64,000 nt of DNA, taken from Herbidospora daliensis (GTDB taxonomy: Bacteria > Actinomycetota > Actinomycetes > Streptosporangiales > Streptosporangiaceae). Positions 1 to 64,000 of this stretch are shown here, in pieces. Numbering within the stretch: the first letter of the stretch is position 1; each line of letters begins with the position of its first letter. The stretch is taken from positions 124,001-188,000 of the forward strand of contig NZ_BBXF01000007.1 of the NCBI RefSeq assembly GCF_001570585.1, read 5' to 3'. The position numbers and the translations under genes are program-made. The notes below the pieces were generated by a model, which was not told where the DNA came from, searched no databases, and saw only the letters and a list, made by a program, of their open reading frames with translations.

Positions 1-188
1 ACAGAACCGGAAACGGGCTCGTGGAGCCGGGCCAGCGCGCGCAGCAGGGTCGACTTGCCGCTGCCGTTGGGGCCGACGAGCGCGGTCACCCGGCCGGGGC
101 GCAGCTCGATCCCGGCGTCGTGGACGACGGGGGCGCCTTGGTAAGCGAGGGACAGGCCGGAGCCGCGCAACGCGAGAGTTTCGGTCAC
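1..188 (-). CDS. ABC transporter ATP-binding protein, probably iron/siderophore uptake (partial, N-terminus only)
   Basis: The reverse strand from a GTG start encodes the first ~62 residues of an ABC ATPase and runs off the window. The Walker A motif GPNGSGKST is visible, in the spacing typical of FecE/FepC-type importer ATPases (a short N-terminal strand, an [23 protein letters not shown] core). An iron-box palindrome starts 7 bases upstream of the start codon, so iron-repressed expression by an IdeR/DmdR regulator is likely. Siderophore substrate is inferred from that operator and from the nearby FhuF-like gene; the missing C-terminal part prevents finer assignment. Confidence 0.8.
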
Positions 189-194
189 GTGGAC

Positions 195-213
195 TTAGGT
201 TAGGCTAACCTTC
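195..213. promoter_or_regulatory. Iron box (IdeR/DmdR1-type operator)
   Basis: The 19 bases ttaggttaggctaaccttc match the actinobacterial iron-box consensus TTAGGTTAGGCTAACCTAA except near the last positions. The site lies in the divergent promoter between the ABC ATPase and the YdeI-like gene, directly against the ATPase start, where a bound repressor would block transcription under iron-replete conditions. Confidence 0.85.
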
Positions 214-282
214 GCCAACCTTCAATATCGGGTAAAAAGGACACCCCCGTTAGAACCCCACCCCTGGTGGCAGACTCCGGCC

Positions 283-666
283 ATGGAGCGCCACGAGTCC
301 GACGGATTCCTGATCATCCCGTTCGCCTCCGCCGAGGCGTTCGAAGACTGGCTGGAGAAGAACCACGCCCACGAGCCCGGCCTGTGGCTGAAGTTCGCGA
401 AGAAGGGGCGCGGGATTGCGACGATCACCTTCGAGGAGGCCCTGGAGAGCTCGTCGTGCTACGGCTGGGTCGACTCGAAGATGTACCGCTACGACGACGA
501 CTACTACATCCTCCGCTACCAGCCGAGGAAGAAGACCTCCAAGTGGTCGCCGCGCAACAGCGACCTGGCCCAGCGGCTCATCGACGAGGGCCGGATGCGC
601 CCCGCCGGGCAGGCCCAGGTCGACCAGGCCAAGGCCGACGGCCGCTGGTCGGGCACCAAGGTCTGA
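283..666 (+). CDS. YdeI/OmpD-associated family protein (short form)
   Basis: A 127-residue soluble protein. The N-terminal half (SAEAFEDWLEKNHAHEPGLW followed by a glycine/lysine turn, then an ALESSSCYGWVDSKMYRYDDDYY stretch) is the pattern of the YdeI/OmpD-associated family, known as bacteriocin-protection-like proteins, and the KKTSKWSPRN segment is also typical. Most members are about 190 residues; this one ends after the RWSG motif and lacks the C-terminal helical extension. No catalytic role is established for the family. It is transcribed divergently from the iron-regulated ATPase. Family assignment rests on remembered motifs. Confidence 0.7.
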   Translation: MERHESDGFLIIPFASAEAFEDWLEKNHAHEPGLWLKFAKKGRGIATITFEEALESSSCYGWVDSKMYRYDDDYYILRYQPRKKTSKWSPRNSDLAQRLIDEGRMRPAGQAQVDQAKADGRWSGTKV

Positions 667-669
667 TCG

Positions 670-1245
670 TCAGCGGATCGCGGTGAGCACGCAGTCGCCG
701 CAGATGCCGCCCACCCGGTAGTGCAGGCAGCACGACCGGCGGATCCCCCGCCGGTCGAGCGTGCCGGTCAGCGGGCCCTCGTCCAGGTATTCGCGCTGGA
801 GCGCCTCGGCCCGCGCCGCGTGCCCGGGGCGGGCCCGGGAGAACGCGCCCACCGCGCCCGTCAGCGCCGCGGCCGCGTTGCCGTAGAGGACCTTGGGCGA
901 CACCCACGGCAGCGCCGCCACCAGCGGTTCGAGGGCGAACCTCGGCCCCTCGCGCAGCTCGGGCACCCGCACCCCGTCGTCGTCCCAGCGGGCGTCGGCC
1001 AGGTCGATCGAGATGCCGTGGGCGGCCCGCAGGGCGACGTACGGAGACCACAATCGCGCCAGCGCCCCCTGGAACAGGATGGACGCCGCCGCCCTGCGGT
1101 CGAGGGTGAGCAGCCGTTTGGCCGTGGCGTCGATGACCGCGCCGTCGGCCAGCCGCTCGGCGAGCGGGACCCCGCCGCCGACGCCGAGCGCGAAGAACGC
1201 GTTCACCCCGGCCACGTCGGCGACGGCGGCCTCGATGGTCGTCAT
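670..1245 (-). CDS. FhuF-like (2Fe-2S)-binding protein, putative ferric-siderophore reductase
   Basis: A 191-residue protein whose C-terminus carries the pattern CC-x10-C-x2-C (SCCLHYRVGGICGDC), the signature 2Fe-2S ligand set of FhuF-type ferric-siderophore reductases. The rest is helical and alanine-rich as in actinobacterial members, with no membrane segment. FhuF proteins release iron from imported siderophores by reduction. It sits about 0.5 kb from an iron box and an importer ATPase, which fits, but no iron box was seen at its own start. It converges with the YdeI-like gene with only 3 bases between the stop codons. Confidence 0.75.
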   Translation of the reverse strand: MTTIEAAVADVAGVNAFFALGVGGGVPLAERLADGAVIDATAKRLLTLDRRAAASILFQGALARLWSPYVALRAAHGISIDLADARWDDDGVRVPELREGPRFALEPLVAALPWVSPKVLYGNAAAALTGAVGAFSRARPGHAARAEALQREYLDEGPLTGTLDRRGIRRSCCLHYRVGGICGDCVLTAIR

Positions 1246-1260
1246 TCCGCCGATTATCGA

Positions 1261-1662
1261 TCAGATGTAGGCGACCGTGCAGGGAACTCCGTTGAGCGTG
1301 ATGCCGGTCGGGTTCGTGTAGGTGCCGGTGAACGTCGCCACGAAGCCGATGGCCGCCGAGGTGGTGCCCGGGGCGATCGACGTGGCCCAGATCGGGTTGG
1401 CCGCCTGGAGGCTCGGGGGAGTCTGGGTCCACGTGGCCGACCAGCCGGAGCTCATCGTCTCGTTCCCGGCGAAGACGATCTGCAGCAGCCAGGGGGAGAA
1501 GGTGGACGTGCCGGTGTTCTCGATGGTGATGGACGAGACGAAGCCGCCGGTCCAGACGGTGGCGTCGTAGGTGACGTCGCAGGAGTACGACATCGCGTGG
1601 GCGGGAGCGGAGGTGCCGAGCACGAGTGCGGCGGCGACGGCGAGGGCGGTCAGGATCCTCAT
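1261..1662 (-). CDS. Secreted small protein with a CBM2-like (cellulose-binding) fold
   Basis: 133 residues, starting at the ATG that opens a clear signal peptide (MRILTALAVAAALVLG...AHA); an upstream in-frame start would add 17 residues without a secretion signal. The mature part (~110 residues) has one Cys near each end and tryptophans in WTGGF, FSPWLLQ and SGWSATWTQ contexts, with the alternating Thr/Ser-rich strands of carbohydrate-binding module family 2. A catalytic domain is absent, so it would be a stand-alone secreted binding module. The family call is by pattern; substrate unknown. Confidence 0.65.
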   Translation of the reverse strand: MRILTALAVAAALVLGTSAPAHAMSYSCDVTYDATVWTGGFVSSITIENTGTSTFSPWLLQIVFAGNETMSSGWSATWTQTPPSLQAANPIWATSIAPGTTSAAIGFVATFTGTYTNPTGITLNGVPCTVAYI

Positions 1663-1719
1663 GGCCGGATGGTCTGTTGCGGACCGTTCCCGGTCAACGA
1701 AACCGCACGTCACCGCAGC

Positions 1720-1998
1720 TCAGCGCGATGAATCTTTCACGTGCCAGGGCCGGTCGGCCTGGGTCGGCGTGGCCGTGCCGACCACCCGCACGGCGTAGAC
1801 GTGCTCGCCGACCACGCCGAGGTAGTCGTGGCCGGTCAGGTGGCACCAGGCCGGGAGGTCGATGGGCGCGGCCGGGTCGGTCGCGCGAAGGTGGACGACC
1901 GCCCCGGGGTCGAGCGTCTCGACGAGCCGGCGCAGCTCGATCAGGAGCAGCACGCAACGACGGTCGCCGCCGTCGAGCACCACCGGTTCGTTGGCCAT
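1720..1998 (-). CDS. TusA/SirA-like sulfur-carrier family protein
   Basis: 92 residues from ATG (MANEPVV). The layout matches the small TusA/YedF fold: an N-terminal strand ending in a conserved Cys (GGDRRCVLLLIELRRL), a helix, a beta strand (VVHLRATDPAAPIDLPAWC) and the TGHDYLGV segment. Normal TusA proteins have Cys-Pro at the active site; here the Cys is kept but the following Pro is Val. TusA proteins move persulfide sulfur for tRNA thiolation or other sulfur relay; this divergent copy may have another role. It is divergent from the hydrolase gene to the right. Confidence 0.65.
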   Translation of the reverse strand: MANEPVVLDGGDRRCVLLLIELRRLVETLDPGAVVHLRATDPAAPIDLPAWCHLTGHDYLGVVGEHVYAVRVVGTATPTQADRPWHVKDSSR

Positions 1999-2077
1999 GG
2001 GACAAGTCTCCCCCAACCAGGTCAAGCGAGGGGGCGGGGGGATCGGGCCGCAGGTCGTCCATGAACGGGACTTTCGG

Positions 2078-2107
2078 TAGCAAAACGGGGCAAATGCCGT
2101 ATTGCTA
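2078..2107. promoter_or_regulatory. Inverted repeat in the promoter of the alpha/beta hydrolase gene
   Basis: The arms tagcaaaacgg (2078-2088) and ccgtattgcta (2097-2107) are complementary at 10 of 11 positions with an 8-base spacer. The site ends about 40 bases before the hydrolase start, the expected place for a repressor operator. No matching regulator is adjacent, so its protein partner is unknown. Confidence 0.4.
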
Positions 2108-2144
2108 GCGTGGCCCGGGTCCAGTCGATGTCAGGGGGAACGAT

Positions 2145-2978
2145 ATGGGCAAGGTCACCGTCGGCCGGGAGAACAGCGACACGATCGACATCCACTTCGA
2201 AGACCACGGCTCGGGGCGGCCGGTCGTGCTGATCCACGGTTATCCGCTCAACGGCGCGTCCTGGGAGAAGCAGCTGCGGGTGCTGCTCGACGCCGGTTTC
2301 CGGGTCATCACCTACGACCGGCGCGGCTGGGGCAAGTCGAGCCAGCCCACCCAGGGCCACGACTACGACACCTTCGCCCACGACCTCAAGATCCTCCTCG
2401 ACCACCTCGACCTGCCCGAGGTCGACCTCGTCGGCTTCTCGATGGGCACCGGAGAGGTCACCCGCTACCTGGCCAAATACGGCAACGCCCGGGTCCGCCG
2501 CGCGGTCCTGCTGGGCGCGATCCCGCCGTTCCTGCTCAAGACGGCCGACAACCCCGAAGGCGTCGACAGGTCGGTCTTCGACGGCATCAAAGAGGCCGTC
2601 GCGCACGACCGCCCCGCCTACTTCCGCAAGTTCCTGGACGACTTCTTCAACGTCGACATGTACGAAGGCACCCGGATCAGCCGGGAGGCCTACCAGAACT
2701 GCTTCATCACGGCCTGCCTGGGGAGTCCCTACTCCGCCTACAAGTGCGTCGACACCTGGCTGGAGGACTTCCGCGACGACCTGCCGAAGATCGACGTGCC
2801 GGTCCTGCTGGTCCACGGCGACCAGGACCGCATCCTGCCCTACGCCAGCACCGCCGCCCGCCTGCCCGGCCTGATCAAGGACCTGACCTTCGTCACCATC
2901 GAGGGCGGCCCCCACAACATCGGCTGGACGCACGCCGAAGAGGTCAACAAGGAGCTCCTCGACTTCCTGGAGCGCTAG
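2145..2978 (+). CDS. Alpha/beta hydrolase, non-heme chloroperoxidase/arylesterase-like
   Basis: 277 residues with the whole alpha/beta-hydrolase core: oxyanion region VVLIHGYPLNG, the TYDRRGWGKSS strand-turn, nucleophile elbow GFSMGTGE with Ser99, acid Asp228 in HGDQDRILP and His257 in GGPHNIGW. This is the usual triad order and length for cofactor-free chloroperoxidase/arylesterases, which hydrolyse esters and can make peracids from carboxylic acids. No signal peptide, so cytoplasmic. It starts after an AGGGGG ribosome site and is followed by a terminator-like hairpin, so it is probably monocistronic. Physiological substrate unknown. Confidence 0.85.
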   Translation: MGKVTVGRENSDTIDIHFEDHGSGRPVVLIHGYPLNGASWEKQLRVLLDAGFRVITYDRRGWGKSSQPTQGHDYDTFAHDLKILLDHLDLPEVDLVGFSMGTGEVTRYLAKYGNARVRRAVLLGAIPPFLLKTADNPEGVDRSVFDGIKEAVAHDRPAYFRKFLDDFFNVDMYEGTRISREAYQNCFITACLGSPYSAYKCVDTWLEDFRDDLPKIDVPVLLVHGDQDRILPYASTAARLPGLIKDLTFVTIEGGPHNIGWTHAEEVNKELLDFLER

Positions 2979-2993
2979 CTGCTGGTTTTGGTA

Positions 2994-3027
2994 CGCCTCG
3001 GGACGGCTCCGGCGCCGCCCCGAGGCG
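2994..3027. terminator. Hairpin after the hydrolase gene
   Basis: Perfect 9-bp stem cgcctcggg / cccgaggcg with a GC-rich loop, 15 bases after the hydrolase stop and just before the 3' end of the opposing small gene. It would serve both converging transcripts. No U-tract follows, as is usual in high-GC actinomycetes. Confidence 0.6.
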
Positions 3028-3041
3028 GGTCTATGCGGGGA

Positions 3042-3302
3042 CTACGCGGCGGCGTGGGGCACCGGCTGGGCGGAGGCCGCCTGAGGGTCGACGACGATGC
3101 CCGGCACGCCGATGTCCCTGAGGAGAGCACGCAGAGCCGGTTCGCAGAGCCTGATCCAGGGCTGGTCGCCGCCCAGCACGAGGGCGAGCCGGACCGGAGA
3201 GGTGAAGGCCACCGCCGTGCGGGCTCCCTCGGGGGTGCGGAACACCCGGAGAGCGTCGGCGCAGCCGGTCTTCCGGACCGGCACGAATAGCGGCACGTCC
3301 AT
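3042..3302 (-). CDS. SAV_915-family/SseB-like small protein
   Basis: 86 residues starting at the ATG preceded by GGAAGG; a GTG 24 bases further upstream is possible but overlaps that ribosome site. The segments VFRTPEGARTAVAFTSPVRLALVLG and PWIRLCEPALRALL match the short actinobacterial 'SAV_915' proteins, which look like single SseB-N units and are found only in actinomycetes. No enzymatic motif or membrane segment is visible. Function is not known. It is divergent from the membrane-protein gene to the right across a 208-bp gap. Confidence 0.6.
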   Translation of the reverse strand: MDVPLFVPVRKTGCADALRVFRTPEGARTAVAFTSPVRLALVLGGDQPWIRLCEPALRALLRDIGVPGIVVDPQAASAQPVPHAAA

Positions 3303-3510
3303 CGTCGTATTCCCTTCCACGTTCACGGAGACGACGTTAGGACGCGGAGAAAGGCCGTGGGGCTTTCCCTACGGCGATCCGACGGGCGCACCGCCGATGC
3401 TGACGCTTTTTTGACGCGTAGTCATCGCGTCAACGGGGCGTAGGAATGGCATCAATATGGCCCGTCAGGGCCCCTCTCGCTTGTTGGATATGAGCGAAAG
3501 GGGGCGGGAA

Positions 3511-4062
3511 ATGGTTTCTCGGCACACGACGTCATTGGAGTTGCTGATTCCCGGCGCGGCCGTGCTGGCGGTCGGGGCGGTGGTCGCGGTGGCCGTGGCC
3601 GTCCCCGACGTGTCGGAACGGGTCGCGGCCATGGCCGGACTGACGGCGGCGATCGGACTGATCGTGCGACGCCCGGCGGCGGCCGCGGCGGCCGGGGTGA
3701 TCGCGTGGTTCCTGACGACGGGCTTCCTGGTGAACGGCCTCGGCGAGCTGACGTTCACGACGGGCGACTGGTTGCGGCTGGGGTTGCTGACGGGGGCCGG
3801 GCTGGTGGGCGCGGCGCTACGGCTCCCGATGCCACTGCGGGCGGGTGGGCGAGTTTCCCCGCGGGCCCCGGCCCGGGTGCCGGAACGGATGCCGGAAGGA
3901 ATGCCGGCCCGGATGCCGGGGCGAGTGCCTGAACGGATGCCGGAGCAGGCTCGGGAGCCGATGTCGGAGCGGGTGTCAGAACGGGTGCCGGAACGGGTGC
4001 CGGAACGGATGGCGGTGGGGGCGCCGGTGCGGGTGCCGGTCTCACCGAATATCGGGCTATAG
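3511..4062 (+). CDS. Small membrane protein with a C-terminal Arg-Pro-Glu repeat tail
   Basis: 183 residues from the ATG after the gggggcggg ribosome site (an earlier in-frame start at 3457 lacks one). Residues ~5-95 hold three to four hydrophobic helices (LELLIPGAAVLAVGAVVAVAVAV; AAMAGLTAAIGLIV; AAAAAAGVIAWFLTTGFLV; a weaker one near GLLTGAGLVGAALRL), a layout reminiscent of the DUF4118/KdpD-like helical bundle. The last ~65 residues are low-complexity units of the type V/M-P-E/A/G-R, encoded by an imperfect 12-bp repeat. The tail is strongly charged and probably disordered in the cytoplasm. Function unknown. Confidence 0.6.
   Translation: MVSRHTTSLELLIPGAAVLAVGAVVAVAVAVPDVSERVAAMAGLTAAIGLIVRRPAAAAAAGVIAWFLTTGFLVNGLGELTFTTGDWLRLGLLTGAGLVGAALRLPMPLRAGGRVSPRAPARVPERMPEGMPARMPGRVPERMPEQAREPMSERVSERVPERVPERMAVGAPVRVPVSPNIGL
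3868..4046 (+). repeat. Imperfect 12-bp coding repeats (gtgccggaacgg-type)
   Basis: Roughly fifteen variants of (g/a)tgccgg(a/g)(a/c)(c/g)g(g/a)... follow one another in the 3' end of the membrane-protein gene, giving RVPERMPEGMPARMPGRV-style residues. Such a tract can expand or contract by slippage, so its length may differ among strains. Confidence 0.65.
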
Positions 4063-4201
4063 GCCGATTCGCACACCATAAGACTTTGTTCTGAATTAGC
4101 GTCCTCCAGGGCTGACGTCAGAATCCATGCGGGTATTTTCCGGGCCGGACACCTCAATGGTGTTCGGTCCTTTTGGAATGACAACTCGCATGGAAGTGCA
4201 T

Positions 4202-5830
4202 ATGCATACGCGTGCCAACAAATGGAGTCTGGGGCTGACGGGCGTGCTCGCCGCCGCCCTGGTCACCTTCTCCGGGGCAGCCGCCTCGGCGCAGATCAAC
4301 CCCATCGACACGCCCATCCAGCCGGCCCCGGCCGCGAAGAACATCCCGGGTGCCGCGGGCGCCGAGAAGTCGGCCAAGAAGCCCGCCGCAGCCGCCGCCA
4401 AGAAGGCCGTCGCCCAGTGGGGCGCCCCGGCGACCTCGTCCAAGAAGAAGGACGACCCAGCCCCGGCCGCCCCGATCAAGCCCGCCGCCCCGGCCGCTGC
4501 TCCTGCCAAGTCTGCTGCGGCGGCCGCTCAGGCCAAGCCCGCCGCAGCGGTTGCTCAGGCCAAGCCCGCTGCTTCGGCCGCTCCCGTCAAGCCGGCTGCG
4601 GCGGTTGCTCAGGCGAAGCCCGTCGCTCCGGCTGCTGCTCCCGCCAAGTCTGCGGCTGCGGTCGCTCAGCCGAAGGCCGCCGTTCCGGCTGCTCCGGCCC
4701 CGGCCGCAGCTGCTTCGGCCGAGCTTGCCGTCTCGGCCAAGCCTGCTGCTCCGGTCAAGCCTGCCGCTCAGGCCAAGGCCGCTCCGGTTAAGGCTGCTGC
4801 TTCGGCCAAGGTTGGCGCTCGGGCTGAGGTTGCTCCGGCATCCGCTGAGGCTGCGACTGCCGCTGCGGCTATGGACGCCTCTGCCGTTCAGGGCATGCTG
4901 GCTGAGCATGCCGCCGCCAAGCAGGCCGAGGCGATGCAGCAGGCCGCTGCCAAGCGCGCCGAGATGATGCGGAAGGCCGCCGCCAAGCGGGCCGAGATGA
5001 TGCAGAAGCTGGCCGAGAAGCGCGCCGCCGCCGCGCTCAGGGCCGCGCTGGTCGCGAAGGGCGCCGCTCCGATGGCGACCTTCGACACCCCGGCCGAGAG
5101 GTCTGCGAAGGCCGCCGCCAAGGCCGCCGCGGCGGCGATGTCGGCCGTTCCGGCGCAGGCCGCGACGCCGCTCGACAAGGCCGCTCCGGTCGCCGCTGCC
5201 GAGGCCGCTGCTGCTCCGGCTTCGGTTGCCGTGGAGGGGCAGGTGCGGGCTGAGGCGCTGCTCGCCGGGGCTGCCGGGGCCACGCCCGCGGCGGCCGAGA
5301 CGGCCAAGGCCGAGGTGCAGCGTGCCGCGACCGCCGGTCACCCGTGTTGCAAGGGGCCGCGTGGTCCGCGTGGCCCGATGGGTCCGGCCGGTCCTCCCGG
5401 ACCGCCCGGGTTCCCCGGCGTTCCCGGTCCGATGGGGCCGCTGGGCGCGACCGGTCCGGCGGGTCCTGCGGGTGCGCCCGGCCCGGTCGGTCCCGAGGGT
5501 CCCGTCGGCCCGGTGGGTCCAGTCGGTCCCAGCGGTCCGGCGGGGCTGAACGGGCTGAACGGTGAGCCGGGTCTGAACGGCGTCTCAGGCTACGAGATCG
5601 TCGAGGGGCTGCCCGTCACCTGTGCGCCGTTGTCGGCGTGCAGCGCTCCGGCGGTCTGCCCGCTCGGCAAGCGCGCGGTCGGCGGCGGCTACTCGCTCGC
5701 CCCGATCACCCAGCCGGTCACCAGCTCGGTCCCGAACGTGTCGGGTCTGTCGTGGGACGTGAGCCTGTTCAACGGCGGCCTGCTGCCGACGGTGCTGACC
5801 CCGAGGGTGGTCTGCGTCACCGCTCTCTAG
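4202..5830 (+). CDS. Secreted Ala/Lys/Pro-rich collagen-like protein
   Basis: 542 residues from the ATG after GGAAG; the signal peptide is [20 protein letters not shown]...ASAQ. Residues ~30-230 are [13 protein letters not shown] repeats, ~230-330 form an alanine-rich, charged helical stretch ([19 protein letters not shown] repeats), and ~383-460 are an uninterrupted Gly-X-Y collagen tract ([16 protein letters not shown]...). The last ~70 residues contain Cys pairs and [13 protein letters not shown], a motif recurring at the C-terminus of secreted actinobacterial proteins. The protein could trimerise and project from the cell wall. No sortase motif is seen. Ligand and role are unknown; a large antisense open frame here reflects codon bias only. 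Confidence 0.85.
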
Positions 5831-5838
5831 GACGAGTG

Positions 5839-5872
5839 AAACGCCGTCCCGCCACGTGGCGGGACGGCGTTT
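5839..5872. terminator. Bidirectional terminator hairpin
   Basis: A perfect 15-bp stem (aaacgccgtcccgcc / ggcgggacggcgttt) with loop acgt, between the converging collagen-like and lysA genes. The stem is flanked by A on one side and T on the other, so it can terminate from both directions. Confidence 0.85.
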
Positions 5873-5878
5873 CGCCGT

Positions 5879-7081
5879 CTAACGGCCGACGTCGCGCCGC
5901 ATCAGGTCGGCGGTCTCCTCGCGCCGGACGATCAACCGCGCCGTCCCGCCCCGCACGGCGACCACCGGAGGGCGGCACGTCAGGTTGTACGACGACCCCA
6001 TCGCATGGTGGTAGGCCCCGGTCACCCGCACGACCACCAGGTCGCCGGGCCGGGCGTCCCCGGCGGGCACGTTCTCGGCGATCACGTCGCCGGCCTCGCA
6101 GTGCCGCCCCACGATCGTCACCGGCTCCCCGGATCGTCCGGGCACCGAGACCGAGTAGCGCGCCCCGTAGAGGGCCGGGCGGGGGTTGTCGCTCATGCCG
6201 CCGTCGACGGCGACGAAGGTCCGGCCGCCCTGCCGCTTGACCGAGATCACCCGGTAGAGGGTGACCCCGGCGGCGGCCACGATGGCCCGGCCGGGTTCGA
6301 CCGTCAGCCGGGGTTCGGGCAGCCGCAGGTGGCGGCAGCGTTCGGCGATCACCTTCGGCACGGCCGCGCCGAAGTGGCCGAGGTCGAGGCCGTGTTCGTC
6401 GTCGAGGTAGGCGACGCCGTGGCCGCCGCCGAGGTCGAGTTCGGGCAGCGTGGTCGCGAACCGTTCCCTGACCATGTCCAGCTGGTCGACCATGATCTTG
6501 GCCGCGGTCTCGTACGGCGCGACCGAGGTGATCTGCGAGCCGATGTGGCAGTGCAGCCCGGCCAGCCGCAGTTCGGGCTGGCTCAGCACCCGCGCGACGG
6601 CGTCGGGCAGCTCGGCCAGCGGGATGCCGAACTTCTGCCCCTCGGAGCCGGTGCGAATGGCCGCGTGCCCGCCGGCCTCGATGCCGGGCGTGACCCGCAG
6701 GTAGACGTCCTGGCGCGAATCGACGGGCACCAGCGCGGCCAGCCGGTGGATCTCGGCCACGTTGTCGATGACGACGCGCCCGACCCCGACGGCCTCGCGC
6801 AGCTCGGCGGGGGTCTTGGCGTTGCCGTGGAAGATGATCCGGGACGCCGGGAAGCCGACCGACCGGGCGAGCGTGAGCTCTCCGCCGGAGCAGACGTCCA
6901 GGGAGAGCCCTTCTTCGGCCACCCACGACGCCATGGCCTGGGTGAGGAACGCCTTCCCGGCGTAGGCCACCGTCGCCGACGGCAGGGCGGCGAGGTAGTC
7001 GCGGCAGCGGGCCCGGACGGCGTCCTCGTCCACGACGTACGCGGGGGTCCCGAATCGACGGGCGATATCAGCCAAATCCAT
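5879..7081 (-). CDS. lysA: Diaminopimelate decarboxylase family protein (PLP fold III)
   Basis: 400 residues with all hallmarks of LysA: PLP-lysine K43 in AYAGKAF, SGGEL, HIGSQ (179-183), the glycine-rich phosphate loop GGGHG (218-222), EPGR (262-265), active-site Cys in CEAGD (328-332) and the C-terminal GAYHHAMGSSYN. It would convert meso-diaminopimelate to lysine and CO2 in the cytoplasm. At 400 residues it is somewhat shorter than the usual 420-460, and it lies without other lysine genes, so it may be a second copy or a relative acting on another diamino acid. It lies 63 bases behind the VOC gene and may be co-transcribed with it. Confidence 0.88.
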   Translation of the reverse strand: MDLADIARRFGTPAYVVDEDAVRARCRDYLAALPSATVAYAGKAFLTQAMASWVAEEGLSLDVCSGGELTLARSVGFPASRIIFHGNAKTPAELREAVGVGRVVIDNVAEIHRLAALVPVDSRQDVYLRVTPGIEAGGHAAIRTGSEGQKFGIPLAELPDAVARVLSQPELRLAGLHCHIGSQITSVAPYETAAKIMVDQLDMVRERFATTLPELDLGGGHGVAYLDDEHGLDLGHFGAAVPKVIAERCRHLRLPEPRLTVEPGRAIVAAAGVTLYRVISVKRQGGRTFVAVDGGMSDNPRPALYGARYSVSVPGRSGEPVTIVGRHCEAGDVIAENVPAGDARPGDLVVVRVTGAYHHAMGSSYNLTCRPPVVAVRGGTARLIVRREETADLMRRDVGR

Positions 7082-7144
7082 GAACCGACACTAAGCACCC
7101 AAAAAGCAATAAATGGGGATCTATATGTCGTCCTCGCGCCATTG

Positions 7145-7525
7145 CTACGCCGTATTGACGGGGTCGTAACTCCCCACGCTCCACACGTGCCCTTCGGGGT
7201 CGCGGATCGTGTATCCCCGCCCGCCGTAGTCCTCCGACCGCAGCTCCCGGATCACCTCCACCCCGGCCGCCTTCGCGATCTCGTACAGGGCGTCGATCTC
7301 CAGGTCGTCGACCACGACGTAGGTGCTCGCGGGTCCGGTCACCACGTCGAGCCCCTTGCCGACGGAGCCCAGCATGACCATGCCGGCGCCCCGGCTGAGC
7401 TCGGCGTGCACGACCACGCCGTCGTCGGAGCGGTAGACCTCCGGAGAGGTGAAACCCAGCACGGCGGTCAGCCACGCCAGGGCCTTGTCGGCGTCGTGAT
7501 AGCGGATCGTCGGAATCACTGTCAT
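7145..7525 (-). CDS. VOC-superfamily (glyoxalase/bleomycin-resistance/PhnB-like) protein
   Basis: 126 residues from the ATG of MTVIPTIRYHDADKALAWL; an upstream in-frame start lacks a ribosome site. The sequence has the paired beta-alpha-beta-beta-beta layout of the VOC fold with LGF, SEDYGGRGYTIRDPEGHVWSVG near the end, the usual position of a metal-binding Glu and of the conserved D-P-E-G-x-x-W motif. Members bind metals and act as lyases, dioxygenases or drug-binding proteins; the substrate cannot be read from sequence. It is divergent from the FAD/Fe-S dehydrogenase across 59 bases. Confidence 0.8.
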   Translation of the reverse strand: MTVIPTIRYHDADKALAWLTAVLGFTSPEVYRSDDGVVVHAELSRGAGMVMLGSVGKGLDVVTGPASTYVVVDDLEIDALYEIAKAAGVEVIRELRSEDYGGRGYTIRDPEGHVWSVGSYDPVNTA

Positions 7526-7584
7526 GGCGTACCTTTGCCCGCAAAGTCGTATGGACCTACCCCGGCCGGGCAAGGGGCGTGCGT

Positions 7585-10263
7585 ATGGCGCTCTTCGACC
7601 GCCTCCACGACGCCCTGCGCGCCCACGTCGACGGCGAGGTCCGGTTCGACCGGGGCACCAGGGCGGCCTACTCGACCGACGCCTCGAACTACCGCGAGGT
7701 GCCGATCGGGGTGGTCGTACCGAGAACGATCGAGGACGCCGCCCTGACGGTCGAGATCTGCGCCGACCACGACGTGCCCGTGTTGTCGCGCGGCGGCGGC
7801 ACCAGCCTGGCCGGCCAGTGCTGCAACACGGCCGTGGTCGTCGACTGGTCGACGTACTGCACCCGGTTTCGGCGCGAGGACGACGGCTCCGTCGTCACCG
7901 AACCGGGCACGGTGCTCGACGATCTCACCGGCGACGGCCTGATGTTCGGCCCGAAACCGGCCACCCACAACCACTGCACCATCGGCGGCATGATCGGCAA
8001 CGACGCCTGCGGCGCGACCGCGCAGGCGTACGGGAAGACCTCCGACAACGTGCTCGACCTGGAGGTGCTCACCTACGAGGGGGCCCGCTTCTGGGCCTCC
8101 GCCGCGCCCGAGCCCCTGCGCACGGCCGTCGACGCCATCGCCGCCGACCACGCCGAGGCCATCAGGGCCCGGTTCCCGAAGATCCCGCGCCGGGTCTCCG
8201 GCTACGGCCTCGACGCCCTGCTGCCGGAGAACGGCCGCGACCTGGCCAGGGCGCTGGTCGGCTCGGAGTCGACCCTGGTCACCGTGCTCCGGGCCCGGCT
8301 CAGGATGGTGCCCCGGCCGAGGGCGGGAGCAGCGGCGATCATCGGGTTCCGCGACGTCTTCGAGGCCGCCGACGCCGCCCCGTCGATCGCGCCCTACGAC
8401 CCGATCGCCCTGGAGGGCATGGACGACCGCCTGATCGGCTACGAACGCGCCCGCCGCCTCAACCTGGCGGCCATCGACCGGCTCCCGAAGGGCGGCGGCT
8501 GGCTGGTCGTCCAGTTCGGGGCCGACACCCCGGAGGAGGCCGCCGCGCTGGCCCGCGCCATGGCGGCCGACCTGGGGGTGCGGCCGGTGATCACGAACGA
8601 CGTCGCCTCGGTGGCCGCCATCCGCGAGGCGGCCGTCGGGGCCACAGCGGGCGACGCCTGGCCGGGCTGGGAGGACTCGGCCGTGCCGCCCGAACGCCTC
8701 GGCGAGTACCTGCGCGACCTGCGCCGACTCCAGGAGGACCACGGTTACGGCGCGTCGTCCCTCTACGGCCACTTCGGCCACGGGTGTGTGCACACCCGGA
8801 TCCCGTTCCGCCGCGACGACTACCGCGCCTTCGTCGAGGAGGCCGCCGACCTGGTCGTCTCCTACGGCGGCTCGTTCTCCGGCGAGCACGGCGACGGCCT
8901 GGCCAGGGGCGAGTTGTGGCCGAGGATGTTCGGCGACGAGGTCATGGCGGCGTTCATCCGCTTCAAGCGGCTGTTCGACCCACGGAACCGGATGAACCCG
9001 GGCCGCCTGATCGACCCCGACCGGCTCGACGACCACCTGAAGTCCCGTCCGCGCGAGGTGGCGACGGTCTTCAGCTTCCGCGACGGCTTCGCCGCCGAGA
9101 CGTCGGCGTGCGCCGGGGTCGGGGAGTGCCGCCGCGACACCGGCGGCGTGATGTGCCCGAGCTTCCGCGTCACCCGCGACGAGACCCACTCGACCCGGGG
9201 CAGGGCCCGGTTGTTGTCGGAGATGCTCCGGGGCGACGTGATCACCGGCGGCTGGCGGTCGGAGGAGGTCAGGGACGCCCTCGACCTGTGCCTGGCGTGC
9301 AAGGGCTGCCGCTCCGACTGCCCCGTCCACGTCGACATGGCCACCTACAAGGCCGAGTTCCTGCACCACCACTACCAGGGCCGGATCCGCCCCTTCTCCC
9401 ACTACGCCCTCGGCTGGCTCCCGCTCTGGGCGCGCTTCCCGCTGCTGCTGCGCGTCCCGAGGGTGCCCGGCCTGACGACCGAACGCCCCCTGCCGCGCCC
9501 GGCCCGGGTCCGCTTCAGCGACACCTTCCGGGCCCCGAAACGCGGCCCGGAGGTGCTGCTGCTCCCCGACACCTTCACCGACAACTTCACCCCCGGCGTC
9601 GCGGTCGCCGCGACCCGGGTGCTCTCAAGAGCCGGTTTCTCGGTACGCATCCCGCGCGCCCCCATCTGCTGCGGCCTCACCTGGATCTCCACCGGCCAGC
9701 TCGGCGTGGCCAGGCTCGTGCTGCGCAGAACCGCCCGCGTCCTGCGCGACGACCTCGACGCCGGCCTCCCGTTCGTCGGCCTCGAACCCTCCTGTACGGC
9801 CGTCCTCCGGTCGGACGCCCCCGAACTGCTCCCCGGCGACCCCGACGTCAGGAGGCTGGCCGACCGGACCAGGACCCTGGCCGAACTGCTCGACGACCAC
9901 GACGTCGACCCGCCGCACCTCCCCGGCCGGGTGGTCACCCAGCCCCACTGCCACCAGCACGCGATCATGGGCGCCGACGCCGACCTCCGGGTCCTGCGCC
10001 GGACCGGCGCCGACGTCACCCAGCTCGACGCGGGCTGCTGCGGCCTGGCCGGGAACTTCGGCTTCGAGCCGGGCCACCACGCCCTGTCGACGGCCGTCGC
10101 CGAGCAGGCCCTGTTCCCCGCCCTCCGGGCGGCCGGGGGAGCCCGGGTGCTGGCCGACGGCTTCAGCTGCCGTACCCAGATCGAGCACGGCATGGGGATC
10201 CACGCCCTCCACCTGGCGGAGTTCCTGGCGTCTCAACCTTCCGGCCCCGGGCGGAGTCCATAG
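7585..10263 (+). CDS. FAD-linked oxidase fused to a 4Fe-4S/CCG-domain reductase (GlcD-GlpC type, D-2-hydroxyacid dehydrogenase)
   Basis: 892 residues; ATG chosen because GGGG lies 8 bases before it, although a GTG two codons earlier is in frame. The N-terminal ~200 residues are a PCMH-type FAD-binding domain (SRGGGTSLAGQCCNTAVVVD; TIGGMIGNDACG), followed by an FAD-oxidase C domain (YGHFGHGCVH; SGEHGDGLARG). Residues ~490-580 carry ferredoxin-like clusters (CAGVGECRRDTGGVMCPSF; CLACKGCRSDCPV), then two CCG heterodisulfide-reductase domains (ICCGLTWISTGQ; GCCGLAGNFGFE). This fusion is known in actinomycete D-lactate/glycolate-type dehydrogenases feeding electrons to the respiratory chain. Exact substrate is not readable. 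Confidence 0.88.
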   Translation: MALFDRLHDALRAHVDGEVRFDRGTRAAYSTDASNYREVPIGVVVPRTIEDAALTVEICADHDVPVLSRGGGTSLAGQCCNTAVVVDWSTYCTRFRREDDGSVVTEPGTVLDDLTGDGLMFGPKPATHNHCTIGGMIGNDACGATAQAYGKTSDNVLDLEVLTYEGARFWASAAPEPLRTAVDAIAADHAEAIRARFPKIPRRVSGYGLDALLPENGRDLARALVGSESTLVTVLRARLRMVPRPRAGAAAIIGFRDVFEAADAAPSIAPYDPIALEGMDDRLIGYERARRLNLAAIDRLPKGGGWLVVQFGADTPEEAAALARAMAADLGVRPVITNDVASVAAIREAAVGATAGDAWPGWEDSAVPPERLGEYLRDLRRLQEDHGYGASSLYGHFGHGCVHTRIPFRRDDYRAFVEEAADLVVSYGGSFSGEHGDGLARGELWPRMFGDEVMAAFIRFKRLFDPRNRMNPGRLIDPDRLDDHLKSRPREVATVFSFRDGFAAETSACAGVGECRRDTGGVMCPSFRVTRDETHSTRGRARLLSEMLRGDVITGGWRSEEVRDALDLCLACKGCRSDCPVHVDMATYKAEFLHHHYQGRIRPFSHYALGWLPLWARFPLLLRVPRVPGLTTERPLPRPARVRFSDTFRAPKRGPEVLLLPDTFTDNFTPGVAVAATRVLSRAGFSVRIPRAPICCGLTWISTGQLGVARLVLRRTARVLRDDLDAGLPFVGLEPSCTAVLRSDAPELLPGDPDVRRLADRTRTLAELLDDHDVDPPHLPGRVVTQPHCHQHAIMGADADLRVLRRTGADVTQLDAGCCGLAGNFGFEPGHHALSTAVAEQALFPALRAAGGARVLADGFSCRTQIEHGMGIHALHLAEFLASQPSGPGRSP

Positions 10264-10267
10264 GGCG

Positions 10268-10750
10268 ATGCACGACGCGGAGGGGTTCCGGAAGTTCGTG
10301 GCCGTACGCGGCCGCGCGCTCTCGCGTGCCGCCTATCTGCTCACCGGCGACCACGCCAAGGCCGAGGACCTCATGCAGGAGACCCTGGCCAAGGCGGCAG
10401 CCAAGTGGCGGCGGATCTCGGCCGCGGACGACCCCGAGGCCTACCTGAAGACGATGATGATCAACCAGTTACGGACCTGGCACCGCCCCCGCAGCCTGGT
10501 CTTCTTCCCGACCTCGCAGCCCCCCGACTCCGGCGCGCCCCCGCCCGACACCGAGCTGAAGATCGTGCTCCGGCACGCCCTGACCACCCTCACGGCCAAA
10601 CAGCGCATCGTCCTCTACCTGCGCTTCTACGAAGACCTGCCCGAGGCGCAGATCGCCGCCCGGCTCGGCTGCTCGGTCGGCACGGTCAAGCGGCACACGC
10701 ACGACGCCCTGAAGCGGCTGCGGAAGGCAGGCATCCATGAACCCGCGTGA
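10268..10750 (+). CDS. SigE-family ECF RNA polymerase sigma factor
   Basis: 160 residues starting 5 bases after the dehydrogenase stop. Region 2 (FRKFVAVRGRALSRAAYLLTGDHAKAEDLMQETLAKAAAKW) and region 4 (LTAKQRIVLYLRFYEDLPEAQIAARLGCSVGTVKRHTHDAL) are complete, with the -35-binding helix-turn-helix at the end. The pattern is that of the actinomycete 'SigE family' ECF group. The gene overlaps the next, a membrane-anchored protein, by 14 bases, the usual arrangement of sigma factor and its membrane regulator. Confidence 0.9.
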   Translation: MHDAEGFRKFVAVRGRALSRAAYLLTGDHAKAEDLMQETLAKAAAKWRRISAADDPEAYLKTMMINQLRTWHRPRSLVFFPTSQPPDSGAPPPDTELKIVLRHALTTLTAKQRIVLYLRFYEDLPEAQIAARLGCSVGTVKRHTHDALKRLRKAGIHEPA

Positions 10751-11723
10751 GGCCTACCTCGACCTGGCCGACGACGCCCGCGACTACGGCGACCCCGACC
10801 GCGCCATCGACACCGCCGGCCGCCGCCGCGCCGCCCGCTGGAGCGCGGTGGCCGTCGCGGTCACGGTGATCGCCCTGTTCACGTGGCTGCGTCCGCAGCC
10901 GGAGGCGGCGCCCGTCCTCGGCGAGCCGCCGCAGGCCGGCGTGCGGGCCCATTCCCTCTTCTCCGGCTGCCGCACCGGCTGCCCGACGGTGCTGCGGCTG
11001 ACCGACGGCCGCGACATCGACATCCGGGTCGGCTCGGACACGGTCAACCCGCCCGGAAACTACACCATCTCCCCGGACGGCCGCTGGCTCGGCATCCCCG
11101 AGGACGACGGCGGCTACCGCCTGAACGACCTGCTCAGCGGCCCCAACCTGGAGATCCCCGCCGAACTGGGCGGCGTCTACGCCCCCTGGGTGTGGGCGGC
11201 CGATTCGAGCCGGATCATCCTCGCCCACCACCGGGACGGCGACGTCTCCCACTACCTCGACGTCGACCTGCGCACCCTGGAGACGAGCCGCCCGGACGTC
11301 GCGGCCGACACCGAGATCGTCGGTCTGACCGGCGGCGGCGACCTGATCCTCCAGCCGCCCCAGAAGGTCGCCCGTGAGCTCACCCTGACCGTCGCCGGGC
11401 GGCCGGTCGTCTTCCGCGCGCAGAAGGGCCCGTTCGCCGACGAGGACCACGGGTTGTGGATCCAGTCGCGGGGCGACCAGCTCTACCTGCACGAATACGG
11501 CGAGAAGCACGTCATCCAGATGGTCGCCCCGAACGGCCGGGCCGACGCCTACCTGTCACTCCCGGAGGGCCGCTACGCGGTGGGCCCGGCCGCGGACGGC
11601 TACGTCGTGGTCGAGCCCGGGAACCGGGTGCAGCGCCTCTACGAGATCGGCCGGCAGGAGCGGCTGATCGGCGAATACCCGCCGGAGGCCGCCGTCGTCA
11701 TCCCGGGCCTGGCCCGGCACTAG
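10737..11723 (+). CDS. Single-pass membrane protein, putative ECF-sigma partner (anti-sigma-like)
   Basis: 328 residues. A ~35-residue cytoplasmic N-terminus is followed by one membrane helix (WSAVAVAVTVIALFTWL) and a ~270-residue outside domain with repeated SPDGRWLGIPEDDGGY-type blades, like a TolB/WD-type beta propeller. Co-transcription and 14-base overlap with the ECF sigma gene suggest it holds or senses for that sigma factor, but the N-terminus is too short for a classical zinc anti-sigma domain and lacks HxxxCxxC. It overlaps the HAD gene on the other strand by 4 bases. Confidence 0.7.
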   Translation: MNPREAYLDLADDARDYGDPDRAIDTAGRRRAARWSAVAVAVTVIALFTWLRPQPEAAPVLGEPPQAGVRAHSLFSGCRTGCPTVLRLTDGRDIDIRVGSDTVNPPGNYTISPDGRWLGIPEDDGGYRLNDLLSGPNLEIPAELGGVYAPWVWAADSSRIILAHHRDGDVSHYLDVDLRTLETSRPDVAADTEIVGLTGGGDLILQPPQKVARELTLTVAGRPVVFRAQKGPFADEDHGLWIQSRGDQLYLHEYGEKHVIQMVAPNGRADAYLSLPEGRYAVGPAADGYVVVEPGNRVQRLYEIGRQERLIGEYPPEAAVVIPGLARH

Positions 11724-12367
11724 GCCAACCGCGCCACCGCTTCGGGGGTGAGCGCGGCCAGGTCGGTCAGCACCAGCGACGCCCCGGCCAGCGCGTCGGC
11801 GTCGGGCGGGTAGGCCGCCTGCGGCACCGCGACCACGATGAGCCCGGCCGAGGCGGCCGACCGCAGGCCGTTGCTGGAGTCCTCCACCGCCACGCACCGC
11901 TCGGGGGTGACCCCGAGCCGCTCGACGACGGCCAGATAGACGTCGGGGGCGGGCTTGCCGCGCTTCATGGTCTCGGTGGAGATCGCCACCCGGACGTCCA
12001 CGTCGAGGGCGGCCAGCACGGTGTCGATCAGCACGGCGGGGGAGGAACTGGCCACCCCGATCGGCCACTGGTCGGCGATGGCGCGCATGGTCGCCGCGGC
12101 GTGCGGCAGCAGCGGCAGGTGGTCGCGGTAGCGCTCGGCCATACGCTCGATCACCGTCGCGGCGGTCTCGTCGGGGGAGAGCCAGACGCCGAGCTCGCCG
12201 GTCAGGTAGTCGGCCCACTCGGGGGTGCTCATGCCCATCAGGCGCTTCTGGGTGTCCGGCATCCAGGTGCCGCCGAACTCGGCGACGACGGCCCGGCGGA
12301 CCTCTTCCCAGACGGGCTCGGAGTCGACGACGACCCCGTCGAGGTCGAAAACGATGGCTTCGATCAT
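11720..12367 (-). CDS. HAD-superfamily phosphatase/phosphomutase (beta-PGM-like, subfamily IA)
   Basis: 215 residues. Motif I DLDGVVVDSE with both catalytic Asp residues, a helical cap (EVRRAVVAEFGGTWMPD...GMSTPEWADYL), motif II as GVASSSP, motif III KRGKPAPDVYL and motif IV VAVEDSSNGL are all present, in the order of the beta-phosphoglucomutase/hexose-phosphate phosphatase group. It acts in the cytoplasm on a small phosphorylated sugar or similar compound; the exact substrate is not readable. It lies downstream of the peptide locus on the same strand but beyond a strong hairpin, so it is likely transcribed separately. Confidence 0.88.
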   Translation of the reverse strand: MIEAIVFDLDGVVVDSEPVWEEVRRAVVAEFGGTWMPDTQKRLMGMSTPEWADYLTGELGVWLSPDETAATVIERMAERYRDHLPLLPHAAATMRAIADQWPIGVASSSPAVLIDTVLAALDVDVRVAISTETMKRGKPAPDVYLAVVERLGVTPERCVAVEDSSNGLRSAASAGLIVVAVPQAAYPPDADALAGASLVLTDLAALTPEAVARLA

Positions 12368-12388
12368 GCGTACAGCCTGACACGAGAA

Positions 12389-12418
12389 AACGGGGCCGCC
12401 CGAAGGGACGGCCCCGTT
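12389..12418. terminator. Terminator after the double-glycine peptide genes
   Basis: Stem aacggggccg / cggccccgtt (10 bp, perfect) around a loop that can itself extend the pairing (ccc/ggg). It lies 12 bases after the stop of the second peptide gene on the minus strand and before the HAD gene start, so it closes the peptide transcript. Confidence 0.8.
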
Positions 12419-12430
12419 CCATCACGCTGG

Positions 12431-12562
12431 TTACGGCAGGGCGTCGATCACGGCGTCGCGCCAGTCGTAGTTCATCCAGTCGTAGTTCGCCCACATGCCG
12501 CCGGTGACGTCGGCGATCTCGGTGTCGGCGAGTTCCTGGGCGGTGCTCTCGAAGTTGTTCAT
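12431..12562 (-). CDS. Double-glycine leader peptide precursor 1 (NYDW peptide)
   Basis: A 43-residue open frame with a near-ideal ribosome site (GGAGGGGG, 6 bases before ATG). The leader MNNFESTAQELADTEIADVT ends in Gly21-Gly22, with the hydrophobic/acidic spacing (L-x-x-x-E-I-x-x-V-x-G-G) recognised by C39 peptidases. The 21-residue core carries NYDW twice (residues 26-34, one residue between) and ends RDAVIDALP. It has no Cys, Ser or Thr after the GG, so lanthionine, thiazole or sactionine chemistry is excluded. The cognate C39 transporter is on the same strand upstream. Secreted peptide: bacteriocin or signal; activity unknown. Confidence 0.82.
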   Translation of the reverse strand: MNNFESTAQELADTEIADVTGGMWANYDWMNYDWRDAVIDALP

Positions 12563-12592
12563 CACAACCCCCTCCGTTCGTTCCGTGAACCT
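12563..12592 (-). repeat. Duplicated 5' leader of peptide gene 1 (copy of 12800-12824)
   Basis: On the minus strand both peptide genes are preceded by ggttcac(g/c)gaacgaa and a run of G ending in ttgt(g/c) directly before ATG. Copy 1 has four extra bases. Each contains a short GTTC-GAAC inverted repeat. Conservation outside the coding region supports tandem duplication and possibly a shared translational or regulator site. Confidence 0.6.
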
Positions 12593-12667
12593 TGCGCAAT
12601 CAAGGTCCCAGCACTCACTTGGCGATCACTTGTGCGTGAGTCAGAGCCCGCTCCAAGTCGGACACGA

Positions 12668-12799
12668 CTACGGCAGCGCCTCGATCACCGCGTCGCGCCA
12701 GTCGTAGTTCGCCCAGTCGTAGTTCCACGGCAGACCGCCGGTGACCTCGGCGAGCTCGGTCTCGGTGAGTTCGTTCGCGGTGTTGGTGAAGTCGTCCAT
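12668..12799 (-). CDS. Double-glycine leader peptide precursor 2 (NYDW peptide paralogue)
   Basis: 43 residues, same length and plan as precursor 1: leader MDDFTNTANELTETELAEVT then Gly21-Gly22, core starting LPW with two NYDW units one residue apart and the end RDAVIEALP. Ribosome site GGGGG 6-7 bases before ATG. The untranslated leaders of both peptide genes share GGTTCAC-GAACGAA-GGGGGTTGT, so the pair arose by tandem duplication including the 5' region. It starts 33 bases after the end of the transporter gene. Core lacks Cys, Ser and Thr. No homologous family is recognised. Confidence 0.82.
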   Translation of the reverse strand: MDDFTNTANELTETELAEVTGGLPWNYDWANYDWRDAVIEALP

Positions 12800-12823
12800 G
12801 ACAACCCCCTTCGTTCGGTGAAC

Positions 12824-12845
12824 CTTGCGACTCAAGAGTCGCAAG
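12824..12845. promoter_or_regulatory. Hairpin between the peptide exporter and the first peptide gene
   Basis: Perfect 10-bp stem cttgcgactc / gagtcgcaag with a 2-base loop that spans the stop codon of the transporter gene. In an exporter-to-peptide transcript this can slow 3' decay or cause partial termination, letting transporter and peptides be made in different amounts. Confidence 0.55.
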
Positions 12846-14991
12846 GGACGTTTGGTGGGATCTTGGTGCTTCTTGGTGTGTTTTCTTGGTGGGCCACCAG
12901 CCGCGCGTAGTGGCCGTCGAGCGCCACCAGCTCGTCGTGGGTGCCCTGCTCGACGACGCGGCCGTCGTCGACGACGGCGATCAGGTCGGCGTCGCGGACG
13001 GTGCTGAGCCGGTGGGCGATCACGATGCGGGTCTGGGTCAGGGCGGCCAGGTTGCGTTCGATGGCGGCCTCGGTGACGGTGTCGAGGTGGCTGGTGGCCT
13101 CGTCGAACAGCAGCACCTTGGGCCGCCCGAGCACCGCCCTGGCCAGCGCCAGCCGCTGTTTCTGCCCGCCCGACAGGCCCATGCCCTCCGACAGGTTGGT
13201 CTCGTAGCCCATGGGCATCGCCATGATCTCGTCGTGGACGCAGGCCGTCTTCGCCGCCCGCACGATCTCCTGCGGCGTGGCCCCCGGCCGGCCCAGCGCG
13301 ATGTTCTCCCTGATGGTGCCGGTGAACAGGTGGGCCTCCTGGGTGACCACCCCGAAGTGCCGCCGCAGGGAGGAGCGGTGCAGGGCCTCCATCCGCACGC
13401 CGTCGTAGCTGACGGCGCCGAACGTGGGTTCGTAGAGGCCGACCATGACGCGGGCGAGGGTGCTCTTGCCCGAGCCGCTGCCGCCCACCAGGGCGATCTT
13501 CTGGCCCCGGCCGATGGTCAGCGAGACCTTCCACAGGATCCAGGGGCCGTTGGGGGCGTGCCGGAACGACACGTCGCGCAGCTCGATCTGCCCGCGCAGG
13601 TGGCCGACCTGCACCTCTCCGTAGGGCTCGGGGGTGAACTCCAGGATGTCGGCCAGCCGTTCGAGATGGGTGCCCGCCTCCTGGAGGATGCGCACCGTCC
13701 CGACCAGCGACAGGATCGGCGTCAGCGCCGCGCCCGCCAGGGCGACCAGGGTCAGCGTCTGGCCGAGGGGACGGCCGTTCAGCACCTCCCAGCCGCCGGT
13801 CCACAGCAGCGCCGCCGGGGCGGCCAGCCGCATGCTGTCGAGCACCGAGGTGACCAGGTTCTCCATCCGGCCCTGCCGCGCGTCGGCGTTGAGCTGGTCG
13901 AGGAACAGCTGCGACCAGCGGCTCAGCGCGGCGTCCTCGATGGCCCCGGCCTTGAGGATCTCCACCCCCTTGATGGCCTCCATGAGCTGCCCCTGCGTCT
14001 GGACCTGCGCCGACAGCGCCGCCAGGTTCAGGTCGGCGCGCCGCCGCCGGGTGAGCAGCAGCAGCACGGCCTGGACGGACGCCAGCGCGAGCAGGCACAG
14101 CCCCAGCGGCGCCGACGACAGGAACACGATCGTCACGTAGCCGACGGCGAGCGGCCCGTCGAGGAGTGCCGTGGTGATCGGCCCGGAGATGAGCTGCCGC
14201 AACCGGCCCACGCTGGCGCTGCGCTGGGCCAGGTCGCCGGAGCCCCGGGTGGCGAAGTAGCGGTAGGGGAGCCGGAACAGGTGGTTCACCACCTCCGACG
14301 TCAGCAGCCGGTCGGCCCGCAACCGCAGCTTGAGCACGGTCGCCGCGCGCAGATAGGTCAGCCCGAGGTGGACGACGCCGCCCGCCGCCAGCGCCAGCCC
14401 CAGCGAGACCAGCAGCGCCGAGTCCTTCGTCGGCAGCACCCCGTCGACGAGGATGCCCGAGAAGGTCTGCACCGCCAGCCCGATGACCTGGAGCAGCAGC
14501 GACGCCAGCAGGATGCGCGCGATGAGGCCCTTCTGCAGCGCGGTCCGGGCGAGCGGTCCGACCCACGTCCGGCGGGCCCGTTTCCTGCGCTGGAACGTCT
14601 CGCCCGGCGCGAAGGTGAGCAGCACCCCCGAGTAGCCCTCGGCGAACTCCTCCCGGGTCAGCCTCCGGCGGCCGGCCGCCGGGTCGACGACGTCCACGTG
14701 GCGGGCGGTCTCCCGTTCGACCACCACGAAGTGGTTGCGCCGCCAGTGGGCGACTGCCGGGAGAGGGGCGTCGGCGACGGTCTCGGCCTTGTACGCGGTC
14801 GCGGTCAGCCCGTAGCCGCGCGCCGCCTTGACGATCGCCAGCGCCGAGAGGCCGTCGCGGCCGACCCCGCACTGCTCGGACACCTCGCGGACCCCGGTGT
14901 GGCGGCCGTGGTGGCTCAGCACCATGGCCAGGCAGGCGGCCCCGCATTCGGCCAGGCCCGACTGGAGCCGGACCGGTACTCTCACGTTCAC
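12832..14991 (-). CDS. Peptidase-containing ABC transporter (C39 peptidase, PCAT) exporting double-glycine peptides
   Basis: 719 residues with three domains. Residues ~8-125: C39 cysteine peptidase with Gln10, Cys16 (LAECGAACLAM), His87 (RRNHFVVVE) and Asp103 (VVDPAAG). Residues ~150-450: six-helix ABC membrane domain. Residues ~465-710: nucleotide-binding domain with Walker A GGSGSGKST (~505), LSGGQKQR (~605) and Walker B VLLFDEATSHLD (~625). Such proteins cut leaders after Gly-Gly and export the core peptide. Two matching precursors follow on the same strand. The GTG start has only a weak ribosome site. No peptide-modifying enzyme is present nearby. Confidence 0.92.
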   Translation of the reverse strand: MNVRVPVRLQSGLAECGAACLAMVLSHHGRHTGVREVSEQCGVGRDGLSALAIVKAARGYGLTATAYKAETVADAPLPAVAHWRRNHFVVVERETARHVDVVDPAAGRRRLTREEFAEGYSGVLLTFAPGETFQRRKRARRTWVGPLARTALQKGLIARILLASLLLQVIGLAVQTFSGILVDGVLPTKDSALLVSLGLALAAGGVVHLGLTYLRAATVLKLRLRADRLLTSEVVNHLFRLPYRYFATRGSGDLAQRSASVGRLRQLISGPITTALLDGPLAVGYVTIVFLSSAPLGLCLLALASVQAVLLLLTRRRRADLNLAALSAQVQTQGQLMEAIKGVEILKAGAIEDAALSRWSQLFLDQLNADARQGRMENLVTSVLDSMRLAAPAALLWTGGWEVLNGRPLGQTLTLVALAGAALTPILSLVGTVRILQEAGTHLERLADILEFTPEPYGEVQVGHLRGQIELRDVSFRHAPNGPWILWKVSLTIGRGQKIALVGGSGSGKSTLARVMVGLYEPTFGAVSYDGVRMEALHRSSLRRHFGVVTQEAHLFTGTIRENIALGRPGATPQEIVRAAKTACVHDEIMAMPMGYETNLSEGMGLSGGQKQRLALARAVLGRPKVLLFDEATSHLDTVTEAAIERNLAALTQTRIVIAHRLSTVRDADLIAVVDDGRVVEQGTHDELVALDGHYARLVAHQENTPRSTKIPPNVPCDS

Positions 14992-15038
14992 TTTCGGGAG
15001 CGTGGCAGCGCCGACTTGGACCTGACTTGCCCATGATT

Positions 15039-15069
15039 TGAGGACCCGGCGAAAACCGCCGGGTCCTCA
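15039..15069. terminator. Terminator after the PfpI-family gene
   Basis: Stem tgaggacccggc / gccgggtcctca (12 bp, perfect) with loop gaaaacc. It lies between the stop of the PfpI-like gene (15083) and the start of the transporter gene (14991), separating the two minus-strand units. Confidence 0.85.
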
Positions 15070-15082
15070 GGAATCGGGTCGA

Positions 15083-15625
15083 TCAGGCGAAGGCGTCGAT
15101 CGTGGCCTCGCAGAAGGCCTTCAGGTCATCCGGCATACGGCTGGTGACCAGCGTCGACGGTCCTTCGGTGCAGACCACGACCTCCTTGTCCTGCCAGGTC
15201 GCCCCGGCGTTGCGGAGATCGGTCTGGAGGCTCGGCCACGAGGTCATCATGCGGCCCCGTACGACGTCGGCCTCGATCAGCGTCCACGGCGCGTGACAGA
15301 TCGCCGCGACCGGTTTGCCCTGGTCGAAGAACTCGCGCACGAACCTGACCGCCTTCGGATTCATCCGCAGGAAGTCGGGGTTGGCGACCCCGCCGGGCAG
15401 CACCAGCCCGTCGAAGTCGGCCGCGTGGGCCTGTCCGACGGTGGCGTCGATCGGGAACTTGTCTCCTCGGTCGAGGTGGTCGAACGCCTGGATCTCCCCT
15501 TCCTTCGTGGAGATCAGTTTCGGCGTCCCACCGGCGTCCTTGATCGCCTTCCAGGGTTCGGTGAGCTCCACCTGCTCGACGCCCGCCGGTGCGGCGAGGA
15601 AGGCTATGGTCTTGCCTTCGAGCAT
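15083..15625 (-). CDS. DJ-1/PfpI-family protein (class I glutamine-amidotransferase-like)
   Basis: 180 residues. The nucleophile elbow AICHAPW with the reactive Cys and following His, the Glu in ELTEPWKAI and the flanking VLPGGVANPDFLR loop match bacterial PfpI/YhbO-type proteins, which have been reported as proteases, deglycases or stress chaperones. Cytoplasmic, no signal peptide. Length is normal. It is bounded by its own terminator, so it is probably a single-gene unit; stress-protection role is inferred from the family only. Confidence 0.88.
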   Translation of the reverse strand: MLEGKTIAFLAAPAGVEQVELTEPWKAIKDAGGTPKLISTKEGEIQAFDHLDRGDKFPIDATVGQAHAADFDGLVLPGGVANPDFLRMNPKAVRFVREFFDQGKPVAAICHAPWTLIEADVVRGRMMTSWPSLQTDLRNAGATWQDKEVVVCTEGPSTLVTSRMPDDLKAFCEATIDAFA

Positions 15626-15671
15626 GTCAGTCTCCCCTCTGAGCGGTGCGGACCCTTCCCCTGCCCAGTCT

Positions 15672-16919
15672 TTACGCGGCCAACCGGAACGACTGGGCGG
15701 CCGTGCCGTTGCAGGCGTACTGGACCAGCTGGACCGAGTTGGCGGTCGAGGCGGCCGGGACGTCCAGGCACTTGCCGCTGTTGCGGTTGACGAAGTGGTA
15801 GTAGCCGTCGCCCTCGGCGACCGGGAGCCACTGCTGGTTGTTGCCGCCGCCGTAGGTCCAGGTCTGGATGGGGGCGTTGTCGGCGGTGGAGACGTTGGTC
15901 ACGTCGAGGGCCTGGGCGGAGTTGCCCTGGCCGGAGATCCGGTAGTAGCCGCCGCTGGTCGGGGTGAACTGGTAACGCTGGGCGGCGGTGCCGTTGCAGG
16001 TGTACTGCTGGATCGCGGTGCCGCTGACCGTGCCGGCCGCGCGGGCGTCGACGCACTTGGCGCTGTTCTCGTTCACGACCGTGTACCAGGTCGAGGGGGA
16101 GATGGTGTCGGTGGGCGGCGGGGTGGTGCCGCCCTCACCGGCCAGCCAGCGGATGCCCTGGATGAGCCACTGGTTCTGCTGCGCGCTGGCGAAGGTCGAG
16201 GAGGTGCGGGTGTTGGTGGAGTAGTTCATGCCGTTGTGGCCGAAGTTCGTGTACAGCATCTTGTAGTTGGTGTTCGTCCACATGATCGGGTAGAACCCGC
16301 TGCGCCACTGCTGGTTGGGGTCGGTGCCGACCGGGAAGCTGGAGGTGTCGATCGAGGCCAGGATGTTGATGGCGGGGTTCTGCCGCAGGTCGCGGCTCCA
16401 CGAGTACCACTCGCTGACCGACGACTGGATCGTGGCGGGCAGCCCGGCGGTCGACGGGTGGTTGCGGTTCTCGATCTTCAGGGTCTCGGCCGTCGGGAAC
16501 CAGGTGTTGGTGGCGAACGCGCCCGACCCGAGGAAGGTGTTGTAGTACCAGCTCCACGAGTTGGGGTCGGTGGTGAACGCGCTGACGTGGAAGCCCAGCC
16601 AGGCCCCGCCGTTGTTCATGTAGTTCTGGAACGCCTGGCGCTGGCTCGCGGGCGGGGCGTCGTCGAGGAACATGACGACCTTGTACTGCGAGATCGTCGA
16701 GGAGCTGAGCCGCGACCAGTCGGTCGTCGCCTCCCAGGTGAACCCGTTCTGGGCCGCGGCTCCGGGGAACCACTCCTTGGCGTCCTTGGTGAAGTCGATG
16801 TGGGCGGCGTCCCAGGTGCCGTTGTAGAAGGCGAGCACCTTGAACGGCGCGGCCTGCGCGGGCGGGGCGAGGACGGCGATCAGGACGAGGCCGAATAAGG
16901 CGGCGAACAGACGTTTCAC
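15672..16919 (-). CDS. Secreted ThuA-domain protein with C-terminal ricin-B lectin domain
   Basis: 415 residues. Signal peptide MKRLFAALFGLVLIAVLAPPAQA; residues ~25-270 form a ThuA-like (trehalose-utilisation, glutamine-amidotransferase-like) domain (VLAFYNGTWDAAHIDF; VVMFLDDAPPASQRQAFQNYM; GGAWLGFHVSAF); a Gly/Pro/Thr linker TTPPPTD; residues ~290-415 are a ricin-type beta-trefoil with three QxW-like units (NGTAAQRYQF, NNQQWLPV, NGTAAQSFRL). The lectin part likely tethers the protein to polysaccharide. Enzymatic activity of secreted ThuA proteins is not established. Confidence 0.88.
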   Translation of the reverse strand: MKRLFAALFGLVLIAVLAPPAQAAPFKVLAFYNGTWDAAHIDFTKDAKEWFPGAAAQNGFTWEATTDWSRLSSSTISQYKVVMFLDDAPPASQRQAFQNYMNNGGAWLGFHVSAFTTDPNSWSWYYNTFLGSGAFATNTWFPTAETLKIENRNHPSTAGLPATIQSSVSEWYSWSRDLRQNPAINILASIDTSSFPVGTDPNQQWRSGFYPIMWTNTNYKMLYTNFGHNGMNYSTNTRTSSTFASAQQNQWLIQGIRWLAGEGGTTPPPTDTISPSTWYTVVNENSAKCVDARAAGTVSGTAIQQYTCNGTAAQRYQFTPTSGGYYRISGQGNSAQALDVTNVSTADNAPIQTWTYGGGNNQQWLPVAEGDGYYHFVNRNSGKCLDVPAASTANSVQLVQYACNGTAAQSFRLAA

Positions 16920-16998
16920 GGGATACCTGCCCTTGAACGGTGGTTTTTCTTAAGAAAGTTTCCTAACAAATGACCGCGCCTGTCAATGATCTGGAAAA

Positions 16999-17030
16999 TT
17001 GCACGTCATGCATCGATGCATAATGTGCAA
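16999..17030. promoter_or_regulatory. 32-bp palindromic operator upstream of the P450 operon
   Basis: A 14-bp perfect palindrome atgcatcgatgcat (17008-17021) is flanked by ttgcac and gtgcaa arms, giving a 32-bp inverted repeat with two mismatched base pairs. It ends 23 bases before the P450 start. TetR-family repressors bind operators of this size, and a TetR gene is the second gene of the operon, so autoregulation by that protein is the simplest reading. Confidence 0.75.
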
Positions 17031-17053
17031 CTTGGCCGGGTAGACCCGACGGC

Positions 17054-18268
17054 ATGACATCCGCAGCACAGACCCCGACGGAACTCCGCCGCCTGCTGCC
17101 CGCCGATCTCGTGGAGCGCGCCGGCTGCCCGTTCGACCCGCCCGCCGGGCTCACCGGGCGGCGCGGGCAGGGCCCGGTCCAGCCGCTCCGGCTCGCCAAC
17201 GGCGCCGACGCGTGGCTGGTCACCGGCCTCGACGAGGCCCGCGCCGTGCTGGCCGACACCCGCTTCAGTTCCGACCGCGTCCGCCACCCCGACGCCACCA
17301 CCGACGCCGAGCCGCGCCAGGTCGAGACCCGCGACGACGGCATGTTCGTGTTCATGGACCCGCCCGAGCACACCCGCCTGCGCAAGCTGCTGACCGGCCA
17401 GTTCACCGTCCGGCGCATGCGCGCCCTGGAAGACCGCATCCGGGAGATCGCGGTCGAGCACATCGAGGCCATGAAGGCCGCCGGCGCCGAGGCCGACCTG
17501 GTGCCCGCCTACGCGCTGCCGATCCCGTCGCTGGTGATCTGCGAGCTGCTCGGCGTCGACTACGCCGACCGCGACCGGTTCCAGCGCAACACCGCCGTCG
17601 CCCTCGACTCCACCAGCCCGCCCGACGAACGGGCGCGGGCGGGGCTGGGGCTCTACACGTTCATGGGAGAGCTGGTCGCGGCCAAGCGGGCCGCGCCGGG
17701 CGACGACCTGATCTCCGGCCTGCTCGACCTGCCCGACAACCAGCTCGTCGACATCGCGCTGGTGCTGCTCGGCGCGGGCCACGAGACCACCGCCAACATG
17801 CTCGCGCTGGGCACGTTCGCGCTGCTGGAGAACCCCGGCGAGCTGGCCCGGCTGCGTGCCGACCCGGCACTGCTCGACACCGCGATCGAGGAGCTGCTGC
17901 GCTTCCTGTCGATCGTCCAGATGGGGGTCAGCCGCGTCGCGACCGAAGACCTGACGATAGGCGACGTGACCGTCCCCGCCGGCGCCACCGTGATCATCGC
18001 CACGCCCGAGGTCAACCGCGACCCCGCCCACTGGGACCATCCCGACCGCCTCGACCTGAGCCGCCCCCGCGTCTCCCACCTGGCCTTCGGCCACGGCGTC
18101 CACCAGTGCCTCGGCCAGCAGCTGGCCCGGGTGGAGATGAAGGTGGGCCTGGGCGAGCTGATCACCCGGCTGCCCGAGCTGCGGCTGGCCGTGCCGGCCG
18201 ATCAGGTGCCGCTGCGTGAGGAGATGCTCGTCTTCGGCGTGCACTCGCTGCCGGTGACCTGGTCATGA
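17054..18268 (+). CDS. Cytochrome P450 (bacterial soluble class)
   Basis: 404 residues. I-helix GAGHETTANML with the oxygen-activating acid/Thr region, the K-helix EELLRFL with the E-x-x-R motif, and heme loop FGHGVHQCLGQ with thiolate Cys352 are all present. Length and the acidic PEHTRLRKLL segment fit actinomycete CYP105/CYP107-type enzymes that oxidise secondary metabolites or xenobiotics. It overlaps the TetR gene by 4 bases, and a ferredoxin follows, giving a complete P450-regulator-electron-donor operon. Substrate not readable. Confidence 0.93.
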   Translation: MTSAAQTPTELRRLLPADLVERAGCPFDPPAGLTGRRGQGPVQPLRLANGADAWLVTGLDEARAVLADTRFSSDRVRHPDATTDAEPRQVETRDDGMFVFMDPPEHTRLRKLLTGQFTVRRMRALEDRIREIAVEHIEAMKAAGAEADLVPAYALPIPSLVICELLGVDYADRDRFQRNTAVALDSTSPPDERARAGLGLYTFMGELVAAKRAAPGDDLISGLLDLPDNQLVDIALVLLGAGHETTANMLALGTFALLENPGELARLRADPALLDTAIEELLRFLSIVQMGVSRVATEDLTIGDVTVPAGATVIIATPEVNRDPAHWDHPDRLDLSRPRVSHLAFGHGVHQCLGQQLARVEMKVGLGELITRLPELRLAVPADQVPLREEMLVFGVHSLPVTWS

Positions 18269-18849
18269 CCGTGGTCGGCCGGCGGGAACGCAAGAAGCTG
18301 GCGACCAGGGCCGCCCTGCGCGACGCGGCCCTGCGGCTGGCCCTGCGCCACGGCGTCGAACACGTGACCGTGGAGCAGATCGCCGCCGAGACCGACATCG
18401 CGGTGCGCACCTTCTTCAACTACTTCTCCAGCAAGGAGGAGGCGATGGTCGCGGCCGTGGCCGCCGAGGCCGACGCGCTGATCGCCGAGTTCCGCGCCCG
18501 GCCGCCCGGCGAACCGGTGCTGGCGGCGCTGCGCGAGGCGGTCGCCTGCGTGATGGCCGTCAGCGACACCGAGGCGCTGCGGCTGATCGTGCGGGCCCCC
18601 TCGCTGCTGCCGCAGCGCCTGGCCGTCTACGCCACCCGCGAGAAGGCGCTGGCCGAGGCCATCGCCGACCGGCTCGGGCGCTCGCCTGACGACCTCTATC
18701 CGGCGGTCTGCGCGGCCACGGCGCTGACCGCCATGCGGGTGGTGCTGGAGAGATGGCTCGACCAGCCGGCCGACCACGCCGCCCTGCGCGAACAGACCGA
18801 AGAGGTCATCGGCCTGCTGGCCGCCGGCCTGGAGAGGAGACTGCCGTGA
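18265..18849 (+). CDS. TetR/AcrR-family transcriptional regulator
   Basis: 194 residues. N-terminal helix-turn-helix: LATRAALRDAALRLALRHGVEHVTVEQIAAETDIAVRTFFNYFSSKEEAM, a standard TetR DNA-binding domain with the F-x-Y-F pattern. The C-terminal part is a helical ligand pocket typical of actinomycete TetR proteins. It is translationally coupled to the P450 upstream and the ferredoxin downstream (4-base overlaps). Likely represses the operon through the palindrome at 16999-17030, released by the P450 substrate or product; that link is inference. Confidence 0.9.
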   Translation: MTVVGRRERKKLATRAALRDAALRLALRHGVEHVTVEQIAAETDIAVRTFFNYFSSKEEAMVAAVAAEADALIAEFRARPPGEPVLAALREAVACVMAVSDTEALRLIVRAPSLLPQRLAVYATREKALAEAIADRLGRSPDDLYPAVCAATALTAMRVVLERWLDQPADHAALREQTEEVIGLLAAGLERRLP

Positions 18850-19037
18850 TCGTCACCGTCGACAGGGAGCGCTGCTGCTCGTCGGGCCAGTGCGCGCTGA
18901 TCGCCCCCGAGGTCTTCGACCAGGACGAGCACGACGGCACCGTGCTGCTCCTGCGGCCAGAACCGGGGCCCGAGCTGCACGCCGCCGTCGAGGACGCCGC
19001 CGACCACTGCCCCTGCTCGGCGATCAGCCTGAGCTGA
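18846..19037 (+). CDS. [3Fe-4S]/[4Fe-4S] ferredoxin of P450 type
   Basis: 63 residues from a GTG overlapping the TetR stop (GTGA). Cys residues occur as C-C-S-S-G-Q-C near residues 11-16 and C-P-C near the end (DDHCPCSAI-type), the arrangement of the small single-cluster ferredoxins that reduce actinomycete P450s. The start was set by the overlap: longer in-frame extension upstream runs through the TetR gene. It is the third gene of the P450 operon. Its last 14 bases overlap the converging MarR gene. Confidence 0.85.
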   Translation: MIVTVDRERCCSSGQCALIAPEVFDQDEHDGTVLLLRPEPGPELHAAVEDAADHCPCSAISLS

Positions 19038-19476
19038 CAGACCGCTCGGCGACGAGCTGGAAGACCCGCTTGAACTCCGCGTACGCCTCCTCGCCGACCG
19101 CGCGGGCGTGTTCGGCCTCCATCTCGACGAGGACGGCGTCCGACTTCTCCATGTGGTCGAGGCCCAGCTCGGTGGGCACGACGAGCTTGGCCCGGCGGTC
19201 GGCGGGGTCGGGGCGGCGTTCGACGTACCCGAGCGCGACCAGTTCGTCGACCAGGGTGCCGATCACCTGTTTGTGCTGGCCCGACTGGGCGGCCAGGTCG
19301 GAGGCCCGGCTGCCCTCGGCGTCGAGGTAGGCCAGCACGGCTCCGTGGCGCGGCCTGACCTGGGCGTGGCCCATCGCCGACAGGCGCGTGAACAGGTCCT
19401 TCTGCAGGCTGAACAGCGTGCGTCCGGACAGGATGCCGAGGTCCGGCCGCTCCCGCTTGCGCTCACTCCGTCGCAC
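19024..19476 (-). CDS. MarR-family transcriptional regulator
   Basis: 150 residues, GTG start. A winged helix is visible: RPRHGAVLAYLDAEGSRASDLAAQSGQHKQVIGTLVDELVALGYVERRPDPADRRAKLVVPTELG, including the wing D-P-x-D-R-R motif of MarR proteins. It diverges from the NAD(P)-binding gene, and the shared 96-base region holds the inverted repeat agtca-N7-tgact at 19493-19509 that may be its operator. MarR proteins usually respond to phenolic or oxidant ligands; ligand unknown here. Confidence 0.88.
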   Translation of the reverse strand: MRRSERKRERPDLGILSGRTLFSLQKDLFTRLSAMGHAQVRPRHGAVLAYLDAEGSRASDLAAQSGQHKQVIGTLVDELVALGYVERRPDPADRRAKLVVPTELGLDHMEKSDAVLVEMEAEHARAVGEEAYAEFKRVFQLVAERSVSSG

Positions 19477-19492
19477 TGCCGGCCTCCAAATT

Positions 19493-19509
19493 AGTCACCA
19501 TTTTTGACT
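19493..19509. promoter_or_regulatory. Candidate MarR operator in a divergent promoter
   Basis: Short inverted repeat agtca-ccattt t-tgact with 7-base spacer, in the AT-rich gap between the MarR gene and the NAD(P)-binding gene. Such short repeats arise by chance, so this is a weak call supported mainly by position. Confidence 0.35.
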
Positions 19510-19572
19510 GTCACTATTTCTTACTATATCGTCGGGGACGTCTTCGATCGCATGGAAGAGGGGAACATCGCG

Positions 19573-20409
19573 ATGACCATTCTGATCACCGGCGCCACCG
19601 GCACCGTCTCCGGTGAGGTGCTGCGCTCGCTCCAGGGCAGCGACGACCTGCGGGTACTCGTGCGCGACCAGGCCAAGGCGCCGGCGGGGGCCGAGGCCGT
19701 GGTCGGCGACCTGCACCACCCCGAGACGCTCGAACCGGCGTTCAAGGGCGTCGACACGGTGTGGCTGCTCACCGCCATGGGGGCCGACGCCACCCACGCC
19801 AGCAGCAACGCGTTGTGGGCGGCCCGGCAGGCGGGGGTGCGCCACGTCGTCCGCATGTCGGCCATCGGCGCGGGGCACGACGCCCCGACCCGCAACGGCC
19901 GGCTGCACGCCCTGTCCGACCTCGAACTCGCGGCCTCCGGCCTCGGCTGGACGATCGTCCGCCCGGCGTACTTCATGCAGAACATTCTCGGCTCGGTCAA
20001 CGGCGGCACCTTCTACGGGGCGCCGGGCGAGGGCCGGATCGGCATGATCGACGTGCGCGACATCGCCGACTTCGCCGCCGCCGTGCTCCGCGACCCCACG
20101 CCGCACCACGGGCAGACCTACACCCTGACCGGGCCCGAGTCGGTCAGGCTGCGCGACGTGACCGGCACCCTCGAAGAGGTGTCCGGCGGCCCGCTCGACT
20201 TCCAGCCGGTCCGCCCCGACGACGCCTACCCCGTGCTGCTGAACGCCGGCATGCGGGAGTGGGACGCGGCCGTCACGACCGAATACCTGAAGGCGTACGA
20301 CGCGGGCTGGGGCGACTACACCACGCCCACCTTCAGCGCCGTGACCGGGCGGCCGGGCCGGACCTTCGCCGAGTTCGCCCGCGACTACGCCGACCGCCTC
20401 GGCGGCTGA
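19573..20409 (+). CDS. NAD(P)-binding NmrA-like/SDR-type protein
   Basis: 278 residues from the ATG preceded by GAGGGG. N-terminal Rossmann motif ITGATGTVSGEVL, then DTVWLLTAMGADATHASSNALWAARQAGVRHVVRMSAIGAG and PAYFMQNIL, the pattern of NmrA/atypical-SDR proteins (NAD(P)H:quinone-type oxidoreductase or redox-sensor family). Classical YxxxK is absent, as in the family. Divergent from a MarR regulator that probably controls it. It overlaps the end of the converging response-regulator gene by 25 bases. Confidence 0.85.
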   Translation: MTILITGATGTVSGEVLRSLQGSDDLRVLVRDQAKAPAGAEAVVGDLHHPETLEPAFKGVDTVWLLTAMGADATHASSNALWAARQAGVRHVVRMSAIGAGHDAPTRNGRLHALSDLELAASGLGWTIVRPAYFMQNILGSVNGGTFYGAPGEGRIGMIDVRDIADFAAAVLRDPTPHHGQTYTLTGPESVRLRDVTGTLEEVSGGPLDFQPVRPDDAYPVLLNAGMREWDAAVTTEYLKAYDAGWGDYTTPTFSAVTGRPGRTFAEFARDYADRLGG

Positions 20410-21062
20410 GGGCCGCGCGGCGCGACCAGCCCCGACTCGTAGGCGACGATGACCAGCTGGGCGCGGTCGCGGGCGTGCAGTTTGCTCATGGCCCGGTTGA
20501 CATGGGTCTTGGCGGTCAGCGGGCTGATCGCCATCCGCTCGGCGAGCTGGTCGTTCGTCAGGCCCCTCGCCACCAGGGCGACGGCCTCGCGCTCCCGGTT
20601 GGTCAGCTCCGCCAGCGCGGCGGCCGAATGGGGCGGCTGGGTGACGTAGACGTCGATCAGCCTGCGGGTGATCGACGGGGCCAGCAGCGCGTCACCCCGG
20701 GCGGCGACGCGCACGGCGTGCAGGAAGTCCTCCGGCACGACGTCCTTGACGAGGAACCCGGCCGCGCCGGCCCGCAACGCGTCGAAGACGTGCTCGTCGA
20801 AGCCGTAGTTGGTGAGGATCACGACGTGCACCCCGGCCAGGGCCGGGTCGGCGGCGATGCGCCGGGTCGCCTCGATGCCGTCGACGACCGGCATCTGGAC
20901 GTCCACCAGGGCGACGTCCGGCACCAGCTCCCTGACCAGCGCGACCCCGGCCAGCCCGTCACCGGCCTCGCCGACGACCTCGATGTCGTCCTCGAGGTCG
21001 AGCAGGGCGCGGAACCCGCCGCGCAGCAGCGGCTGGTCGTCGACCAGCACGACCCGGATCAC
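20385..21062 (-). CDS. NarL/LuxR-family response regulator
   Basis: 225 residues. Receiver domain with acidic pocket VDDQ, phospho-acceptor Asp in DVALVDVQMPVVDG, and Lys in FLVKDV; C-terminal LuxR-type helix-turn-helix LTNREREAVALVARGLTNDQLAERMAISPLTAKTHVNRAMSKL. It overlaps the upstream histidine kinase gene by 4 bases, so the pair forms one two-component system. Regulated genes are unknown; none of the neighbours gives a clear target. Confidence 0.93.
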   Translation of the reverse strand: MIRVVLVDDQPLLRGGFRALLDLEDDIEVVGEAGDGLAGVALVRELVPDVALVDVQMPVVDGIEATRRIAADPALAGVHVVILTNYGFDEHVFDALRAGAAGFLVKDVVPEDFLHAVRVAARGDALLAPSITRRLIDVYVTQPPHSAAALAELTNREREAVALVARGLTNDQLAERMAISPLTAKTHVNRAMSKLHARDRAQLVIVAYESGLVAPRGPQPPRRSA

Positions 21063-22162
21063 GGCGTCTCGTCCACGGGCAGTTCGGCCTCGACGGTGAA
21101 GCCGCCCCCGCCGCGCGGTTCGGCCCGCAGCCGCCCGCCGAGCGCGGTGACCCGCTCGCGCATGCCGAGCAGCCCGACCCCCGGAACCGGCGCGACGCCG
21201 GGCGTCGCCCGGCCGTCGTCGTCGACCTGGACGACCAGCGCGCCCGGCCGGTAGCCGATGCGCACCGACGCCGTCGCCGCGGCGGCGTGCCGGGCGACGT
21301 TGGTCAGCGACTCCTGGACGATCCGGTAGGCGGTCCGGCCGACCGCCGCCGGCACGTCGGCCCTCGGGCCCTCGATCGTCAGCCGTGCGTCGAGGCCCGT
21401 CGTGCGCGCGCGTTCCACCAGGTCCGGTACGTCGTCGAGCCCGCGCGGCGGGGTCTTCGCGTCGTCGCGCAGCGCCTCCAGCGTGGCGCGCAGCTCCCGG
21501 GCCGCCTCACGACCGGCGTCGCGGATCGCCAGCAGCGACTCGGGCACCTCCTCGCCGCGTTTGCGGGCGACGTGCACGGCCACCTCGGCCTGCAACTTGA
21601 TCACCGAGATCTGGTGGGTGAGCGAGTCGTGCAGCTCCCGCGCGATGTGCAGCCGCTCCTGGTCGGCCCGCCGCCGCGCGGTCTCCTCCCGGGTCCGCTC
21701 GGCCTCGTCGGCCCGCCGCTCGGCCTGCCGCAGCGCCTCGCCCGCCGCCCCCGCCGCGACCAGCCAGGCCAGCTCCAGAGCGCCTCTGGCCTGGGCGAAC
21801 GCCTCACCTGTGTCGTGGAGCCCGGAGGCCAGCGCGGCCAGGGGGAGCGCGGCCAGCATCAGCACACTGGCGACCACGGTGACGATCCGGTGCCCGGCCC
21901 TGACGGCGGCGTACACGGCGAACAGGAAGGCGACCGCGGGCACGTCGAACCCGGCCGCCTGGTAGGCGACCGCGCACACCCCCGTCACGACCAGCACGGC
22001 CACTGGCGCCCGGCGGCGCGCGGCCAGCGCGAGCCCGCCCGCCACCAGCGGCACGTAGCCGACGGCGGCCGACCCCGGCTCCGACAGTCCGGTGACGAGC
22101 AGCGCCGTCGCGACGCAGACGGCGATCGCCCCGTCGACGACCGCGGCCCGCCGTGAGTTCAT
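21059..22162 (-). CDS. Sensor histidine kinase, HisKA_3 (NarL-partner) type
   Basis: 367 residues. Five to six hydrophobic helices in residues ~10-130 anchor it in the membrane without a large outside domain, then a dimerisation helix with HIARELHDSLTHQISVIKLQ (the phospho-acceptor His) and an HATPase_c domain with RIVQESLTNVARHA, VDDDG and GVGLLGMRERV. This is the normal architecture of actinomycete NarL-type kinases that sense envelope or membrane signals. Co-transcribed with the response regulator. Confidence 0.92.
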   Translation of the reverse strand: MNSRRAAVVDGAIAVCVATALLVTGLSEPGSAAVGYVPLVAGGLALAARRRAPVAVLVVTGVCAVAYQAAGFDVPAVAFLFAVYAAVRAGHRIVTVVASVLMLAALPLAALASGLHDTGEAFAQARGALELAWLVAAGAAGEALRQAERRADEAERTREETARRRADQERLHIARELHDSLTHQISVIKLQAEVAVHVARKRGEEVPESLLAIRDAGREAARELRATLEALRDDAKTPPRGLDDVPDLVERARTTGLDARLTIEGPRADVPAAVGRTAYRIVQESLTNVARHAAAATASVRIGYRPGALVVQVDDDGRATPGVAPVPGVGLLGMRERVTALGGRLRAEPRGGGGFTVEAELPVDETP

Positions 22163-22297
22163 GCGCGCACCCTAACCCGGGGGCCGCCGCCCGCGACTCC
22201 TGCCGGCGGAGGATCGGCCGGCTACCGCGGACGCGGTATGCCCTGACCTGCGGCCGGCGGACGACAGCGGCCGGGAGCCGGAGACATCATCTGCCTC

Positions 22298-22615
22298 ATG
22301 TCGATTCGATGGGCTCTCGCCCTGACCGCCGCGCCCGTCTACGGCTGGACCAGCCCCCGCGCGTGGGCCTTCGCCGCCGCGCTCGTCGCCCTGGCCGGGG
22401 CCGTCTACGGCGGGCTGGCGCTGTTCCGCTTCGTCCGGCGGCGGGCGGTCATCGCCCTGACGGCGGGCGCCCTCGGGCTCGCCGGGGGAGGGTGGGTCGT
22501 GGCCGTCGCCGAGGGCGGCCCCGGCAGCGGGTCGGGTCTCGTCGGGGGCCTGGTGGCGCTGGTGCTCGGGCTCGTGGCGCTGGCGCTGGGCGGGATGGCG
22601 CTGAAGCGGTCCTGA
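22298..22615 (+). CDS. Small integral membrane protein (DUF6223-like)
   Basis: 105 residues with three hydrophobic helices (WAFAAALVALAGAVYGGLALF; AVIALTAGALGLAGGGWVVAVA; GLVGGLVALVLGLVALALGGMAL), an inside-positive loop RFVRRRAV, and a glycine-rich hairpin GGPGSGSG between helices two and three. This resembles the short actinobacterial proteins grouped as DUF6223; that name is from memory. No catalytic motif. Followed at 38 bases by a secreted protein gene and possibly co-transcribed. Confidence 0.6.
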   Translation: MSIRWALALTAAPVYGWTSPRAWAFAAALVALAGAVYGGLALFRFVRRRAVIALTAGALGLAGGGWVVAVAEGGPGSGSGLVGGLVALVLGLVALALGGMALKRS

Positions 22616-22652
22616 GTGACAACTTCTCCGCTCATGGGCGCGTCATACCTTT

Positions 22653-23633
22653 ATGGGCATATCGCAGCGTGTCACCGCCACCGCCGTCGCCTTGATCGTC
22701 GCCGCCGAACCGGCGGCCGCCCACGCCATGACGGCGGCCGGTGACTGGAAGACCATCCGCACCGACCGCCGCGACTCCTACGACGCGGTGACGGTGACCC
22801 CCGGCGGAGCCGTCTGGGTCGCCGGCGCCCGAGACGGCAAGCCGCTGCTGCTCAAAGGCCGCTCCACGTTCAAGCAGGTGACCGGCCCCGGCTTCCGGGT
22901 GAAGAGGCTGGCCTCCGCCTCCGACACCCGGGTCTGGGCGTTCGGCACGTCGAAGTACGCCCGCTGGGACGGCAAACGCTGGCAGGTCAAACCGTGGAAG
23001 CACGGCCGGGTCGACCGGGCCTACTCCATCGGCGCGAACCTGTGGGTCGTCGAGAACGTCGGCTACCACCCCAAGCCGGTCCGGTCGACGCTGCGCCGCC
23101 TGACCGGGTCGACCTGGCGCAAGGTCCCGACGCCGATCGTGGTCAAGGGACTCGACGGCAAGTGGGCGGCGGGCTCGGCCAAGGGCAAGGCGGCGCTGGC
23201 CCGCTGGACCGGCACGGCCTGGCGCGCGGTCCCGCTGCCCGCGCTTCCCTCGTCGCATCTGGGCCAGCGGTCGGAGCTGACCGACGTCGCGGTCGACGGC
23301 GAGACCGGCAGGGTGATGGCCGTGGGCTGGGCCGCCTGGCCGTGCGGCGCCGCCACCTGCGGCGAGACCCTGCTGCTGACCGGCTACCTCGGCGACTTCG
23401 CCTACCAGGCCCGCGCCGACCTGGGCGTGCGGCCGCGCGCCCAGGCCGAACCCGACGGCAGGGGAGGGGCCTGGATCGCCTACTCGGGCAACCGCTACCT
23501 GCACATCAAGCCCGAGAGCGTCGAGACGGGTGCCTTCCCGTCGAACCAGCCCGTCCGCGACCTCGCGAACCTGCTGGGCAGCCATTCGGTCTGGGCGGTC
23601 GGCGGGACGGCGATCCAGGCGACCGGCCGCTGA
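22653..23633 (+). CDS. Secreted beta-propeller-like protein of unknown function
   Basis: 326 residues with a short signal peptide (MGISQRVTATAVALIVAAEPAAAHA). The mature part has repeated blades with the pattern W-x-V-A/G-G-x-x-D/G (DAVTVTPGGAVWVAGA; RVWAFGTSKYARWDG; NLWVVENVGY; SVWAVGGTAIQ), as in WD/Kelch-like or YCF48-type propellers. Two Cys in WPCGAATCGE may form a disulfide. Similar proteins are common in actinomycete secretomes, without known function. Confidence 0.65.
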   Translation: MGISQRVTATAVALIVAAEPAAAHAMTAAGDWKTIRTDRRDSYDAVTVTPGGAVWVAGARDGKPLLLKGRSTFKQVTGPGFRVKRLASASDTRVWAFGTSKYARWDGKRWQVKPWKHGRVDRAYSIGANLWVVENVGYHPKPVRSTLRRLTGSTWRKVPTPIVVKGLDGKWAAGSAKGKAALARWTGTAWRAVPLPALPSSHLGQRSELTDVAVDGETGRVMAVGWAAWPCGAATCGETLLLTGYLGDFAYQARADLGVRPRAQAEPDGRGGAWIAYSGNRYLHIKPESVETGAFPSNQPVRDLANLLGSHSVWAVGGTAIQATGR

Positions 23634-23717
23634 TCCGTCGTTTCCGTACAAGACGGCCGTGGCGGCGGCTCCTAGCATGGGCGTGGCTCCAGCACCCCGT
23701 ACTGAGGAGAACAGCAC

Positions 23718-24293
23718 ATGCGTGAGTTGGTCTACACCGGGTTCGTCTCCCTCGACGGCGTCGTCGACTCGCCGGGCGGACCCAGCGAGGGCCACCGCAG
23801 CGGCGGCTGGGTGGTCAAGGACGTCGAGTTCCTGCCCGAGGCGTTCTCGCTCAAGGGCGACGAACTCGCCGACACGACGGCGCTGCTGTTCGGCCGCCAC
23901 AGCTACGAGGCGTTCGCCCCGGTCTGGCGCGACTCCGACGACCACGCCGCCTACAAGGACCTGCCCAAGTACGTCGTCTCCTCGACGCTCTCGGAAGACG
24001 ACCTCGTCGACGGGTGGGGCGAGACGACGATCCTGCGCTCCGCCGACGACGTCGCCGCGCTCAAGAAGACCGAAGGCGGCGGCATCTTCATCCACGGCAG
24101 CGCCGACCTCGCCCGCCGCCTCGCCGACGCCGGCCTGATCGACCGCTACAACCTGCTCGTCTTCCCCGTCCTGCTCGGCGCCGGGAAGGGCCTGTTCAGC
24201 AGGGCCGACAAGGACAAGCAGGTGCTGCGCCTGCGGGAGTCGCAGGCCTACCCGAACGGCGTCCTCAAGGTGATCTACGACGTCGCCGGCTGA
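23718..24293 (+). CDS. Dihydrofolate-reductase-family protein (RibD C-terminal domain)
   Basis: 191 residues after a GGAG ribosome site. VYTGFVSLDGVVDSPGG at the N-terminus, ALLFGRHSYEAFAPVW, PKYVVSSTL, IFIHGSADLARRLADAGLIDRYNLLVFPVLLGAGKGLF: the standard layout of YyaP/YwjB-type RibD_C proteins, which have a DHFR fold and likely bind NADPH. Often seen in actinomycetes as stand-alone reductases of unknown substrate. It overlaps the end of the converging AraC gene by 19 bases. Confidence 0.88.
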   Translation: MRELVYTGFVSLDGVVDSPGGPSEGHRSGGWVVKDVEFLPEAFSLKGDELADTTALLFGRHSYEAFAPVWRDSDDHAAYKDLPKYVVSSTLSEDDLVDGWGETTILRSADDVAALKKTEGGGIFIHGSADLARRLADAGLIDRYNLLVFPVLLGAGKGLFSRADKDKQVLRLRESQAYPNGVLKVIYDVAG

Positions 24294-24985
24294 TCGAGCT
24301 TCAGCGCGATCGCGCCACCCGCGCCCTCGCGCAGCTGCCCCGCCGTCCGCCCGACGTAGCGCCGCAGCGCGCGGGCCAGGTGCGGCTCGTCGAAGTAGTC
24401 GAACTCGGCCACGACGTCGGCGACCGGTGTGCCGGCCGCCAGCAGCATCGAGGCCGTGCGCACCCGCTCGATCTGCCGCACCGCCCCCTGCGTGAACCCG
24501 GTCGCCGCCCGGAACCGGCGCTCGACCGTGCGCCCCGACACGTCGGGCAGGGCGCCGCGGCGGACCTCGGCGACGAGCGGGTCACGGACCACGGCCCCCG
24601 CCCGCACCAGCCGCTCGACCAGCGCCTCGGCGTCGTCGGGCCCGGGGGTCTCCCAGCGCAGCCCGTCGAGCCGGAACGTCCGGTGCGTCGTGTCGGGCAG
24701 TTCGAGCCCCCCGCCGACCAGTTCCGCGGTGGGCACGGCCCTGAGCGAGGTGCCCACCGCGAACTCGATGCCGACGAAGGCCGCGCCCTCGGGAACCGGC
24801 GCGGTGCCGGTCGTGCTCTCGGGGCCGGTGACGCTCGCGTACGCGACGCCCTCGCGCTCGTGGAACACCAGCCCCCAGCACGCCGTCGCCACCGAGGTCA
24901 TCTCGGTGACACGCTCGCTCGTGCACGTCCAGACGGAGTCGACCCAGGCAGAGTCGGACGCGCGCGTCTCGAACCGCAGTGTCAC
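24275..24985 (-). CDS. AraC-family transcriptional regulator
   Basis: 236 residues from GTG (gtgacactgcggttcgag). The C-terminal ~100 residues hold two helix-turn-helix units: RTASMLLAAGTPVADVVAEFDYFDEPHLARALRRYVGRTAGQLRE is the second, with the family's conserved F-D-x-x-H-x-x-R-x-x-R-x-x-x-G pattern. The N-terminal half resembles the cupin-like ligand domain of the DUF6597/AraC group. Converging overlap with the RibD-like gene; target genes unknown. Ribosome site is weak, so the start is less sure than the family. Confidence 0.82.
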   Translation of the reverse strand: MTLRFETRASDSAWVDSVWTCTSERVTEMTSVATACWGLVFHEREGVAYASVTGPESTTGTAPVPEGAAFVGIEFAVGTSLRAVPTAELVGGGLELPDTTHRTFRLDGLRWETPGPDDAEALVERLVRAGAVVRDPLVAEVRRGALPDVSGRTVERRFRAATGFTQGAVRQIERVRTASMLLAAGTPVADVVAEFDYFDEPHLARALRRYVGRTAGQLREGAGGAIALKLDQPATS

Positions 24986-25006
24986 GCGAGAAGAATAGGC
25001 ACATAT

Positions 25007-25640
25007 GTCGACGGGTGCCTGGCCTTCAAGGTCATGACCGGGGCGAGCGAACCCTCGTCGGTGTACGCCCGCATCGAGTCGCCGGTGACCGACACGGTGA
25101 CCGTGCCGGGGTTCAACGCGGTCAGCGTGCGCGTCCGGGGGTCGAGGATCGCGACCCTGCCCGCCGCGCGGGCCGCGTCGACGGCCTTCTCGCCGCTGCC
25201 GATCGCCAGCGTGGGCGAACCACCGACATCGGATACCGCAGCGGCACCACCCGCGAGCCGGTCGCCACGCCCTGCGGCTGCACGACGCTCCCGGAGAGGA
25301 CGGCCGTCTCGCCCACCGCGACCGACGCGGGCGCCCCCAGCGTGATCGACTGCGCGAACGCCCGCACCTGGGCCTCGATCCACCGCTCATCGGCGTTCTG
25401 CCGCGCGTCCACCGCCGCCCCGGTCGGGGGTGCCGACGCCGACGTTGCGCATCCCGTTGAAGTCGATGCGCAGCCCGTCGGGGTCGGCCGAAATCTTGGT
25501 GGACGTGGTGCTGATGTCCCGCCAGCGGGTCAGCACGTTGTCGTCGAAGTCGTAGACCGTCTGCGTCCGCACGCCGATCGTGATCGGCAGCCGCACCGAC
25601 CGCCCGGCGACCGAGACGGTCAGGATGGTGCCTTGGGGGT
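25007..25640 (-). pseudogene. Remnant of a multidomain secreted protein (phosphodiester-glycosidase-like C-terminal region)
   Basis: Reading the minus strand, three frames carry pieces of one protein: LTVSVAGRSVRLPITIGVRTQTVYDFDD...ISADPDGLRIDF (25430-25630), then WIEAQVRAFAQSITLGAPASVAVGETAVLSG (25250-25410), then SDVGGSPTLAIGSGEKAVDAARAAGRVAILD...VTGDSM (25007-25250). Order, spacing and strand agree with the C-terminal beta-sandwich part of actinomycete exported phosphodiester-glycosidase (NAGPA-like) or related proteins. Multiple frame changes and no start codon or signal peptide show that it is decayed. Family name is tentative; the broken state is clear. Confidence 0.55.
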
Positions 25641-26093
25641 GATCTTCAGTCGTTGATCGACACGATCCAGACCGATCCGCCGGACGCGCATCGCTCGCCC
25701 GGGACTTCCACCCGCAACGTGGTCTTCGACTACACCGAAGGCCAGCCATGCGCCGCAGTCCCGCAGGGACCACCAACCATCGGTGTCAATGCAGAGCTTC
25801 CAAGGGCTGCGAGCGATCGCGAACACGGCCCCGGATCTGGTCTCCTGCGCTGGTCTCGGCGCTGGTCGAGTAGGCCGGCGCGAGACGGTGCTCTCGGGCG
25901 AGGTGGTCGGAGGCGGTGATCTCCGTATCCAACCCGATATTTGGAGCCCCGGCATTCATCGCAAATGGTGAAAGTTGGAGTTATAAAGCGTCCAACATCC
26001 TAGCAATTCAATAACATCGACCAATCGCGCACCGGCAAGTGGGTGACTCATTCCAGTATGTGAATCCTCGCCGATTCACTCCAGGGAGAGCCC
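25641..26093. other. Intergenic stretch without supported genes
   Basis: Several short open frames overlap here on both strands, but none has a ribosome site with a recognisable domain or coding bias. The last 150 bases become AT-rich (aaagttggagttataaagcg, ttcaataacatcgac) and are the probable promoter region of the membrane protein that follows. Confidence 0.5.
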
Positions 26094-26534
26094 GTGTCAC
26101 TTTCCTCGATCGACCGCTGGGCCGCGCCGACCCGTTGGGACGGAATGCTGATCGGCGGCGCCGGCATTTGTGTGCTCGGTCCTCAACTCCCGGTGTTCTT
26201 CGTCAACTGGCTGTCGCCGATGGCGTTCCTGACCGGCGCCCGAGGCTGGACCGCGTTCTTCGGCCTCGTCGCCGTGCTCCTGGCCATCGCACCCCTCGCT
26301 CGCCCGCACCTGGCGCACCCGTTCGCGATCCTGCAGGTATGCGTCGCCGGTCTCACCGCACTCGTCGTCCTCGTCGGCATGGGGACCCTGTTCCTGCCGT
26401 TCGCGCTGATGGCGACGACATCCGCGGACGTCGCAGTGTTGGCCCTGGCGGCGAATCTGGGAATGATCGCCGCCATGGCCGGATGCGGCGCACAGATATG
26501 GGCGTGCGTGATGCGCCTTCGAGGCCGCGCGTAA
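26094..26534 (+). CDS. Small four-helix membrane protein
   Basis: 146 residues from GTG after a GGGAG ribosome site. Four hydrophobic segments: ~20-45 (MLIGGAGICVLGPQLPVFFV), ~50-68 (AFFGLVAVLLAIAPLA), ~75-110 (AILQVCVAGLTALVVLVGMGTLF) and ~115-140 (VAVLALAANLGMIAAMAGCG). No catalytic or transport signature. I do not recognise the family. Upstream AT-rich DNA and the next, separate secreted-protein gene suggest a single-gene unit. Confidence 0.6.
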   Translation: MSLSSIDRWAAPTRWDGMLIGGAGICVLGPQLPVFFVNWLSPMAFLTGARGWTAFFGLVAVLLAIAPLARPHLAHPFAILQVCVAGLTALVVLVGMGTLFLPFALMATTSADVAVLALAANLGMIAAMAGCGAQIWACVMRLRGRA

Positions 26535-26726
26535 GACCATCTTTCAGGCTTGACGCGGAGCCCCAGTAATTCACAAGATCGCTCCCGGACTTCGGCGCAT
26601 AACGGCGAATCCCCATACAGACCGTTGTGAGTGGTCACCTATGGGCCGAATAGCCCATATACCCCGAATATACTCACCGCATTGACACTTCTCGTATCAG
26701 CGAAACCACGACTGATTCGAGGCGAC

Positions 26727-27182
26727 ATGCGAAAGATCCTGTGCCATCTCGGCGTTGCGACGCTCGTGGCGGGAGGCGCGGCCGTCGCGCTGCCCACGGC
26801 GGCTCACGCGGCGTCCTGCGGTCAGCGCACCGACGTCTACAGCAACATCGGAACGTACTACCCGTTCGACTACGCGGGCCGGCACGTCGGCCTCAAGAAC
26901 GGAACCCAGCGGAACTACACCTTCGCCACGGCGACCAACGTCCGCAGAGGAGACGTCCTGGTCCTGCAGAGAGGCAGCAAGACCTTCACCGTAAGGTGGG
27001 TGACGACGGCACAGGTGTCCGGTTCCTCGTACATCACCTGCTCTGGAAGCTTCAGCGGGAGCGGGGCCAACTACATACAGACCCCGTCGATCGAGAACTG
27101 GCACGTGCCGATCCGCGCCTGCATCTACCCCGTCGAGGGCGGCTACCACTGCCACGACCGCTGGTACGTCGACATCACCTGA
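26727..27182 (+). CDS. Small secreted protein of unknown function
   Basis: 151 residues; signal peptide MRKILCHLGVATLVAGGAAVALPTAAHA. The ~123-residue mature form has four Cys (SCGQRT, ITCSGS, IRACIYP, YHCHDRW), probably two disulfides, and aromatic/charged patches (TYYPFDYAGRHVGLK; HDRWYVDIT), with the look of a small beta-sandwich. No catalytic motif. It converges with another secreted small protein (27322-27798) of similar size, but the sequences are not alike. Confidence 0.65.
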   Translation: MRKILCHLGVATLVAGGAAVALPTAAHAASCGQRTDVYSNIGTYYPFDYAGRHVGLKNGTQRNYTFATATNVRRGDVLVLQRGSKTFTVRWVTTAQVSGSSYITCSGSFSGSGANYIQTPSIENWHVPIRACIYPVEGGYHCHDRWYVDIT

Positions 27183-27283
27183 TGACGGGATCAGACTGCC
27201 CATGGAGGCGCAGGCAAACGATGCCTGAGCACTGTGGGCCAGGCGCGATCAGACGGGCCCTGGTCGTCAACGACCGGGGCAGG

Positions 27284-27314
27284 CAGGCCGCCCGGGGCGG
27301 TGCGGGCGGCCCTG
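27284..27314. terminator. Hairpin between two converging secreted-protein genes
   Basis: Arms caggccgcccg and cgggcggccctg (one bulged base) with an 8-base GC-rich loop, 100 bases after the first gene and 8 bases before the end of the second. It may terminate both transcripts. Confidence 0.6.
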
Positions 27315-27321
27315 TTCCAGG

Positions 27322-27798
27322 TCAGATCGCCGTGACCTCGAGCTTGACCTCGTACGAGTACCACGTCGAGTTCGTCCCGCTGATGAACTGCGTGGGCAGC
27401 ACCAGCGACTGCCCCACCGCCAGCCCCGCGCAGTTGCCGCCGTTGGCGGTGGCCGACCCCAGCGACGTCCCCGACCCAGGCGACGGCAGCGTCACCTCAC
27501 GCAGCGAGAACGACACCGACCCGCCCACCGACGTGATCACCGAACTCGGGTTCTCGAACGACGCCGGGTACTTGGTGTCCCCCGTGACCATCTTCACGTG
27601 GTTGTAGTTGACCGTCGGGTAGAGATTCCCGCCCACCGAGAACCGGAGCTCGTCCCTGCCGTCCGACTCGTCCACGTTGTTGGCGTAGATGGAGTAGAGC
27701 TCCACGCGGCAGGGAACCGCGGCGTAGGCCGGGGCCGCGACCGCGACCGGCGCCGCCACAGCGGCACTGAGGGCGAGAACGCCGAGAAGTCTTCGCAT
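27322..27798 (-). CDS. Small secreted protein of unknown function
   Basis: 158 residues after a strong AGGAGG ribosome site; the longer open frame upstream has none. Signal peptide MRRLLGVLALSAAVAAPVAVAAPAYA. The mature part is rich in beta-strand residues (VELYSIYANNVDESDGRDELRFSVGGNLYPTV; SVSFSLREVTLPSPG; WYSYEVKLEVTAI) with two Cys. The DELRF and YEVKLEV segments recall actinomycete secreted proteins with a calcium-binding beta sandwich, but no firm family can be named. Confidence 0.65.
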   Translation of the reverse strand: MRRLLGVLALSAAVAAPVAVAAPAYAAVPCRVELYSIYANNVDESDGRDELRFSVGGNLYPTVNYNHVKMVTGDTKYPASFENPSSVITSVGGSVSFSLREVTLPSPGSGTSLGSATANGGNCAGLAVGQSLVLPTQFISGTNSTWYSYEVKLEVTAI

Positions 27799-27948
27799 GA
27801 TCGGTCCTCCTTGGGACTGCACGCCCACGACCGTCGCGAGCGCCGCCCCAGGCTGCGAGGACCACCGTGAGCACACCGTTAAACCCCAGCTTCTGCGTAC
27901 TTTTAACGCGTGGACCCCTGGCTCGGCCAGACGTACGCTCGCCCTGTC

Positions 27949-30900
27949 ATGGGGGACCAACTCACACTTCTGTTGCTCGGCCCTCCGTACCTGGCGATCG
28001 GGGAGACGCCTGTCGCCGTCCGGTCGGCCAAGAGCCGGGCACTGCTCTGTCACCTGGCCGCCGCGCCGGGCCCACGGTCGAGAGCCGAACTCGCGGGGTT
28101 GTTATGGGGTGAACGCCCCGACGCGCACGCCCGAGGCAGCCTGCGCCTGGCGCTGTCGGAGCTGCGCAAGGAGGTCGGCGGCTGGCTCGACATCACCCGA
28201 GACCACGTGGGTTTCCGCGCCGACCAGTGCTGCCACGTCGACCACGCGAAGCTGACCGGCGTCACCACCATCGGCGAAGCCCTGAAGTTATGGCGCGGCG
28301 AGTTCATGGACGGCGTCGCCTTCGTCGACGCCCCCGCCTTCGCCGAGTGGCTCGCCGCCGAACGCCTGCGGGTCCGTGCCCTTTTCCGAGACCTTCTTGT
28401 ACGTCAGGCGGGCCCCGCCCACGAGATCGTCAAACTGGCCAGACTCCTGAGCGAACTGGACCCGTACGACGAGGAAGTACACCGCCTCCTCATCTCCTCA
28501 CTGGCGGAGACAGGCAACCGCGCCCCCGCCCTGCTCGCCTACGCGAACCTGCGCGACCGCCTGGCCACCGACCTGGGCGTCGAACCGGCCGCGGAAACCC
28601 GAGCCATCCGCCAGGCCCTGGGCCCGCAACGAAAGCCCGCCGCCCTTCCGGTCCCCAGCACCCCACTCGTGGGCAGAAAAGCCGAGGTAGACCAGGTAGC
28701 AGCCCTACTAGGAAGGGAACGCATAGTCACCCTGCTGGGCCCGGGCGGCGTGGGCAAGACCCGCCTGGCCCTGGCCGCCGCAGCACGAGTGCCCGGCGCC
28801 GCGTTCGTCACGTTCGCCGGCGTAGGCCCCGAAGCCGCGGTCACCACGGTGGCCCGACGGCTGGGCATGGACCTGTCGTCTCCCCGCCCGGCGAAAGAGC
28901 TGCTGTTCGAAACCCTGGCCGACCGCTGCCTGCTCCTGGTGCTCGACAACCTGGAACACCTGCCGGACTTCGACGCCGTGATCGCCGAACTCATAGCCGC
29001 CTGCCCCGGAGTGCGCGTCCTGGCCACCAGCAGACGCCGCCTGACCCTCCCGAGCTTCGCCGTAGTAGTGGACGGCCTATCACCCCCAGCGGCCGAGGAA
29101 CTGTTCGCCGTCAGAGCCCGCACCGTCCGCCCCGCTTTCGACCCTGGACGCGAATCCGCCCTGGTAGCCGACATCTGCGCCGCCACCCGAGGCTTACCAC
29201 TGGCGATCGAACTGGCCGCCAGCCTCCTGCGCGCCCTGTCGTGCGCCGACCTCGCCGACCACCTGAACACCGGCCTGCTGGGCGCGGACGCCCTCACCCC
29301 CCGGCCCAGACACGCCACGATGCGCCGAGTCTTCGAGACCTCGTGGACGCTGCTCACCGACGAAGCCCGCCGCGTACTGCCGATCCTGTCGGCGTTCGGC
29401 GGCGGCTTCACCCTGGAAGCCGCTCTGGACGTCGCCGAGACCACCCCCGAAGTGCTGGTCCACCTGGTCGACCACAGCATGATCACCTTCCAGCCCCCGG
29501 CCCGCTACCTCATCCACCCCCTGATCCAGGCTTTCGCCACCCAGCACCTGACCACAGAGCAACCGACCCGATTACGCCACGCCCACCACTTCAAAGCCCT
29601 GCTGAAGAAGCACGCCCACGGCCTCCACGACGCGACCGACGAGCAGACCCCCACGCTGCTGGCCGCAGAACTGGACAACATCCGCCTGGCCTGGACCCAC
29701 GCCCCCAACCCAGGCTTCCTCGACCTCTACTGGACGCTCTGCCTGAGACTCGGCCTGTACGAGGAGTCCGCGGCGATAGTGGAAACCAACCTGGAAGCCG
29801 ATCGTCCAACCCCGGAGCAACGAGCCCGCCGGCTGCGCATGGCCGCAGTCAGCTACTACCAGCTGGCCAAAGAACGCCGCGCCCTGCACCTGGCCGAAGA
29901 GGCACTGGAAGCACTGGGCCGCCCATTGCCATCCGGGTGGCGCCGCACGGTCGTACACCTGTGCTCACCCGCAAGCCCGACCCCGCGCGAGGCAGAGGCA
30001 GCCCAAGCCCTGTCCCTGATCGCCATGTTCGCCTACTACCGCCAAGACCTCCCCACGATGTTGTCGGCAACGCTGCTGCAGCTCAACGCCGTGAACCGGT
30101 CGGCCGCCCCGGAACTGCGCGCCGAGGCCTACGCGAACGTCGCCACCGCAGTGAGAACCGCCGGCCAGTCCCGCCTGGCGAGACGCTACGCGAGGCGAGC
30201 CGACGAAGCGCTGGCCTCCCTCCCCAGAACACACGTCAGCGAAGCGGCGAACCGAGCGCGGGTGGCGAGAGGCATCGACCAGCTGTCATGCGGGGCCTTG
30301 GAAGCGGCCTGGCGCTCCTTCACGGAAGCCCGGTCACGAACCCTGGAACCGAGACTGGCGGAAGTCTGCACAGGCCTCCTGGCAGAGACCTCGATGTGGC
30401 GAGGCGAATTCGCCCGAGCCGCCGAGTTGTTCGTGGTGACGGGCGAACTGTCCGCGCGAAGGGTGGGCGGCGACGACATCGGCCGCTACTGGTGCCTAAC
30501 GGGCCAGGCGGAAGCGCTGCTGCGCCAGGAGGGAGTGCCGTCGGCGCGGATCCGAGAGGTCCTGACGGCCGCCCAGGCCGCCACAAACCGTCGGCGGGCG
30601 CTTGAGCAGGCGTTCGGGCTACGGAACGGCCCGATCGTCGAGGTGATCCAGCGGATGCGACTATTCACGGGGTTCGCCCGGACGGACCTGCTCGATGGCC
30701 GGCCCGAGCGCGCTGCGGAGGCTGTGCCGGAGATCGTGGCGCTGGCCGGAAAGCTGCCGTCGGCGCAGCCGGGCATGCTGGAGTGCTGGTCGGGGCTGGC
30801 CGAGCTGCTGTGGGAGCTGCGCCGGCCTGACCCGGCGGTGGTGCGGACGGTGCTTCGGGGGATACGCGGCTATGCGGCGCGTTACCCGGGCGCGGCGGCG

Positions 30901-31053
30901 CGGTTGGGGTGGGGCCAAGTGCTTCTACGGGGGACCGCGGGGATGCCCGTGCGGAAGACGGCCTGGAAGGCCATGCAGGAGGCGGATCGGCTGGGCGTCG
31001 CTTATGACATCCGCCGAGCTGCGGAGGCGGCTGACGTGTCAGCGTCTACGTAA
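27949..31053 (+). CDS. BTAD/NB-ARC/TPR transcriptional regulator (AfsR-SARP-like)
   Basis: 1034 residues from ATG; an in-frame GTG 39 bases earlier is possible, neither start having a good ribosome site. Residues ~1-90: winged-helix OmpR-like DNA-binding part (GDTPVAVRSAKSRALLCHLAA...). ~95-235: bacterial transcriptional activation domain (DPYDEEVHRLLISSLAETGNRAPALLAYANLRDRLATDLGVEPAAET). ~245-560: NB-ARC ATPase with Walker A LGPGGVGKTRLA and GLPLAIELAASLLRAL. The remainder is helical TPR-like sensor. Such proteins activate secondary-metabolite or stress genes in actinomycetes; target not evident here. It is the last intact gene before the island. Confidence 0.9.
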   Translation: MGDQLTLLLLGPPYLAIGETPVAVRSAKSRALLCHLAAAPGPRSRAELAGLLWGERPDAHARGSLRLALSELRKEVGGWLDITRDHVGFRADQCCHVDHAKLTGVTTIGEALKLWRGEFMDGVAFVDAPAFAEWLAAERLRVRALFRDLLVRQAGPAHEIVKLARLLSELDPYDEEVHRLLISSLAETGNRAPALLAYANLRDRLATDLGVEPAAETRAIRQALGPQRKPAALPVPSTPLVGRKAEVDQVAALLGRERIVTLLGPGGVGKTRLALAAAARVPGAAFVTFAGVGPEAAVTTVARRLGMDLSSPRPAKELLFETLADRCLLLVLDNLEHLPDFDAVIAELIAACPGVRVLATSRRRLTLPSFAVVVDGLSPPAAEELFAVRARTVRPAFDPGRESALVADICAATRGLPLAIELAASLLRALSCADLADHLNTGLLGADALTPRPRHATMRRVFETSWTLLTDEARRVLPILSAFGGGFTLEAALDVAETTPEVLVHLVDHSMITFQPPARYLIHPLIQAFATQHLTTEQPTRLRHAHHFKALLKKHAHGLHDATDEQTPTLLAAELDNIRLAWTHAPNPGFLDLYWTLCLRLGLYEESAAIVETNLEADRPTPEQRARRLRMAAVSYYQLAKERRALHLAEEALEALGRPLPSGWRRTVVHLCSPASPTPREAEAAQALSLIAMFAYYRQDLPTMLSATLLQLNAVNRSAAPELRAEAYANVATAVRTAGQSRLARRYARRADEALASLPRTHVSEAANRARVARGIDQLSCGALEAAWRSFTEARSRTLEPRLAEVCTGLLAETSMWRGEFARAAELFVVTGELSARRVGGDDIGRYWCLTGQAEALLRQEGVPSARIREVLTAAQAATNRRRALEQAFGLRNGPIVEVIQRMRLFTGFARTDLLDGRPERAAEAVPEIVALAGKLPSAQPGMLECWSGLAELLWELRRPDPAVVRTVLRGIRGYAARYPGAAARLGWGQVLLRGTAGMPVRKTAWKAMQEADRLGVAYDIRRAAEAADVSAST

Positions 31054-31123
31054 TGGCGAGTGTCAGTGGGTGTTTGAGAAGTGGTGATTCCAGCCGGTAA
31101 GGGCCGGAGTGTCGCGTGGTCTG

Positions 31124-31340
31124 ATGCCCCGAGAACGGCGCTACCCATCCGACTTGACCGACGCGCAGTGGGCGCTGATCAAGCCGCTGTTACCCGCCCC
31201 GAACACGGCCGGCCGGCCGGAGAAGCACGCTCGTCGTGATGTCGTGGACGCGGTCTTGTACGTAGTGCGTACCGGCTGCTCTGGCGGCAACCACCCTGGC
31301 AGACCGTCTAGCGGTACTTCCTCCGCTGGGAGGAAGCCAA
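31124..31340 (+). pseudogene. IS5-family transposase remnant (N-terminal fragment, frameshifted)
   Basis: MPRERRYPSDLTDAQWALIKPLLP...RPEKHARRDVVDAVLYVVRTGC is the typical N-terminus of IS5-family (IS112-type) DDE transposases. After GC-S the frame is lost: the expected WRQ-P-PWQTV-x-RYFLRWEEAKLT is found in another frame (31280-31340), also with an internal stop. The remaining two thirds are missing; the sequence passes directly into a fragment of an island gene. It marks the left edge of the mobile region. Confidence 0.8.
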
Positions 31341-31502
31341 GCTGACTAGGGGCAGCGTTGGAGCCGACCACGATCACCCGATGCCGTTCCGGCATGGGCG
31401 CGGCGCCGAGCCGGTCGAGGTGGTCGTCCAGGCGGCCTAGATCGGTATCGAGAACCCACGCTCCAGCCGGCTCCCCGTCGACCACGTCGAGGCGGGTGTA
31501 CT
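31341..31502 (-). pseudogene. 162-bp fragment of the gene intact at 49850-50665
   Basis: Reading minus, VVDGEPAGAWVLDTDLGRLDDHLDRLGAAPMPERHRVIVVGSNAAPSQL matches VVDGEPAEAWVLDTDLGRLDYRLDQLGVAPMSERHRVIAVGSNAAPSQL of the island gene at 50392-50553. The two blocks are the same length with no gap at DNA level. Both ends are cut, the left one exactly where the transposase remnant stops. It shows that an earlier, related integrative element occupied this place. Confidence 0.88.
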
Positions 31503-31834
31503 GCTACCGGTTCCCCCACACCCAGAACAAGGCCGGGCGGTCAGCCGATACCTGACCGCAGGGAGGCACCGACGGCCTTCATCCGCGCATCTCGGACGAC
31601 TCCCTGTGCGAGCTGCCCACTGCGAACGGATCATCGTTGCAGAGGAGGGCGTCCGAGGTGACAATGCGTGGAGGTGCCGGGTGGTCATCCCGGCGAAGTG
31701 TTGGAGGCGCTGCTTGTGAACACCGCACCGCGGTGCGCCTCGCTGTGCGCGCCAGACGCTGACGACTTCGCTTCGCCCACCGGCTGACCTGCTTCGTTCA
31801 CGGTGGGCGCTTCCCCTCATGGGAGACCACCGTC
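31503..31834. other. Intergenic stretch at the island edge, no gene supported
   Basis: Short open frames on both strands without coding bias or recognisable domains. The block probably consists of further debris of the older element plus the promoter of the MFS gene. A GGGAG ribosome site for that gene lies at the right end. Confidence 0.5.
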
Positions 31835-33136
31835 GTGCCCGAAGACTTCAGGACGGTCGATCGCCGTCCTCTGACAATGGTTCTTGCCGCCAACCTCCTT
31901 TCGATCACTGGGAATTGCCTCACGTACATGGGCGTGCCGTGGTTCGTGCTGCAGAGCACGGGCAGCGCCGCCAAGGCCGGGATCGTCGCGTTCTGCACAC
32001 TGCTGCCCGCGGTGCTCGCCGCGCTCGTCACCGGTCCGATCATCGACCGGATCGGGCGACTGAGGATGAGTGTCGCCTCGGATCTCGTCTGTGGAGTCGC
32101 AGTTGCGGCGATCCCGCTGCTGCACTCCGCCGGCGTCCTGCGTTTCTGGATGCTGTGCGTGCTCATGGCGGTGACAGGACTGTTCCGTTCGCCGGGTGAA
32201 ACCGCCCGTGGCGTGCTGTTGCCCACTCTCGCCGAACGCGCCGGAATGCCCCTGATCAGAGCTAGCGGTTTGTACGACGGTGCGGCCCGCTGTGCGGCGC
32301 TGACGGGATCGGCTCTCGGAGGCGTGCTGATCGCCGTACTCGGAGCCGAGAACGTCCTGTGGGTGGATGCCGCGACCTTCGCCGTGTCCGCGCCGCTGTT
32401 CGCGTTCGGGGTGCGCGGCCTGCCCGAGGCACAAGCCCAGCGGCGGGTCGAGCCGACCTCGTTGCGTGCCTACCGTCGTGAACTCGCGGAAGGCTATCGC
32501 TTCCTGGCAGCGACTCCGCTGCTGCTGGCTCTATGCCTGATGACGCTGGTCACCAGGGGCCTCGACCAAGCATGGAGCGCCGTGCTCCTCCCCGTGGATA
32601 CCGGTGTGGAGCTTGGCGGTTCCATCGATCTCGGTCTGTTGAACGCAGCCTTCGGGGTGTGCGCACTCGCGGGGGCGCTGGTCTTCGGGGCGGTAGGCAG
32701 CCGCTTTCGGCGGTGGCCAGTGTTCACCTGCGCCTTTCTCATTGGGGGAGCGCCGCGCTTCGTGGTCGCCGCCTTCACCGACACCTTCGCGCCGCTGGCC
32801 GTGATCATGGCGCTTGAGGGTCTCGCCTTCGGTGTACTCAACCCAATCATGGCCACAGTGACGTATGAGACGGTGCCGGAGGAACTGCGCAGCCGCGTGT
32901 TGAGTGCGACGACGGCCTCGGTCCAACTGGTCACTCCGATGGGCGGACTGGCTGCGGGCTTCCTCGTGGATTCGGCTGGCCTGCCCTGCACGCTGCTGAC
33001 GGTTGGCGGTGTGTATCTGCTCGCCACGCTGTGCCCGTTGATCTTCCCGGTCTGGAGGAAGATGGACAGTACTGGTTCTTCCCACGACAGGGCGGAGGGC
33101 TCGCCGCCCCATGTCTCGGGATCGAAGCACGTGTAG
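31835..33136 (+). CDS. MFS transporter (drug/siderophore-exporter-like, 12 helices)
   Basis: 433 residues from GTG after GGGAG. Twelve hydrophobic helices; the loop-2/3 motif is present as GPIIDRIGRLRMSVASD (the MFS G-x-x-x-D-R-x-G-R-R pattern), and its counterpart GAVGSRFRRW appears in the second half. The pattern RSPGETARGVLLPTLAERAGMP is common in the EntS/MacAB-independent MFS exporters of actinomycetes. It sits alone between the fragmentary element end and the first att-like module. Lower GC than the chromosomal part. Likely exports a small molecule; substrate unknown. Confidence 0.85.
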   Translation: MPEDFRTVDRRPLTMVLAANLLSITGNCLTYMGVPWFVLQSTGSAAKAGIVAFCTLLPAVLAALVTGPIIDRIGRLRMSVASDLVCGVAVAAIPLLHSAGVLRFWMLCVLMAVTGLFRSPGETARGVLLPTLAERAGMPLIRASGLYDGAARCAALTGSALGGVLIAVLGAENVLWVDAATFAVSAPLFAFGVRGLPEAQAQRRVEPTSLRAYRRELAEGYRFLAATPLLLALCLMTLVTRGLDQAWSAVLLPVDTGVELGGSIDLGLLNAAFGVCALAGALVFGAVGSRFRRWPVFTCAFLIGGAPRFVVAAFTDTFAPLAVIMALEGLAFGVLNPIMATVTYETVPEELRSRVLSATTASVQLVTPMGGLAAGFLVDSAGLPCTLLTVGGVYLLATLCPLIFPVWRKMDSTGSSHDRAEGSPPHVSGSKHV

Positions 33137-33560
33137 AGGCGCGGGAGGCTTGTGCCTGGGCGGTCTTTCACCTGCGGACCGCCGCCCCGGAACTGCCCAG
33201 CCGCAGCGATGATTGACGAGACAGAATGGGCGGCATTTTAGTCATGATGCCGCCCGTTCCGTCGGCGCGTCAGCAGCACTGTCGTCGGTACTCCTGCGGC
33301 ACCGGCGGTGTTGCTGTATTTCACCGACATTCCAGACGCCCACCCACCCCCGTCGTTGCTGGAACTCACCCACGAGCGTTCTTAACGTCATCGACGGGTC
33401 GCTGGACTACGGGTCAGAGTGAGCCATGGCGAGGTTGGGCACTACCGCCGATCGCCTCGACTGTCGAGGTCGTATAGCAGTAACGGTTTGCCTGCGTGAC
33501 CACGAAGGGTGGCGCCGGTGGCTGCTGGGTGATCAGTCAGTTCCTGAGACCTTGATCCTT
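33137..33560. other. Intergenic, no gene supported
   Basis: Between the MFS gene and the first element-end module. Several short open frames, none with a domain or ribosome site. Base composition is lower in GC than the chromosome. It may contain further degraded element DNA. Confidence 0.4.
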
Positions 33561-33563
33561 TGG

Positions 33564-33719
33564 GTGGACATTGGGCAGAAACCACCCGCAAACGATCACC
33601 GTCAGTCGCACACAGCCGAACAATAAAAGACGCCCGCAACCCCGCTGAGCAGCAGGTTACGGGCCATCTCAAGGGTGCCCCCCGGTAGGAATCGAACCTA
33701 TGACACCAGGTTTAGGAAG
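33564..33719 (-). repeat. Element-end module 1 with tRNA-Arg(CCU)-like 3' half (att-like core 33674-33719)
   Basis: The stretch parallels the DNA downstream of the integrase at 59.6 kb: a cccgcaaacgatca block (33585-33598) as in 59605-59617, then gggtgcccccCGGTAGGAATCGAACC, ending caccaggtttaggaag. Read on the minus strand, this is the 3' half of a tRNA: anticodon loop TTCCTAA (CCU), variable/T arm with GGTTCGATTCC and acceptor GGGGGCACC. The 5' half is absent, so no functional tRNA is encoded. It differs from the copy at 59693-59737 at a few bases and by one extra C. An integrase gene is missing beside it. Confidence 0.78.
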
Positions 33720-34149
33720 GAGGGTAGCTTCGATGGGGATTGGCCTTCCTGACCTGCTAAAATGTAAGAGCCCCACGTCTAAGATGCGCCTCGCGGGTAG
33801 GCATTGGGATCGCAAGCTGTGGACCAGTCAGGTTGCCCTTGTCTTGTCGGCAAAGTTCTATGGTTCGCACCTCAGCCAAGTTGGTTATTCGTACGCGAGC
33901 TCTCCCACGCTAACGACTGGCAAGCCCGCAATTCCCGCAGTATGAGGAATGGCCAACTCGCCAATCGAGTTGGTCGATGCAGCCTTTTATTCCGGATGGA
34001 TCTGGCGTCAAATTCCGCCCGATGCTCCAGGTGCCTTTGTGTCGAATGCCCTGCTAGATCATTTCGCATGTACTTCATGGCTACCTCCTCCTAGTCGCCG
34101 AAACCGGGAAACGTGCGCTCCTGGGCAGCGGCTACTAGTCACATCAGTC
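33720..34149. other. Intergenic stretch after att module 1
   Basis: No convincing gene on either strand. It follows the att-like core and ends at the last gene of the large minus-strand operon, so it must hold that operon's terminator; no long perfect hairpin stands out. Confidence 0.4.
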
Positions 34150-34944
34150 TCAGTGGTCGACGAACCATTCGGGTGGCGGTTGCAGCGAGAAGCCGGGAGA
34201 GCCGAGCACGAATCCGGAATATCCGGTCTCGCGGTCTTGGTAGCCTCCGTCGTCGTATGTCGTATCCAAGGATGTCACGACGATCGTCGCGTCATCGACC
34301 AGTGTGCGGAATCCTCTCTCTATCTCCAGCCCAACATCAAACCGAGCGGTGTAGTTGAAATACTCCGCCACCAACAGATCTCCCGTTCGGACCAAGCCTT
34401 GGAGCCATGCGAGCGTGTCCCGCATGAGTGCTTGGAAATGTTCGACGGTGGCGGGTCTGCGGGGAAATGGTGGGCAAAGGTGGAATAGCCGCTTACCGTT
34501 CTCCGGGAGATCGGGGCGGAAGTTTCGGAAATTGCCGACGTAGATTTCTCCAACAACGGGCTCGGGAGCAGCAGCCAGGTCCTCCCGCACGATCTCTAAG
34601 GCCCGCTCCCGCGAACCGTACGTCATCGCCAGCATGTCCAAGACTGCCAATGTTACGTCTGTGCTTGCGAATGCTTTGGCGATCGCGACGTCCGCACGTT
34701 TCGGATTGAGTTCGGCGCCCGCGTACATAAGACGCAGCATGCGCGCTGCCAGCGCGCCGGACCCCAGCCCGGCGAACGGTTCGATGAGGACACTGATGCC
34801 GTGCCGCTCCACCAGCGGACGCAGATTGGTGACCAGCTCGTCGATGTCACGCGTATCCGGTGCCTGCCCCCAGCGGTCGATTGGCGTGTTCGGATCGGCG
34901 ATGAGGCGGCGGGTCCGGTAATAGTCCAGACAAAGATGCTTCAC
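34150..34944 (-). CDS. Methyltransferase-like protein of the DNA N4/N6 MTase (Rossmann) type
   Basis: 264 residues from a GTG (GAGGG ribosome site 7 bases upstream) placed 14 bases after the AEC carrier stop. Motif I appears as IEPFAGLGSGALAARM followed by AELNPKR (acidic end of strand 2), and the catalytic-like motif IV as HLCPPFPR, where amino-MTases have (D/N/S)PP(Y/F). The order motif I then IV is that of the N4/N6 DNA methylases and their relatives. The first residue of motif IV is Cys instead of Asp/Asn/Ser, so it may methylate a small molecule or be inactive. Last gene of the operon; role in it is inferred only from position. Confidence 0.6.
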   Translation of the reverse strand: MKHLCLDYYRTRRLIADPNTPIDRWGQAPDTRDIDELVTNLRPLVERHGISVLIEPFAGLGSGALAARMLRLMYAGAELNPKRADVAIAKAFASTDVTLAVLDMLAMTYGSRERALEIVREDLAAAPEPVVGEIYVGNFRNFRPDLPENGKRLFHLCPPFPRRPATVEHFQALMRDTLAWLQGLVRTGDLLVAEYFNYTARFDVGLEIERGFRTLVDDATIVVTSLDTTYDDGGYQDRETGYSGFVLGSPGFSLQPPPEWFVDH

Positions 34945-34958
34945 GACAGCCCTCGGTG

Positions 34959-35843
34959 TCAGCGAATGAACAGGTGCAGCAGTGGAAGCGTCACCAGTGC
35001 GACCGGCACCCCAACTACGCACATCGAATATGCGAGCTCCTTGTCAAGCCCGTGCCGCCCCGCGAGCAGAGCAGCGCCGATCATGGACGGCATTCCGGTT
35101 TGCAGCAGAGCGGCAGGCATGGACGAGTCGAGATCAGTCAACGGCACCACCGCAGTCAGTAGCAAGGCTGGGCCAACCACGGTGCGGACGCCAATGCCTA
35201 TCGCCAGTTCGCGGAAGCGCTTCAAGCCGCTCAGCGTCACGCGGGTGCCAAGCGCGATCATCGAGAGTGGCAGCAGCGAGGCGCTGATCGCGAGGCCGAG
35301 TGACCCTACAGGGCCGTTTAGCAGATCGACGCCAGTCAAGCTCAGCAGCGTTCCGCCGACGAGCCCCCAGAGCGCTGGCATCCGGGTCAACTGCAATACG
35401 GTCGTGCGGTCGACCACGACCTGCGAGTTCGCCACCCAGTTCGCGTAGGTGGCAAACATCAGCGTTGTACCTAGCTGATCGAAGACGATCGCGTCGGGGA
35501 GCCCATCGGCACCCATGATCGCCGTCACCGCTGAAAAACCGAAGTAGGCGGTGTTGCCGAGCGGGGCGACCAAGAGCAGCGTCCTTTGGGTCGCACCGTC
35601 GATGCGAAACCAACGGCATGCCAGGAAGATCAGCACGGCGTCGAGCGCTGTGATAGCGAAACAGAGCCCGATGATCCAAAGCGAGTGCAGGCCCCATACG
35701 ACCCGGGAAACCTGGAAGACAATGGTCAGCGGCAGCAACCAGTCAAGCACGGCACGATCCAGAAGCTGGCTGGCCGCTTCGGATGCGCCTTGCCTGCGTC
35801 CGAGCATGACGCCCACAGCGAAGAAGGTAACAATCTCTGTCAT
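34959..35843 (-). CDS. AEC-family (auxin-efflux-carrier-like) transporter
   Basis: 294 residues, ten hydrophobic helices. N-terminal half: FAVGVMLGRRQGA, AVLDWLLPLTIVFQVS; central LVAPLGNTAYFGFSAVTAIMG with the family's conserved N-T-A/G-F/Y-x-G pattern; C-terminal half LGLAISASLLPLSMIALGTRV and GMPSMIGAALLAGRHG. AEC carriers export or import organic acids and amino-acid-like compounds. It lies between the WD40-KAP and methyltransferase genes in the operon (gap 23 and 14 bases) and is the likely exporter for the pathway product. Exact substrate is inference. Confidence 0.82.
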   Translation of the reverse strand: MTEIVTFFAVGVMLGRRQGASEAASQLLDRAVLDWLLPLTIVFQVSRVVWGLHSLWIIGLCFAITALDAVLIFLACRWFRIDGATQRTLLLVAPLGNTAYFGFSAVTAIMGADGLPDAIVFDQLGTTLMFATYANWVANSQVVVDRTTVLQLTRMPALWGLVGGTLLSLTGVDLLNGPVGSLGLAISASLLPLSMIALGTRVTLSGLKRFRELAIGIGVRTVVGPALLLTAVVPLTDLDSSMPAALLQTGMPSMIGAALLAGRHGLDKELAYSMCVVGVPVALVTLPLLHLFIR

Positions 35844-35866
35844 CGGCGTATGCGATCGTCGGCCCG

Positions 35867-38800
35867 TTAGTTGGCGGGTCTAGGTGTTAGCAACGGAATA
35901 GCGAATGTTCCGTTGCGTCGCTGCTCTTCCATGCGCCAGCCGCTGTTCAGCGCGCCGATCAGCACGGTGAGATCCTCCTCCGTTGAGCTGACGCCGAGCT
36001 CTTGGAGTAGCGACTCCAGCGAGCCCACCTGACGTGACCGGACCGCTGGCGAGAGGTTCGGCCAACGCACCGTAACGATGCTCTCAAACAGGATCGTCTC
36101 CACGAACATAGAGACGTCGCGAGCCTCTGATAAGGCGACAACCCGGTCCAGCCAGTATCGGATCAGGACGCGCTTGATCTCTCGGGGGTTCGCGCCGATG
36201 AGTCCAGCGTACTGGGAGAGGTATCTCCGCTCGATACGCATCCGGCGTTCGATCTCGACGGCGCGGGCAACGAGTTCCAGGTTGCGCGGATCGTCGGTGC
36301 TGGACAGCACGGGCATTAAGAGCCCGCTTCTGGCGGCCATGGATCGTGCGGCCGTGTTGCCCGACTTGGCGATGGTCGTCACATCGACCGCTACCGGGAC
36401 GGTGCCAGAGACCCGGAACACGGAGGAGGTCGTGTTCTGTGTCGGCGGGTCGACCAAGGCGGGCGTGTAGTTCTCCCCAGTCGCGCTTGCCACTAGAGCT
36501 CCGCGTGCCCGGTGGGACAGGGGCGGCAGATCGAAAGACAGCAGGGCGATTTTCTCCATGAAGGAGGCACCGAGCTGCTTCGTGCGCGAGTGCCAATTGC
36601 CCTCTTGCGGGCCGTAACATGTCTCGATTGCGTTATAGAGCCAGTTGCGTTCGGCGAGCAGGATGAACGCGATGACCGAGCGGTTCCGGATCCGCCAGCC
36701 ATGCGGGCGAGAGAGCAGTTTGTTGCAGGCCCGCAGCACCTCCAGCACCCGCGCAGGGTCGCAGCGGTCGAGTTCGTCGATGACCACCATCACTCGGCGG
36801 GGCAACCGCCGGAGCACCGCTCGCTCATACTTGCTGATCCGGTTCATCTCCGGTTCCAGGTCGGGGAGATGAACGCTGCGAAAGGCCGGCCGGGCCCGTC
36901 CGGTGAAATACGAGGCGAGCGCGAGCAGGGCACCAGCCACGGCGATGAAGTCGGAAAGGTTGTCCGCGTCCAATAAGATCGCGCCCTTGGTTGCGCCTGC
37001 GGGCTTGATCACCAGCACCTCGAGGAAGATCCGGAGGCCGAAGTACAGCGCGCCAAAGAAGATCAGACTCGATGCGAGTGCCCGCCATAGGCCGGGACGC
37101 GTGACCCAGAACCGGCGCAACGCGTCGCGTCGGCGCAGGAACCACGGTCGAGCGTCGGAGGAACTCCGCTCGAGCACGTTGAGCAGGTCGACGAGCGGCA
37201 TCGACTGCCCGCGCTGCCACGCGTTGAAGGTTCCGGAGACCCACTGATCAATGTGGTCGTCCGCAGTCAATTGGTCCACCAGCATCTGTGCTGTCGAGGT
37301 CTTGCCAGCGCCCCACTCACCGCCGATGTGTACCAGGAAGCCGCGTTCCTCGACCTCGGAGCTCTCCAGCTGCCGTTCGAGCTCGGTGGCGGTCCGGCTG
37401 CACAGGAACACCAGCTCGTCGACAAGGCTGCTGCGGCCGATGGTGTCGGTCGACACGGGTGCGTCGACTAGGCCGATCGGTGGGTCCCACAGGCTGATGC
37501 TCTCCCGGCCTGCGGACGTGCTGCTGGTCAACAGGTCGAAGACCCAGACCCCACCGGAACCGCACGAGACGCGGTTGCCCGCGACCGAGAGTCCGGCTGT
37601 GGAGACCTGAACCGAGTGCTGGTGGACCAGACGACCGCTCTCCGGATCACGGCAGTCGATATTGCCGTCAGCGCCAGAGCTGAGCACATAGGAGTCGGTC
37701 AACGCGAGCGACTGTACGGGGCCTTCGTGGTGCCCGATCTTATCGAGCTCGGTCGACCCGTCGCGAAGAATCGCCAGCAGTCCGGAAGAGAAGCCCACCA
37801 CGACTCCGACCTTTGGGATCTCCAGCAGCGAAGTGATCTCGTCGTGGTCTTGGAATGCGGTGATGACGCGAGTCTCCAGGTCTCCGTTAGGCGTTCGGGT
37901 GACCTCGAAGCCCTCGCCCGATGCTGTGCCGAGCACTAGGGATCCGTCTGCCCGCCAGGCGACCGCCGAGACCAGCCGATCACGAAGGCGAATGACGACA
38001 TTGGTGTCCGAGGTCAAATCGGCGATGCCAACCTCGCCGCGGTCGGTGCCGTACGCCACACGTCCCGCCTTGCGGTCGAGATCAGCCGACCAGATATTGC
38101 CAGTGACGCCGAGAGAGCGTTCGGTGATGGGCTGCAGGTCGAGGCCGACGACATACAGCACACCCTTTTGCGCTACCGCGACCGCGACTTCGTCGTTCCA
38201 CCAGGAGACATTCCGAATCCAGCCACCAGCCAACTGAGAATGGGCGAGCCGCTCGTTGGTCCGGGTGCTCCATAGCGCGACCGTGCCGTCGCCTGCAGCG
38301 GAGAGCAGACGCTCACCGTCTGGGTGCCAGGATGTTGTCCACACGCCGCGCGTTAGACCGCCCAGGACAGCCTTCGACGACAGATCCGAAGCCGACAAGC
38401 GGGACACCGTGCCGTCCGAACTGCCGGTAACGAGGCAGTGTAACTCTGCCGTGTAGTCGATGGTCCAAACGATGTCGCGGTGGGTCGCGCGCTCCGTGAC
38501 CAGCTGGAAGCCTTCTTCGTTGCATAAGTACACCGCGACCCGGCCGTCGTCGAGACCGATCGCCAGCTGGTCGGTGCCAGTCCAGACGGCACATCGCGCT
38601 GGCGTTGAGCCGAGGATAACGGTGGCGATGGCCTCACCTGTGGTGGAGATGAGGCACTGTGTTGCGGAGGTGTCCTCGACCATGCAGAACGTCAGATATT
38701 CATTCTCAGGGCCGCCGAGCGCGAAACACGAGGTGAACTGGGCGCCACTTGGACCGGCGGGCACCACCGCAACTGAGCTACCGTCGCCGATATCGACTTG

Positions 38801-39304
38801 CCAAACCGCACCAGTGTCGTCGATTAAGTAAAGTTTCCCGGCTCGATCGTCGACTGCGGCCGCCATCGGTCGGCCTTGGCTTATGGCTCGCTGCCATTCG
38901 ACGTCACCCGATTCGCCGTTCCAGTAGCAGACAGACCCGTCTGTCAGGACGGAGACGCCGGTAGTGCTCGAAACACGCCGGACGATGATCGCTTGCGTGT
39001 CATGTCGTAGCACGGTGCGCTGAGCTCCGGTCACCAAGTCCCAGAGACGCGTTGTTCCGTCGGCGCTGCAAGATGCCGCCAGGGCAGGAGACAAGACCGT
39101 GACATCCGCGACGGTCATGCGATGGCCATTGAGGCGGGTCATGACGCCGAAGTCCGACAGCCGCCGCCGCACCAACTGGCCATGTGCGGAGTTGATGATA
39201 TACGAGTCGTCGTCGGTCGCGATGCCAGCGCAGATCGCCGCACCTGGGTGGATCAGGTGAGTCCAGCCGCCGTCGTGCCGTATGGCGAAATGCCGGTTAG
39301 TCAT
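35867..39304 (-). CDS. WD40 beta-propeller fused to a KAP-family P-loop NTPase with membrane helices
   Basis: 1145 residues from ATG; the ATG overlaps the stop of the upstream oxidase gene (ATGACTAA), so translation is coupled. Residues ~1-630: at least ten WD-like units, for example SCSADGTTRLWDL, VTGSSDGTVSRL, LSAAGDGTVALWS, SSGADGNIDCRD. Residues ~640-1145: KAP NTPase with Walker A GGEWGAGKTS (~660), two membrane helices (SLIFFGALYFGLRIFLEVLV; FIAVAGALLALASYF) in the KAP-typical place before Walker B VMVVIDELDRCDP (~838), and GASFMEKIALLSFDLP. KAP proteins are membrane NTPases; phage T7 exclusion protein PifA is a relative. Role in a biosynthetic operon is unexplained. Confidence 0.88.
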   Translation of the reverse strand: MTNRHFAIRHDGGWTHLIHPGAAICAGIATDDDSYIINSAHGQLVRRRLSDFGVMTRLNGHRMTVADVTVLSPALAASCSADGTTRLWDLVTGAQRTVLRHDTQAIIVRRVSSTTGVSVLTDGSVCYWNGESGDVEWQRAISQGRPMAAAVDDRAGKLYLIDDTGAVWQVDIGDGSSVAVVPAGPSGAQFTSCFALGGPENEYLTFCMVEDTSATQCLISTTGEAIATVILGSTPARCAVWTGTDQLAIGLDDGRVAVYLCNEEGFQLVTERATHRDIVWTIDYTAELHCLVTGSSDGTVSRLSASDLSSKAVLGGLTRGVWTTSWHPDGERLLSAAGDGTVALWSTRTNERLAHSQLAGGWIRNVSWWNDEVAVAVAQKGVLYVVGLDLQPITERSLGVTGNIWSADLDRKAGRVAYGTDRGEVGIADLTSDTNVVIRLRDRLVSAVAWRADGSLVLGTASGEGFEVTRTPNGDLETRVITAFQDHDEITSLLEIPKVGVVVGFSSGLLAILRDGSTELDKIGHHEGPVQSLALTDSYVLSSGADGNIDCRDPESGRLVHQHSVQVSTAGLSVAGNRVSCGSGGVWVFDLLTSSTSAGRESISLWDPPIGLVDAPVSTDTIGRSSLVDELVFLCSRTATELERQLESSEVEERGFLVHIGGEWGAGKTSTAQMLVDQLTADDHIDQWVSGTFNAWQRGQSMPLVDLLNVLERSSSDARPWFLRRRDALRRFWVTRPGLWRALASSLIFFGALYFGLRIFLEVLVIKPAGATKGAILLDADNLSDFIAVAGALLALASYFTGRARPAFRSVHLPDLEPEMNRISKYERAVLRRLPRRVMVVIDELDRCDPARVLEVLRACNKLLSRPHGWRIRNRSVIAFILLAERNWLYNAIETCYGPQEGNWHSRTKQLGASFMEKIALLSFDLPPLSHRARGALVASATGENYTPALVDPPTQNTTSSVFRVSGTVPVAVDVTTIAKSGNTAARSMAARSGLLMPVLSSTDDPRNLELVARAVEIERRMRIERRYLSQYAGLIGANPREIKRVLIRYWLDRVVALSEARDVSMFVETILFESIVTVRWPNLSPAVRSRQVGSLESLLQELGVSSTEEDLTVLIGALNSGWRMEEQRRNGTFAIPLLTPRPAN

Positions 39305-40421
39305 CGGTAAGCAAATCGACCGCTCGCCGGGCCAGTGCTGGTGCAAGGGTCATGCCCTCGCCTTCCTGCCCGTTAACCGAGACGACCCCACGGTAGTTAC
39401 CCTGCCCGCGGACGATGAGCTGCTTGCGGTGCAACTCGAAGGGCCGGAAGCAGATGTCGATTGATCGGAGAGTGCGCCCCATCAGCCCGGGTATGTGGCG
39501 CTCGGCCTCCGCGCGGATCCGCTGCACGACGTAATCGAGATTGTCGTGCGACTGGCCGACCACCTCGCGCGAGCTGCCAATCCGCCAAAGGGCGTTGCGC
39601 TGTTCGAATGAGAACGCCACACCCAAGTCGATGTCGCTCGACTCCTTTCGGGCGAGGTAGGAGCTGTCATGCATGACGTAGTCCATGTTGCCCAGCGAGT
39701 CGTAGGTCAGGATGATTCCGCGCCGGGGGTTGATCGAGCGGTCCACCGGCCAGTCAACCTCGTTGTGATACGCGCCGGTGGCGAGGAGCACTGACCGGGC
39801 AGACATTGTCCGGTCGGAGTCCTCGCCGTGAGCCGTCAGCACGTATCTCCCGCCCTTAAACTCTATCGCCTCGATCTTGACAGAAGGCATCCAGTGGAGG
39901 AGGGCGCCGTGCTTGGTGTGCAGATAATCGAGCATCAACTGCGCGAAGCGGCGAGGTTCGATGCGCCCCTCCGCCGAGCAGCGGAATGCGCCAGGGATGT
40001 CGCCGGACATGTAAGGCGCAAGCTTCCGCAGCCGTGTACCAGAAATGTCCTCCACCTCCACGCCGGCCGCTGTCAGCTGATTCGCAACTCCCTCGCACAC
40101 AGCCCGATCGGTCTCATTCCAATAAGTGACTATCCCGCCACACCAATTGATCACCTGGGCGAAGGGGGCGTCACTCACCGTTCCGATCGACTTGTAGAGC
40201 TCGATCGCCTCGAGCGCCATGCGGATCGACTCGTCGGTGGCTTTGTCCTGCAGTCCAATGGAGCCTCCGCTGGTTAAGGTTGTCCCTGCCCCACATGTCA
40301 CCCGGCTCTCGATCAGAAGGGTGCGAAGACGCTTCACCCGGACCGAGTGCCAGGCAGCGAGCATGCCGGTGACGCCAGCACCAACGATGGCGACGTCGAA
40401 TATGTCGTACGAAGGCTCCAC
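39297..40421 (-). CDS. FAD-dependent oxidoreductase of the DAO family
   Basis: 374 residues from GTG with GAGGAG 9 bases upstream. N-terminal Rossmann motif VAIVGAGVTGMLAAWHS, then ESRVTCGAGTTLTSGGSIGLQ, RSVLLATGAYHN and the C-terminal VVSVNGQEGEGMTLAPALARRAVDLL, which reads as the FAD-contacting Gly-rich end of D-amino-acid oxidase/sarcosine-oxidase/ThiO-like enzymes. It would oxidise a C-N bond of an amino acid or amine using O2. Within the diaminopropionate operon it probably acts on a pathway amino acid. It overlaps the KAP gene by 8 bases. Confidence 0.88.
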   Translation of the reverse strand: MEPSYDIFDVAIVGAGVTGMLAAWHSVRVKRLRTLLIESRVTCGAGTTLTSGGSIGLQDKATDESIRMALEAIELYKSIGTVSDAPFAQVINWCGGIVTYWNETDRAVCEGVANQLTAAGVEVEDISGTRLRKLAPYMSGDIPGAFRCSAEGRIEPRRFAQLMLDYLHTKHGALLHWMPSVKIEAIEFKGGRYVLTAHGEDSDRTMSARSVLLATGAYHNEVDWPVDRSINPRRGIILTYDSLGNMDYVMHDSSYLARKESSDIDLGVAFSFEQRNALWRIGSSREVVGQSHDNLDYVVQRIRAEAERHIPGLMGRTLRSIDICFRPFELHRKQLIVRGQGNYRGVVSVNGQEGEGMTLAPALARRAVDLLTDD

Positions 40422-40474
40422 CGCAAAATGCTCCTCTACTCGGTGGCTAGGACTCCCTTAATCTGACGGACCGG

Positions 40475-41401
40475 TCAAGTCCCGGACTTGGCCATTTCCC
40501 CGAGGTGCACCAGAGCAGTGAGCGTCTCATTGATTGGTGTCGGGATGCCGTACTTCGCACCGAGTTCGACGATGGTGCCGTTCAGCGCGTCGACCTCGGT
40601 GAGTCGGCCCTGTTCCAGGTCGACGAAGGTCGACGCCCGATGGTTGGGAAGGCTCTCCCAGTTTGCGAAGGCCCGGTCGAGCTGGCCGTCCGGCAGGTCG
40701 ACGCCAGCGGCGCGACCTACCGCGACGATCTCGTCGATGAGTTTGTTCAGGGTGTGGTGCCACACAGCCGACTCGCGGAGCACGCGGAACGTGGCGCTAG
40801 TAAGGCCGCTGACAGCGTTCTGGCTGCACGCGATGACCATTTTGTCCCAGATGACGCGCTTGATATTCATCGAGAGTTCGAAAACGAGCGGCGAGCCCTG
40901 CAGCCTGCCAACGAACGACTTGATGCGGTCAGCGTGCTCGGCGTCCACGCCGTCAAGGCCGAGAACGGTGCGCATGTTGCTGCCAGCCTCGACGCTGTGG
41001 GGACCCGTCCGCTTAGCACCCAGGTATGAGACGCCGCCCACCACCCGATGGACGCCGAGACGCTCGCCGTACTCAGTCAAGGGCCGCACACCGGTCTGGA
41101 GTGTGACCACCGTCGCGTTCGGGGACAGCCACTCGGCCAGCACGTCGGCCAGAGCTTTCGTGTCCGGGTATTTCACTAGGCAGACGGCAATGTCCGCCCG
41201 GGCGAGCAGGCCAGGGTCAGCCGACGCGGTGATGGCGGCGTGCTGAGTGGAACCATCGTGGGTGAGCGTGATGCCGCCCGCCGATTCGATTGCATTTGCC
41301 TGCGACACGCCCCTCACCAGCAACTCTGGATTGACGAATGTCGACATAAGGGCTCCATACGCGAGGCCCAGTGACCCTCCACCGCAGAGGACTACGTTCA
41401 T
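40475..41401 (-). CDS. PanE/ApbA-family (ketopantoate-reductase-like) NAD(P)H oxidoreductase
   Basis: 308 residues. NADP-binding N-terminus VVLCGGGSLGLAYGALMS, KYPDTKALADVLAEWLSPNATVVTLQTGV (pattern K...T..A), the catalytic-lysine region IKRVIWDKMVIACSQNAVSGLT, and the C-terminal helix end PNHRASTFVDLEQGRLTEVDALNGTIVELGAKYGIPTPIN, nearly diagnostic for 2-dehydropantoate 2-reductase-type enzymes. The family reduces 2-oxo acids such as ketopantoate. In this operon, likely reduces an oxo acid made by the FAD oxidase, or another pathway intermediate; exact substrate is inference. Confidence 0.88.
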   Translation of the reverse strand: MNVVLCGGGSLGLAYGALMSTFVNPELLVRGVSQANAIESAGGITLTHDGSTQHAAITASADPGLLARADIAVCLVKYPDTKALADVLAEWLSPNATVVTLQTGVRPLTEYGERLGVHRVVGGVSYLGAKRTGPHSVEAGSNMRTVLGLDGVDAEHADRIKSFVGRLQGSPLVFELSMNIKRVIWDKMVIACSQNAVSGLTSATFRVLRESAVWHHTLNKLIDEIVAVGRAAGVDLPDGQLDRAFANWESLPNHRASTFVDLEQGRLTEVDALNGTIVELGAKYGIPTPINETLTALVHLGEMAKSGT

Positions 41402-41448
41402 AGCGATACCTCTCCCGAGTGCTAAATAGCGCCACTACAAATCTCAGT

Positions 41449-42465
41449 CTATAGCCTCAGTGCATTGGCCAGCAGTTGTTGAGTGACGCGACGACGCATC
41501 TCGACCTGGCGCCAGATCAGCGACCTTTCACCATCCAGCAAGTCATCCGTCACCTCCAACCCTCGGTCGGCCGGAAGGCAATGCAGGTAACCTGCCTTCG
41601 GGGTCGCTCGATGGAAGAGTTCCTCACTTGCCATCCAGTGGTGATACACGCCTGCAATCTCCTGATGGCCGCGTCCTTTTTGTTCCCAAGACATCCACGA
41701 CTTCATATACAAGATGTCAGCATTGTCAAGCGCCTGTCCGAGGTCGCTTGTTTCGGTCAGGCTTCCGCCGGCCTTGCCCGCCCAGTCTCGGGCCGCCCGG
41801 GTTAGGCTGGCCGGGAGCGAGAATTCCGATGGAGCGGCGATCACAAGGTGCGCACCGGCGGCGGAGGCGGCCATCACGAAGCTCGCTGGCACCGCGATGG
41901 GCTTCGGCTCGGGCGAATGCGCCCAAGCCATGACGACTTTCCGGCCGCGTGCGGTGCCGCAGTGTTCCACGACCGTGGCGACATCGGCCATCGCCTGAAT
42001 GGGATGCCCCGAATCAGTTTCCAGGTTGATAACCGGAACGGTCACCGAGCGCAGCATTCTCTCAAATACTGCGTCACCCGCCCCTACTGAAACTGACGAA
42101 CTGGGGCCGTACGCTCGGACGGCGAGGCAGTCGGCGTTTAGGTTGATAACCCGAACGATATCCTCCATCGCTTCCTGTTTGTACGGTTCGCCCGGACCGC
42201 TGATGATCGGCGAATAGATGCGGTTCGGCTCCAGATCGATATGCGACGCGCCTAGCACCGCGCATGCTTTGGCAACCCCTAGGCGTGTCCGCAGCGACCG
42301 GTTGAGGAAAAGCGTTGCCACCAGGGACCCAGGCGATTGAGGAAGTGTATCGTTGCCCGCGACGATGTCCTCGACCATCTTTATGGTTCGTTCGGGGCCG
42401 AAATCGCGAATCGAAACGACGCTGCCATTCCTCGGCCGATCAGTGGGATTAGACAGTAGTTCCAT
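41449..42465 (-). CDS. Carbamoyltransferase of the OTCase/AOTCase family
   Basis: 338 residues from ATG with GGAG 6 bases upstream (a GTG 15 bases earlier overlaps that site). Carbamoyl-phosphate loop as NRSLRTR (55-61), close to the SLRTR form found in N-acetylornithine carbamoyltransferases; HPIQAMADVATVVEH and HCLP (295-298) are the other conserved contacts. The family moves a carbamoyl group to an amine. VioL/ZmaT-type members carbamoylate the side-chain amine of 2,3-diaminopropionate in viomycin and zwittermicin assembly. With SbnA/SbnB-like genes upstream, beta-ureidoalanine formation is the simplest inference. Confidence 0.88.
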   Translation of the reverse strand: MELLSNPTDRPRNGSVVSIRDFGPERTIKMVEDIVAGNDTLPQSPGSLVATLFLNRSLRTRLGVAKACAVLGASHIDLEPNRIYSPIISGPGEPYKQEAMEDIVRVINLNADCLAVRAYGPSSSVSVGAGDAVFERMLRSVTVPVINLETDSGHPIQAMADVATVVEHCGTARGRKVVMAWAHSPEPKPIAVPASFVMAASAAGAHLVIAAPSEFSLPASLTRAARDWAGKAGGSLTETSDLGQALDNADILYMKSWMSWEQKGRGHQEIAGVYHHWMASEELFHRATPKAGYLHCLPADRGLEVTDDLLDGERSLIWRQVEMRRRVTQQLLANALRL

Positions 42466-42489
42466 GAACGCTCCGTTCACCAGACCTCG

Positions 42490-43638
42490 TCAGCTGCCTA
42501 ATAAACGATCTATTACTGCTGCGACCTCCACGAGGCCGCCTCCGTCGACGATCAGTCTCTGTGTTTTCGTGTGGTGCGGCACCACCCCGAGCCCGCGGCC
42601 GGTAACCAGCAGAACCGTCAGCTCGTTCCGGTCGACGAGGCCGCATTCGAGCGCCGCCATCAGGCCGGCCTGGCAAGCGGCCGAGGCTTCCTCGGCGAGG
42701 ATCCCGGCGCTGGCCAACGAACGCCTGCCCGATGCGATCGCCGCCTCCGGTACGGCAAGAAAAGCGCCCCCACTCGCTTTCACGTCGGCCAATGCCTGCT
42801 CACCGAGGGACGGCACTTCGACGGCGATGCCCGCTGCGCTGGTTCCCTTCGCGTTCAGCTCGGCGGCACCCGGTCGGCGTCCCTCCCACGCGCACACCAG
42901 CGGTTGGCAGGCCGCCGCCTGAACGCCGATCAACCTGGGGGAACGCTCCACGACGCCACAGGCGATTAGTTCCCGGAACCCCTTGGCTATGCCGGCGAGC
43001 GTGGTGCCATCCCCTACTGGGATTACGACGACGTCGGGCGCCCGGCGGCCGAGCTGCTCCCAGATTTCGAATGCGACGGTCTTCTTAGCCTCTACAGTGA
43101 GCGGATTGATGCCCGTGTTCCGGTCGACGAGGCCAAACTCGCGGCTCGCGGCGAGCGACAACTCCACCGCAGCGTCATAGCCTCGCGCGACTTCGAACAC
43201 TGCCGCCCCGGTCCCTGCCATCAGGGCGACCTTACGGAGGTCGCAGCCGAAAGGGACGAAGATGATGGCGAGCATCCCCGCAGCGGCGGCGCCGATGCAG
43301 GTGGACAGCGCGGCATTGCCGGTGGAGGCGGTCGTGATCGCCTTTGCTCCGTGCCGCAGGCCGTTCTCGATCACGAGGGCAGTCGCACGGTCCTTGTTGG
43401 ACGAGCTGGGGCCGATCGTTTCATCTTTGAGGTGCAACCGGGGCATCGCCATCCCCCGCCGCAGCGGTCCGACCGCGAGCAAGGGAGTGCCGCCGACCGG
43501 GAGAGGGTAAGCGATCCGTCCCGGTTCCAGCGGCAGCAGCCGGGCGTAACGCCACATGGACATTTTGGTGGGCAACTCTGAGGGAAAAAGCTCACTGCCG
43601 TAGTCGTACGTGATCGGCTCGCCCGGAGACCTATTCAT
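42490..43638 (-). CDS. Threonine-synthase-like PLP (fold II) enzyme
   Basis: 382 residues. The ATG overlaps the SbnB-like stop by 8 bases (ATGAATAG). PLP-lysine K82 in SSSNKDRA, phosphate/substrate loop TTASTGNAALS, PVGDGTTLAGI as the PLP phosphate-binding glycine loop, and the C-terminal LVTGRGLGVV. This is the threonine-synthase/threonine-dehydratase group, which makes beta- or gamma-replacement or elimination reactions. Its length is like short TS forms, without the N-terminal extension. In this operon it could make a dehydro amino acid or swap a beta/gamma group on a diaminopropionate- or homoserine-derived substrate. Confidence 0.85.
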   Translation of the reverse strand: MNRSPGEPITYDYGSELFPSELPTKMSMWRYARLLPLEPGRIAYPLPVGGTPLLAVGPLRRGMAMPRLHLKDETIGPSSSNKDRATALVIENGLRHGAKAITTASTGNAALSTCIGAAAAGMLAIIFVPFGCDLRKVALMAGTGAAVFEVARGYDAAVELSLAASREFGLVDRNTGINPLTVEAKKTVAFEIWEQLGRRAPDVVVIPVGDGTTLAGIAKGFRELIACGVVERSPRLIGVQAAACQPLVCAWEGRRPGAAELNAKGTSAAGIAVEVPSLGEQALADVKASGGAFLAVPEAAIASGRRSLASAGILAEEASAACQAGLMAALECGLVDRNELTVLLVTGRGLGVVPHHTKTQRLIVDGGGLVEVAAVIDRLLGS

Positions 43639-44632
43639 GCGCGCCTGACAGGAAGTCGGCAACGATCGTTCCCCGACCAGTCGATGCGGCGCGCTTCATG
43701 ACCAGCTGGGCAACTGCTATGTCCAGTACCCCGAGCCCGAAAGGGGAAAAGATCAGCGGGCGATTCGGTCGGAACGAGATGCGGTTCGGGTCAGCGAGCA
43801 GTTCACCGAGCGAACGGTCGATGAATCGGCGGCCTCCGGTCTGCTCTTCGGCTAGTTGTAGCGACGTCCGCTCACGGCACACGTGATCGCTGTCGTCCAC
43901 GATGTTGTTCGAAGAGGTGATGACGGACGGAGACAGGTCACGCAGCGAGATATGAAGAACGATGGAGTCAGAGGGGGTTGCCAGCGATTCGAGGTACGGT
44001 TTTGCGGCGGTGGTGGCGATCGACAGCAGGGAGGATTCCCGCTGAACAGCGGTGAGCGAGTCGCTGACGGCCACGTCCAGATCAGGAAACCGCTCGGCCG
44101 CAGTGCGGACGAACTGTGCGGCCTTGTCCGGCCGGAGGTCGAAGACGCGCACCTGCTTCACCGCCACCGGGGTATGCCGGAGGTAATGCAATACCTCAGC
44201 GTTGACGCGTCCGCAGCCAATCAAGCCGACGGTTTCCTGCCGCCGATCGGTCCGCAGCGTCGCTGCAGCTATTGCCGCGCTCGCCGCCGTACGCTGCGCG
44301 CTGATCGTGGACCCCTCTAGGACCGCAACTGGCACCCCGGTGGTGTACGAATTCAGAACGATGAGACCCGATGCGCGCGCTAGTCCCCGCTCGACGTTCT
44401 TGGGGAACGACGCGATCCACTTCATCCCGGCGACGGATTCGTCCGACTGTAGAAATGCCGGTAGCGCGATCATCCGGTTGTCGCCCCACACGTCAGGTCG
44501 CAGGAAGACTGAATGTGGGACGCTAGTCCGTTCCCGGAAGTGTGCTATGTACGTCGCCCGCACCGTACGTAATACTTCTTCCTCGTCGCCGTTGAGCAGT
44601 TCTTCGACGTCGTGACCTCCGATGATCAGCAC
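43631..44632 (-). CDS. sbnB: SbnB-like 2,3-diaminopropionate synthase subunit (ornithine-cyclodeaminase/mu-crystallin family)
   Basis: 333 residues from a GTG (AAAGGG ribosome site upstream) that overlaps the SbnA-like stop by 7 bases; SbnB is 336 residues. Signatures: AGMKWIASFPKN with the catalytic Lys, GSTISAQRTAASAAIAA, NAD-binding GLIGCGRVNAEVL, VRVFDLRPDKA, LHISLRDLSP, and the C-terminal FSPFGLGVLDIAVAQLV. In the staphyloferrin-B pathway SbnB oxidises and cleaves N-(1-amino-1-carboxyl-2-ethyl)-glutamate to L-2,3-diaminopropionate and 2-oxoglutarate with NAD. The adjoining SbnA-like gene makes that substrate. Strong pair assignment. Confidence 0.88.
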   Translation of the reverse strand: MLIIGGHDVEELLNGDEEEVLRTVRATYIAHFRERTSVPHSVFLRPDVWGDNRMIALPAFLQSDESVAGMKWIASFPKNVERGLARASGLIVLNSYTTGVPVAVLEGSTISAQRTAASAAIAAATLRTDRRQETVGLIGCGRVNAEVLHYLRHTPVAVKQVRVFDLRPDKAAQFVRTAAERFPDLDVAVSDSLTAVQRESSLLSIATTAAKPYLESLATPSDSIVLHISLRDLSPSVITSSNNIVDDSDHVCRERTSLQLAEEQTGGRRFIDRSLGELLADPNRISFRPNRPLIFSPFGLGVLDIAVAQLVMKRAASTGRGTIVADFLSGAHE

Positions 44633-45711
44633 GTTCCGGCCCTTTCGAGAGAGCTCCAGGAGATTTCCTCCTCGCGCAGACCTCCGAAGTGCTGGGCAAC
44701 CCACGACCCGTCATAAATCGTGTCGACGTATCGCTCCCCCCTATCGGGCAGAATGATCACGCAGGTGGCTCCATGCCGGATGCGGTGTGCGTACTTCGCG
44801 ACGCCTGCGGCCACTGCGCCTGAGGAGCCACCGGCCAAATAAGCCTCCCGGCCCAGCAGCATTCGGCAACCGATAAGGCTTTCCCGGTCCGTTACGTGCA
44901 CCACCGCGTCGGCAAGGTCTGGACGATACAGCTCGGGGACGATGGTCGCGCCGTGACCGGGGATCAGTCGACGACAAGCGGGGTTACCGAAAATAGCGCT
45001 CCCCGCCGCGTCCACTGCGACCAACTCGGTGGTCAGTCCAGATTCGCTCAGATACTCGAAAAATCCTCTGAGTGTCCCGCACGTGCTGGTCGCACAGAAA
45101 ACATAATCGACAGTGCCTAAAACATTGATGATCTCGCGTATGGTGTTCACGTGTGCTGCGGCGTTGAGCGTGTTCGAATATTGATCAGGCCAGTATCCAT
45201 CGGATAACTCGTCGAGGAGTTCCTGGACCCGGCGCAGACGCGACGGAAGATATTCCTCCGTTTCCGAGTCGAGGTTGGTGACGATGTCCACTTGGGCGCC
45301 GTAGGTTCGCAGAACGGAAAGGATTGGGCGGGGCGTTTTTGGATCCACGACACAAATGAGATCCACCCCGTAATATTTACACACCTGTGCTAATCCGACG
45401 CCCATATTCCCCGAGGTGGATTCGACTATGGTGGTCCGGCCTGGGACGATTCGACCGGCGCGGATCTCCTGACTCACGATGGCCTTCGCCGGCCGATCTT
45501 TGATACTGCCGCCTGGATTAAGTGCTTCTAATTTAGCGAAGACTCGGAAATTGCTTGGGTGGTATAGTCGATTGAACTCGACCAGTGGAGTGCCGCCAAC
45601 GGCGGCTAGAATGCCAGACGGTGCCTCCAGCGGTTCGATTGGGGTTAAATGGGACTCGCTGCGTCGTTCCGTCTCGACAAGCTTTATATCTGCGCCATTC
45701 CTGCTACCCAT
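44626..45711 (-). CDS. sbnA: SbnA-like PLP enzyme (cysteine-synthase family), 2,3-diaminopropionate pathway
   Basis: 361 residues from ATG; an in-frame TTG seven codons earlier is less likely. PLP-lysine K71 in NPGGSIKDRPA, STSGNMGVGLAQVCKYYG, CATSTCGTLRGFFEYL and LAGGSSGAVAAGVAKY: the cysteine-synthase fold with the SbnA-type N-terminus (GGTPLVEFNRLY). SbnA joins O-phospho-L-serine and L-glutamate to the ACEGA intermediate used by SbnB. It is first in the nine-gene operon, overlaps SbnB by 7 bases and is preceded by a 1.2-kb region without genes. SbnA is usually ~326 residues; the extra length is at the N-terminus. Confidence 0.87.
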   Translation of the reverse strand: MGSRNGADIKLVETERRSESHLTPIEPLEAPSGILAAVGGTPLVEFNRLYHPSNFRVFAKLEALNPGGSIKDRPAKAIVSQEIRAGRIVPGRTTIVESTSGNMGVGLAQVCKYYGVDLICVVDPKTPRPILSVLRTYGAQVDIVTNLDSETEEYLPSRLRRVQELLDELSDGYWPDQYSNTLNAAAHVNTIREIINVLGTVDYVFCATSTCGTLRGFFEYLSESGLTTELVAVDAAGSAIFGNPACRRLIPGHGATIVPELYRPDLADAVVHVTDRESLIGCRMLLGREAYLAGGSSGAVAAGVAKYAHRIRHGATCVIILPDRGERYVDTIYDGSWVAQHFGGLREEEISWSSLERAGTC

Positions 45712-46336
45712 GATCACCGCTTTCGGCAACAAATGTACGCTTAAATGTAGAGATCATTCTCCATTTTGAAGACGGTCGGGTCTCTCAAGGTCGAGCACTC
45801 AAGTGCGTTCTCAGTTTCGCACCATAGTTCGTATTTCCACCGGGCACAATAGATCGCCGGAGGTGGCGCGTCGTCGTAGATCGACACCACCTGTAGTCGA
45901 TCTTTCGGGCGGCTCGCCAAGGTTGGGGTGTGCGAGAATCGCCGCTGCTCATGGCGTCATCCTGAACCTAAACCGAGTGTTGAATGGGTTCAGGTTTCCT
46001 GGGGCGCGTGATCATGTTCGATTGGCGAAGATGTGATATCCGGATTGTGGTAGTTTCGGCTAGAAATGTGTTTTGTGAGAGATGAGTCCGATTGTAGCTT
46101 CTGGGCTATTCGCTTCGAGTGTCGCCGCGGCCCTGTTGCCCAGGCGGTTGCCGGGCTTCCTTAAATCTTGCTGTGGTCGTCCCAATATCCCAGATAGTCC
46201 TCTTGGGCGGGCCACGGTGTGGGAGTGCTGCTCCGGATCTACGCCACTTGTGTCACCGGACAGGACGTCGCGGCTCGTCTGTTCATCGCTGCAGCCCTAT
46301 CCGTAGATTAGATCCGTGGGTAGGTAAGGATATCTG
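45712..46336. promoter_or_regulatory. Promoter region of the diaminopropionate operon; no gene supported
   Basis: This AT-rich stretch holds the start region of the minus-strand operon. Reading minus from 45740, tctacatttaagcgtacatt contains a TACATT-like -10 candidate about 25-35 bases before the SbnA-like ATG. Short open frames to the right (45803-46343) lack ribosome sites and domains. No regulator gene is encoded next to the operon, so its control may come from elsewhere. Confidence 0.4.
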
Positions 46337-46430
46337 CAAATGATCAAACTTGGCCGATCACCACTGGACACAAGAAAGAGTCCTTCGCCGGCACAATCGC
46401 TGGTGGAGGGGCCCGATAAGAATTTTGCTG
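46337..46430 (+). repeat. Element-end module 2, decayed (middle copy)
   Basis: aaatgatcaaacttggccgatcaccactggacacaagaaagag (split here for length: starts 46339, ends 46380) aligns with 59610-59652, downstream of the integrase, with few differences. After it, gggcccgataagaattttg (46409-46428) recalls the gcccccgataggattcg of the tRNA core, but the tRNA arm is lost. It marks a junction between the pathway module on its left and the AICE on its right. Confidence 0.62.
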
Positions 46431-46648
46431 AGTTCCCCGCCTGGTATCAGGTTGTGTTTGGCCTCACTGCGTGTATGGCGGCGGCCGCGCTGGCCGTTTC
46501 ACCCACCGCCAATTTTGAACTCAAACTGAGGCCGCTTACGGAGAGCAACCTCGGCTGAGGTAAGTGGTTCCGCTACAGATGTGATCCACAGCGACGGAAC
46601 AGTCGCAGGGGGAGAATGCGGGGGGTTCCGACCCGGCACAACGACCTG

Positions 46649-46785
46649 CTGACAGTGATGACGGCGATGACACGACAACGCTAGGCCATGTTCTCAGAGG
46701 CCCAGTCGCTTGATGGCTTCGCGATGACACGGCGTGACAGCCGCTGACACCAAGGCCAGCGTCAACGGCTGTCATCGGGTGTCAC
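46649..46785. repeat. Helically phased TGACA repeats upstream of the AICE first gene
   Basis: Three tandem 9-bp units at 46650, 46659 and 46668 (tgacagtga, tgacggcga, tgacacgac), three direct TGACA(C/G) units exactly 10 bp apart at 46725, 46735 and 46745, and two reversed units at 46770 and 46780 (tgtca), also 10 bp apart. The spacing places every unit on one DNA face, the hallmark of cooperative protein binding. It may be an operator, a replication iteron set or the conjugation cis-site. Confidence 0.6.
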
Positions 46786-46950
46786 CGTCAGAGACTTCCC
46801 GCGAAACTCTCGGTGGATCCATGGGCAAGCATGCTTGTCGCCGTTGTCACCGGTGTCCCCGCAAGATCCCCAAGTTTCGACAGCGAGGGAACATCGCCGT
46901 CGTCAGCGATCGTTGGGTTGGCCGGTCGTACTGGATATCGGGGGGTTTCC

Positions 46951-47406
46951 GTGAACGAGCTGCCGCCGTCCGCCTACAAGCGTCGTCCGCCCACTAAGCC
47001 CTTCGGCCGGTTCCTCTGGGGTCGGCACAGCTTGCTCCGCAGAACCGTGACGCTGGCCCTGGCTGTAGGGTTCGGCGCGGGGTTCGGGTATTCCTTGGGG
47101 GTCGTCGTTCAAGCGGAGGCGCCCGCACGAGCCGCTTTCGCGGTTGCGCCGGGTGCTGCAGCGGATACGATTCCGCCTGCTCCCGTGGCGCTGAGAGCCG
47201 CGTCAGTGAGCGCGCCCCATGTCCCACGGGTGGACAACAATGCGGCGCCAGCCAAGCCGACTGAACAGCACCGAGCGCCACTCGTCAGGGTGAGCAAGAA
47301 GGCCAAGAAGCCAGCAGCGAAACGCCACCACTTCGTTCGACATCAACCCTGCGCCCGTTTCGAGGGCTACAAGGCACAGGTGTGCAAGACGTTGTTCAAG
47401 CGCTGA
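46951..47406 (+). CDS. Single-pass membrane protein with basic, proline-rich exterior
   Basis: 151 residues from GTG after a G-run ribosome site (gggggg). A ~25-residue basic cytoplasmic start (YKRRPPTKPFGRFLWGRHSLLRR) precedes one membrane helix (TVTLALAVGFGAGFGYSLGVVV); the rest is Ala/Pro/Lys-rich (SKKAKKPAAKRHHF) with two Cys at the end (QPCARFEGYKAQVCK). Similar short proteins occur at this place in actinomycete integrative elements; function unknown. It converges with the XRE regulator gene, overlapping by 11 bases. Confidence 0.6.
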   Translation: MNELPPSAYKRRPPTKPFGRFLWGRHSLLRRTVTLALAVGFGAGFGYSLGVVVQAEAPARAAFAVAPGAAADTIPPAPVALRAASVSAPHVPRVDNNAAPAKPTEQHRAPLVRVSKKAKKPAAKRHHFVRHQPCARFEGYKAQVCKTLFKR

Positions 47407-48730
47407 CGGGGTGAGCCAGCGCGCGTAGCTCTCTGACCGTCGGCAGATTCGCGGACTCGCGAGGAACGGCGTCGACGATGCGGCGGATGATGAGCTGCCT
47501 CATGGGGGTGAGCTGCCGAACTCCTTCTGCGATGCGCAGAGCATCCAAAAGGGCGTGCGTTAGGTCGCCCCCGTGTACGGCTGACAGCGCCTGGATCAGG
47601 CGCAGGTTGCCGCCCGCGAGGTTCGACGGGTAGGTAGCGATCGCCCGGTCGATCGCGGCGGACGACTTCTTCGTGTCGGCGAGGAACGCGTACACGTAGG
47701 CCGCGCTTCTATGCACGGACGCCTCCGGGTAGCTGGTCCCCACTGACGAGCCGATCGCCCCGGCCGTAGTGGCGTGGTCGGGTAGCCGTTCGTACGTGTC
47801 GGTCAGTTCGTTGAGCGCCGCAATGGCGTCCGCGGACCGGCCGTCGAGGGCGGCGAGCTTAGCGCGGACTTCCAGGGCCATCGCGTGCCCCGTGCTGGGG
47901 GTGGCATGGGACTGAGCGAGGGCGTCGTCTAGCAGGGCCGCGATCATGGATTGCGGCTGGTCCTGCCAGAACAGGCAGTCAGCCTCGCGGGCTCGTACCC
48001 ACACGGCCAGGTTCCTGTCTGCGGAGGCGTCGGCGGTACGGCGGGCGGTCTGCCAGGCCAGCCGTGCTGACCGCCGGTTCCCGGCGTCGTTGAAGTCGGT
48101 GGCCATCAAGGCCGTGAGCTGCGACCCCACCCGAAGCAGTTCGTTGCGCGGAAGACCGGTTCGCGGGTCCTGGAGAAGGCGCCCGACCTCAAGCAGGTCA
48201 GCCGTTAAGTCTGGGATCAGGGCGTTGGGCGGCTGGGCGTAATAGAGCTGACCGTACGTTTGAACGGTCCTGTGCCAGTCGTCTATGTGGTGGTCATCTC
48301 TCAGGTCGAATGATCGTTCGACGCTGCCGAGAATTGTTTCCAGCGTTCCTACGGGCACGGTGACTCCGGCGCTTAACGCGCTCATGAGTCGCAGAGCTGC
48401 GCGGCGGTCCATATCGTCATCCTCGTTGCGTACTGAGGCTGATGGGCGAATCTTGAGCATACGCCTGCGGAACTGGTCGAGTTCGACCACAACGGCATAG
48501 AGGCTGACAAGTCGGCCATCCATTTCCAGGGTGCGATCAAGCCTTTCGACAGCTTCCGCCGGTGGGCGGTTTATGCCTCGTTCCCATTTGCCGATCAAGG
48601 AGAAGTGCCAGCTCAGGACGCCTGAGAGTTGGCGCAGGCTGAGATCTTTGGCGTTACGCGCGTGACGGATGTGGCGGCCGAAGAGTTCCCAGATGTCGGA
48701 AACCTCGGGCGAGATCTCGGTTTCGGTCAT
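47396..48730 (-). CDS. XRE-family helix-turn-helix regulator with TPR-like C-terminal domain
   Basis: 444 residues. N-terminal HTH: IRHARNAKDLSLRQLSGVLSWHFSLIGKWERGINRPPAEAVERLD; the remaining ~350 residues are helical repeats. This is the large actinomycete XRE/TPR group found next to integrative elements and to DUF397-type and RsbW-like genes. Divergent from the HATPase gene. May regulate both; ligand unknown. The frame is supported by a good start at the ATG of MTETEISPEVSDIW. Confidence 0.85.
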   Translation of the reverse strand: MTETEISPEVSDIWELFGRHIRHARNAKDLSLRQLSGVLSWHFSLIGKWERGINRPPAEAVERLDRTLEMDGRLVSLYAVVVELDQFRRRMLKIRPSASVRNEDDDMDRRAALRLMSALSAGVTVPVGTLETILGSVERSFDLRDDHHIDDWHRTVQTYGQLYYAQPPNALIPDLTADLLEVGRLLQDPRTGLPRNELLRVGSQLTALMATDFNDAGNRRSARLAWQTARRTADASADRNLAVWVRAREADCLFWQDQPQSMIAALLDDALAQSHATPSTGHAMALEVRAKLAALDGRSADAIAALNELTDTYERLPDHATTAGAIGSSVGTSYPEASVHRSAAYVYAFLADTKKSSAAIDRAIATYPSNLAGGNLRLIQALSAVHGGDLTHALLDALRIAEGVRQLTPMRQLIIRRIVDAVPRESANLPTVRELRALAHPVSA

Positions 48731-48911
48731 CGACCATCTCCGGTGTATCGCGGCGTGTCATACGGGATTTGCCACGCACTGAACCTTCTCGGTTACTGCC
48801 CGTGGCCTAAGTATGTCACTGCACCGCAGTTCTCCACCGGACATAAGCGGGACCCGCAGAAACGTCGCCACGTCCTACGGGTCCCATAGATCGCACTCGG
48901 AGGTGCGACCC

Positions 48912-49445
48912 ATGGCACACGATAGGGCTGGAAGAACGACTAAGCGAGATGATCACGGACAGGCCGGCAGAACTGCGATGGGCGGCATTCACCATTGCCG
49001 CTTGAATTCGTGCGCGGCGATTCCGCCGGGGAACTATCTGCGCCTGGTGGCACATCCTGAATCTGTTGCGAAAGCGCGGGCGCATGTGCGGCGCCTCGTC
49101 GTGGCCTGGGGGCGCGAGGAGCTGAGCGGGGCCGCCGAGTTCGTTGTCAGCGAGCTTTCTACCAACGCGATCACGGCGACGGAGCGGGCGAACTCTGACC
49201 GCCAGATCCCTACAGGAGTGATCGGCCTGGACGTTTACCTCTTGCCGAACTCGGACGCGTCCGGGGTGGTGGTGCAGGTCTGGGACTGCTCCCGCGAGCC
49301 TCCCCGTGTGCTCTGCCCTGATGAGAACGCCGAAGGCGGCCGAGGGCTGCTGCTGGTGGCCGCGTTGACACAGGGGTGGGGTTACCACCGGCCAGCGATT
49401 TTCGGGGGCAAGGTCGTCTACGCGACGATCATGGAGGCGCTGTGA
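48912..49445 (+). CDS. RsbW-like ATP-binding protein (HATPase_c fold, anti-sigma-type)
   Basis: 177 residues from ATG with GGAGG 8 bases upstream. Motifs: ELSGAAEFVVSELSTNAITA (N box, E-x-x-x-N), VVQVWDCSREPPRV (G1-like D-x-x), and NAEGGRGLLLVAALTQGWGYH (G2). This matches actinomycete RsbW/SpoIIAB-like kinases, though a canonical D-x-G-x-G is altered to D-C-S. About 35 basic N-terminal residues precede it. Such proteins are often paired with XRE/DUF397 regulators; the XRE gene is divergent. It overlaps the next small gene by 4 bases. Confidence 0.8.
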   Translation: MAHDRAGRTTKRDDHGQAGRTAMGGIHHCRLNSCAAIPPGNYLRLVAHPESVAKARAHVRRLVVAWGREELSGAAEFVVSELSTNAITATERANSDRQIPTGVIGLDVYLLPNSDASGVVVQVWDCSREPPRVLCPDENAEGGRGLLLVAALTQGWGYHRPAIFGGKVVYATIMEAL

Positions 49446-49699
49446 GCGGGGTAGTTCTGGACAGAGGGCCTGGCGGTTGTGGAGCTGTCACCTGCGATGG
49501 GACCTCCTACGGGTGCAGCGTGACGCGGGCGTTGGCCGCTTCAGCGCAGGCCGTGGCCAACGTGGTGCGTGATCGGCTGTTCCGGGAGTGCTTCAGAGAA
49601 CTGGGGCGCGTCGACCGCGCGTGGATCGACGCGCGGGCCGCCGAAGAGAGCTTGGTCCCGATGACCGACGAGGAATGGGGCGCGTGGTCGGGCCAATGA
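49442..49699 (+). CDS. Small conserved AICE protein, function unknown
   Basis: 85 residues from a GTG overlapping the RsbW-like stop (GTGA). Contains GPGGCGAVTCDGTSYGCSV with three Cys, a charged helix (VVRDRLFRECFRELGRVDRAWIDAR) and an acidic end (PMTDEEWGAWSG). No known domain; coupling to the anti-sigma-like gene suggests a related role. Its frame shows normal high-GC codon bias, which supports it as real. Confidence 0.55.
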   Translation: MSGVVLDRGPGGCGAVTCDGTSYGCSVTRALAASAQAVANVVRDRLFRECFRELGRVDRAWIDARAAEESLVPMTDEEWGAWSGQ

Positions 49700-49849
49700 G
49701 GCTGCCGTTGGGCCGTTGATCTCCGGGAATCCGTGGCCCGGAGGGAGGTCGTCCGCGTACTGCCCCCACAGCGTGGACGGCCAGGTCTGGCGGCAAGCGG
49801 CGGGGTGGCTGAGCACGGTCTGGTGTGCTCTCCACCCCGCCGTTTCAGT

Positions 49850-50665
49850 TCACATGCTCGGCAAGGGAGTCCCGCCGAACTCGGGCTGCGGACGTGCCCA
49901 GCCTTGCAGCCGGAACGTCTCGTACACGGCCTCTCGGACCGTCACGTCCTGGGCCTGCTCGATGAACTCAGAAACCGTGCTCCCGCACAGGTTCCGTAGT
50001 TCAGCGGACAGCGCGATCACCCGAGCGATCAGCGCGCTCTGTTCGCCAAGCCTCAGCGCCTGGCCGGTCTCGTCGCTGAGGTAGCCGTGTTTGCCGACGT
50101 ACACGAAGCAGGCCGGGAGCGGCACGCCCGAGGTCAGCATCACGGGGAAGTTGTCGGAGGGGAGTAGCCGCCGGTCGTAGTTGGGTTCGGTGGCGTCGAG
50201 GATCTCGAACTGTGGCTCATCGAGCCACAGCACGAACAGGCGTGAAGTCTCACCCGGTACGGCGATGGGGGCTGCGGGGATGTAGCCGTTCCGGTTGATG
50301 TGGGCCGACACGCCGGGGGCGATGCCGGTGACGTCGGCCAAGGTCAAGGGGATGACCGGCCGGACGTCGTGGTTGACGAACTTGCGGTGGAGCTGACTGG
50401 GGGCCGCGTTGGATCCGACCGCGATCACACGGTGTCGCTCGGACATCGGCGCGACGCCGAGCTGGTCGAGGCGGTAGTCCAGGCGGCCGAGGTCGGTGTC
50501 GAGAACCCATGCTTCGGCCGGCTCTCCGTCGACCACGTTGAGGCGGGCGTACTTGCCGTCGGCGAACAGGCCGGAGGTCGGGGGGATGCGACCGGGATAG
50601 GTGAGTGGGGCAGTCATCGGGTCGTCGGCGAACAGGTCGTCGACGTTGAGCTCGGGGGCGCTCAC
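49850..50665 (-). CDS. Conserved AICE protein of unknown function
   Basis: 271 residues from a GTG that overlaps the GntR stop by 4 bases. No membrane segment. Conserved-looking pieces: TYPGRIPPTSGLFADGKYARL, WVLDTDLGRLDYRLDQLGVAP, RHRVIAVGSNAAPSQLHRKF, VPLTLADVTGIAPGVSAHINRNGYIPAAP and FVLWLDEPQFEILDATEPNY. The GSNAAPSQL loop recalls a small nucleotide- or sugar-phosphate-binding turn, and the whole protein has the feel of a gamma-glutamylcyclotransferase-like fold, but this is not firm. A 162-bp homologous fragment at 31341-31502 shows it belongs to the element backbone. Co-transcribed with the GntR repressor. Confidence 0.65.
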   Translation of the reverse strand: MSAPELNVDDLFADDPMTAPLTYPGRIPPTSGLFADGKYARLNVVDGEPAEAWVLDTDLGRLDYRLDQLGVAPMSERHRVIAVGSNAAPSQLHRKFVNHDVRPVIPLTLADVTGIAPGVSAHINRNGYIPAAPIAVPGETSRLFVLWLDEPQFEILDATEPNYDRRLLPSDNFPVMLTSGVPLPACFVYVGKHGYLSDETGQALRLGEQSALIARVIALSAELRNLCGSTVSEFIEQAQDVTVREAVYETFRLQGWARPQPEFGGTPLPSM

Positions 50666-51420
50666 GTAGCGTCCAGCTCGTACACCATGACGTGTCTGTC
50701 ACCGGGGAGCACGGAGACCATGACGCGGACGGGTCGGCCGTCAGCGTCGTAGCCGGTCCGGGTGTGCTCCGCGATGGGTGTTCCGGCGGGCAGGCCAAGG
50801 CGCGTGGTCTCGTCCTTGGTCGGCATCCTGACCTGGATCTCGTCGAGGGTCTTCACCTGCGGGTGTCCGAGGGAGGACAGGATGCCGCCGGGCACGGCGA
50901 TGTCGCCCGGCTTCATCAGGACGGTTCCTTGGGCGATGTCCATCGGGAAGTAGCTGTCCGAGAGCTGGAACGGCGTGTCGTCGACGTAGCGGACACGCCG
51001 ACGCACCACGACGAGGTCGTCTTCGTCGACGCCGAGTCGCTGGGCGACCTTCGGTGACGGCGTGTCGATCCCGACGGTGACCTCTTGTCGGGGTTCGTGA
51101 CCCTGGGTGCGGACGTCGTTGTTCCAGGCGTCGCCGTCCGCGTTGTGGCGGGCCGTGCTCTCGAAGCTGGACAGTTGCCAGCGCAAGCGGGTCTGTGAAC
51201 GGACGACACGCCCGCGGCCTCGCCCACTGGAAAGCAGCCCCTCATTCGTGAGCTGCTGCAAGGCCTGGCGTACGGTCTGGCGGCTGACTTGGTGGTTCGC
51301 CGCCAGTTCTTGTTCTGCGGGGACGTTGTCCCCGGGCTTCAACTCGCCGCGCACGATGGCGGCTCTGAGATCGTCTGCGACGCGCTCGTACAGCGCGCGT
51401 GTGTCCGCTCCCGCAGGCAC
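50662..51420 (-). CDS. GntR/HutC-type repressor (KorSA-like)
   Basis: 252 residues from GTG. N-terminal winged helix: YERVADDLRAAIVRGELKPGDNVPAEQELAANHQVSRQTVRQALQQLTNEGLLSSGRGRGRVV; C-terminal ~150 residues are a UTRA ligand domain (LVVVRRRVRYVDDTPFQLSDSYFPMDIAQGT; AEHTRTGYDADGRPVRVMVSV). In pSAM2-type elements, the GntR protein KorSA represses transfer/replication genes. It sits at the divergent point between the backbone gene and the transfer genes, and TACGTA palindromes lie upstream, so it very likely autoregulates and controls transfer. Confidence 0.9.
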   Translation of the reverse strand: MPAGADTRALYERVADDLRAAIVRGELKPGDNVPAEQELAANHQVSRQTVRQALQQLTNEGLLSSGRGRGRVVRSQTRLRWQLSSFESTARHNADGDAWNNDVRTQGHEPRQEVTVGIDTPSPKVAQRLGVDEDDLVVVRRRVRYVDDTPFQLSDSYFPMDIAQGTVLMKPGDIAVPGGILSSLGHPQVKTLDEIQVRMPTKDETTRLGLPAGTPIAEHTRTGYDADGRPVRVMVSVLPGDRHVMVYELDAT

Positions 51421-51451
51421 GTTGGCGCACCCCTCTCAACTCTCTGTGTCG

Positions 51452-51541
51452 GTGTACGTACTCACCGTACCAACGTGCTTGACATTGGTCACGCTGGGTA
51501 GCACTGTACGTACACAGAGGTGAGTACGTACTCAACGTACA
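51452..51541. promoter_or_regulatory. GTACGTACTC direct/inverted repeats, likely operators of the GntR repressor
   Basis: gtacgtactcaccgtac (51454-51470) and gtacgtactcaacgtac (51524-51540) are 17-bp direct repeats differing at one base, 70 bp apart. The second begins a 14-bp perfect palindrome tgagtacgtactca (51521-51534); between the two lies tgtacgtaca (51505-51514), also palindromic. Position (just upstream of the GntR start and the transfer genes) and symmetry match KorSA-type operators. Confidence 0.78.
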
Positions 51542-51637
51542 AGCGGACTTACCTCCGAACACAGAAAAGCCGGGACGCGGCCCAAGTCGCCAAACCAGAT
51601 CCGCACCCCGGCACCCCTTTAGAGAGGCGTACTCATC

Positions 51638-51886
51638 ATGACCTACGGGTCCAACCTGCCCAACCTTCCCGTCATGCGCGTCGAACTCGACTTCGGGCGG
51701 GACGACGCCTTCGCGGGCGTCCAGTGGATCTGCCTCGTCTGCGACGGCGCTGAAGAGTGCGAGCCCGGCGACGAGGCTCCGACTCCCGCCATCTGTTCCT
51801 CCTGCAACGCCCTCGCCATCGCCGAAGCGATGAACACGCTGCGCGAGTCCGGCGTGTCGGCGGACTTCAGCGGGATCGAGGGCTGA
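51638..51886 (+). CDS. Small zinc-ribbon-like protein
   Basis: 82 residues with GAGAGG upstream. The pattern C-x2-C...C-x2-C (WICLVCDGAEEC, then AICSSCNAL) suggests a zinc ribbon. Short Cys-rich proteins like this are found ahead of the transfer genes in many actinomycete integrative elements. It is the first gene downstream of the GntR-controlled promoter on this strand. Function unknown. Confidence 0.6.
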   Translation: MTYGSNLPNLPVMRVELDFGRDDAFAGVQWICLVCDGAEECEPGDEAPTPAICSSCNALAIAEAMNTLRESGVSADFSGIEG

Positions 51887-51887
51887 C

Positions 51888-52052
51888 ATGCGGTTCGCCT
51901 GTCCCGACTGCGGACACCGCCATGGTTCGGCCCTCGGGTGCCGGTGCGGCACGCCGTACCCGCAGATCCAGATGTGTGTCGTTCACGCCATGCGCTGTGT
52001 GGCCGGCTGTCGCTCGTGCCGCGCTCTCGTCCGCTCCCAGTCCGGCCGATAG
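51888..52052 (+). CDS. Very small Cys-rich zinc-binding protein
   Basis: 54 residues beginning one base after the stop of the preceding gene. Cys pairs at CPDC, CRC, MRCVAGCRSC (nine Cys in total) suggest two zinc sites. Its reading frame has the same codon bias as the neighbours, supporting expression. No named family. Part of the string of short genes ahead of the DUF2637 gene. Confidence 0.5.
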   Translation: MRFACPDCGHRHGSALGCRCGTPYPQIQMCVVHAMRCVAGCRSCRALVRSQSGR

Positions 52053-52061
52053 GAGGCCTGC

Positions 52062-52235
52062 GTGTTCGTTCGTCTGCGTGGCCTCGTCGCCCGCATCAAG
52101 GCGCGCCAGTTGCTCAACGATCAGCGCAAGCTGGGCGGGTCGTGGGAGCTGATGGCCCACTTCTGGTCGCGAGACCTCGGGCGCGAGTGCGCCAACCCGG
52201 TATGTCCGCGCTGCGGAGGGAGCCGGAACCGATGA
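52062..52235 (+). CDS. Small conserved AICE protein with a C-terminal Cys pair
   Basis: 57 residues from GTG, preceded by the perfect ribosome site aggagg. A basic helix (RLRGLVARIKARQLLNDQRKLGG) and a C-terminal CANPVCPRCGGS zinc-knuckle-like end. Its stop overlaps the start of the DUF2637 gene (ATGATG/TGA), so the genes are coupled. Function unknown. Confidence 0.5.
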   Translation: MFVRLRGLVARIKARQLLNDQRKLGGSWELMAHFWSRDLGRECANPVCPRCGGSRNR

Positions 52236-53107
52236 TGCGCCCGCTCACCGAGGGCGAGCACACCGCCGTCTCCGTCACCACGGCGGCGGTCGGTGTGCTG
52301 GGCCTGATCGGTTTCGTCATCTCGTTCGCCACCGTCGCGGAGGCGGCCGAACCCGCCTTCGGCGGTCTGGCCTTCCTGCTGCCCCTCGGTGTCGACCTGG
52401 GGATCGGTGTGTTCGCCGCGCTGGACATCGTCCTTGCCCGGCTGGACATGCGGGTGCGCTGGCTGCGCTTGATCCCGTGGACGCTGACAGCCGCCACCAT
52501 CTATCTGAACGTCGCCACGCAGGCGGACGTGTTCGGCATGGTCGCCCACGCGGTGCTGCCACTGCTGTGGGTGGTCGCCGTCGAGGTCGGCGCGCATGTC
52601 ATCCGCAAGCGCGCCAACCTGGCCAACCCGGCGCGGATGGACCGCATCCGGGGCTCGCGCTGGATGCTGGCCCCGATCTCGACCGGCATGCTGTGGCGGC
52701 GCATGGTCCTTTGGGAGATCCGCAGTTACGGGGATGCGCTCGACCGCGAGCGTGAGCGCGTCCTGGCCACGATCGACCTGCACGACCGCTACGGCGCCCT
52801 GTGTCGGTTCAAGGCGAGCCGCCGCGAGCGTGCGCTCTACCGGCTGGGCGAGCTCACGCCCGCAGAGCGGCCCGTGGTCAACGGCCGCCGGACCGTCGAC
52901 GACCTCATGTCGCTCGGCTGGCAGATCCTCGCCGACCACGACGCAGCCGGTACGCCACTCACCCGCGACCGTCTTCGGGACGCCGTCCGCGAGACCGGCC
53001 AGACCATTTCTACTGACCGGGCAGGGGCGCTGCTCGCCCGTCTCCGGTCTGAGACGCCTCCGCGCCGTTCTGCCCGCTTCAAGGCTCACGAGGTGACCTC
53101 TTCATGA
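52232..53107 (+). CDS. DUF2637-domain membrane protein (Spd-like)
   Basis: 291 residues. Four membrane helices in residues ~10-125 (TTAAVGVLGLIGFVISFATV; GLAFLLPLGVDLGIGVFAALDIVLA; LRLIPWTLTAATIYLNVATQA; VAHAVLPLLWVVAVEVGAHV) then a ~150-residue basic cytoplasmic tail. This is the DUF2637 pattern found in actinomycete conjugative elements next to TraB-like genes, thought to help plasmid spread between mycelial compartments. It overlaps the FtsK/TraB gene by 4 bases (ATGA), so the two are coupled. Confidence 0.85.
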   Translation: MMRPLTEGEHTAVSVTTAAVGVLGLIGFVISFATVAEAAEPAFGGLAFLLPLGVDLGIGVFAALDIVLARLDMRVRWLRLIPWTLTAATIYLNVATQADVFGMVAHAVLPLLWVVAVEVGAHVIRKRANLANPARMDRIRGSRWMLAPISTGMLWRRMVLWEIRSYGDALDRERERVLATIDLHDRYGALCRFKASRRERALYRLGELTPAERPVVNGRRTVDDLMSLGWQILADHDAAGTPLTRDRLRDAVRETGQTISTDRAGALLARLRSETPPRRSARFKAHEVTSS

Positions 53108-55218
53108 CGGATCACGAGCCCACCGCTGATGTCGTCCAGCTCGACGCCGCCCGGGAACGCCGGTCGGCTGCCGAAGACCGCCCGGTCGAGGGCGTCATCG
53201 TCCGCGTCGACCGGCCCGACGCGGACGGCCCGGACTGGCTGACCGCCCTGGCCGAGCGGTCGAAGGACCGTCGCCCGATCGTCCCGACATGGATGCGGTC
53301 GGGACCGGAACGGACCGCGACCGTCAAGTGGGTCGCCGCCCACTACACCTACGTGGCCGGGTACCACGTGACCCGCTCGCCCAAGTACGCCGGTCGGCTG
53401 GCCATGCGCGCCCCGGTCGGCCTGGCCCGCGTCGTCAACGGCTCGCTGTCCTGGACGTTCGACCTCGAAGGGCGGCCCGTCCGCCTGGACGCGGTCCGGC
53501 GGGCCGATGCCGAGGTCTACCTCAAGCTGTCGCGTCAGCGGGACGCCCGCGTCCGGCTGCGCGTGGTGATCGCGCTGCTCGCCCTGGGCGTCGTCGTGCC
53601 CGCCGGGCTGGTGATAGCGTTCGCCTCGCCGGGGGCTCAACTCTGCGCCCTGGTGGTCCTGGTGGTCGTCCTGGGCATCGCCGGTCGCCCGGCGGACCGG
53701 CCGCTCATCGACTGGGCGGTCGTGCCGACCGCCCACGAGAAGCTGATCAGCGACATCGTGATCCGCGCTTTGGGCGCGTTGGGCGTGCCTGCCATCAACC
53801 AGGCCCTGGCCCGTGGCGGGTCCGGGATCAACTTCGTCGCCCCAATCACCCGCGACGGCGGCACCGGCTACCGGGCAGACCTGGACCTGCCCTACGGCGT
53901 CACGGTCGCCGAGGTCATGGACCGGCGGGAGAAGCTGGCGTCCGGCCTGCGCCGCCCGCTGGGCTGCGTGTGGCCGGAGGCGGTTCCCGACCAGCACACC
54001 GGCCGCATGGTGCTGTTCGTCGGCGACCAGGACATGAACAAGGCCAAGCAGCCGGCCTGGCCGCTGCTCAAGTCGGGTGCCGTCGACCTGTTCAAGGCAC
54101 AGCCGTTCGGCACCGACCAGCGGGGACGGTTCGCGTCCATCACCCTGATGTTCGTCTCGGTGATCATCGGCTCCATCCCACGCATGGGCAAGACGTTCCT
54201 TCTCCGCCTGCTCTGCCTCATCGCCGCGCTCGACTCGCGTGCCGAACTACACCTGTACGACCTCAAGGGCACGGGCGACCTGTCGCCGCTGGAGTCAGTC
54301 GCCCACCGGTACCGCGCCGGTGAGGAAGACGAGGACATCGCGTACGCGATCTCCGACATGCGGACGCTAAAGGAGGAGCTCCGCCGCCGCGCCAAGGTCA
54401 TCCGGAACCTGCCCAAGGACGTCTGCCCCGAGTCGAAGGTCACGCCCGAGCTGGCCAGTAACAAGAGTCTTGGGCTGCACCCGATCGTGATCGCCGTCGA
54501 CGAGTGCCAGGTCTGGTTCGAGCACGCCAAGTACGGCGACGAGTTCGAATCGATCTGCACCGACCTGGTCAAACGCGGCCCGGCACTGGGCATCGTCCTG
54601 GTCGTCGTGACCCAGCGCCCCGACGCCAAGTCACTGCCCACTGGCATCAGCGCGAACGCCGTCCTTCGCCTGTGCCTCAAGGTGATGGGCCACACCGAGA
54701 ACGACATGGTCCTAGGCACGTCCGCGCACAAGAACGGCATCAGGGCCACCATGTTCAGCTTCTCCGACAAGGGGATCTGCTACTACGCGGGCGAAGGGGA
54801 TGCCCCGCGCATCACCAAGTCTGTCTACATCGACGCCCCGGCCGCCGAGAAGATCGCCCTTCGGGCGCGTGCCCTGCGAGTCCAAGCCGGAACGCTGTCT
54901 GGCCACGCCCTGGGCGACGGGTTCGAGGCCGACGCCGCCCCGGCCTTCGACCTGCTGGCCGACATTCTGGGCGTGGTCGGCGAACCGAAGGTCTGGAACG
55001 AGACCGTCGTGACGCGGCTGGCCGAACTCCGCCCGGCCGTCTACGGCCCGTGGGCCGATCTGGAGCCCGAAGCGCGGGCGGCTCAGCTCACCACGGCACT
55101 CAAGCCCTATGGTGTCCGCACCGGCCAGGTCTGGGGCAACACCGAGGACGGACGCGGCGCGAACCGTCGCGGGATCACCCGCGACGAGATCGCCAAGGCA
55201 CTCGCCGACCGTTCGTAG
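53104..55218 (+). CDS. FtsK/SpoIIIE-type DNA translocase (TraB/TraSA-like transfer protein)
   Basis: 704 residues. Two membrane helices near residues 150-200 (RLRVVIALLALGVVVPAGLVIAF; LCALVVLVVVLGIAG). Motor: Walker A region GSIPRMGKTFLLRLL, a slightly unusual loop with Gly-Lys-Thr kept, and Walker B HPIVIAVDECQVWFE, followed by VLVVVTQRPDAKSLPTG. In this class (TraB of Streptomyces plasmids, TraSA of pSAM2) one protein moves double-stranded DNA between mycelia. A C-terminal winged helix for recognising the DNA site is expected but not obvious to me. Downstream, GCTAG inverted repeats may be its cis-site. Confidence 0.9.
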   Translation: MTDHEPTADVVQLDAARERRSAAEDRPVEGVIVRVDRPDADGPDWLTALAERSKDRRPIVPTWMRSGPERTATVKWVAAHYTYVAGYHVTRSPKYAGRLAMRAPVGLARVVNGSLSWTFDLEGRPVRLDAVRRADAEVYLKLSRQRDARVRLRVVIALLALGVVVPAGLVIAFASPGAQLCALVVLVVVLGIAGRPADRPLIDWAVVPTAHEKLISDIVIRALGALGVPAINQALARGGSGINFVAPITRDGGTGYRADLDLPYGVTVAEVMDRREKLASGLRRPLGCVWPEAVPDQHTGRMVLFVGDQDMNKAKQPAWPLLKSGAVDLFKAQPFGTDQRGRFASITLMFVSVIIGSIPRMGKTFLLRLLCLIAALDSRAELHLYDLKGTGDLSPLESVAHRYRAGEEDEDIAYAISDMRTLKEELRRRAKVIRNLPKDVCPESKVTPELASNKSLGLHPIVIAVDECQVWFEHAKYGDEFESICTDLVKRGPALGIVLVVVTQRPDAKSLPTGISANAVLRLCLKVMGHTENDMVLGTSAHKNGIRATMFSFSDKGICYYAGEGDAPRITKSVYIDAPAAEKIALRARALRVQAGTLSGHALGDGFEADAAPAFDLLADILGVVGEPKVWNETVVTRLAELRPAVYGPWADLEPEARAAQLTTALKPYGVRTGQVWGNTEDGRGANRRGITRDEIAKALADRS

Positions 55219-55231
55219 CCGCTGCTCTCGC

Positions 55232-55318
55232 CGCTAGGTCTAGCGGCCACCCCCGCTAGACCTAGCGCCCCTGCTAGCGCCTCAAGGCCCTGCCTGTACG
55301 TGATCTAGCGCGCTAGCA
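55232..55318. repeat. GCTAG-rich inverted repeats after the translocase gene (possible clt site)
   Basis: Arms cgctaggtctagcgg (55232-55246) and ccgctagacctagcg (55253-55267) are perfectly complementary over 15 bp with a 6-base spacer. Further GCTAG/CTAGC units follow in ctgctagcgcc (55270-55280) and gatctagcgcgctagcag (55302-55319). CTAG is rare in GC-rich genomes, so this density is unlikely by chance. It could be the transfer cis-locus or a terminator. Confidence 0.65.
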
Positions 55319-55360
55319 GCCCATCTGCATCACCCAGGGAAACGCCCCTAGGAGCCACCT

Positions 55361-55573
55361 GTGGCCATCGCCATAGCCCTGCTAGTCCTCTGCTTGTTCG
55401 TCGTCACTCTCGGTTACATCGGCCTGTGCGCCGGGTCGCCATGGAAGCCCTGCGTCCGGTGCCGGAACAAGCGCCGGTCCCGTCACTGCCGCGCCTGCAA
55501 CGGCACTGGCCTGCGTCAGCGCGCGGGCTGGCAGGTCTGGGTCTACGTGACCCGCTTCGGACGTGCCCGATGA
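55361..55573 (+). CDS. Small membrane protein with Cys motif
   Basis: 70 residues from GTG after AGGAG. One membrane helix (AIALLVLCLFVVTLGYIGL), then a zinc-finger-like C-x2-C...C-x2-C (WKPCVRCRNKRRSRHCRACNGTGL) and an aromatic end. The ending CVRC...CRACNGTG has the CxxC-x-G pattern of DnaJ-type zinc fingers. It overlaps the replication gene start by 4 bases. Common in AICEs; function unknown. Confidence 0.6.
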   Translation: MAIAIALLVLCLFVVTLGYIGLCAGSPWKPCVRCRNKRRSRHCRACNGTGLRQRAGWQVWVYVTRFGRAR

Positions 55574-57990
55574 ACATCCGTCATGCCTACGCGAGTGCCG
55601 CCGCTGACCATGGCTGGCACGTCTTCCCGCTCACTCCGAACGCCAAGACCCCGCTCCGCGGCTTCACGGCCTGGGAGAAGCACGCCACCACCAACCGCGA
55701 CCTGATCGCGCGGTGCTGGGGCGCGAACCCGTTCAACATCGGCATCGCATGTGGCCCGTCCGGCCTGGTGGTCGTTGACCTGGACCGGCCCAAGCCCGGC
55801 GCGGCACCGCCGGAGGCGTTCTACGAACCCGGCGTCACCGACGGTGCCGACGCCCTGGCCCTGCTCTGCGAACGCGCCGGTCAGCCGCTCCCGTTCGACA
55901 CCTTCACCGTCCGCACCCGCAACGGAGGAACCCACCTGTACTTCACGGCACCAATCGGTCCCGCGCTCGGCAACACCGCCGGACGGCTCGGCTGGCTCAT
56001 CGACACCCGCGCCAACGGCGGCTACGTGGTCGCCCCCGGCAGTCGAGTCCCGACCGCAGGAGAGACCGGCGAATACGAGGTGACCAACGCCACCGCCCCG
56101 GCCGAACTCCCGGGCTGGCTGGCCGCACGGCTCACCGACAAGCCGCCCGTCCGCGTCAGCACGGCGACTCCCAAAGGTGACCAAGCGACCCGCTACGCCT
56201 GGCGTGCCCTCCACGGAGAGACGGAACGCCTGTTCAGCGCCGGACCTGGAACCAGGAACAGCACGCTCAACCAAGCCGCGTTCGCCCTGGGCCAGCTCAT
56301 CGGAACTGGCCTGCTCCCGCGCCACCTGGTGGAGAGCGCACTCCACGAAGCCGCCGAGACCATCGGCCTTCCCCGCGCACGAAGCCGCCACCACCATCCG
56401 TTCCGGCCTGACCGCCGGAGCCCGCCAGCCACGCCGGGACGCACGATGACCAACACACCCGCAGAGCGCGCAACGGCCCTGCTCTCCACACTCAACGCCG
56501 ACCAGGTCCTGACGGCGATGCACGCCCAGCCCTGGGACACCCCGGTCCCGCTCGTCGCGCGCGGCACGCTGCCGGCCTTTCCCGCACACGCGCTCCCAGC
56601 CTGGGCAGGCGAGTTCACCGCCGCGCTAGCGGAGGAGACGCAGACCCCGGTGGACCTGGCCGGATGCATCGTGCTCGCCGCGCTGTCGACGGCCGCCGGA
56701 GGGCGGGCGCTGGTTAACGTCCGGGGAAGCTGGTGCGAGCCGGTCAACCTGTTCGTCGTCGTTGCCATGCCGCCGGGCTCGCGCAAGTCACCGGTGTTCC
56801 GCGCGATCGTCGCGCCGCTCCAGGCGGCCGAGAAGGCGCTACAGGAACACGTGCGCCCGCTGATCACTGAGGCCGAGCTGGCGCGCAAGGTCGCTCAAGA
56901 GTCCGCCGACAAGGCCGCTCGGGTGGCCGCTTCGGCACGTGGCGATTCCGCTGGGGACGCTCTGGCCGAGGCGACCAGCGCGGCCCTTGTCGTCGACGGC
57001 ATCACCGTTCCGGCCGAACCGCGCCTGATTGCCGACGACATCACACCGGAAGCAGCCGCCAGCCTGCTTGCCGAACAGGGCGGCCGGTTGGCCGTGCTGT
57101 CGGCCGAGGGCGGCATCTTCGCAACCCTGGCCGGACGCTACTCGGGCGTGGCCAACCTGGACCTGTTCCTCAAAGGCCACGCCGGAGACCTACTGATCGT
57201 CGACCGGCGCAGCCGCCGCGAACGCGTCGACCACGCCGCGCTCACTCTGGGCCTGGCCGTCCAGCCCGACATCGTGACCGAGATCGCCAGCTCACCCGGC
57301 TTCCGGGGCAAGGGCCTGCTCGGGCGCATCCTGTACAGCCTGCCGACCAGCAACGTCGGATACCGGCTGATCGATCCGCCCGCCGTCCCCGAACAGGTTG
57401 CGGCGGAATACGCGGCCAGTCTGGGGCGGCTCGTCACCGAGATGTACGGCTGGCAAGATCCCGCCCGCCTCGTCCTGTCCCCGGAAGCGGCCGACCTGTT
57501 CCGTGCTCAACGGGAGCGCACGGAACCTCGGCTCCGCCCCGACGCCGGCGACCTGGCGCACATCAGCGACTGGGCCGCCAAGTTCGACGGCGCCGTTGCC
57601 CGAATCGCTGGCCTGCTCCACCTGGCCGCCCACATCGGTGACGGCTGGCGCAAGCCCATCGCCGCCGACACCATGACCGCCGCCATCGCCTTGGGAGAGT
57701 ACTTCACCGCCCACGCCCTGGCCACCTTCGACGCTATGGGCCAAGACCCCGGCGTCGAAGCCGCCCGCACCGTCCACGCCTGGCTCACCAAAGCCAGGCC
57801 AGAACACTTCACCCGCCGCGACGCCCACCGCGCGCTGCAGCGCAAGTTCAAGAAAGCCGTCGACCTGGACCCCGCCTTCGACCTGCTGGAGCAGTCCGGC
57901 TGGATCCGCCGCGAACCCGACCCGACCACGAGCAGGGGCAACCCCTCACCCCGCTACGCCGTGCACCCTGACCTGCACCGCTCTGCCTGA
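55570..57990 (+). CDS. Bifunctional primase/polymerase joined to a DUF3987 helicase-like replication protein (fusion by frameshift)
   Basis: 806 residues in this reading. Residues ~1-220: prim-pol domain (SAAADHGWHVFPLTPNAKTPLRGF; GIACGPSGLVVVDLDRP, with catalytic acids; TRNGGTHLYFT). Residues ~295-806: DUF3987/YfjI-like NTPase (FVVVAMPPGSRKSPVFRAI near Walker A; LAVLSAEGGIFATLAGRYSG). Between them (270-290), ARSRHHHPFRPDRRSPP is unlike either domain; in the next frame, PAHEAATTIRSGLTAGARQ then a stop gives the normal prim-pol end. A one-base insertion in the C-run at 56371-56374 therefore fused two genes. DUF3987 alone would start at the ATG 56446. Replicates the excised element. Confidence 0.85.
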   Translation: MNIRHAYASAAADHGWHVFPLTPNAKTPLRGFTAWEKHATTNRDLIARCWGANPFNIGIACGPSGLVVVDLDRPKPGAAPPEAFYEPGVTDGADALALLCERAGQPLPFDTFTVRTRNGGTHLYFTAPIGPALGNTAGRLGWLIDTRANGGYVVAPGSRVPTAGETGEYEVTNATAPAELPGWLAARLTDKPPVRVSTATPKGDQATRYAWRALHGETERLFSAGPGTRNSTLNQAAFALGQLIGTGLLPRHLVESALHEAAETIGLPRARSRHHHPFRPDRRSPPATPGRTMTNTPAERATALLSTLNADQVLTAMHAQPWDTPVPLVARGTLPAFPAHALPAWAGEFTAALAEETQTPVDLAGCIVLAALSTAAGGRALVNVRGSWCEPVNLFVVVAMPPGSRKSPVFRAIVAPLQAAEKALQEHVRPLITEAELARKVAQESADKAARVAASARGDSAGDALAEATSAALVVDGITVPAEPRLIADDITPEAAASLLAEQGGRLAVLSAEGGIFATLAGRYSGVANLDLFLKGHAGDLLIVDRRSRRERVDHAALTLGLAVQPDIVTEIASSPGFRGKGLLGRILYSLPTSNVGYRLIDPPAVPEQVAAEYAASLGRLVTEMYGWQDPARLVLSPEAADLFRAQRERTEPRLRPDAGDLAHISDWAAKFDGAVARIAGLLHLAAHIGDGWRKPIAADTMTAAIALGEYFTAHALATFDAMGQDPGVEAARTVHAWLTKARPEHFTRRDAHRALQRKFKKAVDLDPAFDLLEQSGWIRREPDPTTSRGNPSPRYAVHPDLHRSA
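56371..56374 (+). other. Frameshift site in the prim-pol/DUF3987 junction
   Basis: CCCC here; with CCC the frame continues ...TIGLPAHEAATTIRSGL and stops at TGA 56447-56449, overlapping an ATG at 56446 in the classic ATGA manner, so the ancestral state was two coupled genes. May be a true mutation, a homopolymer sequencing error or a slippery site. Confidence 0.7.
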
Positions 57991-58000
57991 GGAGACGCCA

Positions 58001-58186
58001 ATGCCCACGCCACGCATGCTCACCCTCGTCGACCTCTGCGAAGAGCTCCAGATCAGCCGCAGCACCTTCTACGACAGGCGCGCCAAGGGCCGCGCCCCCA
58101 AGTGCCTCAAGCTCCCCAACGGCGACCTGCGCATCCGCCGTGCCGACCTGGACCACTGGCTCGACACCCGAGAGGACAACGCCTGA
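58001..58186 (+). CDS. Excisionase (Xis), MerR-type helix-turn-helix
   Basis: 61 residues after GGAG. MLTLVDLCEELQISRSTFYDRRAKGRAPKCLKLPNGDLRIRRADLDHWL is the DNA-binding layout of the small helix-turn-helix excisionases of actinomycete integrative elements. It directs excision together with the integrase. Its TGA stop overlaps the ATG of the integrase gene. Genes in this order (rep, xis, int, att) are diagnostic for pSAM2-type elements. Confidence 0.88.
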   Translation: MPTPRMLTLVDLCEELQISRSTFYDRRAKGRAPKCLKLPNGDLRIRRADLDHWLDTREDNA

Positions 58187-59576
58187 TGAGCGGCATCACG
58201 TACAAGGTCCGCGTCTTCAAGACCGAGGTCAGAAAGACGGCGGCAGGAAAGGTCACGTCCTACCGCGTCCAGTGGCAGACCGAAGGCCGCAAGATCTGGA
58301 AGAAGTCCTTTCCTCTGGCGGCCCAAGCCGAGACCTACCGAAGCAGCCTGATCACTGCGGCACGCAGCGGTGAGGCGTTCAGCCTGGTAACGGGAGAACC
58401 GGTTTCCTGGAGCCGGACGCAGACCCCGGAAATGACCTGGTACGCCTTCCTCTGCAAGTACGTCGACATGAAATGGAAAGGCGCATCGGCCAACTACCGC
58501 CAGGTCATCGCCCGCGCGCTGACGGCCGCCACCCCAGCCATGTTCACGACGAGGCGGGGCAAGCCTGACGACAAGGCTCTCCGTTCGGCGCTCCACCGCT
58601 ACGCCTTCAACATGCAGCAGCGGGAGACTGCGACTGACGAAGTGGCCGACACCCTGAAATGGCTGGCCGACCACAGCAAGCCGATATCGGCTCTTACCGA
58701 CCCAGGCCTCATCCGAGACGTTCTCGACAAGGCGACGTCCACCGTGGCCGGCACGCGGGCCGCGCCGAACACCGCGAGGAAGCATCGGCTGATCGTCTCC
58801 AACGCACTCGACTACGCCGTGGAACTGAAGCTCCTGGAAAGCAACCCGCTCAAGACACTCAACTGAAACCCCCGAAAAGCACCTACGAGGTCGACCGGGC
58901 CAGCGTGATCAATCACGCCCAAGCCCGCCAACTTCTGGACGCGGTACGCGAGCAGCAGCCGAGCGGGCCCCGCCTCGTGGCGTTCTTCGCAGTCATGTAC
59001 TACGCGGGTCTGCGTCCTGAAGAAGCCGTCAATCTCCGTATCGACAATGTGATCCTCCCCGAACTCGAAGAGGGGGAGGAGGAAGGCTGGGGCGAACTCC
59101 ACTTCAGAAAGGCCGCGCCCTACGCCGGTCGGGAGTGGACCGATGCCCGCACGATCCGCGAGGAACGCTCGCTCAAACACCGCCCCGACGGCCACTCACG
59201 GACCGTTCCGACGCCGCCCGCGCTTACCGTGATCCTTCGGGCGCATCTGACCGACTTTCCGAATGGGCCGGACAATCGCGTTTTCTTCGGCGTGCGCGGG
59301 AACGAGTTGCCGAACATCACCTACCGGCGGGCGTGGAGCGCAGCGCGCATGCAGGCCCTCAGCCTGGCCCAAGTCGATTCGGCCCTGGCCAAGCGCCCCT
59401 ACGACCTCAGGCACGCGTGCGTGTCCACGTGGCTCAACGCGGGCGTGCCCGCGACTCAGGTAGCGCTGTGGGCAGGCCACAGCGTCGAGGTGCTGCTCCG
59501 GATCTACGCCAAATGCGTCACGGGACAGGACGCCATCGCACGTCAGCGCATCGCGGAGGCACTCGCAGCGCACTGA
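58186..59576 (+). pseudogene. Tyrosine-recombinase integrase broken by a one-base frameshift
   Basis: The first frame (58186-58866, 226 residues) gives the N-terminal arm/core-binding part and ends NPLKTLN-stop. The second frame (58866-59576) continues exactly with KPPKSTYEVDRASVINHAQARQLLDAV and carries the catalytic domain: Arg in AGLRPEEAVNLR, H-x-x-R in YDLRHACVS, GHS, and the nucleophile Tyr in LLRIYAKC. Adding one G at 58866 changes TGA to TGG (Trp) and restores a single ~463-residue integrase. So the element cannot excise by its own integrase unless this is a sequencing error. The gene ends ~115 bases before the tRNA core. Confidence 0.9.
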
Positions 59577-59651
59577 AATCGTGGGTAAGAACTGGGTAAG
59601 AACACCCGTAAACGATCAGCTTTAGCCGATCACACCCGGACACAAGAAAGA

Positions 59652-59689
59652 GCCCTGAACCTGCATCCGTGCAGGTCAGGGCCTCTTTT
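59652..59689 (+). terminator. Rho-independent terminator after the integrase
   Basis: gccctgaacctgca - tccg - tgcaggtcagggc forms a stem with one bulged A, followed by the T-rich tail ctctttta. It lies between the integrase stop and the att core and belongs to the conserved element end. Confidence 0.85.
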
Positions 59690-59692
59690 ATT

Positions 59693-59737
59693 GGTGCCCC
59701 CGATAGGATTCGAACCTACGACACCAGGTTTAGGAAG
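59693..59737 (-). repeat. Attachment core: 3' half of a tRNA-Arg(CCU) gene (right copy)
   Basis: Read on the minus strand, cttcctaaacctggtgtcg...ggttcgaatcc...gggggcacc gives the anticodon loop with CCU, the variable region, T arm and acceptor 3' strand. The 5' half that should lie at 59738-59780 is not there: the sequence does not complement the anticodon stem (caggt expected) nor give a D arm or tgccccc acceptor strand. The same block with four differences is at 33674-33719. Both are att sites, not working tRNAs. Confidence 0.82.
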
Positions 59738-60201
59738 CTCTGTCGGTTAAGAGGCTGGACACACCGCTGAACTGGGAAGACGCATCAATCGTTGGTCATG
59801 ATGGAGCCGATGATTCCACGGATGCTCCGGATCTTGCTCTAGATGGCTATGGCGCTGCTGAGCGCACCGCAACCTGGATTGAGCGCCATCAATCTACGGG
59901 TGAGAAGAACAAACCCAAGCCGATGCCAACCCCCTCGGGATGATCCTCGGTCTCGTGTACTGAGCTGTATGGCATCGAGTCGCTTGGACCAGCTTCCAGC
60001 CTGAGCACCCAGGAGCAGGACGGCAGTTCCGCTAGACGAGCACCAGGCCGGCAACGCCCGGCCTCCGTAATGACATCTGCTCACGAGAGAGGCGGGAGGA
60101 ACTGCCCCTCGGCAAAAAGGCTGGGCGTTCTTTGCCAACCTCACACCTGCCTCACGCGTCACATTCGAGTACCGGCAGTCTTGAATGAACCGGAGGCACT
60201 C
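59738..60201. other. Intergenic stretch between the AICE end and the defence module
   Basis: No gene supported. Contains the unclear remains of the tRNA 5' side and the promoter of the DUF3761 protein gene. Base composition drops toward the AT-rich module. Confidence 0.5.
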
Positions 60202-60606
60202 ATGCGCCGACCTCGAAAAGGCTGGTCATGGTTGGTCGCGATGATCGCCTTCGGCCATGTTGGCGTACTTGCGATATTCATAATGGTAATGGGCGTTATC
60301 ACGGGTATCCGAGTTCATTCAAATCCAGCCGTTTATCAAGTTCCTTCAGCAACCCCTTCGATATCTGCCAGCAAGACCCAGGCGCCGCCCGATTTTGAAG
60401 CAGAATTACAGGAGATGTTGTCATGGTCATTCGTTGGATATATATGCGCAGATGGCTGGCGTTCTCCATCGACTGGCCGTGGAACCTGTAGTCACCATGG
60501 CGGTATCAGATGGGCATCTTACAGAAAAAACGGTATCGAGCGTGTATGTCTACGCTACGAGGACTGGAGTCGCTGCCCTCTCGGGAAATCTTTCGGTTCG
60601 GATTAG
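60202..60606 (+). CDS. Membrane-anchored DUF3761-domain protein
   Basis: 134 residues from ATG with GGAGG 7 bases upstream. One membrane helix (WSWLVAMIAFGHVGVLAIFIMVMGVI), a Ser/Thr/Pro linker (QVPSATPSISASKTQAPP), and an extracellular CADGWRSPSTGRGTCSHHGGI block, which is the DUF3761 motif C-x-D-G-x-x-S-x-S-x-x-R-G-T-C-S-H-H-G-G. The domain is common in phage and mobile-element proteins and resembles a small nuclease/zinc-binding unit, function not established. Codon use is less GC-biased than the AICE genes. Confidence 0.7.
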   Translation: MRRPRKGWSWLVAMIAFGHVGVLAIFIMVMGVITGIRVHSNPAVYQVPSATPSISASKTQAPPDFEAELQEMLSWSFVGYICADGWRSPSTGRGTCSHHGGIRWASYRKNGIERVCLRYEDWSRCPLGKSFGSD

Positions 60607-60949
60607 GTCGGCTTAGGAATTGGGTAGCAGTTCGCGGACGCCCAATAAGGATGGAGACTGACCATTTTTGAATGCTTAAGCTCGCCTGAAGACGTGGATT
60701 AATTCCGGCATTTGGGCAGTGACCTGGGAAGAGGTCTGGCGGCTACATCCCTTTCGGCTGTTTCCTCGGGTTCGTGTACCCGCGTTGTAGCCCATCAGCG
60801 ATCAACTCGACTTACTCCGGTGGCAAGCCGACCCGGAGCGCAGGGCCGTCAGGCCCGAGCACCGGAAGCGGCGCGGCAGCCAATGCTCCGCCTAGCGCAA
60901 CGGACGGGAAGCATTACCCAGCTCGCCGCTGATCCGTTGTATTCGACAA
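60607..60949. other. Intergenic, no gene supported
   Basis: A 120-residue open frame reaches into the 3' end of the ATPase gene on the other strand, but has no ribosome site, no domain and is antisense to real coding sequence over its last third. No clear hairpin terminator seen. Confidence 0.45.
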
Positions 60950-63487
60950 TCAATCGATCTCGCCATTGTTCGGAGAAGGCGAAGCAATTCGGAATGTTCC
61001 AGGTCCTGGTACCGGGCCCGGGTCGCCAACTAGCTGTCCAACACGGCGCGCTAGCTCATCAATACTGGTTCTGAGGATGATCCTTTCGCCAGAGATTTCC
61101 ATAGCACCACGACTTGCGCCGGCAAGGTCGACGATTGCGCGATTCACATCAGTACCACGTACTTCTTCGAAGCCAGGTTGCATGGAGACCGCTGTGGCGA
61201 CGATCTCCATTGTCCTCGGTCTGTCAACAAGCCTTTTTTCTACACTCCAAAGCGCTTTGATAACTGCACCGTACAGGGCGCGATTATTTGGCTTGCTTTC
61301 GGAAAGGAGAGTGGCGACAGCGCTTTCAACATCGCTAGGACGGAATTTAGTGAGAACAATGTCCAACACATGCTGGGCGGTAAGATGCCGACTTTCAGCA
61401 GCGGCGATGACGCTCGATAGTTGGCGGACGGTCCAACAGGAGATCTTTAGGTCATCCGCTCTCCGCGCAGCTGCATTATCGTCTCTGGACTGGCCTGGGT
61501 AAGATGGCGCAATGAGCAGGCACCCGTCAGCGCGTTCATTAACCACGTGCTCTCGAAGTCCTCCAAAGTCGATAGCGCTTAGACTCGGAACTTCAACAGA
61601 GGACTTCGCTTCTAGGGTGATCTTCTTTTCACCATTTGGGTAGTCGGTCAATCTCGCTATCCCGTCAGGATTGGTTGCGCCGGAGAGGTGCTTGGCGACA
61701 AAACCCAACGCTCTAGCAGCAACGACTAGATTTACTTCTAGGTCTCGCTCATCTTTTGCTGAGTCCAGCAAATTCCGAGATATGGCGGCAAGCGAGTAGA
61801 TGTTGTCTCGTACGAGACTGCGCCAAAGTTGATCCCGCTGTTCAAGGATTTCCCCAATAACGTTCTTCGATACTCCGTGCTCTCGAAGATAGACCTCTAG
61901 AAGAGCCTCAGCGCTAACAACATCCTCTAGCAACTTCCGGGAGGGTGCATCATCGTCGTTCGCAACGACTAGGTCATGGTCAGCGTTGAGAGAGAAGACA
62001 GCCTTAACGGGATCGAATGAAACCATCCTCGCTGATCTACCCAGATTGATTCGCTCATATCGGTAGACTTGGTCTCTGTCGGGGCCATAGAGATTATTCG
62101 CGATTTCGCGGAGATCGGCGTCGGCTGGGACGTCTATGTAAAACCAACTTCCATCAGCCTCTGCGCCTGAACCTTCGTTGCTTTCATACTTCTCCGCGTC
62201 GGCGGTTACTAACGCGTCGGCTGTTGGGCGCTCAACCAGCCTCTTTTCGACGAAGTTGCGTGCACCTTCGTTTTTCAGCTTCTCCTTCTCTACCTTCTTC
62301 CTTGCGGCTTCCTCATATCGAGCACGCGCCTCATAATAAACCGCTTCCAGAAGGGCAGAGAAACGTTGCCGTAGATTCCCTTGTTCTACCCCTTCGCGTG
62401 GCGCAGTAATGATCGGGTCTAGATCATCAGCGGTTATTTCTGCCCTGAAACGAGAAAATGTTTCATAGGACAGTGGGCGTAGGCCAAACAGCGGATCATC
62501 GATGTTGACAAGTCGACCCCGGACTTTCACGAAAAATCCATTGGAGCGGATTATGTCATCACTCTTAAGCCCATAGATGGACTGGAGGGTTACGATGGCG
62601 GTGCCGCTCACACCGCTAGGAAAGGAGCTACTAATCAATGAATTATTAGACACACGCCAATCCTCGCCGGATTTCTCATTAAGAGCGCTAATGCGCTTTT
62701 CGGAGAGTTCGGCGACGGAAAAGCTTGCAATGATGTCGTATTTTTCCTTCGAGGAGCGAATTTGTTCGCCGTTTAGATAACAACGAAACTCGTCCCCCAG
62801 AGGCATAGCTGTGGACAAGACCCAGGAGAGTCGCCCTGTCTGGATTTCTCGGACCCCTTCACGGAGGTCCTCAAGTACAACAAGGGTCCACTCTTTAGCG
62901 CCAGCAAATTGCTCTGGCTGAATTCCTACGTACTTCAGATTCTCAACGAGGTCTTCTTGTGCGAGTATCTCGGAGATGCTGAGTCGACGGACGGGTAGCT
63001 TCACGGGTATGCCGGCGCCTTGTGGATTAGAAATGAATTTTCTGTAATCCAAGGTGGTCGCCCTAACCTCATCATCTCCAGCTGACCTGGTTATGTATGT
63101 AACTCGGTATGCGAGGGAGTAAGTGGCTAGCTTGCCAATCCCGAACTTCCCGATTTGACGTCTCTTCTTCTTGGATGAGAGCCGGTCACCCTTCTTTTTG
63201 GAATGGCCGACATGCCACAGGTCTTCAAGTCCGGCATGATCCATTCCCGTGCCATTGTCGAAGACGTATACGGCATTCAGAAAGAAACCCTCGGCGCCAG
63301 GGGAGATTCCTATTCGACATTCTGTAGCGTCGGCGTCGTAGGAATTCACTACAAGTTCTTCTATGGCCTTAATTGGCGACTTGTAGAGCTGTTCAGAAAG
63401 AAGGCCAATAATCTCGCTAGAAAGCACTACCTGGAGTTCGTCCTCCTCGGCACCGAAGCGCGCCACTCTCTCGGAAATGCTCTCCAT
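60950..63487 (-). CDS. MORC/MutL-like GHKL ATPase with C-terminal PD-(D/E)xK nuclease signature
   Basis: 845 residues from ATG with GAGGAA upstream. N-terminal GHKL ATPase: E44/N48/D51 in AIEELVVNSYDADATE (N box), DNGTGMD (77-83), GKFGIGKLA (113-121). A transducer-like segment follows (to ~400), then a helical/basic linker (EARARYEEAARKKVEKEKLK, ~410-440). Residues ~560-720 include ATNPDG (D608) and KITLEAKSS (E626, K628), a plausible PD-(D/E)xK nuclease core; no zinc finger. Iyer, Abhiman and Aravind described such MutL-like/MORC ATPases in restriction-modification loci. Divergent methyltransferase gene 200 bp away fits. Nuclease call is by motif only. Confidence 0.82.
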   Translation of the reverse strand: MESISERVARFGAEEDELQVVLSSEIIGLLSEQLYKSPIKAIEELVVNSYDADATECRIGISPGAEGFFLNAVYVFDNGTGMDHAGLEDLWHVGHSKKKGDRLSSKKKRRQIGKFGIGKLATYSLAYRVTYITRSAGDDEVRATTLDYRKFISNPQGAGIPVKLPVRRLSISEILAQEDLVENLKYVGIQPEQFAGAKEWTLVVLEDLREGVREIQTGRLSWVLSTAMPLGDEFRCYLNGEQIRSSKEKYDIIASFSVAELSEKRISALNEKSGEDWRVSNNSLISSSFPSGVSGTAIVTLQSIYGLKSDDIIRSNGFFVKVRGRLVNIDDPLFGLRPLSYETFSRFRAEITADDLDPIITAPREGVEQGNLRQRFSALLEAVYYEARARYEEAARKKVEKEKLKNEGARNFVEKRLVERPTADALVTADAEKYESNEGSGAEADGSWFYIDVPADADLREIANNLYGPDRDQVYRYERINLGRSARMVSFDPVKAVFSLNADHDLVVANDDDAPSRKLLEDVVSAEALLEVYLREHGVSKNVIGEILEQRDQLWRSLVRDNIYSLAAISRNLLDSAKDERDLEVNLVVAARALGFVAKHLSGATNPDGIARLTDYPNGEKKITLEAKSSVEVPSLSAIDFGGLREHVVNERADGCLLIAPSYPGQSRDDNAAARRADDLKISCWTVRQLSSVIAAAESRHLTAQHVLDIVLTKFRPSDVESAVATLLSESKPNNRALYGAVIKALWSVEKRLVDRPRTMEIVATAVSMQPGFEEVRGTDVNRAIVDLAGASRGAMEISGERIILRTSIDELARRVGQLVGDPGPVPGPGTFRIASPSPNNGEID

Positions 63488-63688
63488 GGGCGATTCCTCA
63501 TCTGTATGCCCGCTACCTCTACCTGTGCTAGTATCACGCCTATCGCGCATGCGTCAATGGCCATTGGCGATACTGATAGGTAATCGATATCAACTGCGCG
63601 CCGCGATCTTCCGGTAGTGGTATGCCGCCCGCCGGCCTTGTAAAGGGAAAGCGCCTCCTGCTGGAGGCCTGATGTCGAGGGTGTACTC
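63488..63688. promoter_or_regulatory. Divergent promoter of the GHKL ATPase and methyltransferase genes
   Basis: A 201-base region with a clearly lower GC content than the rest of the window, with gaggaa (63497-63502 in reverse) as ribosome site for the ATPase and gaggg before the methylase ATG. Contains ggtaatcgatatcaac with ATCGAT and GATATC. No regulator gene is seen, so the two may be constitutive or balanced by the methylase itself. Confidence 0.55.
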
Positions 63689-64000
63689 ATGGGCGAGCGG
63701 TCTGCGACAAGTGTCCCTCAGTTGCTTGTGCCAAAGTTCGAGAATAAGTATACGCATCAACTTTTTCGATATCCAGCGAAGTTTCATCCGCCTGTTGTCG
63801 GTGCTCTACTGGAGAGATTCACTAGTATTGGTGATGTAGTTCTTGACCCATTTGTGGGTAGCGGAACGGCGCTTGTCGAATGTGCTGTCTCTGGTCGGCG
63901 TAGCGTGGGAGTTGATATAGATCCTCTTGCTATCCAGGTTGCTCTTGCGAAGACCAGGGAATATGACCTAGATGATGTCGCCGCAGCGATTGCTGATTTG
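63689..64000 (+). CDS. DNA (adenine-N6 or cytosine-N4) methyltransferase (partial, cut by window end)
   Basis: The first 104 residues are in the window. After a GAGGG ribosome site and ATG: VPQLLVPKFENKYTHQLFRYPAKFHPPVVGALLERF, then motif I VVLDPFVGSGTALVECAVSG and the strand-2 acidic turn GVDIDPLAIQVALAKT. The order of motif I with a preceding target-recognition-like FENKYTHQLF is seen in N4/N6 'beta-class' methyltransferases; the catalytic (D/S/N)PP(Y/F) must lie beyond 64000. Divergent from the MORC-like ATPase; likely the modification arm of that system. Confidence 0.85.
   Translation, partial: MGERSATSVPQLLVPKFENKYTHQLFRYPAKFHPPVVGALLERFTSIGDVVLDPFVGSGTALVECAVSGRRSVGVDIDPLAIQVALAKTREYDLDDVAAAIADL

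Follow-up and report, generated by a model that had tools for sequence, protein, structure and literature searches.

A nine-gene, NRPS-free operon on an actinomycete integrative-conjugative element that may make a free acid derived from diaminopropionate

Introduction

The pathways to staphyloferrin B, zwittermicin and viomycin share a module, SbnA and SbnB, that makes 2,3-diaminopropionate (Dap); to our knowledge neither protein has a housekeeping role. Among the transcarbamylases, the knotted branch comprises the N-acyl-ornithine enzymes and YgeW, and its best-known members act on N-acyl-ornithine. The published Dap transcarbamylases (DPTCases), known from viomycin, capreomycin and zwittermicin synthesis, are assigned to the unknotted OTCase branch in two reports (PMC4581275; PMC6022934). 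Dap and a knotted enzyme also meet in the reductive urate route, where YgeX cleaves Dap and YgeW acts on 2,3-diureidopropionate (PMC12507026; PMC12990295). For mobile elements, one report describes tandem accretion between tRNA-Arg repeats in Streptomyces (PMC9513070).

Here we describe a locus of Herbidospora daliensis that touches on all of these systems, in a window of 64,000 nucleotides (contig NZ_BBXF01000007.1). Searches of genomes and literature turned up no described cluster with its set of nine genes, as the original prediction from the sequence had supposed.

Results and discussion

The operon is cargo of an actinomycete integrative-conjugative element (AICE) whose att repeats lie at 33.68 and 59.74 kb; this bears out the suggestion of a mobile element. 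The 3'-end sequence of tRNA-Arg occurs as a direct repeat three times: at the left end of the first element (33679..33718, no strand assigned; 98% match to the intact-gene copy), at its right end, where a second element begins in tandem (59693..59737, no strand assigned; 91% match), and, some 12.6 kb past the right end of the window, within the intact tRNA-Arg(CCT) gene, up to which the second element extends. The first element carries a GntR/UTRA regulator (50662..51420, minus strand; PF00392, PF07702) that is presumably KorSA-like, a DUF2637 gene (51938..53107, plus strand; PF10935) that we take to be Spd-like, an FtsK/TraB-like DNA translocase (53104..55218, plus strand; phrog_1358, E 1e-25) that reaches 16.7 bits against Pfam FtsK_SpoIIIE, below the cut-off of 24, a primase-polymerase replication gene (55426..57990, plus strand; PF09250, PF13148) and a tyrosine integrase (58102..59576, plus strand; PF00589, phrog_1) spread over two overlapping ORFs in different frames. 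The defining parts of an AICE, namely tRNA-gene att repeats, integrase, Rep and an FtsK-type translocase, are all present. GC content is 0.57-0.64 across 33-47 kb, as against 0.65-0.76 in the first 31 kb of the window. The tandem arrangement between tRNA-Arg repeats is that of the actinomycete elements accreting at this gene; unlike the Streptomyces examples, the cargo here is a nine-gene, biosynthetic-looking operon.

Nine intact ORFs, all on the minus strand, form an operon-like row at 34150-45732 of the window, and the tight spacing that had been noted is confirmed. The likelier starts are internal at 45711 (SbnA), 44632 (SbnB), 43638 (threonine-synthase-like, ThrS-like) and 39304 (WD40-KAP), and with them neighbouring genes overlap by 7-8 bases at SbnA/SbnB (44626/44632), SbnB/ThrS-like (43631/43638) and DAO/KAP (39297/39304). 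Four other junctions are gaps of 9-53 bases, and the AEC/methyltransferase junction is a 64-base overlap, or a 14-base gap if an inner GTG start is used. No sigma-70-like promoter was found for the row and terminator-like sites there stand at chance level, so that it is from spacing alone that we infer co-transcription of the nine genes. The operon proteins pass the Pfam models PALP, OTCace, DAO, Mem_trans, WD40 and KAP_NTPase at cut-off, and the row contains no NRPS, adenylation or ATP-grasp gene, in agreement with the first reading of the sequence.

The SbnA-type PLP synthase, the maker of the Dap precursor (44626..45732, minus strand), scores 384 bits against TIGR03945 (cut-off 350) and matches PDB SbnA 5d84 at E 7e-76. 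The SbnB-type dehydrogenase, for release of Dap (43631..44704, minus strand), scores 374 bits against TIGR03944 (cut-off 327) and matches PDB 4m54 at E 4e-30, an entry labelled putative ornithine cyclodeaminase that we take to be SbnB. Since both proteins exceed curated cut-offs and their genes adjoin, the predicted synthesis of Dap by this pair is well supported at the level of sequence. The same pair, over equivalog cut-offs here, serves staphyloferrin B, zwittermicin and viomycin; in contrast to those clusters, the present one has no siderophore synthetase or NRPS, and continues with genes for a ThrS-like enzyme and for a transcarbamylase that carries knotted marks. A Streptomyces SbnA/SbnB-type pair is reported to use donors other than O-phosphoserine and glutamate (PMC4668381).

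The ThrS-like PLP enzyme (42490..43662, minus strand) reaches none of the cut-offs set by the six listed threonine-synthase models and scores 123 bits against the curated ThrC model (cut-off 167). At the position of ThrC Arg160, a phosphate-binding residue, it has Thr, and the phosphate-binding Arg is mostly lost in the family. Two family members, at 170 and 169.6 bits, barely exceed the thrC cut-off of 167.1 bits, and a separate, best ThrC match was present in 14/14 genomes searched (259.8-316.1 bits). A housekeeping threonine synthase was rejected on the residue at Arg160 and on the two stronger ThrC genes of the host. We found no characterised member of the family.

What its neighbours are was asked of 67 loci, recovered by a scan built on a three-member alignment in which all three members adjoin SbnB; the two scan patterns came from the ThrS protein only and may favour the SbnB-adjoining subgroup. 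An SbnA or SbnB match above 60 bits lies within 4 kb at 30/67 loci (SbnB at 28/67), with 15/67 having flanks too short for Sbn genes to be called absent. The linked loci are Actinomycetota in 28 of 30 cases, and the 31 actinobacterial loci divide into 28 linked, two unlinked and one uncallable; linked loci L124 and L149, both from Chloroflexota, have weak matches of 26-34% and lie outside the linked clade. In a tree that leaves out L153 and L155 as too short, the operon protein sits in a 30-row clade (SH-aLRT 99), where 27/29 labelled rows, the operon copy counted, are SbnA/B-linked. Both partners passed the SbnA and SbnB models at 2/2 loci checked. Searching from SbnB first, we found a ThrS-like gene in only 1/40 neighbourhoods; these were 40 of the 44 other SbnB places (L044-L083, with G873, G686, G761 and G420 left out), each followed over some 19 kb, or as far as its contig ran. 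The plasmid search returned 72 ThrS-like records, all below 60% identity, the 20 matches listed being all haloarchaeal, and neither ThrS-like nor SbnB had a relative in viral_contigs.

The 37 loci without an Sbn link have a different company: a YgeY-family hydrolase just upstream in 13, a D-hydantoinase in seven and a further amidohydrolase in nine, as against none of the three at the 30 linked loci. Of two YgeY models, these YgeY-like neighbours exceed one (372-395 bits, cut-off 321) and fall short of the second (243-260 bits, cut-off 321.5). In these rows, from Thermomicrobiota, Chloroflexota and Bacillota, the ThrS-like gene takes the position of YgeX, and the Dap ammonia-lyase model TIGR01747 (E 1e-20; positive control in E. 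coli) found no match in 9/9 genomes with YgeY/hydantoinase rows, some of which are metagenome bins of untold completeness. The operon protein itself shares 25% identity with YgeX over 67 aa, on which orthology was rejected, and a YgeX-type model is not among the best 25 of its 35 model matches. Dap is the metabolite that the SbnA/B and YgeY contexts share. We regard the ThrS-like family as linked to Dap, and beyond SbnA and SbnB no other link of the operon to Dap is better supported. The earlier note had overlooked the enzyme in this role.

The YgeX position, and the lack of a YgeX match in those genomes, would also suit a Dap ammonia-lyase or racemase kept for self-protection or pool balance, with the carbamoyltransferase and the PanE-like enzyme protective as well and Dap or a simple derivative as the product. 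Dap toxicity is tied to pantothenate supply, which would favour such a role, and our literature search found nothing relevant on the point. However, the gene adjoins SbnB/SbnA in many actinobacterial genera and both annotated actinobacterial loci (n=2) contain NRPS-type genes, surroundings in which a plain degrading enzyme would not be expected, and the residues at positions 88 and 319 of ThrC are not the same between the subgroups. We consider this explanation unlikely.

The transcarbamylase (41449..42480, minus strand) has its carbamoyl-phosphate motifs intact (SxRT, Arg112, HPxQ, HCLP), as do the DPTCases of viomycin, capreomycin and zwittermicin, with which it would share the transfer of carbamoyl onto a Dap nitrogen. 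This much of the proposed carbamoyltransferase role stands, whereas its analogy to VioL and ZmaT is not supported. The protein bears the marks of the knotted branch when compared with PMC4581275 (a proline-rich loop, a long 120's loop, and Lys252 opening the 240's loop), in contrast to those DPTCases, which are assigned to the unknotted branch. In our tree, from which VioL and ZmaT themselves were absent, eight unknotted rows separate at 99/99 and leave the operon enzyme outside; the AU test rejects its grouping with three NRPS-associated enzymes of the unknotted kind (p 0.0014). The knotted marks and this test led us to reject a VioL/ZmaT-type enzyme. A stem placement outside the seven knotted rows is not rejected (p 0.48). 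Identity to the unknotted OTC of the host is 36% in one comparison and 31% in another, the latter being the highest in the tree set, so that identity fails to separate the two enzymes; the score alone does, with 107 bits to the host OTC and 181 to the nearest knotted-type enzyme. The best PDB match is 3m5c (E 1e-30), and a single-sequence structure model was too poor (mean pLDDT 36) for a trefoil knot to be read from it.

The original prediction had named two findings that would count against it. Firm placement in an arginine-pathway clade was not observed, since the AOTC/SOTC clade of the best tree has a support of 24/0, although Gln92, Pro185 and Glu302 match the published N-succinylornithine set (residue numbering carried over with a 20-residue offset). 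An association with SbnA/SbnB in relatives did fail to appear: a transcarbamylase of the operon type occurs in 0/40 SbnB neighbourhoods, with no close relative at hand for testing. Unknotted carbamoyltransferases do occur in SbnA/SbnB-NRPS clusters.

The same residues, the knotted marks and the unsupported AOTC/SOTC clade could mean that Dap is made and that the transcarbamylase uses another diamino substrate, N-acylated or opine-like, such as an SbnA-type Dap-glutamate conjugate or an N-substituted ornithine, with no simple ureido-Dap product. The knotted marks are indeed common to the N-acetyl- and N-succinyl-ornithine transcarbamylases. Against this, Ser stands in place of the Trp77 that the AOTC and SOTC-like rows share; the N-acetylornithine set of Glu92, Asn185, Lys302 and an 80's-loop Trp reads Gln, Pro, Glu and Ser; the N-acetylornithine transcarbamylase model gives 182 bits against a cut-off of 288; identity to the two plasmid-borne enzymes of this kind is about 30%; and the operon has no arginine gene or arginine cluster, the host OTC being a separate gene in its arg cluster. 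We judge a different substrate rather unlikely. An arginine-cluster OTC was rejected, given the host's own gene. The family names OTC, threonine synthase and PanE might still suggest that the element picked up an ordinary row of arginine/threonine salvage or housekeeping genes; next to the host's arg-cluster OTC and its pair of ThrC genes, which at 311 and 270 bits far exceed the operon protein (123), this is very improbable.

The remaining genes are read from their families. The PanE/ketopantoate-reductase-type 2-keto-acid reductase (40475..41401, minus strand) scores 164.5 bits against TIGR00745 (cut-off 141) and matches PDB 3hwr at E 7e-33; of four functional residues of E. coli PanE, it keeps Lys176 and Glu256, with Asn98 and Asn180 replaced. 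The DAO-type flavin oxidoreductase (39297..40421, minus strand; PF01266, 129 bits) is distantly ThiO-like, with 69 bits against the ThiO model (cut-off 251). A WD40 propeller joined to a KAP P-loop NTPase (35867..39346, minus strand) exceeds the cut-offs of PF00400 and PF07693 and, judged by eye, probably has membrane helices. An AEC-type membrane carrier, a putative exporter (34959..35843, minus strand), scores 56.6 bits against PF03547 (cut-off 25.7). The last protein (34150..35022, minus strand) is methyltransferase-like with DNA-MTase-like motifs, weakly matching phrog_498 (E 1e-3) and PADLOC MTase_II (E 1e-4), with no Pfam match.

No relative of the whole set appeared in the searches made. 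The transcarbamylase was found in its own genome only among 250 family genomes (1/250, E 1e-60), in three of 396 phylum genomes (E 1e-45; its own and two enzymes at 34-35%) and in three plasmid records at 30-31% identity; its pattern gave 11 matches in genome_contigs, none a relative. KAP was searched on plasmids and in the fetched loci, and AEC and PanE in the fetched loci and the family and PDB libraries. That the gene set was seen once counts against our best explanation, and several of these results would fit a patchwork, in which a short Dap module shares a strand by chance with unrelated AICE cargo (WD40-KAP, AEC, methyltransferase). DAO and the methyltransferase are without relatives in 147 other genomes each at the thresholds used (1/148, the own genome), DAO, KAP and the methyltransferase have no match on plasmids at the limits used, and none of the carbamoyltransferase, PanE, DAO, KAP, AEC or methyltransferase genes was matched in the 67 ThrS-like loci; the row lacks promoter and terminator signals, and AICEs frequently carry mixed, decaying cargo (PMC9513070). 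Yet the junctions overlap or lie close throughout and all nine ORFs are intact, and we think a patchwork improbable.

In our view, the product is best read as a free amino or hydroxy acid derived from Dap, probably with a ureido group. SbnA and SbnB would supply Dap, and the ThrS-like PLP enzyme would work on Dap itself or on a compound derived from it. The knotted-kind transcarbamylase would carbamoylate an amino group of Dap or of such a compound, with either an albizziine-like (3-ureido) acid or a 2-ureido-3-amino acid as the result; the DAO- and PanE-type enzymes would probably replace an amine by a keto and a hydroxy group, and the methyltransferase-like protein may methylate. For the DAO, PanE and methyltransferase steps, both the chemistry and the order are suggested by family names. 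The AEC carrier would export the product, and WD40-KAP may be regulatory or protective. The end product would likely be a free non-protein acid acting as an antimetabolite, and we give an NRPS-free operon of this kind on an AICE about an even chance of being correct.

The closest functional parallels of two of its enzymes probably lie in urate breakdown rather than antibiotic making. The end of the urate pathway (YgeW, YgeX, YgeY, HyuA) likewise pairs a knotted-branch transcarbamylase with a PLP enzyme apparently around Dap, whereas the operon has Dap-making genes, lacks hydantoinase, YgeY and carbamate kinase, and has a PLP enzyme that is no YgeX orthologue. A more specific proposal, which we hold tentatively, is that a mobile NRPS-free pathway makes a free ureido-Dap antimetabolite by using counterparts of two urate-degradation enzymes, the knotted carbamoyltransferase and a new Dap-specific PLP family, for building; in Thermomicrobiota, Chloroflexota and Bacillota that family would stand in for YgeX, and throughout Actinomycetota it would join SbnA/SbnB clusters.

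Conclusions

If this reading is true, the operon would represent a second, structurally different line of enzymes carbamoylating Dap, and would offer a first clue to the function of a PLP family that at present passes for 'threonine synthase', both in Dap clusters and in rows of hydantoinase/YgeY genes. It would also be a small-molecule pathway that moves as a unit on an AICE.

A probable diaminopropionate operon carried by an AICE

Nine intact open reading frames run along the minus strand from 45732 down to 34150, and with the likelier starts neighbouring frames either overlap by 7-8 bases or are separated by short gaps. The encoded SbnA and SbnB score above their NCBIfam cut-offs and the PanE protein above that of the broad model TIGR00745; the remaining gene names were upheld at the Pfam level except for the last, a methyltransferase-like gene with weak DNA-methyltransferase matches and no Pfam match found. 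Of four residues with roles in E. coli PanE, the window protein retains Lys176 and Glu256 and is substituted at Asn98 and Asn180. Promoter and terminator scans of the operon gave no signal above chance. The row is probably a biosynthetic operon for a compound derived from 2,3-diaminopropionate (Dap), with an unusual downstream enzyme pair and with a product and most downstream functions that are putative.

Among the papers listed by literature searches, judged by title and the opening of the abstract, none describes this nine-gene set, an association between the threonine-synthase-like (ThrS-like) gene and SbnA/SbnB, or a Dap cluster that encodes a transcarbamylase of the knotted kind. The full set was seen once. 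Across 40 SbnB and 67 ThrS-like loci, the transcarbamylase (CT), PanE, DAO, KAP, AEC and methyltransferase had no match at E 1e-5, except for the unknotted CT of one Streptomyces locus (L051).

A tRNA 3'-end sequence forms an att repeat at 33679-33718, the left end of element 1, recurs at 59693-59737, and is found again 12.6 kb past the window, inside an intact tRNA-Arg(CCT) gene at contig position 200.6 kb. Because the operon lies between the first two copies together with GntR/UTRA, DUF2637, FtsK-like, prim-pol and integrase genes, it is carried as cargo by an AICE some 26 kb long and sits about 0.4 kb from the AICE left end. The integrase (58102-59576) reads as two overlapping ORFs in different frames, which may point to a defective element 1 or to an error in the sequence. 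Next in tandem stands a second element, about 17 kb long, in which one ORF reads as integrase-like; PMC9513070 describes Streptomyces AICEs stacked at a tRNA-Arg. At window 60950-63550 and L006 7689-9005, element 2 encodes a GHKL-ATPase protein with weak restriction-enzyme matches next to an N6/N4 DNA methyltransferase. To the left of element 1, a short minus-strand ORF (31141-31485) looks by eye like part of a 271-aa unknown protein encoded within element 1 (49850-50665).

The transcarbamylase

The CT has intact carbamoyl-phosphate motifs (SxRT, Arg112, HPxQ and HCLP), both knotted-type loops (the proline-rich loop and a long 120's loop) and Lys252. Its best PDB match is 3m5c, and its best curated model, N-acetylornithine carbamoyltransferase, was not reached (182 versus a cut-off of 288 bits). 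Published diagnostic residues rule out an N-acetylornithine transcarbamylase (AOTC); the Trp of the AOTC and N-succinylornithine (SOTC)-like rows is Ser in the CT. The host has a separate ornithine transcarbamylase (OTC) among argC, argJ, argB, argD and argH, named by reading translations.

In a 16-row tree, eight unknotted rows separate from the CT and seven knotted rows at 99/99. VioL and ZmaT themselves were not in this tree, and placing the CT with three NRPS-associated unknotted enzymes (L051, L160 and L162) was rejected (p 0.0014). The best tree groups the CT with AOTC/SOTC, unsupported (24/0), and topology tests did not reject YgeW as its sister (p 0.28), the type of the nearest knotted-type enzyme, from genome G308, as its sister (p 0.21), or a stem position outside the group of seven knotted rows (p 0.48). 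On their own, tree and identity are weak guides here, since the terminal branch is long (1.91) and the highest identity in the tree set is to the unknotted host OTC (31%; 36% and 107 bits in a separate search, versus 35% and 181 bits to the G308 enzyme). The loop marks therefore carry the assignment of the CT as a putative knotted-branch enzyme.

Its best-scoring matches outside its own genome (34-35%) are transcarbamylases with knotted-type loops at L088 (2705-4764) and L087 (4259-5308), in genomes of 1.2-1.4 Mb; at L088 two such genes stand in tandem, adjoining a putative carbamate kinase ORF. Elsewhere, in Streptomyces, an unknotted 'ornithine carbamoyltransferase' gene comes straight after NRPS genes in L051 and in the plasmid records for L041, L042 and L160; these enzymes are likely Dap transcarbamylases. 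SbnA/SbnB share the cluster in L051, where they adjoin the enzyme, and in L041 and L042; they were not seen in the L160 stretch, whose enzyme is 75% like that of L051 over 88% of its length, or within the stretch read around L162.

The ThrS-like family

Searching 84,980 species genomes with an alignment of three family members yielded 67 ThrS-like loci. Within 4 kb, at over 60 bits, SbnB was matched in 28, SbnA in 21 and either in 30; 22, all with flanks of 3 kb or more on each side, had neither, and 15 were uncallable. Among the actinobacterial loci, 28/31 were linked, two (L095, L136) were unlinked and one (L143) was uncallable. However, starting from SbnB, only 1/40 neighbourhoods held a ThrS-like gene. 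The window protein, a long branch (1.08), falls in a clade of 30 rows (SH-aLRT 99) comprising 27 linked rows, itself included, two unlinked and one uncalled. SbnA and SbnB of both loci checked (L117, L128) pass their models.

A separate best ThrC match (259.8-316.1 bits) was present in all 14 genomes searched, the host's included. With the 15 uncalled rows left out, the position of ThrC Arg160, a phosphate-binding residue, is Thr in 28/30 linked rows (window included) and 19/22 rows without Sbn genes, and that of Asn188 is Asp in 29/30 and 22/22; two members nevertheless score just above the thrC cut-off (170 and 169.6 versus 167.1).

The triad order is SbnB-SbnA-ThrS at L091, L098, L109, L111, L113 and L116 and SbnB-ThrS-SbnA at L128; the genera are Kutzneria, Rhodococcus, Kibdelosporangium, Amycolatopsis and Actinoplanes. 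In both annotated loci, L111 and L117, the triad stands next to carrier-protein, adenylation, TauD or thioesterase genes, those of L111 being carrier/hexapeptide, adenylation-carrier and TauD genes. We know of no product of such triads.

The 37 loci not scored as linked include 13 with a YgeY-family hydrolase, its match ending 111-285 bp before the ThrS-like match, seven with a D-hydantoinase and nine with another amidohydrolase; L105 has a hydantoinase/carbamoylase-family amidase in place of YgeY. All three YgeY-like proteins scanned pass NF009555 (372-395 versus 321) and miss TIGR03526 (243-260 versus 321.5), both hydantoinases scanned pass TIGR02033, and both of the other amidohydrolases scanned (PRK09061 type, acylase-like by name only) fall under the cut-off. 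L101, L126, L138 and L144 (Thermomicrobiota, Bacillota) share a conserved row in which ECF-like ATPase genes accompany genes for a D-hydantoinase, a further amidohydrolase, a YgeY-like hydrolase and the ThrS-like protein, a candidate variant of hydantoin/ureido-Dap degradation. According to PMC12507026 and PMC12990295, the urate pathway releases Dap by YgeY and cleaves it to pyruvate by YgeX. For YgeW, whose substrate there is 2,3-diureidopropionate, one study reports action on the 2-ureido group to give albizziin, and another reports action on the 3-ureido group. The Dap ammonia-lyase model TIGR01747, which matches E. coli, had no match at E 1e-20 in nine of nine YgeY-row genomes (completeness not stated), and the genomes of the four conserved-row loci gave no YgeX match.

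Proposed pathway

Models argue well for Dap synthesis by SbnA and SbnB, which would open the pathway, although their substrates may differ, since PMC4668381 reports a Streptomyces pair of this type with other donors. Context suggests that the ThrS-like PLP enzyme would act on Dap or a close derivative, and motifs point to carbamoyl transfer by the CT, presumably onto one of the nitrogens of Dap. Going by family names, DAO may oxidise the intermediate, PanE may reduce a 2-keto acid, and methylation and export may follow. A ureido amino acid or ureido hydroxy acid would be one end product that fits these steps; albizziine is a glutamine analogue. Across the ThrS-like family, Dap is the metabolite that unites the Dap-making SbnA/SbnB with the hydantoinase-YgeY route.
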